From a bacterium (Candidatus Blackallbacteria) CG13_big_fil_rev_8_21_14_2_50_49_14 (GTDB taxonomy: Bacteria > Cyanobacteriota > Sericytochromatia > UBA7694): a stretch of DNA of 64,000 nucleotides. The notes beneath the pieces were generated by a model, which was given only the letters and a program-made list of their open reading frames with translations, made no database searches and was not told the origin of the DNA. Within the stretch, counting starts at the first letter, position 1; every line of letters begins with the position of its first letter. Below are positions 1 to 64,000 of the stretch, piece by piece. The position numbers were made by a program, and so were the translations under genes. Location of the stretch: assembly GCA_002783405.1 (NCBI GenBank), contig PFGG01000080.1:1-64000 (forward strand), read 5' to 3'.

Positions 1-72
1 GGCTTTGCGCAAACGCATCCGCTCTTGATTTGACAATTTCTCCCAATTTGGAATTTCCTGTAGTTCATTCAC
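1..72 (-). CDS. Possible 5' end of a minus-strand gene, cut by the window edge
   Basis: A minus-strand reading frame open from about position 85 to the left edge could start at the GTG at 72. It encodes a plausible soluble N-terminus beginning NELQEIPNWEKLSNQER. The best Shine-Dalgarno-like sequence (GAGGAG) is instead spaced for an ATG at 88, whose frame reads only seven codons (MTCKLCE) before a stop. Either the GTG is the true start with a weak ribosome site, or a frameshift separates a CxxC-containing start from the rest. Too little is visible to assign a family. Confidence 0.3.
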   Translation of the reverse strand, partial: MNELQEIPNWEKLSNQERMRLRKA

Positions 73-88
73 AAAGTTTGCATGTCAT

Positions 89-362
89 GCAGCTCTCCTC
101 GTCGCGTAGTGTCGCTTAGAGACCCCATATTTACCAGAATGACCCAATCGAACCTCAATCAAAGTTTACAGAAAAAGTTGCCTGGAAGCGAACAAAATCA
201 ACGCTTTGCCGGTACTTCCTTTAACTTCCAGATGCCAGCGCATGAGAAAGACTGTTGGTATCCATAAATCCAATTTGGAATTCTCTACCCCTGAATGTGG
301 ATACAATAAAGGCTTATTTTCTTTAATCAAAATCTTAAGAAGATGCTGTGCTTTTGTTTTTA
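89..362. other. Intergenic AT-rich stretch without a convincing gene
   Basis: This is the space between the left-edge minus-strand fragment and the promoter of the response regulator. A 61-codon plus-strand frame at 82-267 has no ribosome site and no recognisable domain, so I do not call it. I see no repeat, RNA gene or strong hairpin here. Confidence 0.5.
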
Positions 363-391
363 TTGAAAACTATGCTTTAATTTAAGATAAT
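363..391 (+). promoter_or_regulatory. Sigma-70-type promoter of the response-regulator gene
   Basis: TTGAAA at 363-368, a 17-bp spacer, and GATAAT at 386-391 match the sigma-70 pattern at five of six positions in each box. The start codon at 417 lies about 25 bp downstream, giving a short leader. Confidence 0.6.
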
Positions 392-416
392 GTCTGAATA
401 CTAGGATTGTACCTGG

Positions 417-1079
417 ATGTTTCCTCTCATCACAGTTGTATTGGTGGATGATGATTCGCCTACCTTGGATTACTTAGAAGCTTGGCTAACCTGTAGTTGT
501 TATTTGCCATATCAGTTTCATATCCATGGCAGGGCTACATCAGGGACTAAAGCAATGAAGCAAATTCATGCGTATCAACCGGATTTGGTTATTTTGGATC
601 TAAGCTTACCCGATATGAACGGCATGGCTGTAGCTCAGTTTTCTCAATCTCTGGAAAAACAGCCAAAAATACTTATTTTTAGCGGATATGACAATTGGTT
701 GGAATGGAAGGACACTGCGAATAAGCTGCTTTTAGGCTATGTTGTGAAGGGGAGCCCGCTGGAAGCTTTGGAAAATACGTTGGCAAAACTATTAAAAGGC
801 GAACTTTGTTGGGATCCGGCTGTGTATTATAATATGCATCAAAAATCCTTTCTACCCAGTGAACCATTTGTGTGGGTTTCGCCTTTAACGGAACGGGAGC
901 AAGATGTCTTTGCCTTGTTTTGTAGAGGATTTAAACAAGCTAAAATTGCTGATGAATTGAAAGTTAGTACCAATACTGTCAAAACGCATCTCAGAAAAAT
1001 CTGCAAAAAAGCTGGATGTAAAGAGCTAGAAAGCTTGAAAAAGAAAGCTTTCTATTCGGGTGTGATACATACCCTTTAA
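417..1079 (+). CDS. NarL/FixJ-family response regulator (REC plus LuxR-type HTH)
   Basis: This is a two-component transcription factor of 220 residues, the usual size for the NarL/FixJ family. The receiver domain occupies about residues 5-125. It has the acidic pocket DDD at 11-13, a phosphoacceptor Asp at 61 in LVILDLSLPD, a Ser near 90 and a Lys near 109. The LuxR-type helix-turn-helix occupies about residues 153-210 (LTEREQDVFALF, then VSTNTVKTHLRKI). No histidine kinase lies in the window, so the partner and signal are unknown; it looks like an orphan regulator. Regulation of the neighbouring AT-rich genes is possible but not shown. Confidence 0.92.
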   Translation: MFPLITVVLVDDDSPTLDYLEAWLTCSCYLPYQFHIHGRATSGTKAMKQIHAYQPDLVILDLSLPDMNGMAVAQFSQSLEKQPKILIFSGYDNWLEWKDTANKLLLGYVVKGSPLEALENTLAKLLKGELCWDPAVYYNMHQKSFLPSEPFVWVSPLTEREQDVFALFCRGFKQAKIADELKVSTNTVKTHLRKICKKAGCKELESLKKKAFYSGVIHTL

Positions 1080-1100
1080 TTAATAACAATTCATAAGGGG

Positions 1101-1117
1101 ATCACTCTTTGGGTGAT
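1101..1117. terminator. Weak hairpin after the response regulator
   Basis: ATCACTC at 1101-1107 pairs with GGGTGAT at 1111-1117 around a three-base loop (one G-T wobble). The sequence after it is A/T-rich but has no clean T run, so this is at best a weak terminator between two convergent genes. Confidence 0.35.
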
Positions 1118-1239
1118 AAATATTTAAAATTTTCTCTTGAAAGATAAACTTATTTGTCATAAAATGTCATCATTCTTTTTATAAAGAAAATAAAAAGTCA
1201 ATAATATGTATTGTTTGTTATTTTTTTTAAAAATGCTGT

Positions 1240-2154
1240 TTATACATGATCAAACCATTCTTGTAACTCATTAATTTTTGTGACCAATTGGCTATACAGA
1301 ATTTCTAATTCTTGAATAGCTATTTTTTGTTGCTCCAGAGCATTTATCTGATCAGCCAGGGCATCACACTGATCTAAGAATAACTCTAATTCGGCTTCTT
1401 GAGGTTGAACTGCTGCCAATTCGTGTTGTACACGGGCTATCAGCGTCATGAGCTGTTCAGTCAGATTTCTCATAATAAGGCATTGTTCAAGTAAACGGTT
1501 TATCTGCTTCAAACGCAATTCAACTGGCTTTAATTGTTTTCGGAGTTCTTCAGTGTCTATTTCGGCATCGATAACCTCTAGTTGATGAAGGATATAGGTG
1601 TATTTATTTTGCACAAGTTGTTGGCTTTGTTGCAAGGTTTGGATTTGCTCAGGGTCAGGAGTCGGACGTAGCAGAAGTTGCATGGTCATCGTAAATTGAA
1701 CCTCACGCTGTATCAGCTCCTCGGTATCATCATAGAGCTGGTCATAATCCAAGACTACTCCTTTTGTTGAATTCCAATCTACAGACACTTCAGGTGACTC
1801 TAAGCTGGATATTTTCTCTTTGCTGGTCAGTAATTGTTGAAGTTTGAGTACATATTCTGAACTGGGATCGAGTTCCCGAGCTGCTTGAAAATATCTCAAA
1901 GCAGGACCCAGTAAGTTCATTCCATAATACAAATTACTTAAAGCGATATAAGGTGCCAGATAGGCACGGGATAATTGAATCGCTGTTTTAAATTGGGCGA
2001 TGGCTTTTTTGATTAATTCACGGGAAGGCCTTTGGGTATATTGTTGGAGATAACTAAGGCCTGATGCATAGGCTGATTTACTCTTGTCGACTCGATTTTT
2101 ATCACGCTGTGACAGCGAATGATGGGCTTTACTTAGTTCTTTAAAATTGAACAT
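1240..2154 (-). CDS. TPR and coiled-coil protein of unknown function
   Basis: This is a 304-residue cytoplasmic protein with no signal peptide. About residues 40-110 form two TPR-like units (AIAQFKTAIQLSRAYLAPY and ALRYFQAARELDPSSEY). The rest, about 135-300, is rich in Leu, Gln and Glu with heptad-like spacing, which suggests a long coiled coil. The start is supported by GAGG eight bases upstream of the ATG. It converges on the response regulator and is divergent from the peptidase gene at 2397. A scaffold or chaperone role is possible, but no family is recognised. Confidence 0.7.
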   Translation of the reverse strand: MFNFKELSKAHHSLSQRDKNRVDKSKSAYASGLSYLQQYTQRPSRELIKKAIAQFKTAIQLSRAYLAPYIALSNLYYGMNLLGPALRYFQAARELDPSSEYVLKLQQLLTSKEKISSLESPEVSVDWNSTKGVVLDYDQLYDDTEELIQREVQFTMTMQLLLRPTPDPEQIQTLQQSQQLVQNKYTYILHQLEVIDAEIDTEELRKQLKPVELRLKQINRLLEQCLIMRNLTEQLMTLIARVQHELAAVQPQEAELELFLDQCDALADQINALEQQKIAIQELEILYSQLVTKINELQEWFDHV

Positions 2155-2396
2155 AATAGCACCCTCAAAACTTCTTTGATTATTATCATAGAGTATAGAT
2201 GGACAAGAGAAAAGAAAAATTTAGAACAAGGTTAAAATCTTTCTTTTAATCCCAGATAGTATTTCTTATAAATCTTTACAGATATTTTAAATCAGAATAA
2301 CTCTTGTTGGATATCACCCACTGGGTGATTTTCAAACTTCACTATTTGTGCTATATCTTTATCAAGATAGCCTTTTACCTGCTGAGGAAGAATATC

Positions 2397-3917
2397 ATGC
2401 AAACCAGCCCTGTCAATCGTTCTGGATTTATTGCTCCCCCAAATACACCCAGGCAGGGAGTTGTTTCTAAGCCCTTGAACCTTGAGGCTCTGGGTAAACA
2501 ATTAGAAGAAATAGCGAGTAATCCCGATGCTTTTCCACTCAAATCCTCTGTGTTATCCCAAGTGGGAGATGATAGCGAAGCAGAAAGCGGAGAGCATGGC
2601 AATCTCCCATCTATTCAGGGAATGCAAAAATTGATGGGAGATATGGTTTCTCAAGAAGAACCCCCTGTATTAGGAGAAGCAAGGCAAGCTATTAAAGGTA
2701 ATGTGCAAGAGGCATTGTTTCAATGTCTAAATCCATCTGAGCTGCAAGAGCGTTTAGGACAAATTGAAAAGAATCACATTCAGTTCATTGAAGAGAGATT
2801 TGGTGATTCACCTCTTAAAGGTTCTCTACTCGAAATTTTAGAAACAGAATTGGCCATTGGCCAAGTGTTTCTCAGCGAGAGAGTCGATCAATCACAACAA
2901 GATGTATCCTCCTCCTCTCAATTGGGTTCAATTAGCTCTTCGAGTAGCCAGCTAAATCCAGTTTTCGCTAAAGCGCTGAAAGCCATTCCTCAAATGCCAT
3001 TAGAGGAAAGACAGGCAATTCTCAAAAATCCTGAACAGTTGCAAATACTATTGAAGCAATTAGAATTGACGTCTCCTCCAGAAAGATTGGCAGCAACAGC
3101 TCTTTTAATGGAGGGGAGCTTTGAGTGGCGTGGGCCAGGTGCCAATGAATTTTTCACAACCCTACTCAACTATCAAGGTGCGCCCTCTCCAGATGCGACG
3201 ATTCAAAGCTTAACAGCACACAAAAATATGAATAGTTATTCTATGAATTGCTGGGAAAGTGTTTTGACATGTGGCATGTTGAATGGAGCACTTCGTCCCC
3301 AAACCGTGTCCAATCTTGGCTCATATGTAAATGCAGAAACATCTACTGTTATCCAAAAAGATCCCAAGGACATATGGAAAGATCTCGGCTTTTTTTCTCA
3401 AGCTTGCACAGCCGTTCAAGCCAGTGATTTTCAAGCAATTCCTCCTGGACATTTGGTCTTTTACGTACCACAAACACCTGTAACAATGGGAGAAGTTGGG
3501 GCTTTAAGGGCAAATAAAATTGCGCCTGAGCTTTATAAGCTACTCATGGAAAAAGGTTATCTTGAAGCGAGTGATCGACAAAAAACGGTTGTGGCTGCTA
3601 AATGCGCTGATTTAACGGGGCCAGACGATATTACCGATCTGGGGATAGTGTTATCGAAACCTAAAAAACAAGCATTATTCGACATGCTTAGAAATGCTAC
3701 TGAAGAAAAGCGGTACCATGATCAACTCATTGAACAACATGGCCCTAAAGGCCCTTATCCGGCACATGTGGCAATCTCTGTTGGCAATGGTAAATGTATG
3801 AGTCTCTGGGATCGACCTGCAAGGCCAGATCAAGGCCGTGCATCAACTGCACAGGTAATTGATATTGCAAAGATAAGTGCAGGAAATAATGTTTTTGCTG
3901 GGCCTTCGCCATTTTAG
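2397..3917 (+). CDS. NlpC/P60-like cysteine peptidase or amidase domain protein, no signal peptide
   Basis: The frame opens at 2304, but the ATG at 2397 follows GAGGAAG by six bases and removes an implausible hydrophobic leader, giving 506 residues. Residues 1-280 are polar and Ser/Pro-rich in parts (a serine run near 180-195) with no recognised domain. The C-terminal part looks like an NlpC/P60 (papain-like) fold. It has a candidate nucleophile Cys285 in MNCWESV, then GHLVFYVP, which resembles the family's GDLVFF strand, then a candidate His457 in PAHVAISVGNG. NlpC/P60 enzymes cleave peptidoglycan peptides or related amides. The lack of a Sec signal and the long disordered N-terminus would also fit a toxin or a substrate of a dedicated secretion system. 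The family assignment rests on motif order only. Confidence 0.6.
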   Translation: MQTSPVNRSGFIAPPNTPRQGVVSKPLNLEALGKQLEEIASNPDAFPLKSSVLSQVGDDSEAESGEHGNLPSIQGMQKLMGDMVSQEEPPVLGEARQAIKGNVQEALFQCLNPSELQERLGQIEKNHIQFIEERFGDSPLKGSLLEILETELAIGQVFLSERVDQSQQDVSSSSQLGSISSSSSQLNPVFAKALKAIPQMPLEERQAILKNPEQLQILLKQLELTSPPERLAATALLMEGSFEWRGPGANEFFTTLLNYQGAPSPDATIQSLTAHKNMNSYSMNCWESVLTCGMLNGALRPQTVSNLGSYVNAETSTVIQKDPKDIWKDLGFFSQACTAVQASDFQAIPPGHLVFYVPQTPVTMGEVGALRANKIAPELYKLLMEKGYLEASDRQKTVVAAKCADLTGPDDITDLGIVLSKPKKQALFDMLRNATEEKRYHDQLIEQHGPKGPYPAHVAISVGNGKCMSLWDRPARPDQGRASTAQVIDIAKISAGNNVFAGPSPF

Positions 3918-3954
3918 TCCTAAGCAGAAGTAATAATGAAAAAGTTGGAAATAG

Positions 3955-3977
3955 GATCCCCATTTTTAGTGGGGGTC
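3955..3977 (+). terminator. Hairpin after the NlpC/P60-like gene
   Basis: GATCCCC at 3955-3961 pairs with GGGGGTC at 3971-3977 (one G-T wobble, nine-base loop). It is followed by an A/T-rich stretch ending in GATTTT. It lies 38 bp after the stop codon and plausibly ends that transcript. Confidence 0.5.
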
Positions 3978-4044
3978 AAAATTTTGATTTTGTGCAGGGA
4001 TCAGCAAACCTGTAGTTTCGGAGATTTTGAAGTTCCAAAGAAGA

Positions 4045-4085
4045 GGGCGTACTCTGTAAAGTGACAAAACCTTTGGAGAACGCCC
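4045..4085 (+). promoter_or_regulatory. Inverted repeat that would bury the ribosome site of the next frame
   Basis: GGGCGTACTC (4045-4054) pairs with GAGAACGCCC (4076-4085) at nine of ten positions across a 21-base loop. The right arm includes most of the GGAG that precedes the ATG at 4087. If transcribed from upstream, the hairpin would hide the ribosome site, an arrangement known from insertion-sequence transposase genes. It could also be a decayed element end. Confidence 0.4.
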
Positions 4086-4086
4086 A

Positions 4087-4461
4087 ATGGAAATTATACC
4101 CGAATACGATTTTCTGAACCGTTATTCCTGGTTTTCTCAAGACCTAGCAGATATACTTCTGAATTGGCTTTTGACAAAAGTTCAACCTGACCAGCGAACC
4201 ATTCTGGTCATTGATGAGCTCTACCCTTTATGGGTACATCAAGTTAAACCCTATGGCCAGATGAAAACTGTTGAAATGGCATCCTTTGAAGGCTTGCTCA
4301 GAGGACATAGTTGAACTCCCAACTTGGCTTCAGCAGGTTTACAGATTGCTTTTCTTGCTTTTGTCCTGATCAAATATCTGGCTATTCAAAGGGCAGTTTA
4401 TTACGCTATAATCATGGGCTGCTTATTCTGGCCGGCGAAGAGGTATTTGGAAATAAAATGA
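4087..4461 (+). pseudogene. Degenerate transposase-like remnant with an in-frame stop
   Basis: The frame from ATG 4087 runs 75 codons to a TGA at 4312-4314. The same frame then stays open to 4461 with a hydrophobic stretch containing GLQIAFLAFVLIKYLAI. The first part (YSWFSQDLADIL, then ILVIDELYPLW and KPYG) loosely follows the pattern seen around the first catalytic Asp of some DDE transposases, where a strand is followed by DDT and a downstream Gly. Here the motif is altered and the protein is truncated. I read it as a decayed insertion-sequence gene. The alternative is two small unrelated genes, the second encoding a membrane peptide. Confidence 0.35.
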
Positions 4462-4479
4462 ATCTTCATCTAACTTCAG

Positions 4480-4839
4480 TTGGACAAATGGTTGTTTTTT
4501 TTGCTCCCTGTATTTATGCTTACTCAGGCCGCTTCCTTCAGTTTTTTAGATAAAGTCTATTTAAAGTCTGGCAGGGGAAAAGTGACGGCATTAAAAGCAA
4601 GCGCTTGTATTTGGTTATTCGCTTTTCCTTTGCAGATTGTTGTGAAATCTGTATTGCATTTGCCCTCTTTTTTAGGTTTGTTCATTCTTTGCCTGATAAT
4701 GTCTATTGTTTTTGATTATTTCTATGTTAAGGAGAGCAAGAAGAAAGCCTTATTTTTATTATTATCCTTTCTGTTTAATCTGTTGATTATATTTTTAGGT
4801 ATGGGTTTTAGTGCTATTCTTTTGCCCAGGTTTCTATAA
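4480..4839 (+). CDS. Small multi-spanning membrane protein
   Basis: This is a 119-residue, strongly hydrophobic protein starting at a TTG with no clear ribosome site. It has about four predicted membrane segments: FFLLPVFMLTQA, CIWLFAFPLQIVV, FLGLFILCLIMSIVF and LFLLLSFLFNLLIIFLGMG. A charged cytoplasmic-type loop (VKESKKKA) precedes the last segment. No family is recognised. It sits just after the transposase-like remnant in the most AT-rich part of the window, so it may be a relic of transferred DNA. Translation is uncertain because the start is weak. Confidence 0.45.
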   Translation: MDKWLFFLLPVFMLTQAASFSFLDKVYLKSGRGKVTALKASACIWLFAFPLQIVVKSVLHLPSFLGLFILCLIMSIVFDYFYVKESKKKALFLLLSFLFNLLIIFLGMGFSAILLPRFL

Positions 4840-4974
4840 TTGACTTTGATACAATACTTGGCCATAATAAACCAATGGTCATTGGGAATAAACTTTCTGA
4901 ATGGGGAGATAAAAACTGAATAGGATGCCACTGACTTCGGAGAAGGAAATTACAGATAAACTAAAGGTCAAACA

Positions 4975-6138
4975 ATGCAAAATAAATTGTTATTGATTTT
5001 AGGTGTGTTCTTCTTTTCCGGTTGTGGTCCAGGAGTACAACTTTGTCCTGCCAATGGTTGTGTGCCGATCTCTGTTTCTACTCGGCAGGATCCTTTGCCA
5101 ACAGATTTGGAATTGTTATCAGAAAAAGGAATCATTACCAAAAATCCTGTTTTCTGTGGACATTCTAAATTAGATACAAACATACCCGCGCCCTATGACC
5201 TTGTGGTTTCGAGTGGACTAGGAAAAATATTTTTTATTGGACGTCGTAAATTTGAGTTTAAGAACGGCTACACAATCGCTTTTCCTCAAGAGATTTATTA
5301 TATAAATCTGAATGAGAAAAATTCCACGCCAAAGAAATTAGAATATTCTCAAGACTTATCATGTTTGCTGGGAGATGATCTCGAAATTGATTCCGGGGAT
5401 CAATTATTAGTAACTGCTCCGTATCAAAAAAGTGTGTTTACTATTGATACAAAAATGAAAAAATCATCTAAATTATTTCAAAATCCAATGGATATAGAGA
5501 TTCCGATGCCTGATTTATACACACCGTCTAATATTCCATTTTCTGAAGACTCAAAGCGTTTGTATTCAAATAGAAAATTTAACCAATTAGGTATTGCTAA
5601 TTTGTTTTTTCACCCTAATCATGAGATATATTTTACGACCGCTTTGGGGGATCTTGAGAGTTTTTATTGGCACTTGAAATCATATGATTCTGAAAAGAAC
5701 GTCAAATTTAAAAAAATTAAAGATTTACTTTCAATTATTCTACGCTATTACAACAGTGATAAAATATTTAAAAATCAAGATATTAGCTCTTTTTCTCACC
5801 TTTTGATTGACGAAAATGATCAAATAATGACAACTATTCCAGAAGAAAATATTCTTATTAAAGTGAAAAATACGAATTTCACCGGCTCAAGTTTTGTTTC
5901 TTTTGAAGGTGTGCTCAAGTATTTTTATCAAGGAAGGGAGAACTATGCAGGATCTTCAATGGGCTATCAGGATGGAGAGAAAAGCCAAGCAAAATTCAAT
6001 TCTCCAAATGGAATAAGTATTGATTTACAAAAAAATATTTTTGTCGCTGATACTGGGAATTATGCAATCAGAAAAATTTCAAGTAATGGAATGGTCTCTA
6101 CTCTTTATAAAATACCTGAAGCACTGAGATCTAATTAA
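4975..6138 (+). CDS. NHL-repeat lipoprotein
   Basis: This is a 387-residue lipoprotein. The first 17 residues form a lipoprotein signal ([17 protein letters not shown]) with lipobox FSGC. AAAGG lies seven bases before the ATG. The C-terminal 60 residues carry a well-formed NHL-type beta-propeller unit ([14 protein letters not shown], then [18 protein letters not shown]). The middle is divergent but contains further strand-rich stretches, so a beta-propeller is likely. Such proteins usually act as binding scaffolds at the cell surface or in the periplasm. It is monocistronic and AT-rich, and no partner is evident. Confidence 0.75.
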
Positions 6139-6306
6139 GTGTCTCAAATGCACAATAGGAATCTAATCGAAGAATATATGAAAGATCGATCCCATAATTG
6201 GCAAGACGGATATGGCCGAAACTGAGAGTGAACTCAAGTATCGCTTTCTTGTAAGGCAGGTTAACTTCTCTCACCGCTGAGAAATAAATAATCAGGAGAC
6301 AATCAA

Positions 6307-7053
6307 ATGAGCGAGTTTAGTCCGAATAACCCTGTTGTGAAACGATGCCTTCAAGGGTTGGGAATGGAAGAAAACGGCAGGCCTGATGAAGCCTGTAAAC
6401 TGTTTTTTCAGGCTTGGACTGAAGCAGAAAGCAGTTTTGAGAAATTTCTTTCAGCCCATTATCTTGCCCGATATCAAAAAACAGTGAGCGACAGATTAAA
6501 ATGGTTAGAAATTGTTTTGCAGTTTGCGTTGGAGATAGACAATGACTCTGTGAAAAGTGCATTCCCCAACCTGTATTCAAATCTTGCCGAATGCTATGAA
6601 CAATTAAACGACACCGACAATGCAAAAAAATACAATGAATTGGCCCTTTCTTTCAGATACAAACCTTCTGACAAGGGCCCTTTTTATCATGGAACGAAAG
6701 CAGATTTGCAGATAGGCGATTTATTGAAACCCGGCGGAAATTCGAATTACAATCCAGAGATTAAAATGAATCATATTTATTTTACAGCCCTAGCAAATGG
6801 GGCTGGCCTGGCTGCTGAATTGGCACAGGGAGATGGGCGCGAACGCGTTTATATTGTCGAACCCACTGGGGTATTTGAGAATGATCCGAATGTTACAGAT
6901 AAAAAATTCCCAGGCAACCCGACACGCTCATATCGCTCTCAATCCCCTTTGAAAATCATTGGCGAATATACAGATTGGGTGAGACAAACACCTGAGGAAA
7001 TACAAAAATGGCGAGAAAAATTGGCAACTAAAAAGGGGGAAATTATTAACTGA
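6307..7053 (+). CDS. arr: Rifamycin NAD(+) ADP-ribosyltransferase with N-terminal TPR-like extension
   Basis: Residues about 124-245 are a complete Arr domain, including FYHGTKADL (His128), MNHIYFTAL, GAGLAAELA, VYIVEPTG, FENDPNVTDKKFPGNPT and SYRS. Arr enzymes inactivate rifamycins by ADP-ribosylating a hydroxyl of the ansa chain using NAD+. Typical Arr proteins are about 140 residues. This one is 248 because residues 1-118 form a helical, TPR-like domain (DEACKLFFQAWTEA, LYSNLAECYEQLNDTDNAKKYNE). CAGGAG precedes the ATG by eight bases. It lies in AT-rich accessory DNA beside a GNAT gene, and a repeat copy overlaps its stop codon, which fits horizontal acquisition. Activity on rifampicin is inferred from the family. 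Confidence 0.93.
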   Translation: MSEFSPNNPVVKRCLQGLGMEENGRPDEACKLFFQAWTEAESSFEKFLSAHYLARYQKTVSDRLKWLEIVLQFALEIDNDSVKSAFPNLYSNLAECYEQLNDTDNAKKYNELALSFRYKPSDKGPFYHGTKADLQIGDLLKPGGNSNYNPEIKMNHIYFTALANGAGLAAELAQGDGRERVYIVEPTGVFENDPNVTDKKFPGNPTRSYRSQSPLKIIGEYTDWVRQTPEEIQKWREKLATKKGEIIN

Positions 7054-7099
7054 TTTCTGAAATTCACGATATTATAAACTGTAAATACTTATTTCAATC
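7043..7099 (+). repeat. Imperfect direct repeat, copy A
   Basis: 57 bp beginning TTATTAACTGATTT and ending ACTTATTTCAATC. It matches copy B (8097-8153) at 49 of 57 aligned positions without gaps. Copy A overlaps the last codons of arr. The two copies bracket the segment that carries the GNAT gene. Confidence 0.75.
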
Positions 7100-7203
7100 A
7101 CAAAATACTCCAATCAATCTGAATTTTTGTCTTATTCATGCCTGGATTTTATTTTTTGCATAGCAAGAATCTTCGGAACAACCCGTGGGGCAGGACTGAC
7201 ACC

Positions 7204-7521
7204 ATGGGTTCGAGAGTCGAGCAATACAAGCCAGCCATCAAGGCTGCTCTTAAAGTGGGTATCAAACAGTATATCTCTTCGTATGAGCCGGAACACTCCA
7301 TTGCGATTGTAACCAAGGAGCATGGCCTCACTGTGCACCTGCTCGGCAAAAGCGGACTTGCGTATACCTTTTGTCTTAATCTCGGGCGCAGTACACGAGG
7401 GAACTTTTCACATTCAAGTTCGTCAAAAAAATACTTTATTTTAGATAAATTTAGAATATATCCAGATCTGTTTTTTTATACAAAGATATCAAAGAAAAAG
7501 GTGAAGAATGAGTCTTATTGA
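7204..7521 (+). CDS. Hypothetical short protein, possibly a gene fragment
   Basis: A 105-codon frame from ATG 7204, preceded by AGGA about eight bases upstream. Its first 60 codons are clearly richer in G and C than the surrounding DNA and read as a plausible soluble protein (VEQYKPAIKAALKVGIKQYI). The last 40 codons are AT-rich and low-complexity (Ser and Lys runs). This looks like a truncated piece of a foreign gene running into local sequence. It overlaps the GNAT gene start by 14 bp in another frame. No family is recognised. Confidence 0.3.
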   Translation: MGSRVEQYKPAIKAALKVGIKQYISSYEPEHSIAIVTKEHGLTVHLLGKSGLAYTFCLNLGRSTRGNFSHSSSSKKYFILDKFRIYPDLFFYTKISKKKVKNESY

Positions 7522-7969
7522 GTATTTAAGATTTGACAAGATTGATCCCAATGAATTTGTTCCATTGCTAAATAAGAAAAGTACTCGGGAGCATTTGATT
7601 GCGCATGAAAAATTTGACACAGAGAGTGTAGCGCAGTGGATGAAAGCTAAAATAGAAGTCGATCAAATTGAGGGTTGCAGAGTTCGGGCCTTGAGCGTCA
7701 ATGGCGTTTTAGCTGGTTGGTGTGCCATACAATCGGTTGATACACAGTACGAGATTGCAATTGTGCTTGATGAGCATTACTGGGGGATCGGCAAAAAGGT
7801 CTTTGGTGAGCTAATGCAATGGGCTCAAGAGTTTGGTCATGACAAAATATATATCCACCTTTTGCATACCCGTCCAGAGTATAAGTTCTTGCGTAAAATG
7901 TCTACAAATGTTTATGAATCTATGATCTTGGGGAGTAAATTTACGACCTACGAGCTAAATCTTGGCTAA
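7508..7969 (+). CDS. GNAT-family N-acetyltransferase
   Basis: This 153-residue protein has the GNAT acetyl-CoA site (YWGIGKKVFGELMQWA, a variant of the Q/RxxGxG/A motif) at about residues 97-112. It is preceded by the usual strand (YEIAIVLDE) and followed by KIYIHLL. AAAGGTGA is well placed before the ATG. The acceptor cannot be predicted; family members acetylate antibiotics, ribosomal proteins and small metabolites. It lies between two copies of a 57-bp direct repeat and next to arr. This suggests that a small resistance-type or detoxification cassette was acquired as a unit. Confidence 0.8.
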   Translation: MSLIEYLRFDKIDPNEFVPLLNKKSTREHLIAHEKFDTESVAQWMKAKIEVDQIEGCRVRALSVNGVLAGWCAIQSVDTQYEIAIVLDEHYWGIGKKVFGELMQWAQEFGHDKIYIHLLHTRPEYKFLRKMSTNVYESMILGSKFTTYELNLG

Positions 7970-8096
7970 GTGGATGTTCTTGGCCTGACCATTAAGCAAT
8001 TAGAAAAACACGACAAAATGATTGGCTCTGGATACACTGCAGGATAGGATTCCCCAGAAGAAAGCGCCTGAAAAAATATGCTCATAAAAAAGTTAT

Positions 8097-8153
8097 TTAT
8101 TAACTGATTTATAAAATTTACGATATTATTAACCATTAGTACTTATTTCAATC
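8097..8153 (+). repeat. Imperfect direct repeat, copy B
   Basis: Second copy of the 57-bp repeat found at 7043-7099, 49 of 57 positions identical. It lies 128 bp after the GNAT stop codon and marks the right end of the bracketed segment. The rest of the gap 7970-8284 holds nothing else that I recognise. Confidence 0.75.
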
Positions 8154-8284
8154 GTAAAAATAATCAGGGTGATCTGAACTGAAGTTCCTTGTATTTGCTA
8201 AACGCATGATCTACAGCTCAAGAATCTTTGATGCAAGCAACAGAGTATACTAAACGGGGTATGATGAGTGAGAAGAGCACTGGA

Positions 8285-11194
8285 ATGTTAAAAAAATATC
8301 TTTGGATTTGGTTGCTTACGCTTGTGTTCTGTTTGCCTGCAGTGGCTGAGAACGCAAGTTTTCCTCTTTTGCAAAAGGGAAAATCTGTCTATGCCTGGCC
8401 CCCGGATTTTGACCCGCCCATGATTGGCAAGGCGGGCATGGCTGAAATTGAGACTGAACTCAAAAAACTCAAATATCGCTATTTTGTCGTATTGGTCAAC
8501 GAACTCGCAGGAAGCGGGACAGACAAAGAAGCCATCGATCTGATTGAAGGACTGGCTGAACGTTGGAGCACGACTTCTGCTTCGCTCTATGATGCAAAAA
8601 CAAGCCAAATTTTTATTCTCAGCTATCATCCCCGCAAATACCGATTTCTTGCAGGGGCGCAATTTAAAAACGAATTGGGATTTGAAAAGGCGGCTCTTCT
8701 TCCCTATACCCAAATCTTTGAAAAATTCATCAAAGGAACGCCAAAACTTCCCAAAACAGGCATGATTGAAATGATGAAACAAGTGGATGCCTATTTGTCT
8801 CAAAATTATACGCCTGAAGCCGTTCAAACCAGAAAAACAGAACAACTCAAGCGCCAGTTAGCCTCACAAAAACAGGCGAGCCATAAACTGCTTGACCGAT
8901 TGAAACTGCTTTTAAATTGGCAATTTTTATTGAGTGCAGAGGATTTTAAGCTTTTGCGCGAAAAGGTGACCGAAGCAGAACGTGCTCTAGAAGTTTTTGA
9001 AACCCAAAACTCTCAAGATCTTCAAGCTTTAGATCGTCACTTTATGAGGCTGAAACAAACCGATCAGATCTATGCCAATCAAATTCGGCAGGCTTACGGA
9101 CTCGAACGCGTGCAAAGCAAAGTTCCTGATCTGATTGAAGTTTTAAAAAATGCTGAAGCGCCTGTTAGCTTGAGTTCTTGGCAAGAAAAACTGTTTAATA
9201 TGCACTATACAACGCCAGAACAGCGATTGCCCTTTCAGCAAGAATTGGAAAGTGTCCAAGCTTTACTGGCGGGAAAAGCCCCATTAGAAGCTTATCAGCC
9301 AGATTTAATCGAAAATAGGTGGGTGAAAGTCGCCGATGCAACTTTTGCACTAAAAAATTTAATGGCAGAATCTGATACGAGAGCCAGAGATAAGGCAGAA
9401 ATACTCACGACTGTTCTGGGCTTTGCCGCGCTTGGGCTTTTGATTGCACTGATCACTTTATTTTCTGTTTTAGAATTTAAGCGCAAGCTGTTTGTTGAAA
9501 AATGGCATAAACTCAAGGCCCATTTTGAACAGGTTGAGGCAGATTGGAAAACAAAGTTGGACAATGCTTATCAAAAGGCTTTGTTTTTTGAGTCTGCACA
9601 ACGTGATGCGATTTTAGGGCTGAAGGACATGCAGGGTAAAACCCGTGAACTCTTTGAAACAGTCACTCAACAAGTGGACTCTATCTTATTGCAATTGACG
9701 GCTATGGGTGACCAACTACAAGCTTGTCAGGCCTTGGCTTCAGAGGCGCATATACTTAATCAGCAGCCGCTTAAACAGGCTTTAGAAGGCTTAAGTCAAC
9801 CCTTTGAATTTGATACGCAAAAAAGCAATCAGGAGAAGCTCTTTGGCTTTGCTACCGTGATGATTTCGCTTGACCCCCAGGTTTTTGAACAGAATTTGCA
9901 GGCCGATTATGAGCTTGCGCTCCAGGGCTGGAACCAACTCAAAGCAGCAGCTGATTTGCGTTGGCAGGCACCAGAAGCGCTCTTTCCTGAGTCATTGGCT
10001 GAGGAAATTTTGGCCTGGGGAGAAGAACGGGTTGCTTTGGTCAAGCATCCTCTCTTGGAGACAGCGCAAAATCGTAAACGCTTATATGAGTCTTTGGAGC
10101 ACTTGCGTTGGCAAGATCCTGTGGCCTATGCCGATCAAATTGAGGCATTGAAAGAAGTGCATCAGACCTGCTTGACTGAACTACAAGGCTACTATGAGAT
10201 TCTTCCCCGATTGGCGGAGTATGCTGCCCAGCCACCGCAACCTTTTGCGGATCTGGTTTTGGAAGACGATCAAAACCCAGCCCTGTTTTTTGAAAAAGCA
10301 CAAACAGCTTATCAGGCATTGTTAATTTCTGAGACCCAAAAACAGGGCTTAAATGTCTTATGGCCTCAGGCCCAGTTCATTTTGATGCATTTTGAAACTT
10401 CAAAGGCTTTATCTACTAAAATTGAAGAAATTTTAGTTGGCTTTGAGCATTTTGTGACGCAATTGCAAGAACAAATGAAGATGATCAAAGTACAAGCCAA
10501 AGAACTGACCTTGACCTTTAAAAAAATACAAGCTTACCATCTCGATTTTGATTTAAGCGATCAGATTACCCAAGCCAAAGCGCAGCTCCAAGCAGCAGAG
10601 ACAACCCTGGGACAAGCATTGGCGCAATGGAAGCAAAAAAAGGTTATCAAGGCTTGGCGTTACCTTGAAGAATCTGAAAAAGTGCTGCTGGAAAGCCAGG
10701 CGAAGCTTGTTAAAGTAGAGAAAGATTGTCAGGCCCAAGAGGCTTTGCGTCTTGAATTTCTAGAAAAATTTCAAAGCCATGGCGAGCGTCATCTCAAATT
10801 TTTGGATAAGGCAAAAGCCAAGGGGTATCGGGAAACAAACTACACGCAGATGGCTGAGGTGGATTTGGAGACATCCCAGGACTATGCTGAATTGCTAATA
10901 TTGCTGAATAATGTTGAAGAGAGCTGGTCAAAACAGCTTGTTGTGGATGCTGAATCTGCCTTAGCTAGGTACTCGTCTTATTCCAGTCGTTCGTCTAGTG
11001 ATTCCTCATCTTCAGGGGGCAGTTGGTTCAGTGATTCCTCTTCTTCGGGGAGCAGTTGGGACAGTAGTTCCTCTTCTTCGGGGAGCAGTTGGGACAGTAG
11101 TTCCTCATCTTCGGGGAGCAGTTGGGACAGTAGTTCCTCTTCTTCAGGAGGCAGTTGGGACAGTGATTCCTCCTCTGTTGGGGGCGATTGGTAA
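8285..11194 (+). CDS. TPM-domain membrane protein with coiled coil and Ser/Gly/Trp repeat tail
   Basis: The frame is open from 8228. The ATG at 8285 gives a clean signal peptide (MLKKYLWIWLLTLVFCLPAVA), though starts at 8228 or 8264 are possible. Residues about 30-170 form a TPM (DUF477-like) domain (MAEIETELKKLKYRYFVVLV, GFEKAALLPYTQIFEKF). A membrane segment follows at about 385-405 (TVLGFAALGLLIALITLF). Next comes about 500 residues of helical, coiled-coil-like sequence, then a tail of SSWDSSSSSSG repeats. TPM proteins such as YgcG are envelope-associated and often end in Gly/Ser-rich tails, but this helical region is unusually long. The domain order suggests an extracytoplasmic TPM head, one membrane anchor and a large cytoplasmic stalk. 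Confidence 0.75.
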   Translation: MLKKYLWIWLLTLVFCLPAVAENASFPLLQKGKSVYAWPPDFDPPMIGKAGMAEIETELKKLKYRYFVVLVNELAGSGTDKEAIDLIEGLAERWSTTSASLYDAKTSQIFILSYHPRKYRFLAGAQFKNELGFEKAALLPYTQIFEKFIKGTPKLPKTGMIEMMKQVDAYLSQNYTPEAVQTRKTEQLKRQLASQKQASHKLLDRLKLLLNWQFLLSAEDFKLLREKVTEAERALEVFETQNSQDLQALDRHFMRLKQTDQIYANQIRQAYGLERVQSKVPDLIEVLKNAEAPVSLSSWQEKLFNMHYTTPEQRLPFQQELESVQALLAGKAPLEAYQPDLIENRWVKVADATFALKNLMAESDTRARDKAEILTTVLGFAALGLLIALITLFSVLEFKRKLFVEKWHKLKAHFEQVEADWKTKLDNAYQKALFFESAQRDAILGLKDMQGKTRELFETVTQQVDSILLQLTAMGDQLQACQALASEAHILNQQPLKQALEGLSQPFEFDTQKSNQEKLFGFATVMISLDPQVFEQNLQADYELALQGWNQLKAAADLRWQAPEALFPESLAEEILAWGEERVALVKHPLLETAQNRKRLYESLEHLRWQDPVAYADQIEALKEVHQTCLTELQGYYEILPRLAEYAAQPPQPFADLVLEDDQNPALFFEKAQTAYQALLISETQKQGLNVLWPQAQFILMHFETSKALSTKIEEILVGFEHFVTQLQEQMKMIKVQAKELTLTFKKIQAYHLDFDLSDQITQAKAQLQAAETTLGQALAQWKQKKVIKAWRYLEESEKVLLESQAKLVKVEKDCQAQEALRLEFLEKFQSHGERHLKFLDKAKAKGYRETNYTQMAEVDLETSQDYAELLILLNNVEESWSKQLVVDAESALARYSSYSSRSSSDSSSSGGSWFSDSSSSGSSWDSSSSSSGSSWDSSSSSSGSSWDSSSSSSGGSWDSDSSSVGGDW
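11018..11190 (+). repeat. 33-bp tandem repeat inside the TPM gene
   Basis: Units start at 11018, 11051, 11084, 11117, 11150 and partly 11183 with an exact 33-bp period. Each encodes an 11-residue unit close to SSWDSSSSSSG. The middle copies are nearly identical, so the copy number is likely to vary between strains by slippage. Confidence 0.9.
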
Positions 11195-11215
11195 GATACC
11201 CTTGCCTTGAACACA

Positions 11216-11821
11216 TTAAACTCCGGCCCAAATTCCAATTCCCATCATTGGAATTCCCTGATGTGCATAGGCACGTGGATGAATGATTTCTGTTTTCTTT
11301 CCTGGCAATTCCTGCCAGAGCCTTTTGCTTCCGGCTGTCCAGGGATTATCTCCGGCAATATCGTGAAAGGCCAGGTATTTCTGGGGGTAGCGGGCATTGA
11401 TCAAAAAATCTTGCTTGACCCCTTCATAGCTGTGTTCTGCATCGATCAAGACCAGATCCACAGGGCCGAGTTCGTTGCGCCAGGCCATGTATTCAATTGA
11501 ATGGGAACTTCCCCAGAAACATTGGGTTTGAGGGGGAACTTGAATTTTTAGGCCCGCTTCTGTTTCTGCCATTCGGGCATCACAAACCGCAATCATCTCA
11601 AATTGAAACAAATCCTGCAAAAAACAGGTCAAACGTCCGGTCCAGATGCCAATTTCCAGAAATGAGCGAATACGATGCTCCGCGATCCACTGGCAGAAAT
11701 CAGCAAGTTCCAAAGGGTTTTGCAGCAGGCAGTCCGGTGGGGCTCCCCGCTGTTCGTATAAATGCTGGGCAGCGATGTCCCAGCATTGGACCCGTTTTAC
11801 GGCTTCGTTGAAGGGGTTCAT
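11216..11821 (-). CDS. Class I SAM-dependent methyltransferase (Methyltransf_24-like)
   Basis: The frame opens at 11845, but the ATG at 11821 overlaps the stop of the upstream gene as ATGA, giving 201 residues. The SAM-binding region reads FLEIGIWTGRLTCFL, with an acidic strand end (MIAVCDAR). Later come VDLVLIDAEHSYEGVKQDF and YLAFHDIAGDNPW, typical of Methyltransf_24 and CmcI-like O-methyltransferases. Translational coupling to the SPINDLY-type O-GlcNAc transferase suggests that it modifies the sugar or protein handled by that enzyme. The acceptor is not known. Confidence 0.8.
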   Translation of the reverse strand: MNPFNEAVKRVQCWDIAAQHLYEQRGAPPDCLLQNPLELADFCQWIAEHRIRSFLEIGIWTGRLTCFLQDLFQFEMIAVCDARMAETEAGLKIQVPPQTQCFWGSSHSIEYMAWRNELGPVDLVLIDAEHSYEGVKQDFLINARYPQKYLAFHDIAGDNPWTAGSKRLWQELPGKKTEIIHPRAYAHQGIPMMGIGIWAGV

Positions 11822-13650
11822 TTGGGGGGATACTTTCCGGCCCAAAGATCGCGGTAGATTTGCTCCAGTTCGCGGGTAAATGCTGCTGGCTGGCAGAGGG
11901 GAGAAGCCTCAAAATCTAGCCTTACCTGGGAACGGCGTAAGCGAAGCTGCTCTGGGTTTTGGGCCAGTTCGATGGCCTTGGCGACATAGTCTTCAAGATC
12001 TGCGCAGAGTAGTTCTTGCTGGCCTGCTTGTACCAGAAAACAGTTTCCAACCCGACCTGGGGTGACCACAGACAGGACTGGAACCCCCATCCAGAGAGAG
12101 TCGCAGGTCGTTACCCCACCCTGAAAAGGAAATGCATCCAGCAACAGATCAATACCATTGAAGAATTCCAAATGCTTCTCATAGACTGAAAAACCTTCCT
12201 CCTTGACTTGGTTTAAAGGCACCCCGGCCTTTTCCAGCAGGAGTTTGAAATAAAAATGTGTGCTGGGATCGTTAAATGCCGGACATTTCAGTCTCAAGGT
12301 AAGATCAGGTACGGCCTTTAGAATTGCTGCCCAGGCTTGTGCTAAGGGCAGAGAGATCTTTTGAGCTTGGTTGCAGAAACCAAAGACGAGGGGCTCTCCT
12401 AAGCGCTTGATAGGTTCTGGCCGCTGAGCAAGAGACGGTTCCCAGACCAGGGCGGTTTTCATCGGAATCAGGGTTTCATTGAACATGGCGGCCCCTTCTC
12501 CGAGTAAAAGCGGTGCATCTACCAGATAATAGTCGGCGATGCCGCTTGAACTGGCAAAGGCAAGAGGGGTCGAAACCTGGATTGGGGCCGGTCGGTAAGC
12601 CAAGATTGGCAATCGGGATTTCAGGGCATGGCCCCCCAAATCGACCAGAATATCTATCTCCCACGAGCGAATCAGGTCGCAGACAGCTTCGTCAGACTGG
12701 CCGTGAATATTTGCGAAGCGGTCGGCCATTTGCCGAAATTCGGCTGTGTCGCTATCCTCCTGCTCGACTTCGGCCAGCAGACAGATTTCAAACGCCTCGT
12801 GATCGTGTTGGCGCAGAAAGGCTTTTAGCGTGGGAGTTGAGGTGAAATTGCAAAATTTATAAGAAAAATAGCCTATACGCAGCTTCTTGCGGGGGGGACG
12901 GGGGCCAGGATCCAGGGGCGGGCGCAGTGCTTCTCCCCAGGTATGAATCAGAGAGGCATGCTCGGTCAATGGAAAAGTGGGCACATGATAGAGTCCAATC
13001 AAGAGTTCTTCGAAGAGGGTAAACCCCTCTGAACCCAGGGTGGCAATCTGTTCCAGACGCCCTTCTACTACAGGCAGGTAAGCGCGTTTGTCAGAGCTAT
13101 AAGTTAAAAAACAGAGATTCAGCTCACAGGCTTTTAAATAGTGGTACTGAGCCTGCTCGTTCTGCTCCGCCTTTTTCAGCAGGACTGAAAGGAAAAAATG
13201 GGCGTGAGAGTTTTCTGGAGCATGTGCGAGAACCTGGCGATAATAAGCCTCGGCCTCATCAAGATGTCCCTGTTCATGCAGGGTATTGGCCAAGGCATAG
13301 AGATAGGCGCTTTCTGTGCCTTGATAGAGTAAGATTTGGGTGTAGAGGGTACGGGCTTGCTCCAGGTTCCCGGCCAGGCGTTCAAGGCTCCCTAGGTAAA
13401 ACATGGCCTGCAAGTGATTGGGTTCTTGGGCCAAACAGGCTTCAAAGCATTGACGCGCTTCTGCATATTCGCTGATATAACAGAGCAGGATTCCCAGCAT
13501 ATGGGTGATCATCGTGCGTTGCGGAGGGGGCAATGTATAATCCAGGGCTTGACGCACCAGGGCAACAGCCTGTCCGTGTTGATGTGCCTTAAAGGCCGCC
13601 ATTCCCTGGGTATAGAGATCCAGGGATTTCAATGCGTCTGATTTCACCAT
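11818..13650 (-). CDS. TPR-containing O-GlcNAc transferase-like protein (GT41, SPINDLY type)
   Basis: This is a 610-residue protein. About residues 8-180 form five TPR units (AHFFLSVLLKKAEQNEQAQYHYLKA is the last). About 245-605 form the GT41 glycosyltransferase region: KKLRIGYFSYKF, DILVDLGGHALKSRL, RPAPIQVS, LVFGFCNQAQKISL, FNGIDLLLDAFPFQGGVTTCDSLWMGVPVLS and the closing VGNCFLVQAGQQEL. GT41 enzymes transfer GlcNAc or another sugar from a nucleotide donor to Ser/Thr of proteins. The conserved His of the family's DFxxH segment seems replaced (KFCNFTST), so specificity or activity may differ. Start: ATG with AAGG about eight bases upstream. It is divergent from the oxidoreductase at 13853 and coupled to the methyltransferase at 11216. 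Confidence 0.85.
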   Translation of the reverse strand: MVKSDALKSLDLYTQGMAAFKAHQHGQAVALVRQALDYTLPPPQRTMITHMLGILLCYISEYAEARQCFEACLAQEPNHLQAMFYLGSLERLAGNLEQARTLYTQILLYQGTESAYLYALANTLHEQGHLDEAEAYYRQVLAHAPENSHAHFFLSVLLKKAEQNEQAQYHYLKACELNLCFLTYSSDKRAYLPVVEGRLEQIATLGSEGFTLFEELLIGLYHVPTFPLTEHASLIHTWGEALRPPLDPGPRPPRKKLRIGYFSYKFCNFTSTPTLKAFLRQHDHEAFEICLLAEVEQEDSDTAEFRQMADRFANIHGQSDEAVCDLIRSWEIDILVDLGGHALKSRLPILAYRPAPIQVSTPLAFASSSGIADYYLVDAPLLLGEGAAMFNETLIPMKTALVWEPSLAQRPEPIKRLGEPLVFGFCNQAQKISLPLAQAWAAILKAVPDLTLRLKCPAFNDPSTHFYFKLLLEKAGVPLNQVKEEGFSVYEKHLEFFNGIDLLLDAFPFQGGVTTCDSLWMGVPVLSVVTPGRVGNCFLVQAGQQELLCADLEDYVAKAIELAQNPEQLRLRRSQVRLDFEASPLCQPAAFTRELEQIYRDLWAGKYPPK

Positions 13651-13852
13651 GTGGATACCCTTGCCGCGGATAGAATGGGATGCAGTGTAGCATACTCAGA
13701 GAGTCGCCTTCCAAGACTGTTTGATTCTGATTCATAGCCAAGCCTTCTCCAGCTTGTGCCTCTCAGCCGTCGCTTGCTTTGAAAAGGGTTGCCTTTTAAA
13801 AGAAGTTTTCGACGACTTACCAATACCCGCTCGAATATGAAACAATAAGGGC

Positions 13853-15016
13853 ATGAACACTTCCAAACCCTTTTTAGATCCATTGAATTGTCGGATTGGA
13901 ATCGTGGGCAGCGGTTTTGTTGCCAACGGTTTTGGCCGACTCTTGCAGCGGATAGCCCCCCAATGGCCTCTGACAGCGGTACTGACCCGTCGCAATCCTG
14001 CTGAAATTCCCCCCTGTTTTCAGACGGTGGCTGTGCCAAGCGAAAGGCTTGACGACTTTCTGGCGCGCTGTGATCTGGTTGTGGAATGCAGTGGGGATAT
14101 TCGCCATGCCACTGAGGTGATTGAAACGGCCCTCCAGGCGGGGAAATCGGTAGTAACCATGCATTGTGAATGGCATGTCACCGTGGGTTCAGCCCTTGTC
14201 AGCCAGGGACTTCTGACAGAGGCAGAAGGTGATCAGCCGGGCAGTTTGGCTGCCCTACGCGAAGAGGTGCTGAGCATGGGTTTTGAACCCTGGGTCTACG
14301 GCAATATCAAGCAATTTTTGAATCATACGCCAACGCCTGAAGACATGCTGTACTGGTCGTCCAGACAGGGGATTCGTCTGCGCCAGACCACGGCTTTTAC
14401 CGATGGCACCAAACTTCAGTTTGAACAGGCGTTGGTCGCCAATGGCCTGGGGGCAGAGATTTTAGAGACTGGCCTGGCTGGGCCGGCTGCCAGTGATCTG
14501 AATATTGGGGGGAGACTCTTGGCCGAACGGGCAAGTGAATTCGGTCAGGCAATTTCGGATTATCTGATGGCACCCTCCTTGCCTCCAGGCGTCTTTATTA
14601 CTGCTACGCATCAAGCAGAAGATCAACCCGCTCTGCAATACCTGAAGCTGGGCCCTGGCCCCTGGTATACTCTTTACCGGCCTTATCACCTCTGCCAGTA
14701 TGAAATGCTCAAAACGGTCAGGCGGGTGATTCAGGGGGGCGGGCCCTTGCTGAATAACGGCCCCCATCCAGCTATCAGCGTACGGGCTGTGGCCAAAAAA
14801 CTTCTGCTTCCGGGCGATTTGATTGAAAATGCCCTGGGCAGCTTTGAATTGCGCGGAGAGGCTGTTCGCTGGCGGGATGATCCAGAACACTTGCCTCTGG
14901 GACTGATCCAGGATGCGGTGATTCAGCAGCGGATAGAACCCGGCCAGGTTCTGACTTGGGCGGATGTGGAACTTCCTGACTCCAGGGCTTTGGCGCTGGT
15001 TCGCAAACGGATTTGA
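13853..15016 (+). CDS. NAD(P)-dependent oxidoreductase with C-terminal SAF domain
   Basis: This 387-residue protein has an N-terminal Rossmann fold (RIGIVGSGFVANGFGRLL, residues about 11-30) followed by VVECSGDIRHATEVIETALQAGKSVVTMH, typical of homoserine-dehydrogenase-like and Gfo/Idh-like enzymes. The last 70 residues form an SAF domain (LLLPGDLIENALG, then IEPGQVLTWADVELPD). Proteins with this layout are often found in sugar or polyol metabolism and in polysaccharide loci. The substrate cannot be named. AAGG precedes the ATG. It is divergent from the GT41 gene with a 202-bp shared upstream region. Confidence 0.75.
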   Translation: MNTSKPFLDPLNCRIGIVGSGFVANGFGRLLQRIAPQWPLTAVLTRRNPAEIPPCFQTVAVPSERLDDFLARCDLVVECSGDIRHATEVIETALQAGKSVVTMHCEWHVTVGSALVSQGLLTEAEGDQPGSLAALREEVLSMGFEPWVYGNIKQFLNHTPTPEDMLYWSSRQGIRLRQTTAFTDGTKLQFEQALVANGLGAEILETGLAGPAASDLNIGGRLLAERASEFGQAISDYLMAPSLPPGVFITATHQAEDQPALQYLKLGPGPWYTLYRPYHLCQYEMLKTVRRVIQGGGPLLNNGPHPAISVRAVAKKLLLPGDLIENALGSFELRGEAVRWRDDPEHLPLGLIQDAVIQQRIEPGQVLTWADVELPDSRALALVRKRI

Positions 15017-15062
15017 CCAAGTTTTGTCTCTCTAAAATCAATCTCTCGTGTGCCTGGGTTTG

Positions 15063-15074
15063 ACTGAATTCAGT
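15063..15074. promoter_or_regulatory. Perfect 12-bp palindrome upstream of the 15240 gene
   Basis: ACTGAATTCAGT reads the same on both strands and extends outward with near symmetry to 18 bp (TTGACTGAATTCAGTTAA at 15060-15077). It lies in the 223-bp gap before the gene at 15240 and could be an operator. There is no T run, so a terminator is unlikely. Confidence 0.25.
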
Positions 15075-15239
15075 TAAGAGGGGAGCGCAACTGTGAATCG
15101 GGTGAACTTGAAAGACATGCCTCAGAATTTCTGTTTGAAAGTTTTCGGCGGTGGGTATATAGGCTGCATGATGAAAGCTTGAGCATGCCAAATGCTTGAG
15201 AACAAGCTAGAAACCTTGAATAAGACCGGAGATATCCCC

Positions 15240-16631
15240 ATGAATGACTGGCTGACCAAGCCCCCAATGCTTCCACCCTCTGTTCCCTCACCCCGATTGA
15301 CCCCTCCTGCGAAACCTTTGGCGAGTGATAACCTCCCTGCTCCCGTCCTTGAACAAGCTTCTGTTGAAGAACGCTTTCCGAGCGCGCCAGCTGAAAAACC
15401 CCAGGATGTTTGGGCTGCGCTCCAACCCTTGGGCAGTGGGGATCCCGCTGCTGCTTCAGAGCCTGTGGCGGTGCAATTTGGTCAGCCGACCAAAGCGGGT
15501 GCTGCCGCTGTTCAGCCTGTGCGGGCCCTGGGAACCCTGAGTGAAACCGAAGTGGATGCCACCCTCGAAGCTGCTTTTCAGGAACTCAGCCCTTCTTTCC
15601 GTGGGGGCAAGGTCAAAGGCAGCCAAATTTACGACAGTGTTTTTCAGGAAAAACTGCTGGCCCAGATGAGCATTCCCAAGGTTCGACAAGCCCTGATCCA
15701 GAAATTCAATCTCAACACACCAGAAATGGCTAGTAAGCTGGCCTTGACCATGTTGCTTGAAGTGGATGGCGGCCAGGGCAGTTGGAAACAGGGGGGCAAG
15801 CCCGGTACGCCAGAGGGCAAGCGTCCCATCCTGTTTCCCTTGGGAGCTGCTGTCTTGAACCGGCAACTTGGACGTCTGCTCGTTCAGGGGACGTCTCAGT
15901 ACCAGCACTTGGGGCATGTGCCCAGCCAGGAAGAGATCAAAAAAGCCCCTGCAGGAACCTATTCCACCTATGATGGTGTGGTTGGCAATGTCAGTGTGAC
16001 CCCGTCGGGCCCGATTCCTCAGACGGCCTATGGCCAAATGCGTGTGGGGGGGCCTGACAGTTTAAATCGCCTGCTGACCCAGTGGCCTGATCCCAAAGGT
16101 GCCAGTGATGAAGATCTCGCCAAGCATCATGCCCGCCGTGATGCCGCCTTGGCAGCGGCCCGTGCGACGGGTGGCGCAGATTTGGCCAACGCTTTGAGCC
16201 AGATTCAGACCAATGCAGAGGGCCGTTTTGACGCACAATTGAAGGTTGCCCGTGAGTTGCTGACAGGGCAGATCAGCTTTGAATTGCCCGATCAGCAGTT
16301 CAAGGACTGGGAAGCCAATAACAAGCCCAGTGACACGATTTCAGACCCCCAGAACCGCTTTACGGTTGATCCGCCCTTGGATCGGCCTGCTGTCAATGGC
16401 AAGCGCAGTGTCAATGCTGGGCGTTTTCTCAACTATGCTGCCCACGGTGACAAGGCCCAGGTCAATGTCAATGAAACGGGCTGGGTGCGCACCCCCAATC
16501 ACGAAGGGGAAACCACGGGGGAACACAAATATGGCACCTATTCACGCAAAATGCCCCATCCCTTTAAATCGGGAACCAGCTACTATACCTTGGTGGCGAT
16601 TCCCGAGGCGCTGATAGACCCACGAAAATAG
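15240..16631 (+). CDS. Uncharacterised protein with Pro-rich N-terminus
   Basis: The frame opens at 15192. The ATG at 15240 follows GGAG by eight bases and gives 463 residues. The first 90 residues are rich in Pro, Ala and Ser and probably disordered. The middle has helical stretches (VFQEKLLAQMSIPKVRQALIQKF, ASKLALTMLLEVDGG). The C-terminal 250 residues are rich in Gly, Asn and Tyr. There is no signal peptide and no family that I recognise. Like the NlpC/P60-like protein at 2397, it has a long disordered N-terminus without a Sec signal. That is compatible with secretion by another route but proves nothing. Confidence 0.6.
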   Translation: MNDWLTKPPMLPPSVPSPRLTPPAKPLASDNLPAPVLEQASVEERFPSAPAEKPQDVWAALQPLGSGDPAAASEPVAVQFGQPTKAGAAAVQPVRALGTLSETEVDATLEAAFQELSPSFRGGKVKGSQIYDSVFQEKLLAQMSIPKVRQALIQKFNLNTPEMASKLALTMLLEVDGGQGSWKQGGKPGTPEGKRPILFPLGAAVLNRQLGRLLVQGTSQYQHLGHVPSQEEIKKAPAGTYSTYDGVVGNVSVTPSGPIPQTAYGQMRVGGPDSLNRLLTQWPDPKGASDEDLAKHHARRDAALAAARATGGADLANALSQIQTNAEGRFDAQLKVARELLTGQISFELPDQQFKDWEANNKPSDTISDPQNRFTVDPPLDRPAVNGKRSVNAGRFLNYAAHGDKAQVNVNETGWVRTPNHEGETTGEHKYGTYSRKMPHPFKSGTSYYTLVAIPEALIDPRK

Positions 16632-16811
16632 AGGCTTTGCGATGTTGCGAATCCACCCGCTTTTTCGTTCTGCTCAGCAGTGCCTGTCATTCAGAATATA
16701 TAACCCAAGTGATTATTATGAAACTAACGCTCTTTGAAAAAGATGCAGAGGCTTTTAATATATAGATGATTTGGTATATCATTCGAATTTCTAGATTGAA
16801 AGGACAAAGAC

Positions 16812-17525
16812 TTGGATTGGATGGCTTTTAATGCGGAATTTATTAAGCAAAATCTTCGTTTTAGCACGCTGCTGAAGGCATTTTTGTGTGGCGTTGCTTT
16901 GTTTTTAATTCCCGCTGAAGCCCCCGTACGAAAGCATGAGATGGTGGTGCTCTATACCTCAAGAGATCCGATTCTGCCAGATCTCCCCAAATCCTGTTGC
17001 CTGTGGGTACCCTTAGAAAATTTTCAAAATAGTCATGACCGGGCGCGGATTGTGATTGTGGCAGGGCATGGTCTGCCTCCTTATTATGCCGGTTTTGAAA
17101 AAAAAATCATTGCCCAGGCGGTGAGAACCTATCAGCCGGAATTGATCGTGATGAACAGCTGTTATGGGGCTTCCAGCGATATTTTTCAGGCTTTTACTGA
17201 CCAAGGGCTTTTTTCCCGAGTTGTTGCTGCGCCCTTTCCCATTTACCAGCCAGGCTTTATCTTTGAACCCGCTTTTTTAGCGCAGGAGCGCTCGCTTGAA
17301 GAGAAAATCATGGCCATTCGCACGGATCCCTCTTATCCCCTCGTGCGTTGGCGCTTGAATGCTGAGCGTCTTGCTGAACTCCAGGCCCAAGTAGACCAAC
17401 TCCCGTCTGAAGCACTTAAAAAACGCCTCAGAAGGGTTCAACCTGCTTTGGTTCGCATGCCTTTTCCCAGTTTTCAGGAAAATAAAAGCGAGATCCTGGT
17501 TCCTGTGCCTGTTTCCCGCTTTTAG
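16812..17525 (+). CDS. Small clan-CD (caspase-fold-like) protein, putative cysteine peptidase
   Basis: This is a 237-residue protein starting at TTG 16812, seven bases after AAAGGA (ATG 16821 is an alternative). A hydrophobic segment (STLLKAFLCGVALFLIPAEA, residues 18-37) looks like a signal or anchor. The core has a strand ending in His86 (RIVIVAGHGLPP) and a second strand ending in Cys117 (PELIVMNSCYGASS). This strand-HG then strand-xCxG order is the catalytic pattern of caspase-like, CHAT and clostripain-type peptidases. The gene converges on a minus-strand pair that includes a clostripain-like peptidase with the same fold. A proteolytic role is an inference from two motifs. Confidence 0.5.
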   Translation: MDWMAFNAEFIKQNLRFSTLLKAFLCGVALFLIPAEAPVRKHEMVVLYTSRDPILPDLPKSCCLWVPLENFQNSHDRARIVIVAGHGLPPYYAGFEKKIIAQAVRTYQPELIVMNSCYGASSDIFQAFTDQGLFSRVVAAPFPIYQPGFIFEPAFLAQERSLEEKIMAIRTDPSYPLVRWRLNAERLAELQAQVDQLPSEALKKRLRRVQPALVRMPFPSFQENKSEILVPVPVSRF

Positions 17526-17531
17526 AAACGC

Positions 17532-18347
17532 TTAGTTTGCAGCAGTGGCTTGTTGGATTAAGGCTTCGAGCCCGGCCTGGACCAAGGGCAAAGGGTTTCC
17601 AATAGGCGCTTGAAGTTGGGTGCCCCCATTGCCTCCACAATCCACGGCGCTTAAAGTAGCTTTGTTAAGTTCCACTGGAATTTGATTGGTATTTTTCATC
17701 AACATATACAAAGAGGCCAGACCATGAATAGAGGCCCCTGATAAAACAGGGGATTTCAGCGCCAACTTGACCACTTCTGCTGGGGTGCTGGCCCCTTCTC
17801 CATTGACCATCCAGGTGCCATCGGCATTGGTATTGATGGTTAAGGTATTGCTGCCATCGCTGATTTTATAATTGAACTGGTCTTGATCCGCACTGTAGGT
17901 GCGGGTATTGCCTGTGGTTTTATCGACGACCACCATCACATCGTCTTGATTATCCATGACAGGAAAATCTTCCTGGTTGATTTCGATTGCATGCTTGCCA
18001 TGTCCGCTGATATCAACCATGCCTTTTCCATGTTCGTCCTCAGCACCATTTTTATTGGTGTCTGTGCCCACATTAAAGCTATAGTCTGAAATTTCAATCG
18101 GCAAATCTTTGTCTTTAAAAGGCGCTTTGATTTTTCCAGTAATAGCTTTGGCTTGAATTACCGTTTTATTGCGTTTGTCGCTGGCCTGAGCAGGCAGGGT
18201 TTTGTCATTGGGCAGGTTTAAGGAAAGGCCTTTCTCCAGTTCGGGGGCGGTGCTGGGCTGGTTTGCAGCCAGTTCCGTTTTGACAGGTGTGCTGGTACAG
18301 CTTAAAAACAAAAGACTGAATAGCAAAAACATGCTTGGTTTTTTCAT
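17532..18347 (-). CDS. Uncharacterised lipoprotein
   Basis: This is a 271-residue protein with a lipoprotein signal (MKKPSMFLLFSLLFLSC) and lipobox FLSC, followed by a Ser/Thr/Pro-rich linker. AAGGAG lies about 11 bases before the ATG. The mature part is polar and strand-rich with short Asp/Asn/Gly-rich loops (VGTDTNKNGAEDEHGKG), which could bind calcium. The last 70 residues are helical and contain a single pair of Cys/Gly motifs (VDCGGNGG). It is immediately downstream of the clostripain-like gene on the same strand, probably one operon. It could be an inhibitor, partner or substrate of that peptidase; no family is recognised. Confidence 0.65.
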   Translation of the reverse strand: MKKPSMFLLFSLLFLSCTSTPVKTELAANQPSTAPELEKGLSLNLPNDKTLPAQASDKRNKTVIQAKAITGKIKAPFKDKDLPIEISDYSFNVGTDTNKNGAEDEHGKGMVDISGHGKHAIEINQEDFPVMDNQDDVMVVVDKTTGNTRTYSADQDQFNYKISDGSNTLTINTNADGTWMVNGEGASTPAEVVKLALKSPVLSGASIHGLASLYMLMKNTNQIPVELNKATLSAVDCGGNGGTQLQAPIGNPLPLVQAGLEALIQQATAAN

Positions 18348-18387
18348 GGGTGAATATTCTCCTTTTAATCATGAATCTGAAAAAACA

Positions 18388-20451
18388 TTAGTTGAGGGCA
18401 TCGACTTCGTAGAGGGGGGTTTCTGTAAAATTTCCCTGGTAATCTTTGGCCTCTACAAAATAGCGCAGGGTTTCGGGGATTTCTGTATAGTCCCAAACGG
18501 GTTCCTGACTGAGCTGAAGGGGTTCACTTTCCTGCCAGAATTCTGCTTCGGTTTTTTCGTTATAGGCCGAATAGAGGAAGGTCAGGGTATCGCCCTTTTT
18601 AATTTCCAATTGCAGGCGGGTGGGAACCAAATCTCCGTTGGGGCCTTTAATCAAAGGAACGGCCCACTGGCTCACGATCTGGTGATTTTTATCTATTTCC
18701 AGATAGAGATCAATATCTTGACCATTTAACAAGGCGGGGGAAATATAGAGGCGCTTGCCTTCTTCTGTTTCTCCTTCGTAAAACGCTGAAGGGGTTACTC
18801 CATCGCTTTTATTTTGGCAGGGACCATTGCAGAGACGAAACCATTCCCCGTTCCAGTTGGGTGCGAAATAGGTTTTGCCATCTTTTTCGGGGTCTAAACG
18901 ATCTGAGCCGATGTCTACCACCAGGCCCTCTTTCTGAACCAGCGAAAAGATCTGTTGGACAGAAGCCAGACCTAAATTATCTGCAATGGTATAGCAATGG
19001 CCTTCTTCGCCTCTGAGTGTGCAACTGTCTTCATATTTTTGCTTTGCCTGTTGGGTTTGAAAAGCTTGACTGGCCTGAATAACGGGGGCTTTGCTGTCTT
19101 GGCTTCCCACTTTGAAAAATTGATCAGCGAAATCTGCCCAGGGTTTGACGGTGGCAACATTTGTGTTATAAGCGGGTTTGAGTTTTTTTGCCAGGGAGTA
19201 TACGGCAAGTCCTTGGGTTCCGGGCTTGGAGCCATCATGGCGGCTGTAAACCACCAGTTTTTGCAATTGGGTTTGTAGGTTTTGAGTGGAAGCCTGGGCA
19301 TTGTATTGCTTCACCTTTTTTGCAAAATCGCCTAAATCAATGCCGATTGCCAGTTTGTCTTTGGCCTGAACCCCGACGCGGCTGCTGCCTTCTACGGCCT
19401 GAAGCAGGGGGGCAAAGTTTTGAGGGGTGACCAGCTGGGCAATATCTGGAAGACTGTTGATGACAGGAGAGAGTTGACTTAAATCCAAGACAGAGAGTGT
19501 TTTATTGGCTGTTTTTTTATGTGCGGGACTGTCAATAAAACTGTTCACCATCTGTTTGCCGATATCCAGGGTACTGGCCTTGGGCTGACGTGCCAAATAC
19601 TGAACCAGATAGGTATAATTCCAACCATGACCGGGTTCCAGCTCTTCTGAGGCCACCATGTATTTGGCATGGGGTTGGGCCACGGCGGCCACCTCTAATG
19701 AACCCATTAAACATGCGTCAAAGCCCAGGAGATCGACCTGAAGCTCTGCGGCTTGAAAGGCCTGTTTCATTTCATCTAAAGAGATCAGATCTTCGCCAAA
19801 ATGGGTGTCATTGCCCATGCCCAAATAGGCCAGGCCATGATCCCAAAGCTCAACAATTTTACGGCCTTGTCCCTCAGATTTGGTTTTTACGAATTTTAAA
19901 AAGGCTTCAAGGGTTTCTGGGGCTGCCAAATTGGCGCTGGGATGGCTTTCTGCATAACAGCTGTCGTTGCCAAAATAGCCATCTTTGGCGTCTTGGGCCA
20001 GACAGGGCAGGTCGGCGTATTTGATGCCTTTCCAGCCCTGCTTGCGAGCCCCACCAAAACCCACCCAAAGGTCAATATATTGTTTTTCATTTTCACTCAG
20101 GCTTTGATAGGCCTGAAGAATTTCTTTTAAATCTTCACTGCCTGCACCCAGGGGGCTGGCTTTGCCCGTTTCTTTTTCATCGGCGATGCCATTTCGGGGG
20201 GCGAGGTCATCTTCAAGATCACCCCCAATCATGTAAAGCGCAAAGCTGGTTTTTTCTGCTGCTGATTGGGGAGGGGCTGTGACCTGGCTGGGCACGGAGG
20301 ACAGTGAGGCTCTTGGCGTTGTTGAGCCTGACGGCGTTCCCGGAATGTTTGGCCCACAGGCACCCAGGCCCAAGAGTGAGCCGCTGAGAAGGCCTGTGCA
20401 GAGGGGGCGATAAATCAGTGAAAATACAGATTTAAATGGTTTTTTAGGCAT
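18388..20451 (-). CDS. Clostripain-like (family C11) cysteine peptidase lipoprotein
   Basis: The frame opens at 20529. The ATG at 20451 gives a lipoprotein signal ending LLGLGAC and a 687-residue protein. Residues about 80-430 match peptidase family C11: YMIGGDLEDD, then His205 in VELWDHG, then Cys247 in LLGFDACLMGSLEVA, followed by the family's VASEELEPGHGWNY. C11 enzymes are calcium-dependent, often self-processing, and cut after Arg or Lys. The C-terminal 250 residues are strand-rich and may form a beta-sandwich. The lipobox predicts membrane anchoring outside the cytoplasm. The gene lies upstream of the lipoprotein gene at 17532 and is divergent from the Lnt-like gene. Confidence 0.88.
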   Translation of the reverse strand: MPKKPFKSVFSLIYRPLCTGLLSGSLLGLGACGPNIPGTPSGSTTPRASLSSVPSQVTAPPQSAAEKTSFALYMIGGDLEDDLAPRNGIADEKETGKASPLGAGSEDLKEILQAYQSLSENEKQYIDLWVGFGGARKQGWKGIKYADLPCLAQDAKDGYFGNDSCYAESHPSANLAAPETLEAFLKFVKTKSEGQGRKIVELWDHGLAYLGMGNDTHFGEDLISLDEMKQAFQAAELQVDLLGFDACLMGSLEVAAVAQPHAKYMVASEELEPGHGWNYTYLVQYLARQPKASTLDIGKQMVNSFIDSPAHKKTANKTLSVLDLSQLSPVINSLPDIAQLVTPQNFAPLLQAVEGSSRVGVQAKDKLAIGIDLGDFAKKVKQYNAQASTQNLQTQLQKLVVYSRHDGSKPGTQGLAVYSLAKKLKPAYNTNVATVKPWADFADQFFKVGSQDSKAPVIQASQAFQTQQAKQKYEDSCTLRGEEGHCYTIADNLGLASVQQIFSLVQKEGLVVDIGSDRLDPEKDGKTYFAPNWNGEWFRLCNGPCQNKSDGVTPSAFYEGETEEGKRLYISPALLNGQDIDLYLEIDKNHQIVSQWAVPLIKGPNGDLVPTRLQLEIKKGDTLTFLYSAYNEKTEAEFWQESEPLQLSQEPVWDYTEIPETLRYFVEAKDYQGNFTETPLYEVDALN

Positions 20452-20522
20452 TTTGTGTAGTCTTTTATCTGTGCTTGTAAATGGGGGAAAGGGCATTGAT
20501 GACGTCCAATGATAGTGTCTGA

Positions 20523-21947
20523 TTGTCATTTCTAAAAGCGTTATTTATAATAAAGCATTATTATAATATAAGCAAAAAAATAATAAAAATCAATTTTAAT
20601 ATTTTGAATCAAACAACTGTAAAATCTCCCTCTCAAGGTGTTTTTGCTTTGCTGGCTATTAGTTTCTCAGGCTTGCCCATGGGTTTGGCTTTTTTGCGGC
20701 CTGAATGGGCTGGGCTTGCCTGGATGGGCGTTGCGCTTTTGGCCTTTGGCCTGAAATTTGAGGTTCACAAGGCATGGCTGATCAGTGGGGTGATCATTGG
20801 GAGCTGTATCAGCCACTGGCTGGGGCATCCCTGGTATTTGGAGTCTGTGGTGCGCTGGAGCAGTGGACTTTGGCCGCTTTGGCAGGTGGCTTTGCTTTGG
20901 AGCAGTAGCACCCTTTTTGCAGAGGTGCTTCCTGGCAATTTTTTGATTCTGCTTTGGATCTGTGGCCCCCGCAAGCTCAAGCGGATTCCTCTCTTTGTCT
21001 GGCTTCCCCTGGCCTGGTGGTTGGGAGAAGAGGCTGTCTTTTGGAGTTTTAATCTCTGTCAGCATCTTTTGCTTTATTCTCAATGGCAAATTCAGCCCGT
21101 TTTGCGGGCTGTGGGGTTTTTCGGCTGGGTTCCTGCGCTTTTACTTTGTCTTGGCCTTTCAGCGGCCTTGGGTGAAGCACTTTATCTGAAGCACTATAAA
21201 TGGGGGATTTTGCCCCTGCTGGGGGGCTTGCTCTTGTTCTGTTTGCCCCCTTTGCCCCAACACAAAGACCGCTTGGCAGGCATGGGGGCCGTGCATTTGC
21301 AGAGCTATTTTGACTTGCCCAACAGTGCCCCGTCAGAGCTGGATATTCTGGTTTGGCCGGAAGTGGCCTTTTCGCGCAGGCCCCGTTTAAATGAGGGGTT
21401 GAACCAAAAGATTTTGCTGCCTCCCCCTCTGCCCTCGCAAAAGACCTGGCATGTGGTGGGGTATAAAACCTTGGGCCAGTTGGGGCCCCAGAATTCGGTT
21501 TTGGTAATGAATGCACAGGGTCAGGTTTGGGGAATGCGCTCTAAACAACTCCTTTTTCCTGGTTGGGAGCGGCCTGTACTGGGGGTTGGTGCGCCTCATG
21601 CCCAGTATTTTGTGCCCGGTAAAATGCAGCCCTTGCTGGCTGTGCCAGAAAAAAAACTGGTTCCCCTGCTTTGTTTAGAAGCTTTTGACCGGCGTTTGGC
21701 CCATGAGGGCGTCGCGGCCGGGGGAGAAGTTTTAACGGTTTCAGCGATTGACTACGGCATGACCCAAAGTGAATTGGGTTATCAGCAATTTGTGGGCATT
21801 GCCGTTTTGCTGGCCGTTGAAAATCGTCTGCCCCTGGTGCGCTCTTCGCTGGGGGGGCCTGCTGCTTTGATCGATGCCAATGGCGAGGTCTTGGCCATGA
21901 GCCATTTCGGTGAGAAGGGCATTCTTGTTTATTCGCCTGCGCGATAA
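20523..21947 (+). CDS. Divergent apolipoprotein N-acyltransferase (Lnt-like)
   Basis: This protein of up to 474 residues has five or six hydrophobic segments over residues 35-245, then a nitrilase-like (CN hydrolase) domain. The Glu-Lys-Cys triad of Lnt can be traced in order: Glu in ILVWPEVAF, Lys in MRSKQLLFPGWERP, Cys in VPLLCLEAFDRR. Lnt N-acylates the amino-terminal Cys of lipoproteins in the outer leaflet of the inner membrane. The segments around Lys and Cys differ from the usual PFGEY and CYE, so this may be a paralogue with altered specificity. The first 30 codons are AT-rich and poorly supported. The true start may lie further in, as no clear ribosome site is visible. Confidence 0.72.
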   Translation: MSFLKALFIIKHYYNISKKIIKINFNILNQTTVKSPSQGVFALLAISFSGLPMGLAFLRPEWAGLAWMGVALLAFGLKFEVHKAWLISGVIIGSCISHWLGHPWYLESVVRWSSGLWPLWQVALLWSSSTLFAEVLPGNFLILLWICGPRKLKRIPLFVWLPLAWWLGEEAVFWSFNLCQHLLLYSQWQIQPVLRAVGFFGWVPALLLCLGLSAALGEALYLKHYKWGILPLLGGLLLFCLPPLPQHKDRLAGMGAVHLQSYFDLPNSAPSELDILVWPEVAFSRRPRLNEGLNQKILLPPPLPSQKTWHVVGYKTLGQLGPQNSVLVMNAQGQVWGMRSKQLLFPGWERPVLGVGAPHAQYFVPGKMQPLLAVPEKKLVPLLCLEAFDRRLAHEGVAAGGEVLTVSAIDYGMTQSELGYQQFVGIAVLLAVENRLPLVRSSLGGPAALIDANGEVLAMSHFGEKGILVYSPAR

Positions 21948-21977
21948 GTCGAACCCTTTAAGGAAGATAACAACGCT

Positions 21978-22247
21978 TCAGGCCGAACTCATGGGCAGGT
22001 AAGGCCGCTTCTCTTCGACGATCTCAAAGAGGGGGGGCATCAGCAGGGCCCGGTCAAAGACCGTTGGGTTCTGAACCCGGGCCGAAGCCGCTACGACTCC
22101 CCCCAAGGACAAGCCTGCTACCAATTTGCTGCCGGGCCGCTCCCTGATCCTTTGGGTCATTTTGGCAGCCAATTGTTTAGAACCCACATAGTCTGAATCT
22201 CCTGGCAGGGTGCTGTAATCGTCGAAAACCTTGACTTTTCTTCGCTC
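21978..22247 (-). pseudogene. Alpha/beta-hydrolase fragment
   Basis: A minus-strand frame open from 22247 to a stop at 21978 encodes about 88 residues with a nucleophile elbow (LVAGLSLGGVVAASA, a GxSxGG motif). Ahead of it is VFDDYSTLPGDSDYVGSKQLAAKM. Alpha/beta hydrolases of this type are normally 200 residues or more. The N-terminal strands and the region carrying the catalytic Asp/His are missing, and an in-frame stop lies just upstream. It is a remnant. The rest of the 21948-22477 gap holds nothing that I recognise. Confidence 0.6.
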
Positions 22248-22477
22248 TCAAAGCGTAAATACCTGACAGGGATTGAAAGATACACGCAGAAAATTTTCAA
22301 TGGCAAAGGCTTAAATGATTAGTTTTAAAGCACTTTCTGGTTTTATTTCAATTCAGAACTTGTTTTCCTGCTTGGATTTTGCTCTGCCCCAACCGCAGCT
22401 TTGATTCAGGTTTGCAGAACTTGAAGGCTTGAGCTGAACCGTGTCAAAATGAGGGGGGAAGCCCAGGAGTAAAACCA

Positions 22478-23527
22478 TTGAAAAAATATCTGATCGCATT
22501 TTTGGCCGGAGCCCTGCTGACGGGAACTGGAGTAGGTGTTGGGGCCTATCTGCAAACTTCTGCGCTCACAACAGAAAACAAATCTTTACAGGCCAAGCTA
22601 AAGAAACTCAATTGGCAACAGGACAATCTTCTCAAAAACCAGGCCAATTTGGTCGATGAGCTGAATGGCTACAAAGAAAACAAGGCCCAGGTGTATGACC
22701 AAACCATTGGGGCTTTAATGACCGCCAAAGAAAATGCAACCCTGGATGCGCTCTATGCTATCGGGGTCAAGGCCCTGCGGGAAAAAGATTATACCCTTGC
22801 CTATTTTGCCCTGGTTGAAGTACAGGCGGCTTTACCCCATTACAAAGAGCTTGATCGCTATTTTCCCGAGTCGAAACAGGCCTATGAAAAAAAACAACAG
22901 GCGCTTGCTGACGAAAAACTAAAAAATGCCTATGCGGCAGCCTATGACTATCAGGCCAAGGGCCAATTTGAGCAGGCCAAACTCAACTACCAGCGTGTGC
23001 TTGAAATGAATCCCCGTTATAAGGATGCCGCTGCGCGTCTGCAGGCAGTCACCCGCTACCTGACCGTTCGGCAGAAAAGCAAAGAATTTGAGCAGAAAAA
23101 ACAATGGCTTGAGGCCAGTTATAAACTGGGCGTGAATGAACAGGGGCAGGGGCGTTTGCTTCAGGCCAAACAGGCCTTTGAAGCGATTTTAAAAGAGGCC
23201 CCCCATTACAGGGATGTGGCCAAACGTTTTCAGTTTGTCAATGCACGCTTGCCCAAAGCCCCCCCCTCTGTTCAGATCGCTACAGCACCGAAACCTGCTC
23301 TCAACTGCTATGAAAGAGGGTTGGCTTTTGGAAAATGCGCGACAGCAGGTGGAGAAAATGCCAATTGCAGTGAGTCGGACGTTGCGCGTCTTCAATTTGA
23401 GTGCAAAGGCAATCCTGAGTTTGCCAAGGGGCTGAAGGCCGCTGTTGGAGGGGGCAGGGGTGAAGGTGGCAGTGTTTCTGCCGCTACCCTGTTTAAAGGT
23501 TTGCCCTCTTTGTTAAAAAGCTTTTAA
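22478..23527 (+). CDS. Membrane-anchored TPR protein
   Basis: This is a 349-residue protein starting at TTG 22478, eight bases after AGGAG. The N-terminus (YLIAFLAGALLTGTGVGVGAYL) is a signal anchor. It is followed by a coiled-coil stretch (residues about 30-70), then TPR-like repeats at about 85-240 (LAYFALVEVQAALPHYKEL, AKLNYQRVLEMNPRYKDAAARL, AKQAFEAILKEAPHYRDVAKRF). The C-terminal 100 residues contain four Cys (NCYERGLAFGKC, NCSESD, FECKG), suggesting disulfides outside the cytoplasm. It is probably a periplasmic scaffold. It is monocistronic, and no close family is recognised. Confidence 0.7.
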   Translation: MKKYLIAFLAGALLTGTGVGVGAYLQTSALTTENKSLQAKLKKLNWQQDNLLKNQANLVDELNGYKENKAQVYDQTIGALMTAKENATLDALYAIGVKALREKDYTLAYFALVEVQAALPHYKELDRYFPESKQAYEKKQQALADEKLKNAYAAAYDYQAKGQFEQAKLNYQRVLEMNPRYKDAAARLQAVTRYLTVRQKSKEFEQKKQWLEASYKLGVNEQGQGRLLQAKQAFEAILKEAPHYRDVAKRFQFVNARLPKAPPSVQIATAPKPALNCYERGLAFGKCATAGGENANCSESDVARLQFECKGNPEFAKGLKAAVGGGRGEGGSVSAATLFKGLPSLLKSF

Positions 23528-23655
23528 TCTGGGGCCGCTGCTTTTTTCAGATGTGTGGCAGGCCTGTAAAGAGAGCCTCCCATTTGGAAACTATTTCCCC
23601 TGTCCAGCTGAACACAAGTGCTGAAGAGCTCTGCCTGAGTCTGTTCTGAACACGG

Positions 23656-23661
23656 TATAAT
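23656..23661 (+). promoter_or_regulatory. Promoter -10 box of the subtilase gene
   Basis: A perfect TATAAT lies 32 bp before the ATG at 23693. No good -35 hexamer is seen at 16-18 bp upstream. Confidence 0.4.
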
Positions 23662-23692
23662 AACTCAGTGCGTTTTTTAAGGGGGTAGGGCA

Positions 23693-25024
23693 ATGTCTCA
23701 GCGTTGGGTGGGCCTTTTTTTCTGCGGGATATTATCTGCCTGCCAGTTTTCATCTTTTTCCACGGGCAGCCCACCGCTTACTTTAGCAAGCTATCGCAGC
23801 CCTCTTTCGCGTTCAGCGCAATTGGATGCTGCCGGAAAAAAGGGTTTGGCGGCGGTGCCCGGAGAGTATCTCGTGCGTTTGCGCCCAGGCCGCTCCCTGA
23901 ATCTGCGCAATTTATCCTCGGCTGTGAAGACTGCGCGTTCTTTAGGTTCCCCCACTTTTCCCTATGCTTTGGTCAAGCTTCAAAGCGAGGAGCAGATTTC
24001 GCTTCAAGCTCAAATCACCGCTTTACAGGCTGATCCTGCGGTAGAAAGCCTGGAGCCCAACGGCTTATTTGCTCTGCCCACCGATCAATTTGCCCCCCTG
24101 CCTCAGACCCAAGCGATACGCTCAACTTTTCCCAATGACCCACTTTTTACACAACAGTATGCCCATGCCTTAACCCAAAGCCTGAAGGGTTGGGAAATAC
24201 AAAAGGGCAAGACTGAGCTGGTGCTCGCTGTTTTGGACACGGGAGTAGATACCCACCACCCCGATCTCGCGGCAAAACTTTTGCCCGGTTATAATACTGT
24301 CGATCATCTTCCCGAAGTGCATGATAAACACGGACACGGCACCCATTGCGCAGGGGTAGCGGGTGCGCTGCTCAACAATGCAGAAGGTGGGGCGGGTTTT
24401 GCGCCTCAAGTGCGTCTGCTGCCTGTGCAGGTCTTTAGTACCGGCGGTTTTACCTCTTTTGCCGATGTGGCTGAAGGCATTGTTTGGGCCACGGATCAGG
24501 GGGCCCGCATTCTCAGCATGAGCTTGGGCAGCCGTACCCTGACCCAGGTTTTAGAAGATGCTGTGGTCTATGCCCAACAAAGGAATGTGCTTTTGGTGGC
24601 GGGTATGGGCAATGATGGGCACCAACGTGAGCGTCCGATCAAGTCCTATCCAGCGGCTTTGCCGGGGGTTCTGGCTGTGGGGGCCACCGATCAGGCCGAT
24701 CAACTCGCTTTTTTCTCTCAGGTCGGGCCTTGGCATTCTGTGACGGCTCCGGGTATTCAGATTGTTTCGAGCTTGCCGACCTATGCCTCTGCGATTCCAG
24801 GCTTAAGCTATGGCCCCATGTCGGGAACGTCGATGGCGACGCCTGCTGTGGCAGGGCTGGCTGCGCTGGTGAGCAGTCAGTTTCCCCAATTGGACGCAGC
24901 GGGAATCAAGGCGCAAATCGAAGCGACAGCCGATGATTTAGGTTCACAGGGTTTTGATAATCTTTACGGGCATGGGCGAATCAACGTCTACCGGGCTTTG
25001 CAGGCACTTGCTCCAACCCATTGA
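23693..25024 (+). CDS. Subtilisin-like serine peptidase (S8), lipoprotein
   Basis: This 443-residue protein has a signal sequence ending ILSAC, a lipobox. Residues about 55-125 form an inhibitor-I9-like propeptide (EYLVRLRPG, ALQADPAVESLEPNG). The catalytic domain has Asp in VLAVLDTGVDTHHPDL, His in HGHGTHCAGVAG, the oxyanion Asn in VAGMGNDG, and Ser in GTSMATPAVAGLAAL, all in the right order. It is expected to be an active, membrane-anchored protease outside the cytoplasm. A ribosome site (GGGGG) and a TATAAT box lie upstream. The next gene starts 14 bp after its stop and may be co-transcribed. Confidence 0.93.
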   Translation: MSQRWVGLFFCGILSACQFSSFSTGSPPLTLASYRSPLSRSAQLDAAGKKGLAAVPGEYLVRLRPGRSLNLRNLSSAVKTARSLGSPTFPYALVKLQSEEQISLQAQITALQADPAVESLEPNGLFALPTDQFAPLPQTQAIRSTFPNDPLFTQQYAHALTQSLKGWEIQKGKTELVLAVLDTGVDTHHPDLAAKLLPGYNTVDHLPEVHDKHGHGTHCAGVAGALLNNAEGGAGFAPQVRLLPVQVFSTGGFTSFADVAEGIVWATDQGARILSMSLGSRTLTQVLEDAVVYAQQRNVLLVAGMGNDGHQRERPIKSYPAALPGVLAVGATDQADQLAFFSQVGPWHSVTAPGIQIVSSLPTYASAIPGLSYGPMSGTSMATPAVAGLAALVSSQFPQLDAAGIKAQIEATADDLGSQGFDNLYGHGRINVYRALQALAPTH

Positions 25025-25038
25025 AAAGGAAAAATACA

Positions 25039-26082
25039 ATGTCAGAATTTAAGGCTCCCGTTTTGGTGACAGGAGGAAGCGGCTATTTGGCTTCCTGGAT
25101 TATTGCTCAGCTTTTAGAAGCCGGTGCGACGGTGCATACCACCGTGCGCAACCCTGCGCAGACAGACAAATACCAACATTTACTTGATTTGGCAGGCCAA
25201 CATCCGGGAACACTCAAGGTCTTTGCTGCTGACCTGCTCAGCCCAGGCTCTTTTGCCGAAGCCATGCAGGGCTGTGAAACGGTCATGCACACAGCTTCTC
25301 CCTTTGTGACCAGCGGGATTGGCGATCCGCAGAAAGAATTGGTCGAACCTGCGCTCTTGGGCACCCGCTCGGTTTTGGAAACTGTCAACCAGCAGGAGCA
25401 GGTGCAACGCGTGGTGCTGACTTCTTCTGTGGTTTCGATCTATGGCGATGCCACCGATCTGCGTCAAACAGCCTTTGGCCGCTTTACTGAAGAAGATTGG
25501 AACCAGACTTCGAGCTTAAAACACCAGCCCTATTCACTTTCCAAGACCCTGGCTGAAAAAGAAGCCTGGAAAATGCACAAGGCCCAAAACCGCTGGCAAT
25601 TGAGCGTGATCAATCCCGGCTTTATTCTGGGGCCTTCGCTGACAAATCGCAAAGACTCAACCAGTATTGATTTTATGCTCAAAATGGCGAATGGCACCTA
25701 CCTGACAGGCGTTCCCCATTTGGTCTTTGGGCTGGTAGACGTGCGGGACGTGGCCCGTGCCCATCTGCAGGCAGCACTTTTGGGCAGCAATGGCCGCCAT
25801 ATCCTGGTCAATGAGTCCTTGGATCTTTGGCAGATCGCGCAAATTCTGAAGCAAAAATTTGGCCGCAAATATCCTTTTCCCTTGATGCCCGCGCCCAAAT
25901 GGTTGGTGAAACTGATTGGCCCCGCACAGGGCTTAACCCGTGAGTTTGTCAACAAGAATGTGGGTTTTCCTTTGCCCTTTGATAACCGTCGCAGCAAAAA
26001 AGATCTGCAGATCGTGTATCGCCCCACGGCTGAAACACTGGTGGATCAGCTTGAGCAATTGGTGCGTGATGGCTTGCTTTGA
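25039..26082 (+). CDS. Extended SDR, dihydroflavonol-4-reductase-like
   Basis: The ATG at 25039 follows AAAAGGA by eight bases, giving 347 residues. The NAD(P) site reads VLVTGGSGYLASWIIAQLLEAG and continues with TVRNP, as in the DFR/cinnamoyl-CoA-reductase group, which prefers NADP. A catalytic YSLSK (YxxxK) is preceded by LTSSVVSIYG. The bacterial members' substrates are mostly unknown aldehydes or ketones. It follows the subtilase gene closely and precedes the glycan locus, but nothing shows that it acts on sugars. Confidence 0.82.
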   Translation: MSEFKAPVLVTGGSGYLASWIIAQLLEAGATVHTTVRNPAQTDKYQHLLDLAGQHPGTLKVFAADLLSPGSFAEAMQGCETVMHTASPFVTSGIGDPQKELVEPALLGTRSVLETVNQQEQVQRVVLTSSVVSIYGDATDLRQTAFGRFTEEDWNQTSSLKHQPYSLSKTLAEKEAWKMHKAQNRWQLSVINPGFILGPSLTNRKDSTSIDFMLKMANGTYLTGVPHLVFGLVDVRDVARAHLQAALLGSNGRHILVNESLDLWQIAQILKQKFGRKYPFPLMPAPKWLVKLIGPAQGLTREFVNKNVGFPLPFDNRRSKKDLQIVYRPTAETLVDQLEQLVRDGLL

Positions 26083-26156
26083 ATGCCCAATCGCCTTCAG
26101 AGCAGAAGTGGATATGCTATAAATGAACGTAAACTGAGTTGGAAAGAAGAGAGACC

Positions 26157-27161
26157 ATGCAAACGATTATGATTACGGGCGGAGCTGGCTATGTGGGGGC
26201 TGTGCTCGTGCCCAAACTTCTCGACAAAGGTTACCAGGTAACCGTTTTGGATATTTTTGTCTTTGGCAAAAATGTTTTTGGTGCCCATCAAAACCATCCC
26301 CACTTGAAATTGGTAGAGGGAGATTTGCGGGATCCGGCTGCGGTTCAAGCAGCTGTCAAAGGGGCCGATACCGTGATTCATCTGGCCTGTATTTCCAATG
26401 ATCCCAGTTTTGAGCTGGATCCTGCCCTGGGACAATCGATCAATTTCGATGCCTTTACGCCCTTGGTAGATGCTGCTTTGGCTGCGGGCACCCAGCGCTT
26501 TATCTATGCTTCTTCTTCAAGTGTTTACGGGATTAAAGAGGAACCCAATGTCACCGAAGACCTGCCCTTGGAACCGCTGACAGATTATTCAAAATTCAAG
26601 GCCATGTGTGAAGAAGTGCTGCTGGCCCGTTGTGAAGGACAGGCGATGACCCCTCTGATTATTCGCCCGGCCACGGTCTGTGGCTATTCGCCCCGTCAAC
26701 GTCTCGATCTGACGGTGAATATTCTGACCCATCACGCCGTGAAAAATGGCAAGATCAAGGTCTTTGGCGGCAATCAAAAGCGCCCGAATATTCATATCGA
26801 AGACATGACCGATCTCTATGTGCAAGCCCTGGAATGGCCTGCGGATCGCATTCGCAACAAGATTTACAATGTGGGCTATGAAAACCATACCGTGATGCAG
26901 ATTGCTGAAATGGTCAAAGCAGAGGTGGGGCCCCATGTTGAAATTATTGTAGAACCGACCAATGACCATCGCTCTTACCATATTTCTTCAGAGAAAATTG
27001 CCAAAGAGCAAGGATTTGCGCCAACGCATACGATTCAAGACGCTGTGCGTGATTTGGTCAAAGCCTTTCAGGCTGACCTCTTGCCTGATTCGATGGAGGC
27101 CGATCATTATTATAATATTCGCGTCATGAAACAGTTTCAGGAACTGGCCCTGTCTAAATAA
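26157..27161 (+). CDS. NAD-dependent nucleotide-sugar epimerase/dehydratase
   Basis: The ATG at 26157 follows AAGAGAG and gives 334 residues. The Rossmann site is MITGGAGYVGAVLVPKLL; the active site is ASSSSVYG followed by YSKFK (YxxxK). The length and motifs are those of UDP-glucose-4-epimerase-like extended SDRs acting on nucleotide sugars. The next gene (APH-like kinase) begins 1 bp after its stop, so the two are probably translated together. It opens the plus-strand part of the glycan locus. The exact sugar is not known. Confidence 0.83.
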   Translation: MQTIMITGGAGYVGAVLVPKLLDKGYQVTVLDIFVFGKNVFGAHQNHPHLKLVEGDLRDPAAVQAAVKGADTVIHLACISNDPSFELDPALGQSINFDAFTPLVDAALAAGTQRFIYASSSSVYGIKEEPNVTEDLPLEPLTDYSKFKAMCEEVLLARCEGQAMTPLIIRPATVCGYSPRQRLDLTVNILTHHAVKNGKIKVFGGNQKRPNIHIEDMTDLYVQALEWPADRIRNKIYNVGYENHTVMQIAEMVKAEVGPHVEIIVEPTNDHRSYHISSEKIAKEQGFAPTHTIQDAVRDLVKAFQADLLPDSMEADHYYNIRVMKQFQELALSK

Positions 27162-27162
27162 G

Positions 27163-28176
27163 ATGGAGCGTTTTGCCCGGCAGATTGAAAACCTGCTCAA
27201 AGCAGCTGATTTGCCCTGGCAAAATTATGAAACTTTGGCCCTGCCGGGTGGTTGGAACAACCGTGTGTTCCGGCTGGAAACCCAGGCCGGGCCTTATTTG
27301 TTGAAACAGTATTTTCCGGCTGCTGAGGGCGGCTTTCCCAAACTGGCGCAAGAATTTGCTTTCAGCGCGTATCTTGAGCAGCAATACCCCGGTCACAGCC
27401 CCAAGCCCTATGCCCAGGATCGGGAGGTGGGGCTGGCGATTTTTGAATGGATTGAGGGCCATGCCTATCAAGCGGGGCAGGTGACGCTGGCCGATGCCCA
27501 GGCGGCCCTTGATTTTATTCTCGGCATTCAGTCTGCTTCACCTGAAGCCTTAAGCTTGCCCTCGGCTGCTGAACGCTGTTTTTGTTTAAGCGACCATCTT
27601 CTGCATTTGCAGAAACGCTTAGAGCGTTTGCACACGATTGTGGCTTCTGAATCTGCAGAGCATGAGCTGGCCCGGCACTGGTTTCAAACGGCTCTTTTCC
27701 CCCAGGCCCAAGCCGTGATAGCTTCGCTTGAAACTGAGTTGCGAATCCATCCTCACTTCAACCGTGCACTTTTGCCCGAAGAAGCTTGTCTTTCGCCTTC
27801 AGATTTTGGTTTTCACAATGCCCTGCGCACACCCAGAGGGCCTGTCTTTTTAGATTTTGAATACGCAGGTTGGGATGACCCAGCCCAGTTGCTCTGTGAT
27901 TTTTATGCCCAGTTTGAAGTGCCCGCCCCGGCTGAAACCCGGCAAACTTTTGCCACGGCGCTGGCCGCGCGCAGCAACTGTCCAGACTGGCACCGGCAGC
28001 GTTTTGCGCTGATTGAACCCGTACATCTGCTCAAATGGGCCTGCATTGCCTTGAATCATTTTTGCCCCCACAAAGGCGATCACCGGGCTTTCTCTCAAAA
28101 GGTGACCGCTGAGCAGCGCCAGTTCCAGCTTTTGAAAGCTGAGCGGGTTTTGCAAAAATTAAAGGGGCCCGTTTAA
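27163..28176 (+). CDS. APH/choline-kinase-like phosphotransferase
   Basis: This 337-residue protein has the APH fold's nucleotide loop (LPGGWNNRVFRLET) and a Lys-containing strand (YLLKQYF). Its catalytic loop is SPSDFGFHNAL, a form of the HGDxxxxN motif in which Ser replaces His, and its metal-binding strand is VFLDFEYAGWDDP. Family members phosphorylate aminoglycosides, choline, homoserine or sugars. Coupling to the epimerase at 26157 points to a sugar or lipid-head-group substrate rather than to drug resistance. A terminator-type hairpin overlaps its stop codon. Confidence 0.75.
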   Translation: MERFARQIENLLKAADLPWQNYETLALPGGWNNRVFRLETQAGPYLLKQYFPAAEGGFPKLAQEFAFSAYLEQQYPGHSPKPYAQDREVGLAIFEWIEGHAYQAGQVTLADAQAALDFILGIQSASPEALSLPSAAERCFCLSDHLLHLQKRLERLHTIVASESAEHELARHWFQTALFPQAQAVIASLETELRIHPHFNRALLPEEACLSPSDFGFHNALRTPRGPVFLDFEYAGWDDPAQLLCDFYAQFEVPAPAETRQTFATALAARSNCPDWHRQRFALIEPVHLLKWACIALNHFCPHKGDHRAFSQKVTAEQRQFQLLKAERVLQKLKGPV

Positions 28177-28193
28177 AGCGAGCAAACGGGCCC
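28165..28193 (-). terminator. Rho-independent terminator of the DegT aminotransferase operon
   Basis: GGGCCCGTTT (28165-28174) and AAACGGGCCC (28184-28193) form a perfect 10-bp stem with a nine-base loop. On the minus strand it is followed by TTTAATTTTT, so it ends the operon coming from 30428. On the plus strand it overlaps the stop codon of the APH-like gene and may also stop that transcript. Confidence 0.85.
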
Positions 28194-28200
28194 TGGCTGT

Positions 28201-29304
28201 TTAGCGTTGGTAAAAGGCTTTGACCTGTTCGACCGTATATGCCAGTTCGTCTTGGCTGAGGTGCTGGTGGGCTGGCAGGGTAATCACAGCATTGGAATGT
28301 GCTTCAGCGACAGGGAAATCACCCTGTTTATAGCCCAAATGCCTGGCTGCTTCCTGCAGGTGTACAGGAATGGGGTAGTGAATTTTGGCCTCTACTCCGC
28401 GCTCATTCAAAAAGCGCAGCAGTTCATCCCGTTTCTGGGCGCGCACAATATACAGGTGAAAGACGTGGCGCACTTCGGGGCGGCGTTTGGGAATTTCAAT
28501 GAAATCACTCAATTCTGCCAGGGCCTGATCATAGAAGGTGGCATTGGCCACACGTTTTTCGGTAATCCAATCCACTTCCTGAATCAGGCGGTTGCCAATC
28601 ACGGCCTGCAGGGTGTCGAGGCGGGAATTGTGGCCAAACATGGCAATCTCATCGCGGTTGACCATGCCATGGTTGCGAAACAGACGCATTTTACGATCCA
28701 TTTCTGCATCATGGGTCACCACCAGGCCGCCATCGCCCCAGACATTGAGATTTTTTAAAGGATGTACGCTGAAGGCGGCGGCAGCCCCCCAATGGCCAGC
28801 GGGTTTTCCGTTCAGGGTGGCGGCAATCGATTGGCAGGAGTCTTCGACCACGTGCAAATGGTGGCGTTTGGCGATTTCCATAATTGTGGGCATGTCTGCC
28901 ATATTGCCGGTGTAATGTACAGGCAAGAGGGCCTTGGTGCGGGGGGTAATCGCCGCTTCGATTTTGCTGGCATCAATCACGTAACCATCTTCAGAGTCTA
29001 CAAAGACGGGGGTGGCACCGGTCATGGCAATGGCGCCGACAGTCGCGTGAAAGGTCATGGTGGTGGTAATCACTTCGTCTCCTGGCCCAATGCCCAAAAG
29101 CTGCATGGGCAGAATCAGGGCGTCGGTTCCACTGCCCACGCCAATCGCGTGTGGGGCCTGACAGAGTTTGGCAAAGCTGTTTTCAAATTCGCTCAGGGGT
29201 TTTCCCAAGGTAAAATCCCCGGTTTTGACGAATGCTTTGAGATCAGAGAAATAGGCGTCGAGGTCTGAAAACTGACGGTCAAGATAGGAAAAGGGGACTT
29301 TCAT
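28201..29304 (-). CDS. DegT/DnrJ/EryC1/StrS-family PLP-dependent sugar aminotransferase
   Basis: This 367-residue protein matches the DegT family: AIGVGSGTDALILPMQLL, VVEDSCQSIAAT, and the PLP-binding Lys in SVHPLKNLNVWGDGG. It ends with HIYPIPVH-like and YKQGDFPVAEAHSN segments. These enzymes transaminate keto-nucleotide sugars. It is the second gene of a pair with a paralogue (29310-30428) five bp upstream. The pair may act at different carbons or on different sugars. Confidence 0.92.
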   Translation of the reverse strand: MKVPFSYLDRQFSDLDAYFSDLKAFVKTGDFTLGKPLSEFENSFAKLCQAPHAIGVGSGTDALILPMQLLGIGPGDEVITTTMTFHATVGAIAMTGATPVFVDSEDGYVIDASKIEAAITPRTKALLPVHYTGNMADMPTIMEIAKRHHLHVVEDSCQSIAATLNGKPAGHWGAAAAFSVHPLKNLNVWGDGGLVVTHDAEMDRKMRLFRNHGMVNRDEIAMFGHNSRLDTLQAVIGNRLIQEVDWITEKRVANATFYDQALAELSDFIEIPKRRPEVRHVFHLYIVRAQKRDELLRFLNERGVEAKIHYPIPVHLQEAARHLGYKQGDFPVAEAHSNAVITLPAHQHLSQDELAYTVEQVKAFYQR

Positions 29305-29309
29305 TGGCT

Positions 29310-30428
29310 TTATACTCTCTCTTTTTCGTAAAAGGCTTGGATTTGTTCTGCGATATAGATTTGATCTTCAGAATCGAGTTCGGGGTAGATCGGCAGACTC
29401 AAAATCTGCTGGGCCTGTTTTTCGGCAACGGGAAAATCGCCGCTTTGATGGCCCAGGTCTTTTGCTGCCTTGTGCAGATGAATCGGAATCGGATAGTGAA
29501 TTGAGGTGCCAATTCCCTTTTCCTGTAAGAAATGCTTGAGCTGATCCCGCTTTTGGGCCTGAATTACAAAGGTGTGATAAACCTGGTAAATATCTGGGCT
29601 GTCGCTGGGCAGTTGAATTTCAGGCAGATCGGCCAGCAATTGGCGGTAGAGTTGGGCATTGGTACGTCGTTGTTCTGTCCAGGTCTGCAGATACCGGAGC
29701 TTGACCTCCAGCATGGCGGCCTGCAGGCTGTCGAGACGGGAGTTGCCACTCCATTCCACACAGTCATCACGGGTGCGCAGGCCCAGATTGCGTGAAATAC
29801 GCAGGGCCGCATTGAGTTCAGGGTCAGAGGTGCTGATCGCTCCCCCATCGCCACAGGCATTCAGGGTTTTCAGCGGGTGCAGGCTAAAACAGCCCATGCG
29901 TCCGAAAGACCCCACTTTTTGCCCCTGGTATTCAGCCAGAATGGCTTGGGCACTGTCTTCGATGATCTCTAACTGGTGAGCCTTGGCGATGGCCAGCAGG
30001 GCATCCATTTTGGCTGGGCGGCCAGTTAAATGTACGGGCATGATGGCACGGGTGCGGGGACTGAGAGCGCGCTCCACGCAAGCGGGATCGAGATTATAAT
30101 CTTCTCCCACATCGGCAAAGATGGGGGTGGCTCCGGCCAGAATCACGGCGGTGGCCGAGGCAATAAAGGAATTGGGAGGCACAATCACCTCATCACCGGC
30201 TCCAATCTTGAGCGCTTTCAGGGCCAGAATCAGGGCGTCAGTGCCTGAATTCAGGCCGATTGCGAATTCTGTCTGGCAGAGGGGGGCAAAGGCTTTTTCA
30301 AAGCGTTCAACGGCGGGCCCCAAAATAAACTGAGCTTCATCCAGGCAGTGGGATACGGCTTCAAGCAGCGCATTTTTCAGGGGGGCATGCTGACGCGCCA
30401 GATCAACATAGGGAATAGAGCGTGGCAT
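29310..30428 (-). CDS. DegT/DnrJ/EryC1/StrS-family aminotransferase, paralogue
   Basis: The frame extends to 30698, but the ATG at 30428 (after GAGAGG) gives 372 residues with the normal family start MPRSIPYVDLARQH. It has AIGLNSGTDALILALKAL, IIEDSAQAILAEY, and the PLP Lys in SLHPLKTLNACGDGG. It shares the end segment (IHYPIPIHLHKAAKDLG) with the downstream paralogue, so the pair probably arose by duplication. It is divergent from the split-transketolase operon across a 136-bp gap. Confidence 0.92.
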   Translation of the reverse strand: MPRSIPYVDLARQHAPLKNALLEAVSHCLDEAQFILGPAVERFEKAFAPLCQTEFAIGLNSGTDALILALKALKIGAGDEVIVPPNSFIASATAVILAGATPIFADVGEDYNLDPACVERALSPRTRAIMPVHLTGRPAKMDALLAIAKAHQLEIIEDSAQAILAEYQGQKVGSFGRMGCFSLHPLKTLNACGDGGAISTSDPELNAALRISRNLGLRTRDDCVEWSGNSRLDSLQAAMLEVKLRYLQTWTEQRRTNAQLYRQLLADLPEIQLPSDSPDIYQVYHTFVIQAQKRDQLKHFLQEKGIGTSIHYPIPIHLHKAAKDLGHQSGDFPVAEKQAQQILSLPIYPELDSEDQIYIAEQIQAFYEKERV

Positions 30429-30496
30429 GGTCAACCTCTCCAATTCAAAATTGCTCTCATTATCCCGCTTGTCAGGCTGTTTTGCAATCGATTCAG

Positions 30497-30525
30497 TTGC
30501 CGATGCCCTCTGAATCGGGGACAAT
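30497..30525 (+). promoter_or_regulatory. Candidate promoter of the split-transketolase operon
   Basis: TTGCCG at 30497-30502, a 17-bp spacer and GACAAT at 30520-30525 lie 40 bp before the start codon at 30565. The boxes are imperfect but correctly spaced. Confidence 0.4.
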
Positions 30526-30564
30526 ACGAAAGAGGCTTTTATCACGCTGAGTAAGGATATGCAC

Positions 30565-31398
30565 ATGTTAAATCCCCTTGAGATTTCAGATGCAGAACAG
30601 CTTGCGCGCAGGATTCGCGCGCAAATTATCGCCCTTTCCTGTCGGGCCAAAACTCCCCATCTCGCATCTGCGCTTTCCTGTGTAGATCTGCTTACCACGG
30701 CCTATTGGAACGTGATTGACCCCGATCCCATTCGCGAGATGCGTCCTGACAGAGACCGTTTTATTTTCAGCAAAGGCCACGCCGCTCCCGCTTTGTATGT
30801 AAGCTTGGCCTTTCGTGGGATTATTCCTGAAGCGTTGCTGGAGCACTATTGTGAGCCTGGCAGCCCTCTTTCAGAGCAGCCGACGCCCCATGCCGTGGCG
30901 GGTTTAGAAGCTGCTACGGGTTCTTTGGGCCATGGCTTGCCCATGGGGGTAGGCATGGCCCTGGGGGCTAAAATCCAGGGCTTGCCGACCCATGTCTTTG
31001 TCTTGATGAGTGATGGTGAGTGCAATGAGGGCTCAGTCTGGGAAGCCGCGATGTTGGCTCCTGCCCAGAATTTAAGCAATCTGATGGTCATGGTGGATTT
31101 TAATAAATGGCAGGCCACGGGCCGCAGCCGCGAAGTTTTGGCGCTGGATCCGCTCAAGGCCAAATTTGAAGCCTTTGGCTGGCAGGCCTTTGAAGTGGAT
31201 GGTCACGATATTGGGACCCTGACCCAGCTCATGCGTGATTTTCGATCAGGTAAATTTGACCGGCCTGTGGCGCTGATTGCGCATACGGTCAAGGGCAAAG
31301 GGGTTTCCTTTATGGAAGATGATAATAATTGGCACTACCGCATACCCAAACCTGAAGAGTTGGAACGTGCGCTGCAAGAACTGGGGGTTTCGCTGTGA
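30565..31398 (+). CDS. Transketolase N-terminal subunit
   Basis: The ATG at 30565 is better spaced from TAAGGA than the one at 30559, giving 277 residues. It has the thiamine-diphosphate domain: FSKGHAAPALY, GSLGHGLPMGVGMALG and the metal/ThDP motif in SDGECNEGSVWEA, ending with HTVKGKGVSFMED. It is half the length of a normal transketolase, and its partner follows with a GTGA overlap. Split transketolases in glycan loci are thought to transfer two-carbon ketol units when building unusual sugars. That role is an inference here. Confidence 0.9.
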   Translation: MLNPLEISDAEQLARRIRAQIIALSCRAKTPHLASALSCVDLLTTAYWNVIDPDPIREMRPDRDRFIFSKGHAAPALYVSLAFRGIIPEALLEHYCEPGSPLSEQPTPHAVAGLEAATGSLGHGLPMGVGMALGAKIQGLPTHVFVLMSDGECNEGSVWEAAMLAPAQNLSNLMVMVDFNKWQATGRSREVLALDPLKAKFEAFGWQAFEVDGHDIGTLTQLMRDFRSGKFDRPVALIAHTVKGKGVSFMEDDNNWHYRIPKPEELERALQELGVSL

Positions 31399-32327
31399 GA
31401 AACGCATTTGCCGATGAATTGACACAATTGGCCCAGCAGAATGAGCAGGTGGTTTTGCTTTCGGGTGATATTGGCAACCGCTTGTTTGATAAATACAAAG
31501 CAGCCTGCCCCACCCGTTTTTATAACTGTGGTGTGGCAGAAGCCAATATGACAGGCATGGCTGCAGGGCTTGCGACCATGGGTCTGCGCCCAATTACCTA
31601 TACGATTACCCCCTTTGTGACCACCCGCTGCCTGGAGCAGATTCGCGTGGATGTCTGCTATCACCGCTTGCCTGTGATTGTGGCGGGGGTCGGTTCGGGT
31701 CTGGCCTATGCCAGTTTGGGCGCCACGCACCATGCCTGTGAAGATATCGCCATGTTGCGTGTTTTGCCCTATATGCAGGTAATTTGCCCCGCCGATGCGG
31801 TGGAGTTGCGTCTGGCTTTACGCGCTGCTTTGGCCCAAACCGATCCTGTTTATCTGCGCTTGGGTAAAAAAGGCGAGCCGATTTTGCACGCCTATGAGCC
31901 TGAATTCGTGATCGGCAAGGCCTTGCCTTTGAAGGCAGGAGAAGACCTCTGCATTCTCGTCACAGGTGCGATTGCTTCATCGGCTTTAGAAATTGCCGAG
32001 CATTTGGAGGCACAGGGAATTTCTACCCAGGTAGACAGTTTTCATACCCTCAAACCGCTTGACCATGAACGCTTGGCTGAGGTTTTTCAACGCTACCGTC
32101 TGGTGGTGACACTTGAAGAGCACAGCCTGATCGGCGGCTTGGGCTCGGCTGTGGCTGAATGGCTTGTGGATCAGCCTGAACGTCCGGCAGCCAGGCTTTT
32201 GCGTTTGGGCACCCCCGATGAATTTTTGCACGAAGCAGGCGAGCAGGAGCACTATCACCAACGCTGGGGCTTGACCTCTGAAGCTCTGTTTGAACGCGTT
32301 CACAAGGCTTGGCAAGAGGCCAGATGA
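31395..32327 (+). CDS. Transketolase C-terminal subunit
   Basis: This 310-residue protein starts at GTG 31395 inside the stop of the N-terminal subunit gene. It has the pyrimidine-binding region of transketolase (VVLLSGDIG, FYNCGVAEANMTGMAAGLATMG, YLRLGKKGEP) and the C-terminal domain (ILVTGAIASSALEIAEHL). The glutamate in GVAEAN is the ThDP-activating residue. Its stop overlaps the start of the HAD phosphatase gene as ATGA, so the first three genes are translationally coupled. Confidence 0.9.
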   Translation: MRNAFADELTQLAQQNEQVVLLSGDIGNRLFDKYKAACPTRFYNCGVAEANMTGMAAGLATMGLRPITYTITPFVTTRCLEQIRVDVCYHRLPVIVAGVGSGLAYASLGATHHACEDIAMLRVLPYMQVICPADAVELRLALRAALAQTDPVYLRLGKKGEPILHAYEPEFVIGKALPLKAGEDLCILVTGAIASSALEIAEHLEAQGISTQVDSFHTLKPLDHERLAEVFQRYRLVVTLEEHSLIGGLGSAVAEWLVDQPERPAARLLRLGTPDEFLHEAGEQEHYHQRWGLTSEALFERVHKAWQEAR

Positions 32328-32971
32328 AAATAGGGGTAGATTTTGACAATACGATCGTCTGCTACGATGCCCTTTTTCATACCCTGGCCTGTGAAGAACA
32401 AAAACTGATTCCCCTGGAGACGCCTGTCAGCAAGGGAGCTGTGCGCGATGCTCTGCGGGCGGTGGGCCATGAAGAAAGCTGGATTGCCATGCAGGGCGAG
32501 GTCTATGGCGCTCGAATCACTGAGGCCACGCCTTTTGAGGGCGTCAAAGATTTTTTTCGAGCCGCTCAGGCCTTGGGAATCAAGCTCTCGATTGTCAGTC
32601 ATAAAACCCTTCACCCCTTTCGTGGCCCCCAATATGACCTGCATGAGGCTGCCCGCAGTTGGTTGCGCTTTCATGGCTTTTGGGCGCTAGAAGCGTCTTT
32701 GCTGCCAGAAACTTCTGTTTTTCTGGAGCTGACCAAAGAGGCCAAGTTTGCGCGCATTGCCGCCCTTAACTGTGACTATTTTATTGATGACCTGCCTGAG
32801 TTTTTGCAAGACCCAGGTTTTCCGGCTACCACAGTTCCGATTTTATTTGACCCTGCCAATCTTTATGGTGATTCAAGCCTTCAGCGCTTGTGCTCCTGGC
32901 GTGATTTGCAGGCCTGGTTAAACACCCTTGATTCTGATTCCAATGAAGGAGTTCCCCATGGCTTATCTTGA
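32324..32971 (+). CDS. HAD-superfamily phosphatase
   Basis: The ATG at 32324 overlaps the transketolase stop as ATGA and gives 215 residues. The HAD motifs are MKIGVDFDNTIV (nucleophile Asp6, acid Asp8), LSIVSHKT (motif II) and YFIDDLPEFL (motif IV). It is likely to remove a phosphate from a sugar-phosphate made by the split transketolase, given the tight coupling. It overlaps the methyltransferase gene by 14 bp. Confidence 0.82.
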   Translation: MKIGVDFDNTIVCYDALFHTLACEEQKLIPLETPVSKGAVRDALRAVGHEESWIAMQGEVYGARITEATPFEGVKDFFRAAQALGIKLSIVSHKTLHPFRGPQYDLHEAARSWLRFHGFWALEASLLPETSVFLELTKEAKFARIAALNCDYFIDDLPEFLQDPGFPATTVPILFDPANLYGDSSLQRLCSWRDLQAWLNTLDSDSNEGVPHGLS

Positions 32972-33620
32972 TTTTCTTTCTACCTTGCACAAACGTACCC
33001 AACGGGATTATATTGGCCGGGTCAATGAGTTTCCCAAAGCCGAAGCCACCCGTGTGGCCCGTCGTTTTGATTTTGACTATTGGGATGGGGATCGCAAATA
33101 TGGCTATGGCGGCTATCGCTATGATGGGCGCTGGAAAGCTGTCGCTGAAGCGATTGCTGAACATTATCAGCTCAAAGCGGGTCAGCGTGTGTTGGATATT
33201 GGCTGTGGCAAGGCCTTTTTGCTCTATGAATTGACCCAGGTGGTGCCGGGGCTGGAAGTGGTTGGGATTGATATCTCAGATTATGCGCTTGAAAACGCCA
33301 AAGAAGAGGTGCGCCCTTTCCTGCAGAAGGCCAGTGCCACCGAATTGCCCTTTGCCGATCAATCCTTTGATTTTGTCTTTTCGCTCAATACCCTGCACAA
33401 TCTCTATTGTTTTGAACTGGACAAGGCCCTGCGGGAAATGCAGCGGGTGAGCAAGGGCCCCAAATATCTGGTCGTGGAATCCTATCGCAATGAAGCCGAA
33501 AAGGTGAATCTGCTCTATTGGCAATTGACCTGTGAATCCTTTTTTACGCCTGAAGAATGGGATTGGTGGTTTGAAAAAACCGGCTACCAGGGGGATCATT
33601 CCTTTATCTATTTTGAGTAG
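32958..33620 (+). CDS. Class I SAM-dependent methyltransferase
   Basis: The ATG at 32958 follows AAGGAG by six bases and gives 220 residues. It has SAM motif I (RVLDIGCGKAFLLYEL), an acidic strand end (VVGIDISDYAL), FADQSFDFVFSLNTLHNL (motif IV region), and a C-terminal aromatic-rich part. Methyltransf_11-like enzymes of this kind in glycan loci methylate sugars, but the target is unknown. It is embedded in the split-transketolase operon. Confidence 0.85.
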   Translation: MAYLDFLSTLHKRTQRDYIGRVNEFPKAEATRVARRFDFDYWDGDRKYGYGGYRYDGRWKAVAEAIAEHYQLKAGQRVLDIGCGKAFLLYELTQVVPGLEVVGIDISDYALENAKEEVRPFLQKASATELPFADQSFDFVFSLNTLHNLYCFELDKALREMQRVSKGPKYLVVESYRNEAEKVNLLYWQLTCESFFTPEEWDWWFEKTGYQGDHSFIYFE

Positions 33621-33629
33621 GAGGGCCAC

Positions 33630-34703
33630 ATGAGCCTGTCTGTAAAACTGACCCAAGCGGCTATTCTGGCTGAAAGCCGCAAGCCTTTGATTGTCGATGA
33701 GATTCATTTGCCAGAAACACTAGAAGCCGGCCAGGTCCTGGTTGAACTCTTTTACAGCGGTATTTGTGGTTCGCAAATCGGTGAAATTGATGCCGTAAAA
33801 GGTGAAGACAAATACCTTCCCCATTTGCTGGGGCATGAAGGTGTGGGCAAGGTGCTTGAAATTGGGCCGGGGGTGCGCCATGTCAAACCAGGCGAAACCG
33901 TGGTTCTGCATTGGCGCAAGGGTTTGGGAATTGAAGCCCAGCCAGCTGTTTATCAATGGCGCGGCAAACCCTTAAACGCTGGCTGGGTAACGACCTTTAA
34001 CCGCCATGCGATTGTTGCCGAGAACCGCTGTACCCCAATACCCGCTGATTTTGATTTGGAATTGGCTCCGCTTTTTGGCTGTGCCGTTACCACCGCTTTG
34101 GGAGTTTTGCAAAACAATGCCCAACTCAAGATTGGCGAGTCGGTGGTGATTTTGGGGGCCGGGGGTGTAGGGCTGAATATGATCCAGGGTGCAGAGATGA
34201 TGACGGCCTATCCGATTGTGGCGGTTGACCTGTATGACCATCGCTTGGAACTGGCCCGCCAACTGGGGGCCACGCACACGATCAACAGCCGTGAACTTAG
34301 CCCCGATGCTTTGGCTGAGCAGTTACGGGCCATTGTGGGCCCTGCTGGCGCAGATGTCGTGATTGACAATACGGGGATGCCTGGCTTGATTGAAATGGCC
34401 TATAACCTGAGCAAAAATCAAGGGCGTACCATTTTGGTCGGTGTACCCAAGGCCGGAAACAATATCTCTGTTTTTTCACTCAAACTCCATTTTGGCAAGG
34501 TTTTGACGGGGTCTCATGGCGGGGATGCGGAGCCTCATCTTGAGATTCCCCGTTATCTTGAGCTGTGTAAGCAAGGCAAGCTGAAACTCAAAGCGTTGAT
34601 CAGCCAGCACTATTCACTTGAGCAGATCAATGAGGCGATCGCCGATATGCGTGAAGGGCGTTCAGCAGGTCGCTGTTTGATTTATATGGGGGACACCCCC
34701 TGA
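33630..34703 (+). CDS. Zinc-type alcohol dehydrogenase (MDR superfamily)
   Basis: This is a 357-residue medium-chain dehydrogenase. It has catalytic-zinc ligands Cys in GICGSQIGE and His/Glu in LLGHEGVGKVLEIG, and a Rossmann site VVILGAGGVGLNMIQGAEMM. An acidic strand end (VAVDLYD) favours NAD. The four-Cys structural-zinc loop typical of the family is not visible. GGAGG precedes the ATG. In this operon it could oxidise or reduce a ketose or polyol intermediate downstream of the transketolase. Confidence 0.85.
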   Translation: MSLSVKLTQAAILAESRKPLIVDEIHLPETLEAGQVLVELFYSGICGSQIGEIDAVKGEDKYLPHLLGHEGVGKVLEIGPGVRHVKPGETVVLHWRKGLGIEAQPAVYQWRGKPLNAGWVTTFNRHAIVAENRCTPIPADFDLELAPLFGCAVTTALGVLQNNAQLKIGESVVILGAGGVGLNMIQGAEMMTAYPIVAVDLYDHRLELARQLGATHTINSRELSPDALAEQLRAIVGPAGADVVIDNTGMPGLIEMAYNLSKNQGRTILVGVPKAGNNISVFSLKLHFGKVLTGSHGGDAEPHLEIPRYLELCKQGKLKLKALISQHYSLEQINEAIADMREGRSAGRCLIYMGDTP

Positions 34704-34728
34704 ACTGGAGTTTTAGAAGGTGGAAAGC

Positions 34729-36468
34729 ATGCCAAAACAGGCACTGGTACTTGAGCTGAATACTTCTCCACAGTTGGGTTTGGCAGCCTTTCAGTTTGCG
34801 GCAGCCCAGGGGTTTGAAAAACTGGCTGTTTATGCCTTGAATGCCGGTCCCTCAGCTTGTAAACGCCTTCAGATTGAGCTGGAGCGCTTGCGCTATCTTT
34901 CGGAGTTTACAGGAGAATTTGAACTTTGCCCTCTGCCAGACACGCTGGCTCAGGCTTTTTCACCTGATATGACGATCCTGCTTTTGCCCCAGTCTTTGAG
35001 TGTCGATGCTCAAAACAGCGAATTGCTGGATCTGTATTTTTCTGAACCCATGAGTCAGTTGATGGTGGGTTTGGAGGCGGCAGGGGTTGCTTTGGCCGAA
35101 GCTGAATTGGAAGCTCTCTGCCGCTTGAGTGAAACTCAAAAAGTACCTGATGCAGGTTTTTTTCTGGCTGAACACCGGCGTCTGCTTCAGACTTGGTCAG
35201 CGCTGAGCTTAGCAGAGGCGGAAGCAGAAGTTTCACAGGGGTTTGGAACGAAGCTCTGTGACATCAACGCGCTTGCACTTTGGCAGGATGGACTTTTGGC
35301 CGAGTCCCGTGAGTTGTTAGACGCTTTGATTTTGCGAGCTGCTCATGACCCCCAGGATTGGGTCGCTCAGATTGCTCTGCTGCTTTATCGGCGCAGAATG
35401 CAGAATCTACCGCTTGAAAAGGCCCCAGACTGGGTGCAGGCACTTTATGCTGAGCTTGTGCCAGGTAACCGGCTTTTGACCTTATTGCCGCCCTTGCAGG
35501 ATTTTCGGGTGACAGTGGTTTTGCCAACCTATAGCCGTTTGGAATTATTAAAAAAAGCGGTGGCGACTGTGCAGGCCCAAACCTCTGCTGATTGGCTGCT
35601 TTTGATTGGCAATGACGCATCAAAAGACGAAACGCCCACTTATCTCGACCAATTGGCGCAAACGGATTCCCGTATTCAGGTGATTCACAATGCACAGAAC
35701 CAAGGTTTTGCGGGCACCATGCAGATTTTATTGGCCCATGCGCAGACCGAGCTGGTGGTCAACTATGCCGATGACCAATTTATGCAGCCCGATTTGGTGG
35801 CCACAACCCAAGCTTTTTTTAAGGCCCATCCTTGGATTTGTGCCGCAGGCGGCGGCTTGCAGATTTCACGGCCCGATGGTACGGGTGCCCTTCAGCATGG
35901 GCCCTATTATGGGCAGGCCCAAATTGCCGAAGCGCAAAGAGAACTGCAACGCCATGGCATGATTTGCCCACTGGGGCCGACCTGGGTCTATCGCAAGCAA
36001 TGCCTGGCTGAAATTGCCGCTGAAGATACCTGGTTTTGCCCAGAGGGCAAAGGCTATGCGCTTTGGGATTATCTGATCAGCGCCCGCTTAATGGCCCGTT
36101 ATGAAATGGGCTATTTGCCCGAAGTGGTCATGAAGATGTTCTATGCCGAAGATACCATGTCAGCCCAGCGTGACAATACCTATGACCTTTTCCACTTATT
36201 GCAGGGGCTTTTGCGTGACTATTCAGAACTGTTTGAGCATCCTTTTCCGCTGCCGCTGGCAGAATATTATGTTCATTTTCGTCAATTGGAAATGCTGGAA
36301 CAGTTTAAGCAGAAAATTCTCTCGGCCGATTCGCATGAGGCGCTCAATCGGCAAGCCGAACGCCAGCTTAAAACCTGGCATCTTTGGCATGATGTGAAGG
36401 CTGCGATCGAGACCTTCTGTGCGCAAGATTCCGAAGTCTTGATCAATATGCAGATGCCCTATCGCTGA
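34729..36468 (+). CDS. Two-domain GT2 glycosyltransferase
   Basis: The ATG at 34729 follows AAGGTGG and gives 579 residues. Residues 1-255 form an unassigned helical/strand domain shared with the proteins encoded at 37463, 39228 and 57773. Residues about 260-500 are a GT2 domain: FRVTVVLPTYSRLELLKKAV, LIGNDASKDETPTYL, and ELVVNYADDQFMQPDL, where ADD is the DxD-type metal/nucleotide site. A helical C-terminal region follows. GT2 enzymes transfer sugars from nucleotide donors; the N-terminal partner domain may bind the acceptor or carrier. Confidence 0.85.
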   Translation: MPKQALVLELNTSPQLGLAAFQFAAAQGFEKLAVYALNAGPSACKRLQIELERLRYLSEFTGEFELCPLPDTLAQAFSPDMTILLLPQSLSVDAQNSELLDLYFSEPMSQLMVGLEAAGVALAEAELEALCRLSETQKVPDAGFFLAEHRRLLQTWSALSLAEAEAEVSQGFGTKLCDINALALWQDGLLAESRELLDALILRAAHDPQDWVAQIALLLYRRRMQNLPLEKAPDWVQALYAELVPGNRLLTLLPPLQDFRVTVVLPTYSRLELLKKAVATVQAQTSADWLLLIGNDASKDETPTYLDQLAQTDSRIQVIHNAQNQGFAGTMQILLAHAQTELVVNYADDQFMQPDLVATTQAFFKAHPWICAAGGGLQISRPDGTGALQHGPYYGQAQIAEAQRELQRHGMICPLGPTWVYRKQCLAEIAAEDTWFCPEGKGYALWDYLISARLMARYEMGYLPEVVMKMFYAEDTMSAQRDNTYDLFHLLQGLLRDYSELFEHPFPLPLAEYYVHFRQLEMLEQFKQKILSADSHEALNRQAERQLKTWHLWHDVKAAIETFCAQDSEVLINMQMPYR

Positions 36469-36547
36469 GCTGTCTGAGGGGATTTGGCAATTGGGGCCTG
36501 GCGAGATCGGATATACTGCTTAGAGTTTACAGAGGGGATTTTTCAAT

Positions 36548-37399
36548 ATGGCGAGCATACTGGTCACTGGGGCGACAGGATTTATTGGCCGCCATCTGGT
36601 ACCGGCCTTGATTGCGGCGGGTCATCAGGTGATTGCTTCAGGTACGAAGTCAAAACAGGATTTGTCATTCGATTGGCTGGAAGCCGTTGAATATCTGCCC
36701 TGCGATCTCAACCAGGTTCCCGAAAACCCCTATGCTTATTTTGGTCGCCCCGATCATCTCATTCATCTGGCTTGGGAAGGTCTTCCCCAGTACCAGGAGC
36801 CTTTTCATTTTGAGCGGAATCTTTACGCCTCCTATTTCCTGATTAAAGCAATGGTACAAGGCGGTTTGAAGGATGTCACAGTCTTGGGAACCTGTTTTGA
36901 GTATGGTCTGAGCAATGGTGCGTTGTCTGAAGAGATGCCAACAGCCCCCACCAACGCCTATGGACAGGCCAAAGACAGCCTTCAGAAATTTTTAAGTTTT
37001 CTGGCTAAAAAATACCCCTTTCAATTGAAATGGGTGCGGTTATTCTATTTATATGGCGAAGGTCAAAGTAAAAATTCTATTCTCTCTCAGTTAAAGCTTG
37101 CGATTGAACAGAAACAACCAGCTTTTAATATGTCTGGGGGAGAGCAATTGCGAGATTATCTGCCCGTTGAAACGGTTGCCGACTATTTGGTTAAAATTGC
37201 AATACATCCTGAATTCAGTGGCATTGTCAATTGTTGCAGTGGAAAGCCGCTCTCGGTGAGAAAATTGGTAGAAAATTATTTAGCCCAAAACCAATTAAGT
37301 ATTCCACTTAATTTGGGCTATTACCCCTATTCTGAAAACGAGGCCATGGCTTTTTGGGGCTGTACCGAGAAATTAAATCAAATTCTTTCTGGGCCGTGA
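36548..37399 (+). CDS. NAD-dependent epimerase/dehydratase (nucleotide-sugar SDR)
   Basis: This 283-residue extended SDR has ILVTGATGFIGRHLVPALIAAG, LIHLAWEG, and the catalytic YGQAK in TNAYGQAKDSL. It is shorter than most nucleotide-sugar epimerases (310-340 residues). It resembles reductase-type members such as RmlD-like proteins in size. A TATACT box at 36512 suggests an internal promoter in the operon. The substrate is not known. Confidence 0.82.
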   Translation: MASILVTGATGFIGRHLVPALIAAGHQVIASGTKSKQDLSFDWLEAVEYLPCDLNQVPENPYAYFGRPDHLIHLAWEGLPQYQEPFHFERNLYASYFLIKAMVQGGLKDVTVLGTCFEYGLSNGALSEEMPTAPTNAYGQAKDSLQKFLSFLAKKYPFQLKWVRLFYLYGEGQSKNSILSQLKLAIEQKQPAFNMSGGEQLRDYLPVETVADYLVKIAIHPEFSGIVNCCSGKPLSVRKLVENYLAQNQLSIPLNLGYYPYSENEAMAFWGCTEKLNQILSGP

Positions 37400-37462
37400 A
37401 AGGTTTTTTCTGGAAATGTTGTGGATAGGCAAGGGCTTTCATCAGCTGAAAAGGACAAGGAA

Positions 37463-39271
37463 GTGAGAGCAAGTATGGCAGATTCGTCCTGTCTTCTGGT
37501 TTTGGATTTTAGCAAAGAAGAAAATCTTCACAGTCTTTGGCAGGGGCTTGAATTTTTGAGCCCACACGAAAATAATTTGCTGGTTTTGGTGCCTCGAACA
37601 GAGGGCTTTGATTACCGGGATGAATTTCTCTTTCGTGCTTATTTTTATAAGGTTTTGGCTGAGTGTGGTCTGTATCAAAGCCCCAATCAGAGTTATCCTC
37701 TCAATCTTTTTCTGCTGGAAAAAGAAGAATCCTTGCTTGTTTTGAAAAAAATCGAAAAATTTCAACGTTTGATTTTGTGTGGGGAAACGGATCTCTCAGG
37801 TTTCGGTGCTTCTGCTGAAAATCTGATGAAAGAGAAGCAGATCTTGCGGATTCCGATTCAAAAATCTGAAACAGACTCAGTTCAAAGCTTGTCTTTTCAA
37901 GCTCTTCTGTATCCCTCCCTGTTTTCTGAATTTCAATCAAGGGTCAAAGCGCTTTTGCAGTTAAGCCTTGAAAGTTGGCTTGAGAACTGGGAACACTGGT
38001 TGCCGCAATTGAATTTCTGGTTGGATCTGAAAATATGGCGTTATGGCGCAGATCGAGATGACAGGCCAGCATTGGAAAATCTGATTCGCAAGGCCTTGGC
38101 TGAGCCAGAAGACGCACGCTGGGCTGTTTTATTGAGTTTGTACAATCGTTTCTGCGAACTTTCTGCACAGACACTTGAGGCTTACCCTGAAGCGCTGAAA
38201 GAATTTTATCACTTGGCTCAAAAGTCAAATGCGAAGCATTTGCGTATTTTAGAGCCTGTGCAGAACCAGAAAATAGGTGTCTTGATCATTACCTATAATC
38301 GCGTAAATTTATTAAAAAAGGCTGTGGAGAGCGTACTGGCACAAACCTATCAGAACTGGGAACTTTATTTAGCCAATCATGGCTCAACAGATGAAACAGA
38401 AGCCTATTGTCTTGAGATTGTCAAGCGTGATTCGCGTGTGAAGTACATAAAAAAAGAAGTCAATAATATTTTTACTGGCTACCCAGCCCTTAAGGATGAG
38501 TTCTGTGATTCGGTAGATGCAGAATGGGTGACGATTATTGGCGATGATGATTGGATTAACCCTGAAAGTTTGGAAAAAGCTGCGCAGCTTTTTCAAAAAT
38601 ATCCCTGGATCAGTTTGGCCAGTGGTGGCTATTGCACTGTGGATCATGAGGATAAAATTCTGGCCCAGAACGGCCCGCATTATTCTCAAGATACCGTTGT
38701 CGATGCCCGTTTGGAATTGCAGCGCAATACGGTGAATTGCCCGATTGCCGTGGGCTTTGTGGTGCGCAAATCTTGTCTGCGCGAATTGGTTAAATTCGAA
38801 CAGCCTTTTTCTGCTTCAGCCTTGGGGAAATACGCCCTGTGGGAATATCTTACCTATGTCATGCTGGTGGCTTCGACTGAAGTCGCACTTTCGCGCTATT
38901 CTGCGGGCATGCATTTTATTAATGTCACTTCCAGTCAGATCAACTATGATTTTGTCGTGAACTATTATTTGGGGCTGATTGATAAACTGGTAGAGGAATA
39001 CAATGCCTTGTTTGGTCAGGATTCTTTTCCTAAAAAGCTGGTAGATGCTTATTTCCACTCCCGGATTCTTTACAGTTTTTATCCCCAGTTTTGGAGTTTT
39101 ATGAATTCCACTCAACCTTTGCCGATTGCTGAAATTGTCGAAAAAAACAAGGGGTATTGGGCAAAAAGTATTGCCGCGCGTAAAAAAGTAACCCAATATA
39201 CCCAGCCGCACAGCCTGCCTTTATTAGATGAGAAAAGTGCCATGGGCAAGCAGGAGGGGTATCTCTATTAA
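37463..39271 (+). CDS. Two-domain GT2 glycosyltransferase, paralogue 2
   Basis: The frame opens at 37421. The GTG at 37463, seven bases after AAAAGGA, is the best start (602 residues); ATG 37475 is possible. The layout is the same as at 34729: an N-terminal domain of about 270 residues, then a GT2 domain (IGVLIITYNRVNLLKKAVESVLAQTY, LANHGSTDETEAY) with the acidic site WVTIIGDDDWINPESL. A helical C-terminus follows. The AT content is higher than in its neighbours. It overlaps the frame of the next gene by 44 bp. Confidence 0.83.
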   Translation: MRASMADSSCLLVLDFSKEENLHSLWQGLEFLSPHENNLLVLVPRTEGFDYRDEFLFRAYFYKVLAECGLYQSPNQSYPLNLFLLEKEESLLVLKKIEKFQRLILCGETDLSGFGASAENLMKEKQILRIPIQKSETDSVQSLSFQALLYPSLFSEFQSRVKALLQLSLESWLENWEHWLPQLNFWLDLKIWRYGADRDDRPALENLIRKALAEPEDARWAVLLSLYNRFCELSAQTLEAYPEALKEFYHLAQKSNAKHLRILEPVQNQKIGVLIITYNRVNLLKKAVESVLAQTYQNWELYLANHGSTDETEAYCLEIVKRDSRVKYIKKEVNNIFTGYPALKDEFCDSVDAEWVTIIGDDDWINPESLEKAAQLFQKYPWISLASGGYCTVDHEDKILAQNGPHYSQDTVVDARLELQRNTVNCPIAVGFVVRKSCLRELVKFEQPFSASALGKYALWEYLTYVMLVASTEVALSRYSAGMHFINVTSSQINYDFVVNYYLGLIDKLVEEYNALFGQDSFPKKLVDAYFHSRILYSFYPQFWSFMNSTQPLPIAEIVEKNKGYWAKSIAARKKVTQYTQPHSLPLLDEKSAMGKQEGYLY

Positions 39272-40925
39272 GCACAGTCAATATGCCAAGGTCTTGATCC
39301 TGGTCGGTCAAAATTTATGTTTCACCAGCCAGTGTTTTTTTCCTGTTTTGCAGACCCATCCAGATCTTGAAATTACGTTGTTTTTTCCGGGGGGCGCGCC
39401 TGCAGAAGAGGGGGCTGAGATGAAGACTCTGCTCAGCACCTATCGCTTGGCCAAGGGACGGCTTGGGGCTTATTCTGAACCTGATTTAAATTTTGAATTT
39501 CAGGTTTTAGCAGGTGAAGAGGCCGCTGAAGGGTTACAGGCTCAAGATTTTGAATACTTTCTGGCGATTCCAGAACAGATCAGCACTGATCCGCAGGGCC
39601 CTGAATTTGAAATACATCTTGATGATGCCGTGATCGAAGCTTTAGAAAGTCTGCAGGCTAAAAATTTTGAATTCAATGAAGACTTTTTGGAGGCAATGCT
39701 TCTTTCTGGAGCGTCGTTGACTGCCTTTTCTCTGAAAACCGATTTGGCCCTGTTAGAAACCTGGTTAGATCTTTGCCTGCAGGAACAGCCTTTGCCTGAT
39801 TTGACAGAAGCTGGAGCTTTGTCCTATCTGCGCAGTTTACAGGCGGTGCGCCCTTTGATTCCAGAGGCTTTTCAACTGGAGTCTTCCAAACTTCAGCGTT
39901 TGCTTCAGGCTGCGACGGCAGAACCTGGGCGAGAAGCCTGTCAAAGCCTCTTGCGTGTTTATGGCTGCCATGTGCTCTTGGGAAATGAAGTGTTTTCTTC
40001 TGAGGATAGAGACCTTGAAACACGGCTTTTTTATTGCCTGCCTCCCGCGAATCAGCGGGTGAAGCTTTGGCTTGTCGATGCGGATCTGAATCTCGACCTA
40101 CAGGCTTCGCTCTCCGCTTTGCTGCAGCAGAGCTATACCGATTGGCAATTGCATCTTGTTTCTGAACGGATAGAGCCTTTGCGCGCGCTTTTTCCAGATG
40201 AAAAGAGACTGATTTGGCACTCTTCACATGGGCTTGAGCCTTTGCCTGATGTGGCAGATGCCAGTTTTTGTGGGGTCTTGGCCGCTGGTGAAATTTGGCC
40301 TACAGATTATTTAGCTTCGGCCATCAGCCGTTTTACTGAAAAACCCTGGCTTGCTGCCGTTTGCAGTGGCTATGAAGGCAAGGGCTTACCCGCTGGTGTG
40401 GGGTTGCAATTTAACCCCTCCAATGCCGGCTTATTCGATTTAGAAACCGATCTGCCCAAGCTTTTTCTGAATTTTAGCTGTCCCTTTGGCACGATTTTCC
40501 GTACTGAAATGCTCAAACCCATGCATCTGAATCTTTTCAGGCCCGCTTGGGCTTTTCGTTTTGATCTGTGGAAAAATTTGCTGAGGGGATTTGAAATTGC
40601 GAAGTTGTCCCAGCCTTTGGTGAGGCTTGATCAGCGCTTGCTCAATCAATTTGCCTTGGAATTGATTCCCTTTCTCTTGGTTGCTTTGAAGCAGTATTTA
40701 AGGCTTTATGCGCTTTCAGGCCCTCAGCAGAGCCGCTTGCTTGAAGGCTTGAATATGCTGGCCCAGACCGTGATGTTTGATATCGGTCAGTTTTTTGATC
40801 ATGCGCTGGAAGAAGATTCTCTTGAACCCTATTTGGAAGAACGGCTTAAAATTTGGATTGCTTTTCAGGATTTAAAGTTTTTGCTTGTGCCGCCTCAAGC
40901 CTCAGAAGCGAGTGGCCAGGTTTGA
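39228..40925 (+). CDS. GT2-like protein lacking the DxD site, paralogue 3
   Basis: The frame is open from ATG 39228 (565 residues), within the end of the previous gene. The only strong Shine-Dalgarno (AGGAGG at 39252) sits nine bases before an ATT at 39267, so the true start is unclear. The N-terminal domain and helical C-terminus resemble the paralogues at 34729, 37463 and 57773. Alignment by context (LLQQSYTDWQLHLVSE) places GVLAAGEIWPTDYL where the paralogues have DDD or ADD. The acidic nucleotide-binding residues are therefore gone. It may be a non-catalytic partner of a paralogous transferase. Its end overlaps the convergent rmlC-like gene by 31 bp. Confidence 0.7.
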   Translation: MRKVPWASRRGISIKHSQYAKVLILVGQNLCFTSQCFFPVLQTHPDLEITLFFPGGAPAEEGAEMKTLLSTYRLAKGRLGAYSEPDLNFEFQVLAGEEAAEGLQAQDFEYFLAIPEQISTDPQGPEFEIHLDDAVIEALESLQAKNFEFNEDFLEAMLLSGASLTAFSLKTDLALLETWLDLCLQEQPLPDLTEAGALSYLRSLQAVRPLIPEAFQLESSKLQRLLQAATAEPGREACQSLLRVYGCHVLLGNEVFSSEDRDLETRLFYCLPPANQRVKLWLVDADLNLDLQASLSALLQQSYTDWQLHLVSERIEPLRALFPDEKRLIWHSSHGLEPLPDVADASFCGVLAAGEIWPTDYLASAISRFTEKPWLAAVCSGYEGKGLPAGVGLQFNPSNAGLFDLETDLPKLFLNFSCPFGTIFRTEMLKPMHLNLFRPAWAFRFDLWKNLLRGFEIAKLSQPLVRLDQRLLNQFALELIPFLLVALKQYLRLYALSGPQQSRLLEGLNMLAQTVMFDIGQFFDHALEEDSLEPYLEERLKIWIAFQDLKFLLVPPQASEASGQV

Positions 40926-41428
40926 TCCCGCTCTGAAAGCATGACCGGGGGCAAGGGCCATTGAATTCCAAACGCAGGATCATTCCAACGAACACCTGCA
41001 GCTGATTCGGGATGGTAAAATGCGCTCATTTGATAACTGAGCAGGCAGTGTTCAGAAAGGGTTTGAAAACCATGGGCAAAACCAGCGGGAATATACAAAC
41101 CCAGGTGATTCTCTGCGTTCAACTCAAAGGCCTGCCATTGTCCTTGGGTTGCTGAATCGGCTCTTAAATCCAGCAGAACATCGTAGATACTGCCTTGCAA
41201 GCAATACAAGAGTTTGATTTCTTGATGGGGTTCTTTTTGGTAGTGCATGCCCCGCAGCGTGCCTTTGTGCTGGTTAAACGAGAGATTGGACTGAACCCAA
41301 TCCGTATTCAGCCTTTGTTCAGAAAATTCTTTCTGACACCAAGTTCGGCCAAAAAAACCGCGTGAATCTTGAAGCAAACTGGGTTCGATCAAAAATACAC
41401 CAGACAAGGAGGTGGTGATAAATTTCAT
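40895..41428 (-). CDS. dTDP-4-dehydrorhamnose 3,5-epimerase-like sugar epimerase
   Basis: This 177-residue RmlC-family protein has DSRGFFGRTWCQKEF, NTDWVQSNLSFNQHKGTLRGMHYQ (the catalytic-His segment), GSIYDVLLDLR and GLYIPAGFAHGFQTLSE. It is the last gene of a four-gene operon with rfbF, rfbG and a sugar C-methyltransferase. It therefore probably epimerises a CDP-4-keto-6-deoxy sugar, with or without a methyl branch, rather than making dTDP-rhamnose. Its ATG overlaps the previous gene's stop as ATGA. Confidence 0.9.
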   Translation of the reverse strand: MKFITTSLSGVFLIEPSLLQDSRGFFGRTWCQKEFSEQRLNTDWVQSNLSFNQHKGTLRGMHYQKEPHQEIKLLYCLQGSIYDVLLDLRADSATQGQWQAFELNAENHLGLYIPAGFAHGFQTLSEHCLLSYQMSAFYHPESAAGVRWNDPAFGIQWPLPPVMLSERDQTWPLASEA

Positions 41429-42654
41429 GGATAAATTTCAAGCTTTGGAATGGGGACTACGAATTTTCCCTGCCATTCTCGGATAAAGGCCATCTGGGCC
41501 ATGATTTCTTCTTTCAGATTCCAGGGCAAAATCACCAGATAATCAGGGCGTGTGGCCCTAATTTGCTCGGGGGAACAGATGGGCAGATGGGTGCCTGGCA
41601 GATAATGCCCCTGCTTATTGGGATTGCGATCCACCGTATAGGCAATCAATTCCGGCCCGATACCACAGTAGTTCAAGAGGGTATTGCCCTTGGCGGGCGC
41701 GCCATAGCCCACCACCGATTGGCCTGACTGACGGGCCTGAATCAGAAAGTTGAGCAATTGGCATTTGACCTGAACCACCTGTTCGGCAAAACCAGTATAG
41801 GTGGCGAGTTGATCGAGCCCATAGGCCTTCTCAAGACTTAAAACCCTGTCGATCTGCTCACTGTAGGGGCGTTCTGAAGCCTGGGCATGCTGAACGTAAA
41901 TGCGCAAGGAACCCCCATGGGTAGGCAAGGTTTCAACCTCAAAAATAGAGAGTTGATGGGCTGCAAAGATTTTTTGAACGGTGAGAAGTGAGAAATAAGA
42001 GAAATGCTCATGGTAAATCGTATCGAACTGATTCAATTGCATCAATTGCAGCAAATGGGGGAACTCAAGAGTGATCACCCCTGCTGGTTTCAGAATCAGT
42101 TTTAAGCCTGCGATAAAATCATTCAGATCAGGCACATGGGCCAAGACATTATTGCCCACAATTAAATCGGCTGGAGAATCCTGTTGCAGTTCTTGGGCGG
42201 TTTGGGTTCCAAAAAAACGATTCAAGGTGGGAATGCCTTTTTCACGGGCCACGGCTGCGATATTTTGCGCGGGTTCAATGCCCAGGATGGGGATCTGACG
42301 TGCTTTAAAATATTGCAGCAGATAGCCATCGTTGCTGGCGATTTCAATCACCAGACTCGTTTCATTCAACTTCAGTTTTTCACAGATCATCTCAGTATAG
42401 CGTTGGGCGTGATTGAGCCAGGTTTCTGAATAGGAAGAAAAATAGGCGTAATGGCTGAAAATATTTTCAGGGCTTTCAAACTGCGCCAGCTGCACCAAAA
42501 AACATTGGGGGCAAACATAGGCATGAAGGGGAAAGAAGGCTTCCATGCGTTGAAGGTCTTGGGGAGCTAGATAGGCATTGGAAAGTGGCGACATGCCCAG
42601 ATCCACGAAGCTTGTGGTCAAGGGGGTCTTGCAAAAGCGGCAATCAAGGCTCAT
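41425..42654 (-). CDS. Nucleotide-sugar C-methyltransferase (TylCIII/NovU type)
   Basis: The ATG at 42654 overlaps the rfbG stop as ATGA, giving 409 residues. The N-terminal zinc-binding part has CRFC (residues 5-8) and CPQC. The SAM domain has VIEIASNDGYLLQYF and IVGNNVLAHVPDL. The C-terminal domain has VVGYGAPAKGNTLLNY followed by VDRNPNKQGHYLPGT. This three-part layout is that of sugar C-methyltransferases, which put a methyl on C3 of 4-keto-6-deoxy sugars. With rfbF and rfbG upstream, the product is probably a CDP-linked branched deoxysugar. The C-terminal domain is the one that recurs in the radical SAM operon downstream. Confidence 0.9.
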   Translation of the reverse strand: MSLDCRFCKTPLTTSFVDLGMSPLSNAYLAPQDLQRMEAFFPLHAYVCPQCFLVQLAQFESPENIFSHYAYFSSYSETWLNHAQRYTEMICEKLKLNETSLVIEIASNDGYLLQYFKARQIPILGIEPAQNIAAVAREKGIPTLNRFFGTQTAQELQQDSPADLIVGNNVLAHVPDLNDFIAGLKLILKPAGVITLEFPHLLQLMQLNQFDTIYHEHFSYFSLLTVQKIFAAHQLSIFEVETLPTHGGSLRIYVQHAQASERPYSEQIDRVLSLEKAYGLDQLATYTGFAEQVVQVKCQLLNFLIQARQSGQSVVGYGAPAKGNTLLNYCGIGPELIAYTVDRNPNKQGHYLPGTHLPICSPEQIRATRPDYLVILPWNLKEEIMAQMAFIREWQGKFVVPIPKLEIYP

Positions 42655-43736
42655 GAGTTTGCGCTTACCCTTTTTTGATATTTTTGAATTTGATTTTCTG
42701 TCAATTCTCGCATATTCCCACCTGCTTGATGGGCCTGATGCCATTCCATGATCCAGGCCAGGGTTTCTTCGATTTCTAATTGGGGAGTCCAGCCCAATTG
42801 CGTACGGGCTTTGCTGCTGTCTAATTGTAAAAAGGCGGCTTCATGGGGTTGGGGGCCTTTTGCCAGAATCACTTCGGCCTCAGGTTGGTATTTTTGCAGT
42901 TCTTGCACAATCCAACCTACGGTTTGGGTCTTTTCGGGGGCGGGCCCAAAATTCCAGGCCCCATTAAACAGGGGGCCTTGCTGCCAGAGTTTTTCAATCA
43001 GGCGCAAATAGCCCTGTAGGGGCTCCAGCACAAATTGCCAGGGCCGGCAGGCCTCAGGATGGCGGATGACGAGGGCTTGTTTTTGACGCATGGCTGCGAG
43101 AATATCTGGAATCAGGCGCTCGGGAGACCAGTCGCCTCCGCCAATCACGTTTCCGGCCCGCGCGCTGGCAATCGCCAGACCGTGTTCTGTATAGCGATCC
43201 GCATGAAAAAAGGAATCGCGGTAGGAGGCGGTTACCAATTCAGAGCAGGCTTTGCTGGCCGAGTAGGGATCATGCCCCCCCAAGGGATGGTTTTCTTGAA
43301 AAGCATGGGTTTGGCCTGTGTTTTCGTAGCATTTATCTGTGGTGATGTTTAATACCACGCGAATGCCCGGTGTGGCGCGAATCGCCTCCAAGAGATGTAC
43401 CGTTCCCATGATATTGGTGGCAAAGGTTTCCTGTGGGAATTGGTAAGAGGGGCGAACCAAGGCCTGGGCTGCCATGTGAATCACGATTTCAGGTTGGGCG
43501 TTTTGCAGGGCTTGCTGAAGTTCTGAAGGATTGCGGATATCTCCGCTGATCGACTGAAGATCCTGCTCAAGCTGTAAGAGTTCAAATAAATTGGGGTTTG
43601 TGGCAGGAGGGAGTGCGAAGCCGGTTATCTTTGCCCCCAAGAAACTGAGCCACAAGGATAGCCAAGCGCCTTTAAAGCCGGTTTGGCCTGTTAAAAAGAC
43701 TTTTTTACCTGACCAGAAGAGGGGATCATAAAACAC
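42651..43736 (-). CDS. rfbG: CDP-glucose 4,6-dehydratase
   Basis: This 361-residue extended SDR starts at GTG 43736. It matches RfbG: KKVFLTGQTGFKGAWLSLWL, AAQALVRPSYQFPQETFATNI, TTDKCYEN and the catalytic YSASK in HDPYSASKACSELV. It converts CDP-glucose to CDP-4-keto-6-deoxyglucose using bound NAD. rfbF lies just upstream and the C-methyltransferase is coupled downstream. Confidence 0.94.
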   Translation of the reverse strand: MFYDPLFWSGKKVFLTGQTGFKGAWLSLWLSFLGAKITGFALPPATNPNLFELLQLEQDLQSISGDIRNPSELQQALQNAQPEIVIHMAAQALVRPSYQFPQETFATNIMGTVHLLEAIRATPGIRVVLNITTDKCYENTGQTHAFQENHPLGGHDPYSASKACSELVTASYRDSFFHADRYTEHGLAIASARAGNVIGGGDWSPERLIPDILAAMRQKQALVIRHPEACRPWQFVLEPLQGYLRLIEKLWQQGPLFNGAWNFGPAPEKTQTVGWIVQELQKYQPEAEVILAKGPQPHEAAFLQLDSSKARTQLGWTPQLEIEETLAWIMEWHQAHQAGGNMRELTENQIQKYQKRVSANS

Positions 43737-43742
43737 CGCAGT

Positions 43743-44519
43743 TTAATGCTCCCAAACTTTCCATTGCGCTTGGCCCGAGGTCCAGAGATCTTCGAGCATG
43801 ATTTTATCGCGCAGGGTATCCATGGGTTTCCAGAAACCACGGTGCTTGAAGGCTTCAAGTTCGCCTCTTTGGGCCAGCTCAGCCAAAACCTGGCTTTCCC
43901 AGCTGCTGTGATCCCCTTCAATCAGATCCAGTACGGAGGGAGATAAAATAAAGAAGCCGCCATTGATCCAGGTGCCATCCCCCTGTGGTTTTTCCACAAA
44001 ACAGGTGACCTGGCTTTCATGGAGGTTGAGCGCACCAAAACGTCCAGGGGGCTGAACTGCTGTGAGAGTGGCTTGCTTCCCATGCTGTTGATGAAATTGA
44101 TAAAGATCCTGGATATTGATATCTGAAAGGCCGTCGCCATAGGTAAAACAAAAGCTTTCTTCTTCTTTGAGAAAAGCCTGTACGCGTTTGAGACGCCCGC
44201 CGGTATTGGTATCCATACCAGTATCTACCAGGGTTACGCGCCAGGGCTCGACATATTTTTGGTGAACTTCCATGTGGTTATTGACCATATCAAAGGTCAC
44301 ATCTGACATATGTAAAAAATAGTTGGCGAAATATTCTTTGATAAGATAGCCCTTATAGCCACAGCAGATAATAAACTCATTGATTCCGTAATGGGAATAG
44401 AGCTTTAAAATATGCCATAAAATAGGCTTGCCACCGATTTCGATCATGGGCTTGGGTTTTAAATGCGTCTCTTCGGTGATGCGCGTGCCAAGACCGCCCG
44501 CTAAAATAACAGCTTTCAT
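43743..44519 (-). CDS. rfbF: Glucose-1-phosphate cytidylyltransferase
   Basis: This 258-residue protein has the signature MKAVILAGGLGTRITEET, then KPKPMIEIGGKPILWHI and FIICCGYKGYLIKEYF, with FCFTYGDGLSDI as the Mg-binding site. It makes CDP-glucose from CTP and glucose-1-phosphate, the entry step for CDP-deoxysugars. It is the first gene of a minus-strand operon (rfbF, rfbG, C-methyltransferase, RmlC-like). No rfbH-type dehydrase is seen in the window, so the 3,6-dideoxy branch is not indicated. Confidence 0.94.
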   Translation of the reverse strand: MKAVILAGGLGTRITEETHLKPKPMIEIGGKPILWHILKLYSHYGINEFIICCGYKGYLIKEYFANYFLHMSDVTFDMVNNHMEVHQKYVEPWRVTLVDTGMDTNTGGRLKRVQAFLKEEESFCFTYGDGLSDINIQDLYQFHQQHGKQATLTAVQPPGRFGALNLHESQVTCFVEKPQGDGTWINGGFFILSPSVLDLIEGDHSSWESQVLAELAQRGELEAFKHRGFWKPMDTLRDKIMLEDLWTSGQAQWKVWEH

Positions 44520-44710
44520 CTTTTCTAGTTCCTGAATCTTTTCACAAGGGCAGACCTTGCTTCGGATGCTGTAGGGTCAATTTTTCGCTTAAAATACTGA
44601 GGTATACTAGCACAAATTTGGGGGGTTGGTCGCTCACTTGGGCCTCGAAAGTGAAGCATTCAGGGCTCACGAAAAGAGGCTTGAAGAAAGGATTGGTAAG
44701 CACTTTGAAA

Positions 44711-44730
44711 ATCAGATAAAGTTATCTGAT
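44711..44730. promoter_or_regulatory. Perfect palindrome (operator candidate) of the radical SAM operon
   Basis: ATCAGATAA and TTATCTGAT are exact inverted repeats separated by two bases. A close relative with the same ends lies at 56102-56121, again 15-16 bp upstream of a TTGTC -35 box. This is the typical position for a dimeric activator or repressor. The rest of the 314-bp gap 44520-44833 holds only the two divergent promoter regions. Confidence 0.65.
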
Positions 44731-44745
44731 TTATTTCGGAATAAC

Positions 44746-44774
44746 TTGTCGACTTTTTCTGAGCGTGTTATGAT
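44746..44774 (+). promoter_or_regulatory. Promoter of the radical SAM/methyltransferase operon
   Basis: TTGTCG (44746-44751), a 17-bp spacer and TATGAT (44769-44774), with TG at 44766-44767 giving an extended -10. The GTG start of the first gene is 60 bp downstream. Confidence 0.65.
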
Positions 44775-44833
44775 CTTTTATTAAACGTTGTCTTTGCGAT
44801 TCAGATAATTAACAGAAGTGGAAATAGTTTGGT

Positions 44834-46135
44834 GTGAATAATACGGTCTTGAATACCCCCCCTGTCTCCAAATGGCTGAAGCCTCAAAATTTAATCGACC
44901 TGATTGCCGGTCGTAAGGTCTATATCTGGGGGGCGCGTCATGATGGTTATGCCGTTCGTTTGGCGTTGAGCCGCTATGGTATCAATGCCACCAGCTTTAT
45001 TGACAGTTCTTTGGCTTTGAAAGGCACTTCTGCTTTTGGTTTGGTGATTGAGAGTCCCGATCAGTTTTTTGGAACGGAGTCGGCTGAAGATGCCTTTGTG
45101 ATTATTGCTTCAGGTTTCTTTGCCGATGAAATTTCGCAAATTTGTGAAAGCAAAGGCTTCAGAAAAGAACAGGATTACGTGATTTACCGTGAGCTGCGCC
45201 GTTTCAATTACCAGGTTGAAGTGACGGGTTACTGTAATCTTACCTGTATTTCCTGCCCGCGCGGCAATTGGCCGCGCCATCGTCCGACAGGTTTAATGAA
45301 TACTGAAACCTACAGTAAACTGCTCGATAAAATTATAGAAGACGATCCCTGGACCGGTATTATCACCCTGTATAATTGGGGTGAACCCCTGCTCAACCCC
45401 GATTTGCCCGAGATTATCCGCACGACACGTGAAAAAGGCCTGCTCTCTGCTGTATCCAGCAATCTGGCCATGAAAAAAGATTTTGAAAACGTCATTCAAG
45501 CCGATCCCACCTGGTTCCGTATTTCGAATTCAGGTTGGGGCGAAAACTATGAAAAAACCCATACGGGTGGTAAATGGGATGTTTTCTTGGCCAATTGCTA
45601 TAAATTGGCTGAGTACCGTAAAAAGCACAATTCTCAAATGTTGGTTGAGCTGTTTTTCCATATTTACTCACACAACCGTGAAGACTTCCCCAAAATGCAG
45701 GCCCTCTGTGATGAGTTGGGCTTTACCCTGCGCTATCGCCATGCCGCCCTGGCTCCACTTGACAATATTGCCTTGGTGATTGAAGGTTCAGAAACCTCCA
45801 AAGCGGCGCAAAAAACCCGCGATATCCAATTTCTGCATGTGGAAGAAGTTATGGGCATGGCCCGTGCTGAGCGCGATCGTCCTTGCTATTATATGGACCA
45901 TCTTTGGATTGATTGGAATCTCTCTGTCGCACATTGCATGGAGTGGTATGATCCTTCGCTTGTTTTGTTTGACAATTTTATGGATATTTCTCTGGATCAG
46001 ATTACCCCTGCAAGGGTGAACAGTCAGCATTGCCAATCGTGTATGGAAAAAGGCATTCATCGGGCCTATACGGTTTATGCCGATGAAAAATTGATTACGG
46101 CAAAATCCAGTATTCCTGTACAGAAAGAAGATTGA
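44834..46135 (+). CDS. Radical SAM/SPASM-type enzyme with N-terminal Rossmann-like module (1 of 3)
   Basis: This 433-residue protein starts at GTG. Residues about 25-115 form a Rossmann-like module (VYIWGARHDGYAVRLAL, FIDSSLALKGTSAFG) resembling the C-terminal domain of sugar C-methyltransferases. The radical SAM core follows with Cys134, Cys138 and Cys141 (GYCNLTCISCPRG), the site of the 4Fe-4S cluster that cleaves SAM. GEPLLNPDLPEI lies in the core. A short SPASM/twitch-like end has CQSCMEKGIHR. The genes at 46141 and 47389 are full-length paralogues. The reaction is unknown; cytoplasmic modification of a nucleotide- or lipid-linked sugar is likely from context. Confidence 0.85.
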   Translation: MNNTVLNTPPVSKWLKPQNLIDLIAGRKVYIWGARHDGYAVRLALSRYGINATSFIDSSLALKGTSAFGLVIESPDQFFGTESAEDAFVIIASGFFADEISQICESKGFRKEQDYVIYRELRRFNYQVEVTGYCNLTCISCPRGNWPRHRPTGLMNTETYSKLLDKIIEDDPWTGIITLYNWGEPLLNPDLPEIIRTTREKGLLSAVSSNLAMKKDFENVIQADPTWFRISNSGWGENYEKTHTGGKWDVFLANCYKLAEYRKKHNSQMLVELFFHIYSHNREDFPKMQALCDELGFTLRYRHAALAPLDNIALVIEGSETSKAAQKTRDIQFLHVEEVMGMARAERDRPCYYMDHLWIDWNLSVAHCMEWYDPSLVLFDNFMDISLDQITPARVNSQHCQSCMEKGIHRAYTVYADEKLITAKSSIPVQKED

Positions 46136-46140
46136 ATCCT

Positions 46141-47385
46141 ATGCTCAGTATTCAGGAGCTTCGCGAACTGTGTGCCCAAAAAAAGATTTATTTATGGGGA
46201 GCAATGATTGTTGGGCAGGGGGTCTGCCGTTCGCTGGAGCGAATTGGCGTTCCTGTTGAGGCTTTTCTTGACAGCTCTCCCTCGCTCCAGGGGCAAAAGG
46301 CTCTGGGGTATCCGATTTGTAAACCCGACTCTGTTTTTGATTCTGTGCGTTCTGGAGAAGGTCTGATTATTATTTCTTCGGGACACCATGATTTGGAAAT
46401 TGCACAGCTCTGCGAACAGGCAGGCCTGAGTAAAAATCGTGATTTCATCCTTTCAAAGCAAAGCCTGAATGACCTCGACCCCAGTGTCGAAGTGACGGGC
46501 ATGTGTAATTTGCAGTGCATTTCCTGCCCTCGGGGCAATGACAATGAACCCCAGCCCAAAGGGTTTATGAGCGCAGAAACTTACCGTTTGGTGCTTGAAA
46601 AACTTTTGCGTGAAATTCCCCTTTTGGGCAGTGTTCAGCTTTATACCTGGGGTGAGCCCCTGCTCAACAAGGAATTGCCTGAAATTATTGCGATGACGCG
46701 TGAAGCCAAGGTTTTAACTGCAATCTCTTCAAATTTGAACTATGTCAAAAACCTTGAGCACGTGATTGCAGCCAAACCTGATTGGTTCAAAGTTTCCTGC
46801 TCTGGCTGGGAAGACAGCTATGAAATTACGCATACCGGTGGCAAATGGAATAAATTCTACCCGAATTTACATACACTGGCAGCCTTGCGCGATCAGCATC
46901 ATCCAGAAATGCATATTACGCTCAGTTACCATCTCTATAAGCACAATCTTGACGATGATTATAAAAAAATGGAAGCGCTTTGCGAGAAGCTCAACCTGAT
47001 TTTTCGCCCCAGCCCTGCGTATCTTTATCCCATGGATACGGTCCGCGATTTTGTCGATGGCAACCCCATTTCGGCGCAGGCCACCCGTACCCTGCCGCTT
47101 CTGATGATGGATCTCAATGAGGGCATTGCCAAAGCCCGTGAGCGTAAGCATTTGCCCTGCCCTGAAGAGAGATGCCTGCCGATTGATTGGGATGGCCGTG
47201 TGCGCGCCTGTGGCGTGTATTTCCGCCCTTATGTGGTGAATCAGTTCTTGGAAACGCCCTTGGCAGAAATCGTGGGTTCTGAAAAGAAAAAACAGCTGTG
47301 TGCAGAGTGTATTGGGCGTGGTATTCATCAATTTACCAGTGTGTACCTGCCAGAACAAAGAATTCAAGTAGCAACGGTATCTTAA
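46141..47385 (+). CDS. Radical SAM/SPASM-type enzyme with N-terminal Rossmann-like module (2 of 3)
   Basis: The ATG at 46141 lies 5 bp after the previous stop, giving 414 residues. The Rossmann-like module is KIYLWGAMIVGQGVCRSL with AFLDSSPSLQGQKALG. The cluster cysteines are 122, 126 and 129 (GMCNLQCISCPRG). It shares with its neighbours the segments TWGEPLLNKELPEI, SSNLNYVKN and YEITHTGGKW. The C-terminal part has RACGVYF and CAECIGRGIH, which may bind an auxiliary cluster or zinc. Tandem duplication is the simplest origin. Each copy may act on a different sugar or position. Confidence 0.85.
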   Translation: MLSIQELRELCAQKKIYLWGAMIVGQGVCRSLERIGVPVEAFLDSSPSLQGQKALGYPICKPDSVFDSVRSGEGLIIISSGHHDLEIAQLCEQAGLSKNRDFILSKQSLNDLDPSVEVTGMCNLQCISCPRGNDNEPQPKGFMSAETYRLVLEKLLREIPLLGSVQLYTWGEPLLNKELPEIIAMTREAKVLTAISSNLNYVKNLEHVIAAKPDWFKVSCSGWEDSYEITHTGGKWNKFYPNLHTLAALRDQHHPEMHITLSYHLYKHNLDDDYKKMEALCEKLNLIFRPSPAYLYPMDTVRDFVDGNPISAQATRTLPLLMMDLNEGIAKARERKHLPCPEERCLPIDWDGRVRACGVYFRPYVVNQFLETPLAEIVGSEKKKQLCAECIGRGIHQFTSVYLPEQRIQVATVS

Positions 47386-47388
47386 ACG

Positions 47389-48657
47389 ATGTCTCATGCC
47401 TCTTTGAGCAATCCTTTGGCGCTTTTAAACCAGGCTTTAAAAGAAGGCCGGCAAATCATGATCTATGGCGCTGGCAGTCAAGGGCGTGGTTTGCTGCGGG
47501 CCCTGCGTGAAAATGGCTTGGATGCCGTGGCCTTTATTGACCGCAACCCTGATATTCAGGGCAAAATTCTCAGTGGTATTCCCGTTCAGGGCCTGTCTGT
47601 ACTCGAACCCCCCGAAGCCAAAGCCGAATTGATGGTCTTGGTGGCCGCTTTTTTCTTTGAGCGTGAAGTGGCTGATTATCTTGAAGGCATTGGTTTTGAG
47701 CAGAATAAAAACTTTATTCTTTACAGCACGCTCAAACCCCGTGATTATGTGGTGGAAATTGTCGATGTCTGCAATCTGCGCTGTATTTCCTGCCCGCGGG
47801 CAGATCGTGCTCCGGGCCGGGCCAGCAATAAAATGATGGATTTGGAGACCTTTAAACAGGTCATTGCCAAAATCAGACGCGAAGAGCCTTTTGTTGGCAA
47901 TATTCAGCTTTATCAGTGGGGAGAACCCACCCTTAATAAGCAGCTGCCTGAGATGATTTGTCATGCGCGTGAAAACGGCATTCTTTGCTCGCTTTCGAGC
48001 AATCTCAATTATGTGGCTGATTTTAAAGCACTGATTGAAGCCCGACCAGAATGCCTGCGTTTGTCTGCGTCAGGTACTGAAGCCAATTATGAAATTACAC
48101 ATACCGGTGGCAAATGGAAAAATTTCCTTGCCAATGTCGAGACTATTGGCTGGTTGCGCCGTGAAATTCATCCTGAGATGAAAGTAGAGCTCTATTACCA
48201 CCGCTATAAGCACAGCCTGGGTGAGCAGCAGCAGCAGTTTATTGCTGATTTGTGCAAACGCCTGGATTTTGAGTTTCACCCTGTGCCCGCTTATATTATT
48301 TCGCTTGACGATGTTTTGGCCTATTGTGAGGGGACACCTTTGCCCCCCAGTGCTCAAGAGGCCCGGAAACATCTGGTGATTGATCTGGATGAGGGGTTGG
48401 CCTATGCCCGTCAGGAGGCCGACCTGGAATGTGATTCCTTGCGCGTGATTCAGGTCAATGCCGACCTTTCGATGTCAGCCTGCATGATGTTTTACAATGC
48501 GGAAAACAATACGATTACCGACAATTACCTTGAACATTCCCTGCCTGAAATTATTGAAGAGCGCGAAAAAGTTCTTTTTTGTGAGCGCTGTAAAAAACAG
48601 GGCATGCACCGCTATTGTGCAACCTACGCCAAATTGAGTGAGCGGATACGCTATTGA
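47389..48657 (+). CDS. Radical SAM/SPASM-type enzyme with N-terminal Rossmann-like module (3 of 3)
   Basis: This is a 422-residue third copy. The Rossmann-like module has the clearest dinucleotide-fold motif of the three (IMIYGAGSQGRGLLRAL, then AFIDRNPDIQGKILSG). The cluster cysteines are 128, 132 and 135 (VCNLRCISCPRAD). Shared segments include QWGEPTLNKQLPEM, SSNLNYVAD and YEITHTGGKWKNF. The C-terminus has CERCKKQGMHRYC. The stop overlaps the start of the GT4 gene as TTGA, so the set is translationally coupled to a glycosyltransferase. Confidence 0.85.
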   Translation: MSHASLSNPLALLNQALKEGRQIMIYGAGSQGRGLLRALRENGLDAVAFIDRNPDIQGKILSGIPVQGLSVLEPPEAKAELMVLVAAFFFEREVADYLEGIGFEQNKNFILYSTLKPRDYVVEIVDVCNLRCISCPRADRAPGRASNKMMDLETFKQVIAKIRREEPFVGNIQLYQWGEPTLNKQLPEMICHARENGILCSLSSNLNYVADFKALIEARPECLRLSASGTEANYEITHTGGKWKNFLANVETIGWLRREIHPEMKVELYYHRYKHSLGEQQQQFIADLCKRLDFEFHPVPAYIISLDDVLAYCEGTPLPPSAQEARKHLVIDLDEGLAYARQEADLECDSLRVIQVNADLSMSACMMFYNAENNTITDNYLEHSLPEIIEEREKVLFCERCKKQGMHRYCATYAKLSERIRY

Positions 48658-49994
48658 AAACTTCCTTGCCCAGGGTTTTGCATCTGCTGCCCCATACCGG
48701 GGGAGGGGTGGGGACGGTTCTCAGGGCTTTTTTTAAAGCCGAAATGGAGACGGGGCGTTATACGCATTCGGTTATTACCTTTGAAACCATCAATGAGGCC
48801 AGCAAAACCTGTTTTAAACAATTGAATATGGCTTGGCTGGAAACGGCTGATGATGCCGCAATTGCAGCGGGAATCGAAGCCGCCGAGCTTGTGGTTTTGC
48901 ACTGGTGGAACCACCCGCAATGGATGCGGATATTGTCTCAAGGTCTGCCTGCCTGTCGTTTGGCGATTTGGTCTCACGTCAATGGCTTTCATACGCCCCA
49001 AGCCTTTTTCCCTGAACTCTTTGATTTCCCCGATCGCTTTGTCTTTGCGACACCGGCTTCGTTTGAGGCCCCCGTGGTCAAAGCCTTGACGCCTGCCCAG
49101 GCCTCTCAATTGGCCGTGATTGTCAGCAATTCTGGGGTGCCCCCCGGAGCTGATAAATTTTGTCATAAAACCAGTCCCTTTCAGGCCGGTTATATTGGTA
49201 CGGTTGAACCGGCTAAAATGCATCCTGAATTTCTGAGCATGTGCGCCCGCGCCCAATTGGCTTTGCCCTGTCTGGTGGCAGGCGGGCCTGCACATCAGGC
49301 TTTACAGGCCAAAGCCGAGCAAAGTGGGCTGGCGCAGCAATTTAAGATTTTGGGGCCTTTGTCTGATCCCTATGCTTTTTTTCAAGGTTTGCATGTTTTG
49401 ACCTATCCGCTTGTGCCCGAGCATTATGGTACAGGAGAACAGGTCTTGATCGAAGCCATGGCCTATGGGGCTGTGCCCTTGGTTTTGGCCCATCCACCTG
49501 AAAAAGCTTTGATTCAGAACATGGAAACCGGCATTTTGGCGGAGAGTCCTGAGGCGTTTTCAGAGGCCCTGCGTTTCTTGGCTGAGCATCCCGCCGAGCG
49601 CGAACGCATGGCTTTGGCGGGGCATCGCTTTGTGCTTGAAAATTGCCCGATTGAAAAAACGCAGAGCCAGTTTCATCAGCTTTTTGAAACCTTGCTGGGC
49701 TTGTCGAAACAGTCTCGAAAATTGGCCTTGCCTGAGTTTAATGGCGTTGAAAGGGGCAGCCCGTTTCATCTCTATTTAACCGCTTGTGGAGACTCGCCTG
49801 AGCGTTCTGCGGCTTTGGATTTTTTGGCTGAAAAGGATGAGCCTGAAAAAGTTTGGCCTCCATCTTTTGTCTATTTAACCCGTGGCTCACCTGTGCATTA
49901 TTTAAACCTGCTGGGGGCAGATCCTGTGCTGGAAAGAATGCGCGATCGCTTTGTGTCGAGGCCCGAATTGGCTTCGTTTGGTGCGAGATCCTGA
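48654..49994 (+). CDS. GT4-type glycosyltransferase
   Basis: This 446-residue GT-B enzyme starts at a TTG overlapping the previous stop. The N-terminal domain opens with VLHLLPHTGGGVGTVLRAFF, the usual glycine-rich acceptor-side loop. The C-terminal domain has AGYIGTVEPAKMHPEFLSM, CLVAGGPA, and HYGTGEQVLIEAMAYGAVPLVL, which contains the conserved donor-binding Glu residues of GT4. The enzyme transfers a sugar from a nucleotide donor. It lies between the radical SAM trio and four methyltransferase genes in the same operon, linking those enzymes to glycan assembly. Confidence 0.85.
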   Translation: MKTSLPRVLHLLPHTGGGVGTVLRAFFKAEMETGRYTHSVITFETINEASKTCFKQLNMAWLETADDAAIAAGIEAAELVVLHWWNHPQWMRILSQGLPACRLAIWSHVNGFHTPQAFFPELFDFPDRFVFATPASFEAPVVKALTPAQASQLAVIVSNSGVPPGADKFCHKTSPFQAGYIGTVEPAKMHPEFLSMCARAQLALPCLVAGGPAHQALQAKAEQSGLAQQFKILGPLSDPYAFFQGLHVLTYPLVPEHYGTGEQVLIEAMAYGAVPLVLAHPPEKALIQNMETGILAESPEAFSEALRFLAEHPAERERMALAGHRFVLENCPIEKTQSQFHQLFETLLGLSKQSRKLALPEFNGVERGSPFHLYLTACGDSPERSAALDFLAEKDEPEKVWPPSFVYLTRGSPVHYLNLLGADPVLERMRDRFVSRPELASFGARS

Positions 49995-50049
49995 ATCTGA
50001 TATGATGAAGACTGATTTCGTAAAACATCACAGCTCGGAGATCCCCTTC

Positions 50050-50844
50050 ATGGATGACCATCCTGATTTTCTTGCGGCACGCCGTCAGCGCATCGCAGAT
50101 TATGCCCAGAATCAAAAGCTTTTGACTGCAGCCGATACGTTTTTGGTAGAGAGCATCGATGCTTCCTATTCCTATAATTTTGATTGGTTGGGCTTGCCGA
50201 TTATTCAGTATCCCCAGGATTTGGTGGTTCTTCAGGAGCTGATTTGGCGGATACGCCCCGACTGTATTATTGAAACAGGTGTCGCCCGAGGCGGGTCTTT
50301 GGTTTTTTATGCCTCCATGCTTGAACTCTTGGGGCAAAAGGGCAAGGTCATTGGCATCGATATTGATATTCGAGAGCACAATAAAAAACGCATTTTAGAA
50401 CATCCTCTGGCGCGTCGGATTCAGATGGTCGAGGGTTCCAGTATTGATGCGGAAACACTTGAGCAGGTACGCGGTTTGGTCGGAAACGCCCAAAAAATTA
50501 TGGTCTGTCTGGATTCCAACCACACCCATGAACATGTCCTCAAAGAGCTCGAACTCTATGCGCCCTTTGTCAGCCCTGGCTCCTATTGCGTGGTCTTTGA
50601 TACGATTATTGAAATGATGCCCTCGGGCTATTATCAAGATCGTCCCTGGAATAAGGGGAATAGCCCTGACAGCGCGATTCAGACCTATTTGCAGGCTTTA
50701 AATGCTTCTGATGCACGGGGCGTGGATCAGGCGCCGCTTTCTTTTGAGATCGATCAGGCGATTGATGCGCAAATACTCGTCAGTGTCTGCCGTGGGGGGT
50801 ATTTACGCCGACGCTCCGTCTCTTCACCGGAAATGCCTGAGTAA
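50050..50844 (+). CDS. CmcI/rhamnosyl O-methyltransferase-family protein
   Basis: The frame opens at 49951, but the ATG at 50050, nine bases after GGAG, gives 264 residues. It has the CmcI-type SAM fold: CIIETGVARGGSLVFYASML, KVIGIDIDIREHN, IMVCLDSNHTHEHVLKEL and YCVVFDTIIE. The D, H and E residues near these strands form the metal site in characterised relatives, which methylate rhamnose in glycopeptidolipids or modify cephalosporins. In this operon an O-methyltransferase for a glycan sugar is the most likely role. Confidence 0.83.
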   Translation: MDDHPDFLAARRQRIADYAQNQKLLTAADTFLVESIDASYSYNFDWLGLPIIQYPQDLVVLQELIWRIRPDCIIETGVARGGSLVFYASMLELLGQKGKVIGIDIDIREHNKKRILEHPLARRIQMVEGSSIDAETLEQVRGLVGNAQKIMVCLDSNHTHEHVLKELELYAPFVSPGSYCVVFDTIIEMMPSGYYQDRPWNKGNSPDSAIQTYLQALNASDARGVDQAPLSFEIDQAIDAQILVSVCRGGYLRRRSVSSPEMPE

Positions 50845-50849
50845 AACCT

Positions 50850-52004
50850 ATGCTGGCAACACGTCTTTCCTACCGAGCTTGTCCCGTCTGTGAACAACAT
50901 CAAACCCAGCTTTTGGGGCATTTGAATTATGCCCTTTTTGATGATTTGGATTTGCCGATTAGGAAAAGTGCCAGCGGCTGTTTAAACTGTGGCATGATTT
51001 TTGATGATTTGGAGCTGACAGAGCGTCAGTTGGCCCATTACTATGCGCAAAATGAGCACTATGCGCTTGCCGTTCAAGGCGGTGCAGGGGGCTACAGTGA
51101 CGCCAATCAGGCCCGTTACCAACGGATTTTAACCGCGCTTGAACCTCTTTCTCAGGGCGCGATTCTTGATTTCGGCTGTGGTCAAGGCGGTTTTGTCCGC
51201 TATTGCCAGGCACAGGGCTATCATGCGATTGGGCTGGAGCCTTCTTTGAGCAGCCGCCAGGTCGGGCAGACCTCTGAACTGCAAATTTTTGCCTCGCTTG
51301 AAGATATTCAAAAGGCCTATTCAGGGGCTGCCATTGGCGCGGTGGTCATGTCGCATGTGCTTGAGCATTTATTGCATCCCCTTGAGCAATTGCAGCAATT
51401 GTCCCAATGGGCGACTCAGGCCCGATTTTATCTGGAAGTGCCTGATGCCACAGCCTATCTGAGCCGTGAAACCATGCGTTGGAATGAATTGTATTTTGAA
51501 CATATTGCCCATTTTTCTCCCTTTCACTTGGCCTTGTTGGCCCAACGTGCTGGTTTGCAAGTTCAGACAGAAGGAATCGTGCCCTTTTCTGAAATTCAGG
51601 CTGAATCGCAATGCGCTTATTTGGTTGCTCAAGCGCTTGAGCCGAACAGGCTTGAATCGGAAACGATTGAAATTGTGAAACATCTGAATTGGCCTGCTGA
51701 AATACTTCAGGTGCCAGAGCCTGAGCTTTCGGCGGGGCGTCCTGTCGTTTTGTGGGGGCTTTCGCAGTATGCTCTCTTGCTTTTGGGCAGTTGTCCCGGC
51801 CTAAGTGCTGTCAGCCGTTTGTTTGACAGTTCCCCAGCCAAGCAGGGCAGGCGTATTCGGGGCCTTGAAATCGAGCCGCCGGAGCGGATTGCTGCTTTAC
51901 CCGCAGAGACTTTGCTTGTTTTGCCTTTTTCCCTCAGTCAGCAACAGATGAAGCGGATTTTGAAACAGGACTATTCCTTTGCGGGGGAAGTGCTTGAGGT
52001 TTGA
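50850..52004 (+). CDS. SAM methyltransferase with zinc N-terminus and C-terminal Rossmann-like module
   Basis: This 384-residue protein has a zinc-binding start (CPVCEQHQ and CLNCGMIF). A Methyltransf_23-like SAM domain follows (AILDFGCGQGGFVRYC, GLEPS, VMSHVLEHLLHPLEQL). The C-terminal module has PVVLWGLSQYALLLL and LFDSSPAKQGRRIRGLEI. The layout parallels the sugar C-methyltransferase at 41425, and the end module matches the N-terminal module of the three radical SAM proteins. It is probably a second sugar methyltransferase with a different substrate. It starts 5 bp after the previous stop. Confidence 0.83.
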   Translation: MLATRLSYRACPVCEQHQTQLLGHLNYALFDDLDLPIRKSASGCLNCGMIFDDLELTERQLAHYYAQNEHYALAVQGGAGGYSDANQARYQRILTALEPLSQGAILDFGCGQGGFVRYCQAQGYHAIGLEPSLSSRQVGQTSELQIFASLEDIQKAYSGAAIGAVVMSHVLEHLLHPLEQLQQLSQWATQARFYLEVPDATAYLSRETMRWNELYFEHIAHFSPFHLALLAQRAGLQVQTEGIVPFSEIQAESQCAYLVAQALEPNRLESETIEIVKHLNWPAEILQVPEPELSAGRPVVLWGLSQYALLLLGSCPGLSAVSRLFDSSPAKQGRRIRGLEIEPPERIAALPAETLLVLPFSLSQQQMKRILKQDYSFAGEVLEV

Positions 52005-52080
52005 GTGGGCTTTTGGGAAAATGCCCGGATGGATTTTGACGTGTGTGCTTAAATAGATTGAAGACAAAGGAATAAATTTT

Positions 52081-52797
52081 GTGAAAACGTTGAATTTGCC
52101 AGAGGTTGAAGAGAAATGCTTCGAGCGTTTGGTGCGTCTGATTGGGAGGCTCAATCTTTCTCATCCCCTGATCTTTGACGTGGGGGCCAATATCGGGCAA
52201 AGCATTGATAAATTCAGAGGCGCGTGGCCTGATGCTTCGATTCATTGTTTTGAAGCAAACCCTTCTGTTTTTCAATACCTGCACACCCAATACGCCGCTG
52301 AAAAAGATCTGTATTTTAACCCCGTTGCTTTGTCTGAGCGTATCGGTGAACTTTCTTTCTTCGCGACACGGGTGGCTGAAGTCTCTTCGCTTTTATCACC
52401 CACCCAGCGCATGCAGAATCTGAGCGTTGAGCATAAATATGATTATGAAGAAATTACCGTTCCCTCAGAAACCTTGGACCATTACTGTGAAACCCAGCAT
52501 ATTTCCCGGATTGACCTGCTTAAAATAGATGTGCAGGGCGCTGAACTCTCAGTACTTAAAGGCGCGCAGGGCTTGCTTTCAGCTGGAGCTGTCTCGATGA
52601 TTTATTTAGAGACTACATTTGCAGACTGTTATGAAAATCAAACCCTGTTTACGGATTTATTGGTGTATTTGTCTCAGGTTGGTGAAGGCTATGAACTTTG
52701 GGATATTGCGCCTTTTCTCTATACCGGGCGCGATCAGCTCTGGGCTGCAAATTCTATTTTTCTTTCCAAATCCATTGCTGGAGAACTTTTGAAGTAG
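52081..52797 (+). CDS. FkbM-family methyltransferase
   Basis: This 238-residue protein starts at GTG 52081 after AAAGGA. The FkbM signature is complete: LIFDVGANIGQSIDKF (SAM motif I), IHCFEANPSVFQYL, and IDLLKIDVQGAELSVLKGA. FkbM proteins are O-methyltransferases common in exopolysaccharide and lipopolysaccharide loci. It lies directly upstream of a second FkbM gene that carries the extra Rossmann-like module. Confidence 0.88.
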   Translation: MKTLNLPEVEEKCFERLVRLIGRLNLSHPLIFDVGANIGQSIDKFRGAWPDASIHCFEANPSVFQYLHTQYAAEKDLYFNPVALSERIGELSFFATRVAEVSSLLSPTQRMQNLSVEHKYDYEEITVPSETLDHYCETQHISRIDLLKIDVQGAELSVLKGAQGLLSAGAVSMIYLETTFADCYENQTLFTDLLVYLSQVGEGYELWDIAPFLYTGRDQLWAANSIFLSKSIAGELLK

Positions 52798-52805
52798 GCT
52801 GAAAC

Positions 52806-53924
52806 ATGAATAAAAACGAAACTTCTTACTGGCCCGAAATTCAAGCCTGGGTAGACTCCCTGCAAACGGATTATCAGCAGATAGCCAATTTAGCGTCTGG
52901 GGGTCTGGCGCTTTTTGGCGCAGGCTCCGTGGGGCATGATGCTGTCAATTATTTGCTTTCACGCAAAATTCCAGTGCAGTGTTTTATTGACAATGCCCCT
53001 GAAAAGCAGGGCACTGAGATCCAGGGAGTGCCTGTGGTGGCCTTGCAGGACCCGGAGGCTGCTTCAGCGGCTTTTATTCTGATCACGACCAAGACCCTGC
53101 CTCAAGAAGTGCGCCTGCAATTGGAAAAACAAGAACGTCATTTTATGACCTTTAATGCCTTTTATGTCATGGATAATTTTGCGCGTTATACGCGCTTGCG
53201 CGATCAGGTCTTTCAAGATCAGGGGTCTCAGGTCACCCTGGCAGGTCTGATGATGGCCATGCTCAGTAATTCCACGCAATATTGCGCGGAAATTATGGAT
53301 TATAATCAGTATTTCTGTTTGCCCCATTTTCTCAATACAGACGATACCTTTGTGGATGCCGGCGCCTTTGTCGGCGATACCGCTGAAAAGTATATCTGGC
53401 ACAATACGGGCATGTTCCGCCATTTGTATTTGTTTGAGCCAGGGCCGAAACAGTTTCAGGCTCTGGAAACGCGAATGAAGCGATTGGTCGCTGAATGGGC
53501 CCTTGAACCCCATAAAATTTCGATGGTCAAGGCGGGTCTTTCGAACGCCGATGGTTGGGCCTCTTTTTCTTCTCATCAGATCAAACCCGCTGCGTCTACT
53601 TTTAGCTCGCACCAGATGTTAGATTCTGAAACCCTCGACAATGTGCAGATTTACAGCTTGGACTCCTATTTTGAACAGCATCCGCCGGCTTCACCTGTCA
53701 GTTTTATTAAAACAGATACCGAAGGAATGGAGCTGATGCTTTTGGATGGTGCCAAGCAAACGATTTTGAAATACAAACCCAAATTGGCTTTGAGCACCTA
53801 CCATCGGATTGGGGATCTGTTTGCGATTACTGAAAAAATAAAGACCTGGGTGCCTGAATACCAAGTGGCACTGCGCCATCATTCCCCTAATTTGGCTGAA
53901 ACGGTGCTTTATTTTTGGATTTGA
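52806..53924 (+). CDS. FkbM methyltransferase with N-terminal Rossmann-like module
   Basis: This is a 372-residue protein. Residues about 30-115 form the Rossmann-like module (LALFGAGSVGHDAVNYLL, CFIDNAPEKQGTEIQG) seen in the radical SAM proteins of this operon. Residues about 175-370 are an FkbM domain (TFVDAGAFVGDTAEKY, LYLFEPGPKQFQAL, VSFIKTDTEGMELMLLDGA). The fusion suggests that the module recruits these catalytic domains to a common ligand or partner. It is the last gene of the operon that starts at 44834. No strong terminator follows. Confidence 0.85.
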   Translation: MNKNETSYWPEIQAWVDSLQTDYQQIANLASGGLALFGAGSVGHDAVNYLLSRKIPVQCFIDNAPEKQGTEIQGVPVVALQDPEAASAAFILITTKTLPQEVRLQLEKQERHFMTFNAFYVMDNFARYTRLRDQVFQDQGSQVTLAGLMMAMLSNSTQYCAEIMDYNQYFCLPHFLNTDDTFVDAGAFVGDTAEKYIWHNTGMFRHLYLFEPGPKQFQALETRMKRLVAEWALEPHKISMVKAGLSNADGWASFSSHQIKPAASTFSSHQMLDSETLDNVQIYSLDSYFEQHPPASPVSFIKTDTEGMELMLLDGAKQTILKYKPKLALSTYHRIGDLFAITEKIKTWVPEYQVALRHHSPNLAETVLYFWI

Positions 53925-54008
53925 ATTTAAAAATTGAAATGACTTATGTCTTGAGCTGTTCTTTTGAATATATCTAAAATTATGGGCGAAAGATTAATCA
54001 TTTTTACA

Positions 54009-54017
54009 TGTTATAAT
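54009..54017 (+). promoter_or_regulatory. Extended -10 promoter of the B12-radical SAM gene
   Basis: TG at 54009-54010 and a perfect TATAAT at 54012-54017, 44 bp before the ATG at 54062. No convincing -35 box is present, as is usual for extended -10 promoters. Confidence 0.6.
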
Positions 54018-54061
54018 AAGCAGATTCGCAATGAATCCAAAACAGAGAAGGATGTTGATCT

Positions 54062-56047
54062 ATGACTGTTCAAACCCCCGATAAACCCTCTACAAAAACC
54101 TTGAATTATCTGTTGGTAATGCCGCGTTTGGTAAGAAGTGTAAAGGACAGTTATGGTTTTCCCTTGGGCATTGCCTATGTTTCTGCCAGCATGAAAAAAG
54201 CCGGACTCAATGTCAGTACATTGAATCTGAATCAAAGCGATGGCAAAGTGTATGATCTGCTGAAAGAAAAAATTGAAGCGGATCAGATTGATGTGGTTTT
54301 GACAGGGGGGCTTTCCGCTGAATACTGTATGATTCGTACGGTGATTGAGAGTGCAAAGCATATCAACCCCAAAATTTATACGGTGGTTGGGGGCGGGATC
54401 ATCACCAGTGATCCTGAAACTGCGATGGAAGCCCTTGAATACGCTGATTTTGGCGTGATTGGAGAGGGGGAATTGACCAGCGTTGAATTGGGGCGCACCC
54501 TCGAAAATTGGGGGGACTTTGGCAGCGTCGATGGTTTGATTTATAAATCAGGTTCTTTTCCCAGCAGTACTGAATTAAAGCCTCTTTTCGCCGAGTCGAA
54601 ATTTGTCAGAACCAAAGATCGCAAAGTGATTGATGATTTGGATTCAATTCCCTGGCCCGATTATGAAGGTTTCGAAATGGAAAAATACCTGGCGGCTACG
54701 CTGGGCACCTTTGGTTTTAATGGTACAAATACCCTCTCGATGGTCACCTGCCGTTCCTGCCCATTTGGCTGTACCTTCTGTTTTCATACCGTAGGTAGAA
54801 AACACCGTACCCGTTCTTTGGATGATTTTTTCAAGGAATTGGATTACTATGTTTCAAAATACAAGATCAACAGTTTGGCTCTGTCTGATGACCTTTTTGG
54901 GATTCAGTTTGAACGTCTGAAAGAGTTCTGTGAGCGCATCAAGGATTATAATATCAGCTGGTTAGGCGCTTTTCGTCTGAACCAGGTCAACCCAGAAATG
55001 TTGGCTTTGCTGAAAGAAAGCAATTGTGCGATTATGGGCTTTGGCCTTGAAAGTGCCGACAACCGTATTCTCAAAAGCATGAAAAAAGGCATTACGATTG
55101 AGCAGGCGGAAGAAAGTCTGAAGATGGTTTATGATTCAGGCATTTCAATTTCTGCGGGTCTGATCATTGGCGATATTGAAGAAACGCTTGAAACTGCCAA
55201 TGTCTCTTTTCAATGGTGGAAAGAGCATCCTGAGTACTGTCTGCCGGTACGTTTGATCACCCCCTATCCTGGTGCGATGATCTATCACTATGCCTGTAAT
55301 ACGGGCTTAATCAAGGACAAGGTGCAATATCTGCGCGATGGCTGTCCGCAAATTAATATTTCGAAAATGACAGATAAAGAGTTTCAGGATTTTACCCGGC
55401 AAATTATGGAAGCGGCGGTAGAGGGGATTCTTCCTCTTTCATCCTTTGAAATGTCGAAGATTGATGATGAAAGTGGCTGTATTGATCTGAACGGCACCTG
55501 CAGTAAATGTGGGCATGAAAATCAATGGGAAAAGGTGCGCCTGTTTAAGATTACCTTTGTTTCCTGCCACCAATGTGGACAGCAGTTTTTTCCCCCTCTT
55601 AATGCGGATATTCGACAGAATATTGATCGAAATGTTCAGAAAATTATTGATAGATACGGCAAGGTGGGGGTTTGGGGCATGACCATTCATGCCATTGATG
55701 TCTTTTCAACCTCGGATGTTTTGAAGGCTCAAGAGATTTACCCGATTGATATCTGCAGCAGCAAGCAGCACGATAATTTCTTCGGCAAACAGATTCATGC
55801 ACCCCATATTATTGCGCAGGAAGATATTCAGACGGTGATTATTTCGGCACCCAATCATATCGGCTATATTGAATCTCAGATTGAGACCAATTATCGCCAT
55901 GTTACCAAGGTGATCGATATTTCCAATCTGATCGGCACTTCCTTCGACTTTTTAGGGCCAGAACTGCCGCAAATGTTGCCCAATCCCAACCATGTTTTAC
56001 ATTTGGAGCAGCAGGCTCTATTGAGGGGACGTGCTGAATCCCGTTAG
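54062..56047 (+). CDS. B12-binding-domain radical SAM enzyme with zinc ribbon and Rossmann-like C-terminus
   Basis: This 661-residue protein has four parts. Residues about 15-145 form a cobalamin-binding-type domain (FPLGIAYVSASMKKAG, VVGGGIITSDPETAMEAL). The radical SAM core at about 220-440 has Cys233, Cys237 and Cys240 (SCPFGCTFCFH). A zinc ribbon follows (CSKCGHENQ, CHQCGQQF). Residues about 535-640 form a Rossmann-like module (VGVWGMTIHAIDVF, IDICSSKQHDNFFGKQI), which I relate to the module in the preceding operon. B12 radical SAM enzymes commonly methylate unactivated carbon or rearrange rings. AAGGA precedes the ATG. The target is unknown. Confidence 0.83.
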   Translation: MTVQTPDKPSTKTLNYLLVMPRLVRSVKDSYGFPLGIAYVSASMKKAGLNVSTLNLNQSDGKVYDLLKEKIEADQIDVVLTGGLSAEYCMIRTVIESAKHINPKIYTVVGGGIITSDPETAMEALEYADFGVIGEGELTSVELGRTLENWGDFGSVDGLIYKSGSFPSSTELKPLFAESKFVRTKDRKVIDDLDSIPWPDYEGFEMEKYLAATLGTFGFNGTNTLSMVTCRSCPFGCTFCFHTVGRKHRTRSLDDFFKELDYYVSKYKINSLALSDDLFGIQFERLKEFCERIKDYNISWLGAFRLNQVNPEMLALLKESNCAIMGFGLESADNRILKSMKKGITIEQAEESLKMVYDSGISISAGLIIGDIEETLETANVSFQWWKEHPEYCLPVRLITPYPGAMIYHYACNTGLIKDKVQYLRDGCPQINISKMTDKEFQDFTRQIMEAAVEGILPLSSFEMSKIDDESGCIDLNGTCSKCGHENQWEKVRLFKITFVSCHQCGQQFFPPLNADIRQNIDRNVQKIIDRYGKVGVWGMTIHAIDVFSTSDVLKAQEIYPIDICSSKQHDNFFGKQIHAPHIIAQEDIQTVIISAPNHIGYIESQIETNYRHVTKVIDISNLIGTSFDFLGPELPQMLPNPNHVLHLEQQALLRGRAESR

Positions 56048-56060
56048 TTCTTTTTTGCTT

Positions 56061-56087
56061 CCAGGCGGGCCCGAAAGGGCCTCCTGG
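56061..56087 (+). terminator. Terminator hairpin after the B12-radical SAM gene
   Basis: CCAGG and GGCCC pair with GGGCC and CCTGG around a GAAA tetraloop (56073-56076), with a small internal loop between the two stem segments. AATTTTGG follows. It lies 14 bp after the stop codon at 56047. Confidence 0.7.
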
Positions 56088-56101
56088 GGAATTTTGGATA
56101 A

Positions 56102-56121
56102 ATCAGATAAATAGATCTGAT
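56102..56121. promoter_or_regulatory. Palindrome (operator candidate) upstream of the second B12-radical SAM gene
   Basis: ATCAGAT and ATCTGAT are inverted repeats separated by six bases. The 20-bp site matches the site at 44711-44730 at 17 of 20 positions and sits at nearly the same distance from its promoter. Confidence 0.6.
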
Positions 56122-56137
56122 TTAAATTCAGACTAGC

Positions 56138-56168
56138 TTGTCTGTTTTTGGCGAGAATATGCTACAAT
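56138..56168 (+). promoter_or_regulatory. Promoter of the second B12-radical SAM gene
   Basis: TTGTCT (56138-56143), a 19-bp spacer and TACAAT (56163-56168) with an upstream TG (56160-56161). The palindrome, TTGTC box and extended -10 repeat the arrangement at 44711-44774. Confidence 0.55.
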
Positions 56169-56253
56169 TCCATCTTATAGGGGCCCCGCCCCTGACTTCT
56201 GTTTTACATGATCCTGATATGTTCGACGCTTTTAGCTAAGAAGGGAAATGAAA

Positions 56254-57744
56254 ATGAATATACTTTTGGTAAGCTGTAAAAAACTAGACTGGATGCAGGA
56301 TTCGAAGGGTACAATCCCCTTGGCCTCGCTTTATCTTGCCGGTTCTTTACGTGCTGCTGGTTTTAATCCGATTATTGTGGACTTAAACCTTCATCCTGTG
56401 CAAGAGGGCATGAGCATTGACGAATCCGATTTTCAGGTTCTGCAGAAGTATATTCATGAGACAGACCCCCTCATGGTGGGCTTTAATTGTTTTGTCAGCC
56501 AGCATTTCCCTTTTATTATGAAAGCCTCTGACCATATCAAATCCTATAATAGCAAGGTGCATATTACCACTGGGGGATCTCACCCCTCCTTGTTCCCCTC
56601 TGAAATTATTCAAAATTGCCCCAGCATTGATTCCGTGGCGATTGGAGAAGCCGAAGAGCAAATCGTGGCGATGGCCCAGGCTCTGGCTGCGGATGATACG
56701 ACCCGCTTCTCAGGCATTCAGGCTTTGGCCTACCGTGTGGATGGGCAGGTGGTCAAAAATCCGCGTGTGAACTATATCTCCGATTTGGATTCGATTCCCC
56801 AGGCTGCTTGGGATTTAATCAATCTCGAAGACTATTATGCGGATCATACGGGTTGGCACAACCCCAAAAATCTTGAGATCAAAGTTTCAATCCCCATCCC
56901 AACTTCCCGTTCCTGCCCCTTTTCCTGTAATTTCTGTGCCTGCCATGCCACCATGGGCAGAATGTTCCGGCGTCGTTCCCCCAAGAAGGTGGTCGATGAA
57001 ATGGAATATCTCTACAAAGAATTTGGTATGAACTATTTTGGTTTTATTGACGATATTGTCAATCTGAACAAAGAGCATTTAATTGGAATCTGTGATGAGA
57101 TTCTTGCCCGCAAGATGGATATTCAATTTGAACCCACCTGCGGCTTGTACCTGGCCCGAGTAGACGAAGACATTGCTGTGGCCATGGCGCGTGCGGGCTG
57201 TACCTTTGCCCGTCTGCCGATTGAGTCAGGCAGTGACTATATGCGCACCAAGATTATTGGCAAGAAACTTCCGCGCGAGAATATTTTCTATGCTAAAAAA
57301 GTGCTCAAGGACAATGGCATTCGCGTCAGCACGATGTCGATTATGGGTTTTCCCGAAGACACACCTGAAACGCTGCAGGAAACCTACGATCTCTTGCTTG
57401 AACTCAATGCCGATCTGAATTATGTCTTTAATTTGATTCCCATGCCGGGTTCGCGTGTCTTTGATCAGGCCCTTGAAGAAAATCTTCTCTTGAGCCATTT
57501 TGATGCCACCAATCTGTGGCGTGGTGATGTGGAGTTGGATCCTGTTCAAAGTGAGCAGCAGTACCACCTTAAACCACGGAATATGACGCTTGACGAATTG
57601 GATGTTTTCCGTGAAAAGTTCAATAAGATTCGGATTATGAATCCTGAGTTAAGAGAGCAACTTTTCAAAGAGAATTCGATTAAAAATCTGCCTTCCCACG
57701 CTCTTAAGATGCAAGAGGGCATGTTGATTCAAGCGGGACGTTAA
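56254..57744 (+). CDS. B12-binding-domain radical SAM enzyme
   Basis: Of two close ATGs, 56254 is better spaced from AAGGG and gives 496 residues. The N-terminal cobalamin-type domain has IPLASLYLAGSLRAAGFNPIIVD, VGFNCFVSQHF and TTGGSHPSLFP. The radical SAM core has Cys221, Cys225 and Cys228 (SCPFSCNFCACH). A conserved RLPIESGSDYM and MGFPEDTPETLQETYDLL follow. This layout is typical of BchE/P-methylase-like enzymes that methylate or rearrange carbon centres. It is a single-gene unit between its own promoter and a strong terminator. Its operator resembles that of the radical SAM operon. Confidence 0.87.
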   Translation: MNILLVSCKKLDWMQDSKGTIPLASLYLAGSLRAAGFNPIIVDLNLHPVQEGMSIDESDFQVLQKYIHETDPLMVGFNCFVSQHFPFIMKASDHIKSYNSKVHITTGGSHPSLFPSEIIQNCPSIDSVAIGEAEEQIVAMAQALAADDTTRFSGIQALAYRVDGQVVKNPRVNYISDLDSIPQAAWDLINLEDYYADHTGWHNPKNLEIKVSIPIPTSRSCPFSCNFCACHATMGRMFRRRSPKKVVDEMEYLYKEFGMNYFGFIDDIVNLNKEHLIGICDEILARKMDIQFEPTCGLYLARVDEDIAVAMARAGCTFARLPIESGSDYMRTKIIGKKLPRENIFYAKKVLKDNGIRVSTMSIMGFPEDTPETLQETYDLLLELNADLNYVFNLIPMPGSRVFDQALEENLLLSHFDATNLWRGDVELDPVQSEQQYHLKPRNMTLDELDVFREKFNKIRIMNPELREQLFKENSIKNLPSHALKMQEGMLIQAGR

Positions 57745-57760
57745 ACGTCTTTTTCGATTG

Positions 57761-57796
57761 GCCCAAGTCTTCTCAATAACGAAGGCTTGGGCTTTT
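57761..57796 (+). terminator. Rho-independent terminator of the second B12-radical SAM gene
   Basis: GCCCAAGTCTTC (57761-57772) pairs with GAAGGCTTGGGC (57781-57792) with one G-T wobble and an eight-base loop, followed by TTTTGTATT. It lies 16 bp after the stop. The convergent gene's stop codon falls in the loop. Confidence 0.88.
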
Positions 57797-59572
57797 GTAT
57801 TGGTAAGCGGCTTCGGGGTCGGAGCTAAACAGGCTTGCCTTTTGGGGATGGCAAAGCGGCAGGAATTCGGATTTTAAACGCAGATATTGTGCCCAGGTTT
57901 TTTGACTGGTTTGAATCTGTTGTTCCAGGCCCTTTGGATCGGGCAGAGAGAAGAGCGTCTGTTTGAATTTTTCAAGATTTCTTTCAATTTGTTCACGCAT
58001 GAAATGCTCGGCGCTGCTCAGCGGAAAGCTGTTTGAGCCAAAAAGTGCGCTATAGTCTTTGATGATTTCTTCGAGTACCACCAGAAGATAATAGCTCATG
58101 CTGGCATCATGAATAAAAGTGGATTGTCCGTGCAGGGTGATAAAGGAGAGCGATTCGCTGACATATCCCACCTCAAAGAGCGCAGGCAATTTGACGCCAA
58201 GAATAAAATCAAAGGCTGCGTATTCTGAGCCGGGGGCCACATAGGGGTCTGCCGCAACAATGCGTTTAAGAACTTGTTTGCGAATCAAATGGTGCTCTGA
58301 AAACATGCTGGCGACCAAGGCCCTTTGCAGTTCAATTCGGGGCTCTACACGGCAGGCTTGGGGATAGAGTGGGCCATAGGCTTGCAAGGGCTTTTCATGA
58401 ATATCCACATTTTGATAACTGCCAAAAACTTTGGCCACCCAGGGATGGGCTTGCAGATAGTTCACCAGGGTTTCAAGATAATGGGGGGCATACCAATCGT
58501 CGTCAGAGACGATTGCCAGCAATTCGGTGGGGCATTCCTGACAAAATTTTTGCCAGATCTCTTGCAGACCCAGCATGCCCTGATTCTGTTCCAAACGCTG
58601 AAAGTGAATCCGCGCATCTTGTTGGGCCATCTTTTCGCAGTAGCCTGTGGTTGAATCACTGGAGCCGTGGTCGATCAGCGCCAGGCGCCAATGGGGGTAG
58701 GTCTGCGCCAGGATGCTCTCTAGGGTGCGTTTGAGCCAATCGGGGCGGTTATAGGTGATCACCAGGAGCGTTACTTCCCAGTCTTGTACGGGCGGTAAAA
58801 TTTCGAGATGTTGCTGATTGGCTTGAAGATAAAAAGGATAGAGGGTTTGGAAAAAGACAGGAGCCTTTGCCAGGTTTTGGGCTTCAAGGGGATAGACACG
58901 CTTAAATAAAAGCAAGAGCATATGCAGATGCCAGGCCTGGGGGGTTGCTAACAGTTCTGGAATGAGTGGTTCAAATAAAACACTGTGAGTTTGTAGGCCA
59001 CGTTCCCGCCAAAGCTGCATATCCTGTAAACAACGGTAGAGTGCACCAGCAGAACTTTTCCAGAGATCCTGCAGGGTTTCTGGTTCTGCTTGTTTCCAGG
59101 TTTCTACACAGTTCTTGAGCAGTTCTTCTGCCTTTTCATCGTGCCAGATTTCAGCGGGTTGGGCAGTCTGAGGGGGTTGGTTGTGCTGAAGTGAGGCGTT
59201 TATTTGAGACAGGCTCTTTAAGCCTGCGTTTTGTTTTTGTGAAAGTGGGTCACTCAGCAGAATTTGTACGGTTTCTTGGCCTTGAAGAAGGGGTTCCGTT
59301 TTCTCAGTTGGATTGTATGCAAACACTTCTACAGGACAGATAAAGGGCTGATCGGCTTGGTAGCCTCCGTTTAAATAGGCATAGTATTGGTAGGCATTTT
59401 GAAGATCCCGCGCTAAATCTGGGTTGGCTTCTGTCTCTTTGGGCAGCAGTAGGATTTGCAGTTTGTGTTCAAAGGCTTCCCGACTCAGATGCCAGAGCAG
59501 ACTTTGTAACGCGGCAGTGTTTTCTTCTGCCAATAAAATTTGAGTGGTTTTTAAAGGGGGGGAGTGGTTCAT
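57773..59572 (-). CDS. Two-domain GT2 glycosyltransferase, paralogue 4
   Basis: This 599-residue protein has the same layout as the proteins at 34729 and 37463: an N-terminal domain of about 265 residues, then a GT2 domain and a helical tail. The GT2 domain has EVTLLVITYNRPDWLKRTLESI, LIDHGSSDSTTGYCEKM and ELLAIVSDDDWYAPHY, the last carrying the DxD-type site. The segment just before the GT2 domain (HLEILPPVQDWEV) is shared with paralogues at 34729 (LLTLLPPLQDFRV) and 37463 (HLRILEPVQNQKI). It lies about 17 kb from the other three copies, so the family has spread within the locus. Confidence 0.85.
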   Translation of the reverse strand: MNHSPPLKTTQILLAEENTAALQSLLWHLSREAFEHKLQILLLPKETEANPDLARDLQNAYQYYAYLNGGYQADQPFICPVEVFAYNPTEKTEPLLQGQETVQILLSDPLSQKQNAGLKSLSQINASLQHNQPPQTAQPAEIWHDEKAEELLKNCVETWKQAEPETLQDLWKSSAGALYRCLQDMQLWRERGLQTHSVLFEPLIPELLATPQAWHLHMLLLLFKRVYPLEAQNLAKAPVFFQTLYPFYLQANQQHLEILPPVQDWEVTLLVITYNRPDWLKRTLESILAQTYPHWRLALIDHGSSDSTTGYCEKMAQQDARIHFQRLEQNQGMLGLQEIWQKFCQECPTELLAIVSDDDWYAPHYLETLVNYLQAHPWVAKVFGSYQNVDIHEKPLQAYGPLYPQACRVEPRIELQRALVASMFSEHHLIRKQVLKRIVAADPYVAPGSEYAAFDFILGVKLPALFEVGYVSESLSFITLHGQSTFIHDASMSYYLLVVLEEIIKDYSALFGSNSFPLSSAEHFMREQIERNLEKFKQTLFSLPDPKGLEQQIQTSQKTWAQYLRLKSEFLPLCHPQKASLFSSDPEAAYQYKSPSLRY

Positions 59573-59621
59573 GTCTCTCGGCCTTCGTGCTTATGATCGG
59601 TGGAAACGTGCAGGAAGCTAT

Positions 59622-60158
59622 TTATTGCGCTGTTTTCGATTTGATCAGGGCTTCCAGGATGGTGTGCAGGATAATGGCATGCATCAATTCCACGTCTTTA
59701 TAACTTTGGGATTCCACATAAAAACGCACGTCTCCCAGTTGGCGCAGCGGGTTCTCAGGTTTAAATCCGCTCAGGCTGATCAGGGGGTAACCATTGGCTA
59801 TTGCCCATTCTGCACAATTCAAAATATTGCGTGAGGCACCCGAAGAAGAAATCAGAATCAGAGTATCCCCAGGCAGGGCAAAATTTTGCAGCCAGCGTTG
59901 AAAGGCGTTTTCCCAACCAAAGTCATTGGCAAAACAGCTCATAAAAGCAGCATCAGAAAAACAAAGCGTGGGCTTGAAATTATTGGTATAGTCTTCCGCC
60001 ATATGGCTGGCGACTCCGTTAGAACCGCCATTGCCCAAAATAATCAATTTGCCGGGGGTTTTGCGGATCAGATCGGCTGCTGCTTGCAGTTCATCGCTTC
60101 GAATGGCTTGAATCAGGTCGATCAGGCTTTTGAGTTCAGCTTGAAAAATTTCTTTCAT
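59622..60158 (-). CDS. SIS-domain sugar isomerase, phosphoheptose-isomerase-like
   Basis: This 178-residue SIS protein has KLIILGNGGSNGVASHMAEDY and LILISSSGASRNILNCAEWA, the two phosphate-binding segments of GmhA-type isomerases, and a C-terminal His-containing helix (ELMHAIILHTILEAL). GmhA converts sedoheptulose-7-phosphate to a heptose-7-phosphate. Its coupling (ATGA) to an epimerase and its position near a kinase/nucleotidylyltransferase recreate a heptose-activation pathway. It could instead serve another phosphosugar, as the split transketolase could supply unusual ketose phosphates. Confidence 0.83.
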   Translation of the reverse strand: MKEIFQAELKSLIDLIQAIRSDELQAAADLIRKTPGKLIILGNGGSNGVASHMAEDYTNNFKPTLCFSDAAFMSCFANDFGWENAFQRWLQNFALPGDTLILISSSGASRNILNCAEWAIANGYPLISLSGFKPENPLRQLGDVRFYVESQSYKDVELMHAIILHTILEALIKSKTAQ

Positions 60159-61135
60159 TTGGATAAGTATTTAAACCAATCTTGAGTTGCTTCTTGAATG
60201 GAATCGGGTTTCCAGACCGGTGCCTCACGCCAGAAATCAATCTGATTCAGCATGGTCTGCACACCTGCTTCAAAGGAATACTGGGGGTGATAGCCCAGTA
60301 ATTTTTGGGCCTTTGCAATCTCTACAAAGGTAATATCGGGTTCCCCTGGGCGTTTGGGCACATGCACGGTGCCCACCGGCTTTAAAAGTTCAGCCAGATA
60401 ATTGATGCTGTAGTGATTGCCCGAGCCGATATTGATAATTTCAGCCAAAACTTCAGATTGAGCTGCGAGCTGGAAGGCCTGAACCACGTCTGAAACATAG
60501 GTAAAATCGCGGCTTTGTTGGCCGTCGCCGACAATGGTCAGGGGTTGCTGGTTGGCGATTTGCGCTAGAAAAACGCCAAAAACTGCGCCATAGCCTGTAT
60601 CTGTGCGGCTGCGGGGGCCAAAAACATTGGTCAGGCGCAGGCTGAGCCAAGGCAGGTTATAGACCAGGCCCCAGTGTTTAACCAATTCTTCGCCCTGCCA
60701 TTTTGTAAAGGCGTAAGGGTATTCGGGTTTAATCGGTGCATCTTCAAGGGTTGGATAGGTCTCTGGAATACCATAACAACTGCCCGAAGCGGCATAGACA
60801 AATTTTTCGAGGCCGTCTATGCGACGGGCCAGTTCCAACAATCTGACCGTGCCGCTGACATTGCTGTCGAAATAATCCAGCGGGTCTTTAATTGAGGGCA
60901 CGATCGAGGCCAAGGCCCCCAGGTGAAAAATATAACGTGCGCCCTGCAGTTGGGGGAGATCCTCCAGGCTGAGGTCTTGCAGGCTTTTCTCAAGCAATTG
61001 TGCCTGGGGGTTCAGATTTTGGCGCAGGCCTGTGGATAAATTGTCGATCACGAGCACTTCTGCACCCTGAGCGATCCAGGCATCTGTTAAATGGCTGCCA
61101 ATAAAGCCGCAGCCGCCGGTGACGATTACTTTCAT
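60155..61135 (-). CDS. NAD-dependent nucleotide-sugar epimerase
   Basis: This 326-residue extended SDR has MKVIVTGGCGFIGSHLTDAW, HLGALASIVPS, YAASGSCYG and the catalytic YAFTK (YxxxK), followed by RLTNVFGPR and IINIGSGNHYSI. It resembles WcaG/GalE-like epimerases. Its position between the kinase/nucleotidylyltransferase and the SIS isomerase suggests that it epimerises the activated heptose-like sugar. Its stop overlaps the isomerase start, and it begins 3 bp after the upstream gene. Confidence 0.86.
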   Translation of the reverse strand: MKVIVTGGCGFIGSHLTDAWIAQGAEVLVIDNLSTGLRQNLNPQAQLLEKSLQDLSLEDLPQLQGARYIFHLGALASIVPSIKDPLDYFDSNVSGTVRLLELARRIDGLEKFVYAASGSCYGIPETYPTLEDAPIKPEYPYAFTKWQGEELVKHWGLVYNLPWLSLRLTNVFGPRSRTDTGYGAVFGVFLAQIANQQPLTIVGDGQQSRDFTYVSDVVQAFQLAAQSEVLAEIINIGSGNHYSINYLAELLKPVGTVHVPKRPGEPDITFVEIAKAQKLLGYHPQYSFEAGVQTMLNQIDFWREAPVWKPDSIQEATQDWFKYLSK

Positions 61136-61138
61136 CTT

Positions 61139-62524
61139 TTAAATTACCTTCTTTGCACTTTCGATCAGCATGCCCGGTTCAATTGAATATTTATTACAGA
61201 GCCACTGGGTATTCATGGCCCCTGCCAAGCTGCCCAAAAGCAGGGTTTTTTCGGGCGGGTAATTGAGGTAGCCCGCCAGTGCTGCCAGACTAAAAAAGGC
61301 ATCGCCAGCCCCAATCGGGTCGACAATTTGCGCTGAAAGGGCCGGGAAAGAATGAATCGCTTCGCCATTGTAGTGAAAGGCGCCATCGGTTCCTCGTGTC
61401 ACCAGCAGTTGATCAAAGCTGATATATTTTTGAATTTCTTTGAGATGGTGCTCCCAGTTGACGGGCTCATTGAGGTTGAGGCAGAGCATCATTTCTTTGG
61501 TGTCGATGCAGTAAAGATGGGCTTGGGGATATTTATCTATGCGGTTAAAGCCCAAATTACTGGAATTGGTTTGTGCCATCACGGCTAAGAAACTGTGGGT
61601 TAATCCGCTCAAGCGGGCCGCACATTGGCGCGAAATCATCTGGTGGCCAAAATCTGCGATAATCACCACATCATAGTCTTCAAGATCAATACTGTTTTCA
61701 TAGCCTTCGGGTAAATGGTAGCGTTTGACCTCAAATATCTTGGTATTGAGGTTGGGGTCATACAGGCGTTCTTTGATGATATGGCCCTGGGTATAGAAAC
61801 GATGGTGAATGCGTTCATCCAGCGGCAGCTCACATACAGAGCGGAAATCTGGGGTGATCAGATCGAGTTGTTTGACAAAACCCGCCAGGTGACTGGCGAT
61901 GACATAGGCTCCGCCTAACTGATCCTGAGAGCTTCCTTTGACCAAGGCCGTGGGACAGGTGGATTTGTTCGAGACTCCCTCAGCGGTTACAGGGGTCCAG
62001 CGGTCGATGATGGTTTCGCCAATCACACAGACCTTCAGCTCTGAAACATCGTGAATAAAGCTCAGGATATCTGCCAGGCGAAAATCATACGCCTCGGAGA
62101 TATCTTTAAAGGGGCCGTTGCTGGCCTTGAGCTTGGTGGCTGAGAAATGTATTTCATCATCGGTAAAGACCAATTGCCCACCAACAGACTCTACTGCTGT
62201 TTTTTCGCGGTAGATATCGCCCGAGGGATCCAGTTCGAGTTCTTCGTATTCTTTGCCTTTGACGTAAAAGCTGGGTTTTACTTCTAAAATCGCTGTTTCG
62301 GCAGTGCGGTCGCGCACCACGATGACCTGATCTACAAAGGAGAGGCTTTCCAGAGCATGTTTGCGAATTTCTGCCGAAAAACGCAATTTGCGTTTTGCGA
62401 AATCTTCATGGGTAATCGAGACAATGAGTTTTGTTCCGAGAGCCTTGGCTTTTTCAAGGTGGTAGATATGGCCTGTGTGGAGCACATCAAAACAACCGTG
62501 ACACAGGACTATTTGTTCATTCAT
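61139..62524 (-). CDS. Bifunctional sugar nucleotidylyltransferase/PfkB kinase, order reversed relative to HldE
   Basis: This is a 461-residue protein. Residues 1-140 are a cytidylyltransferase-like domain (VLCHGCFDVLHTGH with HTGH at 16-19, VKGKEYEE, and HFSATKLKAS as the family's ISTTK-type motif). Residues about 160-461 are a PfkB/ribokinase-type domain (VCVIGETIIDRW, QLGGAYVIASHL, LVTRGTDGAFHY, and Asp408 in DPIGAGDAFFSLAAL). HldE of enterobacteria carries the same activities with the kinase first. It would phosphorylate a sugar and attach a nucleotide. GGA precedes the ATG, and a TATAAT box lies about 70 bp upstream. Confidence 0.87.
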   Translation of the reverse strand: MNEQIVLCHGCFDVLHTGHIYHLEKAKALGTKLIVSITHEDFAKRKLRFSAEIRKHALESLSFVDQVIVVRDRTAETAILEVKPSFYVKGKEYEELELDPSGDIYREKTAVESVGGQLVFTDDEIHFSATKLKASNGPFKDISEAYDFRLADILSFIHDVSELKVCVIGETIIDRWTPVTAEGVSNKSTCPTALVKGSSQDQLGGAYVIASHLAGFVKQLDLITPDFRSVCELPLDERIHHRFYTQGHIIKERLYDPNLNTKIFEVKRYHLPEGYENSIDLEDYDVVIIADFGHQMISRQCAARLSGLTHSFLAVMAQTNSSNLGFNRIDKYPQAHLYCIDTKEMMLCLNLNEPVNWEHHLKEIQKYISFDQLLVTRGTDGAFHYNGEAIHSFPALSAQIVDPIGAGDAFFSLAALAGYLNYPPEKTLLLGSLAGAMNTQWLCNKYSIEPGMLIESAKKVI

Positions 62525-62592
62525 GAAAATTCCACTGCTGAGATTTGATCTTTGAAATGTTTGAACATCTTTTGATTCTACAATTCTGGCGT

Positions 62593-62601
62593 ATTATATC
62601 A
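62593..62601 (-). promoter_or_regulatory. Extended -10 promoter of the heptose-like operon
   Basis: On the minus strand TGATATAAT (62601 to 62593) contains a perfect TATAAT with an upstream TG. It lies about 70 bp before the ATG at 62524. Confidence 0.6.
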
Positions 62602-62691
62602 TTTTTAGGATTGAGAAATCAGGATACAGGAGTCCGAGCATGCTTTGTCTGAATCGCTCTCTGCTTACGGCTGCCCCGTGTCTGTGGGACA

Positions 62692-62700
62692 TGCTATAAT
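62692..62700 (+). promoter_or_regulatory. Extended -10 promoter of the PseB-like gene
   Basis: TG at 62692-62693 and a perfect TATAAT at 62695-62700, 62 bp before the ATG at 62763. No -35 match is seen. It is divergent from the heptose-operon promoter within the 238-bp gap 62525-62762. Confidence 0.6.
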
Positions 62701-62762
62701 TCCTGGCAAGCTTAAATATACTTTAAGATTTTAATTCTGCGCAGATTAAAGGGAAAACACCC

Positions 62763-63755
62763 ATGAATATTCTCATTGCCGGTGGGACAGGTTCATTCGG
62801 TACGGCATTTATTGAACATCTTCAGTCTATCCGGTATCAGGGTAAAGTTCGGGTGATGAGCCGTGATGAAGCCAAGCAAGTGGGCATGGAGTCCCGCTAC
62901 CCCCATTTAAAACTTGAAACTTTTATCGGTGACGTGCGTGACCCGGATGCCTATTCAGCGGCAGCCCGCGATATGGATGTGGTGGTGCATGCTGCCGCTT
63001 TGAAGCATGTGCCGGTGGGAGAGTTGTTTACCGAAGAGTGTATTAAAACCAATACCTTGGGTGTCAGCAATCTGGTCAAGGCCTGTCAGGCCAATCAGGT
63101 GAAAAAAGCGATTTATCTCAGCACTGACAAAGCCGTTTACCCGATCAATGCCTATGGCATGGCCAAGGCTTTGGGTGAAAAAATCATGACCTCCAAGGCC
63201 AGCCGTGAGTGCGATACGATTTTTTGTACCACCCGATATGGCAATGTGATTGGTTCACGGGGCTCGATTCTGCCGCTTTTGCGTGAAAAAGTCCGCCGCA
63301 ATGAAAAAATTCCGATCACGGATTTCAGCATGACCCGCTTTCTGATGAGCCTGGAACAGGCTGTTGCTTTGGTCAGCTACGCGATCGACAAGGGCACCGA
63401 TGGTCAGATGTTCATTCAAAAAGTGGAAGCCAGTGATTTACGTACCTTGGTTGAAGCTTATTTGCAGCACTATCACCAGATCAGCCTCGATGAATATGGC
63501 TATATCGATATCGGGGTGCGTCCCGGCGAGAAGATCCATGAGGTTTTGGCCTCTCAGGAAGAACTGGCGCGCGCCACTTTTCTTTCTGATGAAAATCTGA
63601 TCTGTGTGGAAGCCTATCACCAGAAGGAACTCTATCGAGGAACCTATGATACGCCTCTGCCGGTTTCAAGAGAACACGATTTTACCTCTGCCAGTGGCAC
63701 GCTGCTGAACCTGGAGCAAGTCAAAGCGATTCTTCAAACCTGCCTGCTGGAGTAA
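62763..63755 (+). CDS. UDP-GlcNAc 4,6-dehydratase-like SDR (PseB/CapD/FnlA group)
   Basis: This 330-residue protein has NILIAGGTGSFGTAFIEHL, GDVRDPDAY, HAAALKHVPVGE, STDKAVYPINAYGMAKALGEK (catalytic YxxxK), and TRYGNVIGSRGSILPLL, followed by ITDFSMTRFLMSLEQAV. These are the hallmark segments of short soluble UDP-N-acetylglucosamine dehydratases that start pseudaminic acid or 6-deoxy-amino-sugar pathways. Its product could feed the DegT aminotransferases at 28-30 kb. AAGGG lies nine bases upstream of the ATG. Confidence 0.9.
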   Translation: MNILIAGGTGSFGTAFIEHLQSIRYQGKVRVMSRDEAKQVGMESRYPHLKLETFIGDVRDPDAYSAAARDMDVVVHAAALKHVPVGELFTEECIKTNTLGVSNLVKACQANQVKKAIYLSTDKAVYPINAYGMAKALGEKIMTSKASRECDTIFCTTRYGNVIGSRGSILPLLREKVRRNEKIPITDFSMTRFLMSLEQAVALVSYAIDKGTDGQMFIQKVEASDLRTLVEAYLQHYHQISLDEYGYIDIGVRPGEKIHEVLASQEELARATFLSDENLICVEAYHQKELYRGTYDTPLPVSREHDFTSASGTLLNLEQVKAILQTCLLE

Positions 63756-63760
63756 ATCCC

Positions 63761-64000
63761 ATGTCTTTGCCGCTGGTCTCGGTCATTACGCCGCTGTATA
63801 ACTATGAGCAGTATATTGCCCAGGCGATTGAAAGCGTGCTCAATCAAACCTATCCCAACCTTGAAATGATTGTGGTGGATGATGGTTCCAGCGATCAGGG
63901 CCCTGAGATTGTCGCCCGTTACAGGGGAGAACGCGTCAAACTTTTCAAGCAGGAACGCATGGGCTGTGGTGTGGCCAGGGCTTTGAACCGAGCGATTGCA
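63761..64000 (+). CDS. GT2 glycosyltransferase, 5' part (runs off the window)
   Basis: The ATG at 63761 lies 5 bp after the PseB-like stop and opens a frame still open at the window end (80 codons). It starts with LVSVITPLYNYEQYIAQAIESVLNQ and has IVVDDGSSDQG, the nucleotide-binding motif of GT-A family 2 enzymes, then GCGVARALNRAI. Unlike the four two-domain GT2 proteins in the locus, this one begins directly with the GT2 domain. Confidence 0.9.
   Translation, partial: MSLPLVSVITPLYNYEQYIAQAIESVLNQTYPNLEMIVVDDGSSDQGPEIVARYRGERVKLFKQERMGCGVARALNRAIA

Follow-up and report, generated by a model that had tools for sequence, protein, structure and literature searches.

A conserved triplet of twitch radical SAM paralogues with a shared Rossmann-like module in a mobile sugar cassette, probably directed at a CDP-linked 6-deoxyhexose

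In a 64,000-nucleotide stretch of bacterial DNA (the window), three consecutive genes, rA, rB and rC, encode radical SAM paralogues and run into a glycosyltransferase gene, which raises the question of why one locus carries three such enzymes and what they modify. To our knowledge, sugars are the substrates of few radical SAM enzymes, the majority of which stand alone in antibiotic pathways. The reading we favour, with a probability of roughly 45%, is that rA, rB and rC are three non-redundant, competent twitch radical SAM oxidoreductases that make up the invariable core of a mobile cassette for the synthesis and transfer of one unusual CDP-derived 6-deoxysugar.

The open reading frames and the alignment bear out the architecture given in the preliminary description: three tandem, intact paralogues with a Rossmann module, a CX3CX2C motif, WGEP, THTGGKW and a C-terminal CxxC. 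The lengths of 414–433 residues reported there stand for rB when it is read from ATG 46141; its frame is open from TTG 46132 (46132-47385), which would give 417 aa, and the ATG is probably the start, since the 414 aa form fits rB orthologues better. The two other copies are 40% and 34% identical to rA, with 34–40% among all three, and no fourth copy of the family occurs elsewhere in the genome. C134, C138 and C141 (CX3CX2C), WGEP, THTGGKW, C351, C368, C400 and C403 are invariant across the three proteins; in the 50 aligned A, B, C and X proteins, the three radical SAM and four twitch cysteines are present without exception, and WGEP is kept in at least 95%. The CX3CX2C motif together with the Pfam match places the triplet in the radical SAM superfamily (PF04055), rB lying 2.5 bits under the gathering score yet keeping all motifs. 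Since C351 and C368, which had gone unlisted, are invariant besides the C-terminal CxxC, they complete a four-Cys site predicted to hold a single auxiliary cluster, as in a twitch domain. A SPASM domain, taken here as two auxiliary clusters with seven or more cysteines and a PF13186 match, does not describe these proteins, in which PF13186 gives no match and just four C-terminal cysteines are conserved in all clades. That rA, rB and rC are catalytically competent is well supported by these motifs.

No curated family covers the triplet. In Pfam, the matches are confined to Radical_SAM and, for rC, a weak hit to PF08484; the best NCBIfam model for all 69 family members is TIGR04317 (W_rSAM_matur), which scores 49–57 bits on rA, rB and rC against a cutoff of 380, while NF033640 (N_Twi_rSAM) reaches 17–23 bits against 170. 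A described family was not found in the open-access papers searched either, and the first impression that no characterised enzyme has this architecture holds, the curated models scoring far below cutoff. We know of no enzyme of the rA/rB/rC family with a known reaction, a point that counts against the CDP-sugar reading. Rfam, tRNA and promoter scans added nothing.

AlphaFold2 models of rA and rC (mean pLDDT 95.4 and 93.5) have BlsE, sactipeptide maturases, anSME, BtrN, EpeE, DesII and viperin as Foldseek neighbours, at the superfamily level only (TM about 0.45 by query, rmsd 5–13). A close parallel is offered by BtrN, a 2-deoxy-scyllo-inosamine dehydrogenase and twitch radical SAM enzyme with a carbohydrate-like substrate, which likewise has a CX3CX2C core and one four-Cys auxiliary cluster and matches the triplet both in Foldseek and in sequence (5e-07, the alignment covering the core only). 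Unlike the triplet, BtrN lacks the Rossmann module, is encoded by one gene within an antibiotic cluster and has about 250 residues. DesII, BlsE and EpeE share the superfamily fold at 11–17% identity but differ in having other auxiliary domains, no tandem set and no shared module; their substrates are, respectively, a TDP-sugar (a nucleotide sugar), a cytosine nucleoside and a peptide. The TIGR04317 maturases also lack the module and belong to a protein-maturation context.

In a maximum-likelihood tree built on 53 proteins of 17 loci, the copies fall into clades A, B and C, each monophyletic (support 100/100, 100/99 and 100/99) and each in agreement with tandem position. Their pairwise distance matrices correlate at r=0.92–0.93, a value equalled in none of 2000 Mantel permutations, and this correlation, with the three clades, implies that rA, rB and rC move together, each with a constant role of its own. 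Residues conserved within single clades lie after the sixth strand of the barrel and around the auxiliary site (RHAALAPL and CMEW in A; AYLY and RC.PI.W in B; AY.ISLDDVL and H.YC in C). Clade C also has cysteines of its own at alignment columns 216 and 429. Combined with the retained cysteines, they form the pattern expected of three distinct, non-redundant enzymes, a conclusion that is well supported at the sequence level and upholds the original proposal of three related but distinct radical enzymes. The tandem triplication is not local but old and horizontally spread, and the tree rules out recent local duplication.

A family scan covering 84,980 species, each represented by one genome, returned 42 loci, among which L008-L030 hold the rA/rB/rC family and 15 of these the ordered triplet. 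Its carriers are Desulfobacterota, Gammaproteobacteria (Thiorhodococcus, Allochromatium, Competibacteraceae, Methylococcaceae), Mariprofundus, Syntrophus and unclassified delta-proteobacteria; Thiorhodococcus minor DSM 11518 and Allochromatium warmingii DSM 173 are carriers that can be cultured. The ordered set rA-rB-rC-GT4 is found in 17 loci from several phyla (the window and 16 others), a recurrence that excludes chance or an assembly effect. A fourth family copy sits between A and B in L019, L020 and L022, single-copy and two-copy relatives exist, and other combinations occur in L018 and L023, which counts against the favoured reading. In samples from single phyla, the family occurs in four of 395 genomes of the phylum of G389, all with the full set and one of them new (G624), and in the phylum of G391 (399 genomes) two carry the full set and three have just one copy, which is more distant. 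Among 386 genomes sampled in the phylum to which the window belongs, the triplet is confined to the present one, so it was probably gained horizontally. Contamination or misassembly is rejected as unlikely, because the same contig, about 4–10 kb beyond the window, is up to 81% identical to a congeneric genome.

The genes around the triplet (Table 1) define a sugar cassette with the conserved order RfbF-RfbG-RmlC-(C-methyltransferase)-SDR-(FkbM)-rA-rB-rC-GT4-MT23-B12rSAM-FkbM-CmcI, the downstream part of which varies; in L010, a B12-radical-SAM gene lies between rB and rC. In the window, the first four cassette genes are divergent on the minus strand and the SDR gene lies 8 kb upstream. The overlap of the third gene with the start of the GT4 gene, noted at the outset, amounts to 4 nt, and the link to a glycosyltransferase is strengthened by the finding that rC has GT4 as its immediate downstream neighbour in each of the 17 triplet loci.

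Table 1. Features of the sugar cassette in the window. Module E-values refer to a small search set; numbers in brackets after a module are residues.
Feature	Coordinates	Strand	Evidence and remarks
SDR epimerase/4-ketoreductase	36548..37399	+	adjoins rA in most relatives
RmlC-like 3,5-epimerase	40895..41428	-	TIGR01221 183.5 bits, cutoff 155.75; PDB RmlC match
NDP-sugar C-methyltransferase (PF08421/PF13489/PF08484), C-terminal shared module (336-418)	41425..42744	-	optional in cassette
RfbG, CDP-glucose 4,6-dehydratase	42651..43736	-	TIGR02622 473 bits, cutoff 278
RfbF, glucose-1-phosphate cytidylyltransferase	43743..44519	-	TIGR02623 470 bits, cutoff 300
rA, Rossmann-module, radical SAM and twitch enzyme, clade A	44834..46135	+	433 aa
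rB, architecture as rA, clade B	46141..47385	+	414 aa from ATG 46141
rC, architecture as rA, clade C	47389..48657	+	422 aa
GT4 glycosyltransferase, conserved C-terminal tail	48654..49994	+	446 aa; PF00534 1.8e-15
CmcI/rhamnosyl O-methyltransferase-like	49951..50844	+	PF04989 2.2e-79; in 8 cassette loci
Class I methyltransferase, N-terminal CxxC pairs, C-terminal shared module (293-373)	50850..52004	+	PF13489; module E 1.3e-15
FkbM O-methyltransferase	52081..52797	+	PF05050/TIGR01444; conserved in 9 loci
FkbM methyltransferase with N-terminal shared module (33-110)	52806..53924	+	module profile match
B12-binding radical SAM, weak C-terminal module (534-608)	54062..56047	+	module E 0.002
Second B12-binding radical SAM, conserved downstream partner	56248..57744	+	sequence-nearest solved structure AprD4

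The RfbF and RfbG equivalogs, both above their curated cutoffs, identify a CDP-6-deoxysugar pathway. No RfbH 3-dehydrase is seen in the conserved cassette order; the window also has two DegT-family genes at 28201-30698. Two single-copy relatives, more distant, lie in sugar clusters as well, by RfbF, RfbG and a DegT-family gene in L084 and by a TPP enzyme in L085. A role of the triplet in a sugar pathway is thus well supported by gene content, and the proposed glycan locus stands, whereas the notion of one glycan is better narrowed to one sugar: one nucleotide-sugar route and one conserved glycosyltransferase in the cassette suggest a single target of all tailoring enzymes, probably a CDP-linked 6-deoxyhexose. 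A mycinose-like 6-deoxyallose as product was considered and set aside, having no support in papers; the RmlC-like protein more closely resembles 3,5-epimerases than the 3-epimerase that the allose pathway uses.

The N-terminal module is not restricted to the triplet; methyltransferases and a B12-radical-SAM enzyme of the cassette have it as well. An iteratively extended profile built from it recognises up to seven proteins of the window's cassette, from four catalytic classes, with the module N-terminal in rA, rB, rC and one FkbM methyltransferase and C-terminal in the class I methyltransferase, the PF08484 C-methyltransferase and, weakly, the B12-radical-SAM protein at 54062..56047, whose L021 and L087 orthologues match more strongly. 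The module is distributed likewise in relatives, where, in L009, additional divergent radical SAM proteins and one HAD-type protein also bear it. Shuffled proteins and the window's SDRs and ADH give no matches, and an artefact that any Rossmann fold would produce is accordingly rejected. Among solved and curated domains, the module is closest to 3nkl, Rex, VioB, PglD_N and PF08484; the rC module alone scores 25.5 bits with PF08484 (cutoff 23.5), and PglD_N stays under its cutoff with weak matches in 10 of 24 modules. In NDP-sugar C-methyltransferases (PF08421-PF13489-PF08484), one of which belongs to the window cassette, the C-terminal domain and the shared module are homologues, although catalysis is by methyl transfer rather than radical SAM chemistry. 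The PglD, NeuD and VioB acetyltransferases have the fold N-terminally, with the same conserved Asp after strand 2, but fused to a left-handed beta-helix acetyltransferase and not to a radical SAM domain, and the PglD-type N-domain serves as a UDP platform in which two Asp contact ribose and uracil (PMC8040287). Of 114 module copies, 113 keep the Asp that follows strand 2, which in rA is Asp57; in most copies of the window, the second Asp gives way to Ser, Arg or Asn, a change that, speculatively, would suit a base different from uracil. The module thus appears related to the nucleotide-sugar-binding PglD domain and is a putative CDP-sugar handle; it could instead bind another ligand or a partner protein, the NAD-binding relative Rex also being among its matches.

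A route consistent with these elements would begin with CDP-glucose made by RfbF and converted by RfbG to CDP-4-keto-6-deoxyglucose, after which the RmlC-like epimerase and the SDR would set the stereochemistry and reduce C4. The sugar would then be edited by rA, rB and rC, probably while held by the shared handle domain: each enzyme would bind the CDP-sugar through its Rossmann-like module, with the invariant Asp on the ribose, and its 5'-deoxyadenosyl radical would take a different ring hydrogen, the single auxiliary [4Fe-4S] cluster accepting or returning an electron. In BtrN, a four-Cys auxiliary cluster accompanies two-electron oxidation (PMC9012708), and the outcome here may be epimerisation or, as in BtrN, oxidation of an alcohol to a ketone. 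Methyl groups would come from the methyltransferases that bear the module and from the B12-radical-SAM enzyme, and GT4 would transfer the finished sugar after the radical edits. We infer the CDP-linked substrate, the order of steps and the oxidation or epimerisation chemistry from the cassette and these parallels.

The order of steps is where the strongest competing reading departs. The radical steps may follow GT4, on a lipid-linked or polymeric glycan, with the module recognising the acceptor or carrier. Enzymes of the FkbM and CmcI type often act on finished glycans, so that the pathway could run after transfer; their presence in the cassette and the position of GT4, overlapping rC in the window and directly after it everywhere, make this conceivable, if rather unlikely, given the likeness of the module to nucleotide-sugar domains, among them that of the NDP-sugar C-methyltransferases, and the position of a singleton relative next to CDP-sugar genes. 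It is improbable that rA, rB and rC instead form one hetero-complex with a single reaction, two copies being structural or electron-transfer partners: strict co-inheritance and tandem order would fit such an assembly, but none of the three has lost WGEP or any radical SAM or auxiliary cysteine, and single-copy, two-copy and four-copy relatives exist.

A ribosomal peptide or protein substrate, with the triplet acting as RiPP or metalloenzyme-type maturases, is suggested by the nearest curated model, TIGR04317, a tungsten-oxidoreductase maturase, and by the sactipeptide maturases among the fold neighbours. This substrate is rejected as very improbable, given maturase scores far under their cutoffs, the lack of a conserved small precursor ORF across the 17 cassettes and neighbours that are sugar genes. 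Hardly credible at all is the retention of redundant copies for dosage, or their recent local amplification, to which only the tandem arrangement points; each window copy is nearer to its orthologues in other phyla (64–69% identical) than to its neighbours (34–40%), and the clades have their own conserved residues.

The preferred reading, successive editing of a nucleotide-linked sugar before transfer, lies within known radical SAM sugar chemistry, its new elements being a triplet that is conserved and a handle module that several enzymes share. Its fuller form, put forward tentatively, is a horizontally spread, undescribed assembly line in which at least four catalytic classes (three twitch radical SAM enzymes, B12-radical SAM, FkbM, and class I/C-methyltransferases) have one nucleotide-sugar handle in common and, by three or more successive radical edits, turn a single CDP-6-deoxysugar into a surface monosaccharide that is new and highly modified. 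If true, successive radical editing of one sugar would be a general bacterial strategy, present in surface-glycan cassettes across several phyla, and the cassette order and shared module would allow substrate prediction (a CDP-6-deoxyhexose) and provide a marker for more such enzymes.

The small Rossmann-like module found N-terminally in the three tandem radical SAM paralogues is not confined to them, being also fused to three unrelated methyltransferases of the window, and a B12-binding radical SAM protein of the same locus matches it weakly. In L009, a locus of another genome that holds the triplet family, the triplet is followed by two more radical SAM proteins that bear the module and by a SPASM radical SAM protein, so that this one cassette holds six radical SAM genes. 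Two other sugar clusters, L084 and L085, each carry a single, more distant relative of the triplet alongside a second radical SAM gene, an SDR and a HAD phosphatase. In L084 these are joined by RfbF, RfbG, a B12-radical-SAM gene and an aminotransferase of the DegT family, in L085 by a TPP enzyme.

Coordinates of the features (L009 in its own numbering)
Locus	Position	Feature
Window	28201-30698	Two DegT aminotransferases
Window	30559-32327	Transketolase-type TPP enzyme
Window	34720-36468	Large GT2 protein
Window	37421-39271	Large GT2 protein
Window	41425-42744	NDP-sugar C-methyltransferase, with module
Window	50850-52004	Class I methyltransferase, with module
Window	52806-53924	FkbM methyltransferase, with module
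Window	54062-56047	B12-binding radical SAM protein
Window	57773-59572	Large GT2 protein
Window	59622-62524	Heptose-like gene set
L009	10056-13697	Three radical SAM genes after the triplet

The three large GT2 proteins are related in layout, the GT2 domain being preceded by approximately 260 N-terminal residues of unknown sequence. The heptose-like set comprises a SIS isomerase, an NAD-dependent epimerase and an HldE-like fusion whose domain order starts with a cytidylyltransferase-like domain. The TPP enzyme of the window, split into a pair that the DegT genes adjoin, may introduce a carbon branch into a different sugar of the locus.
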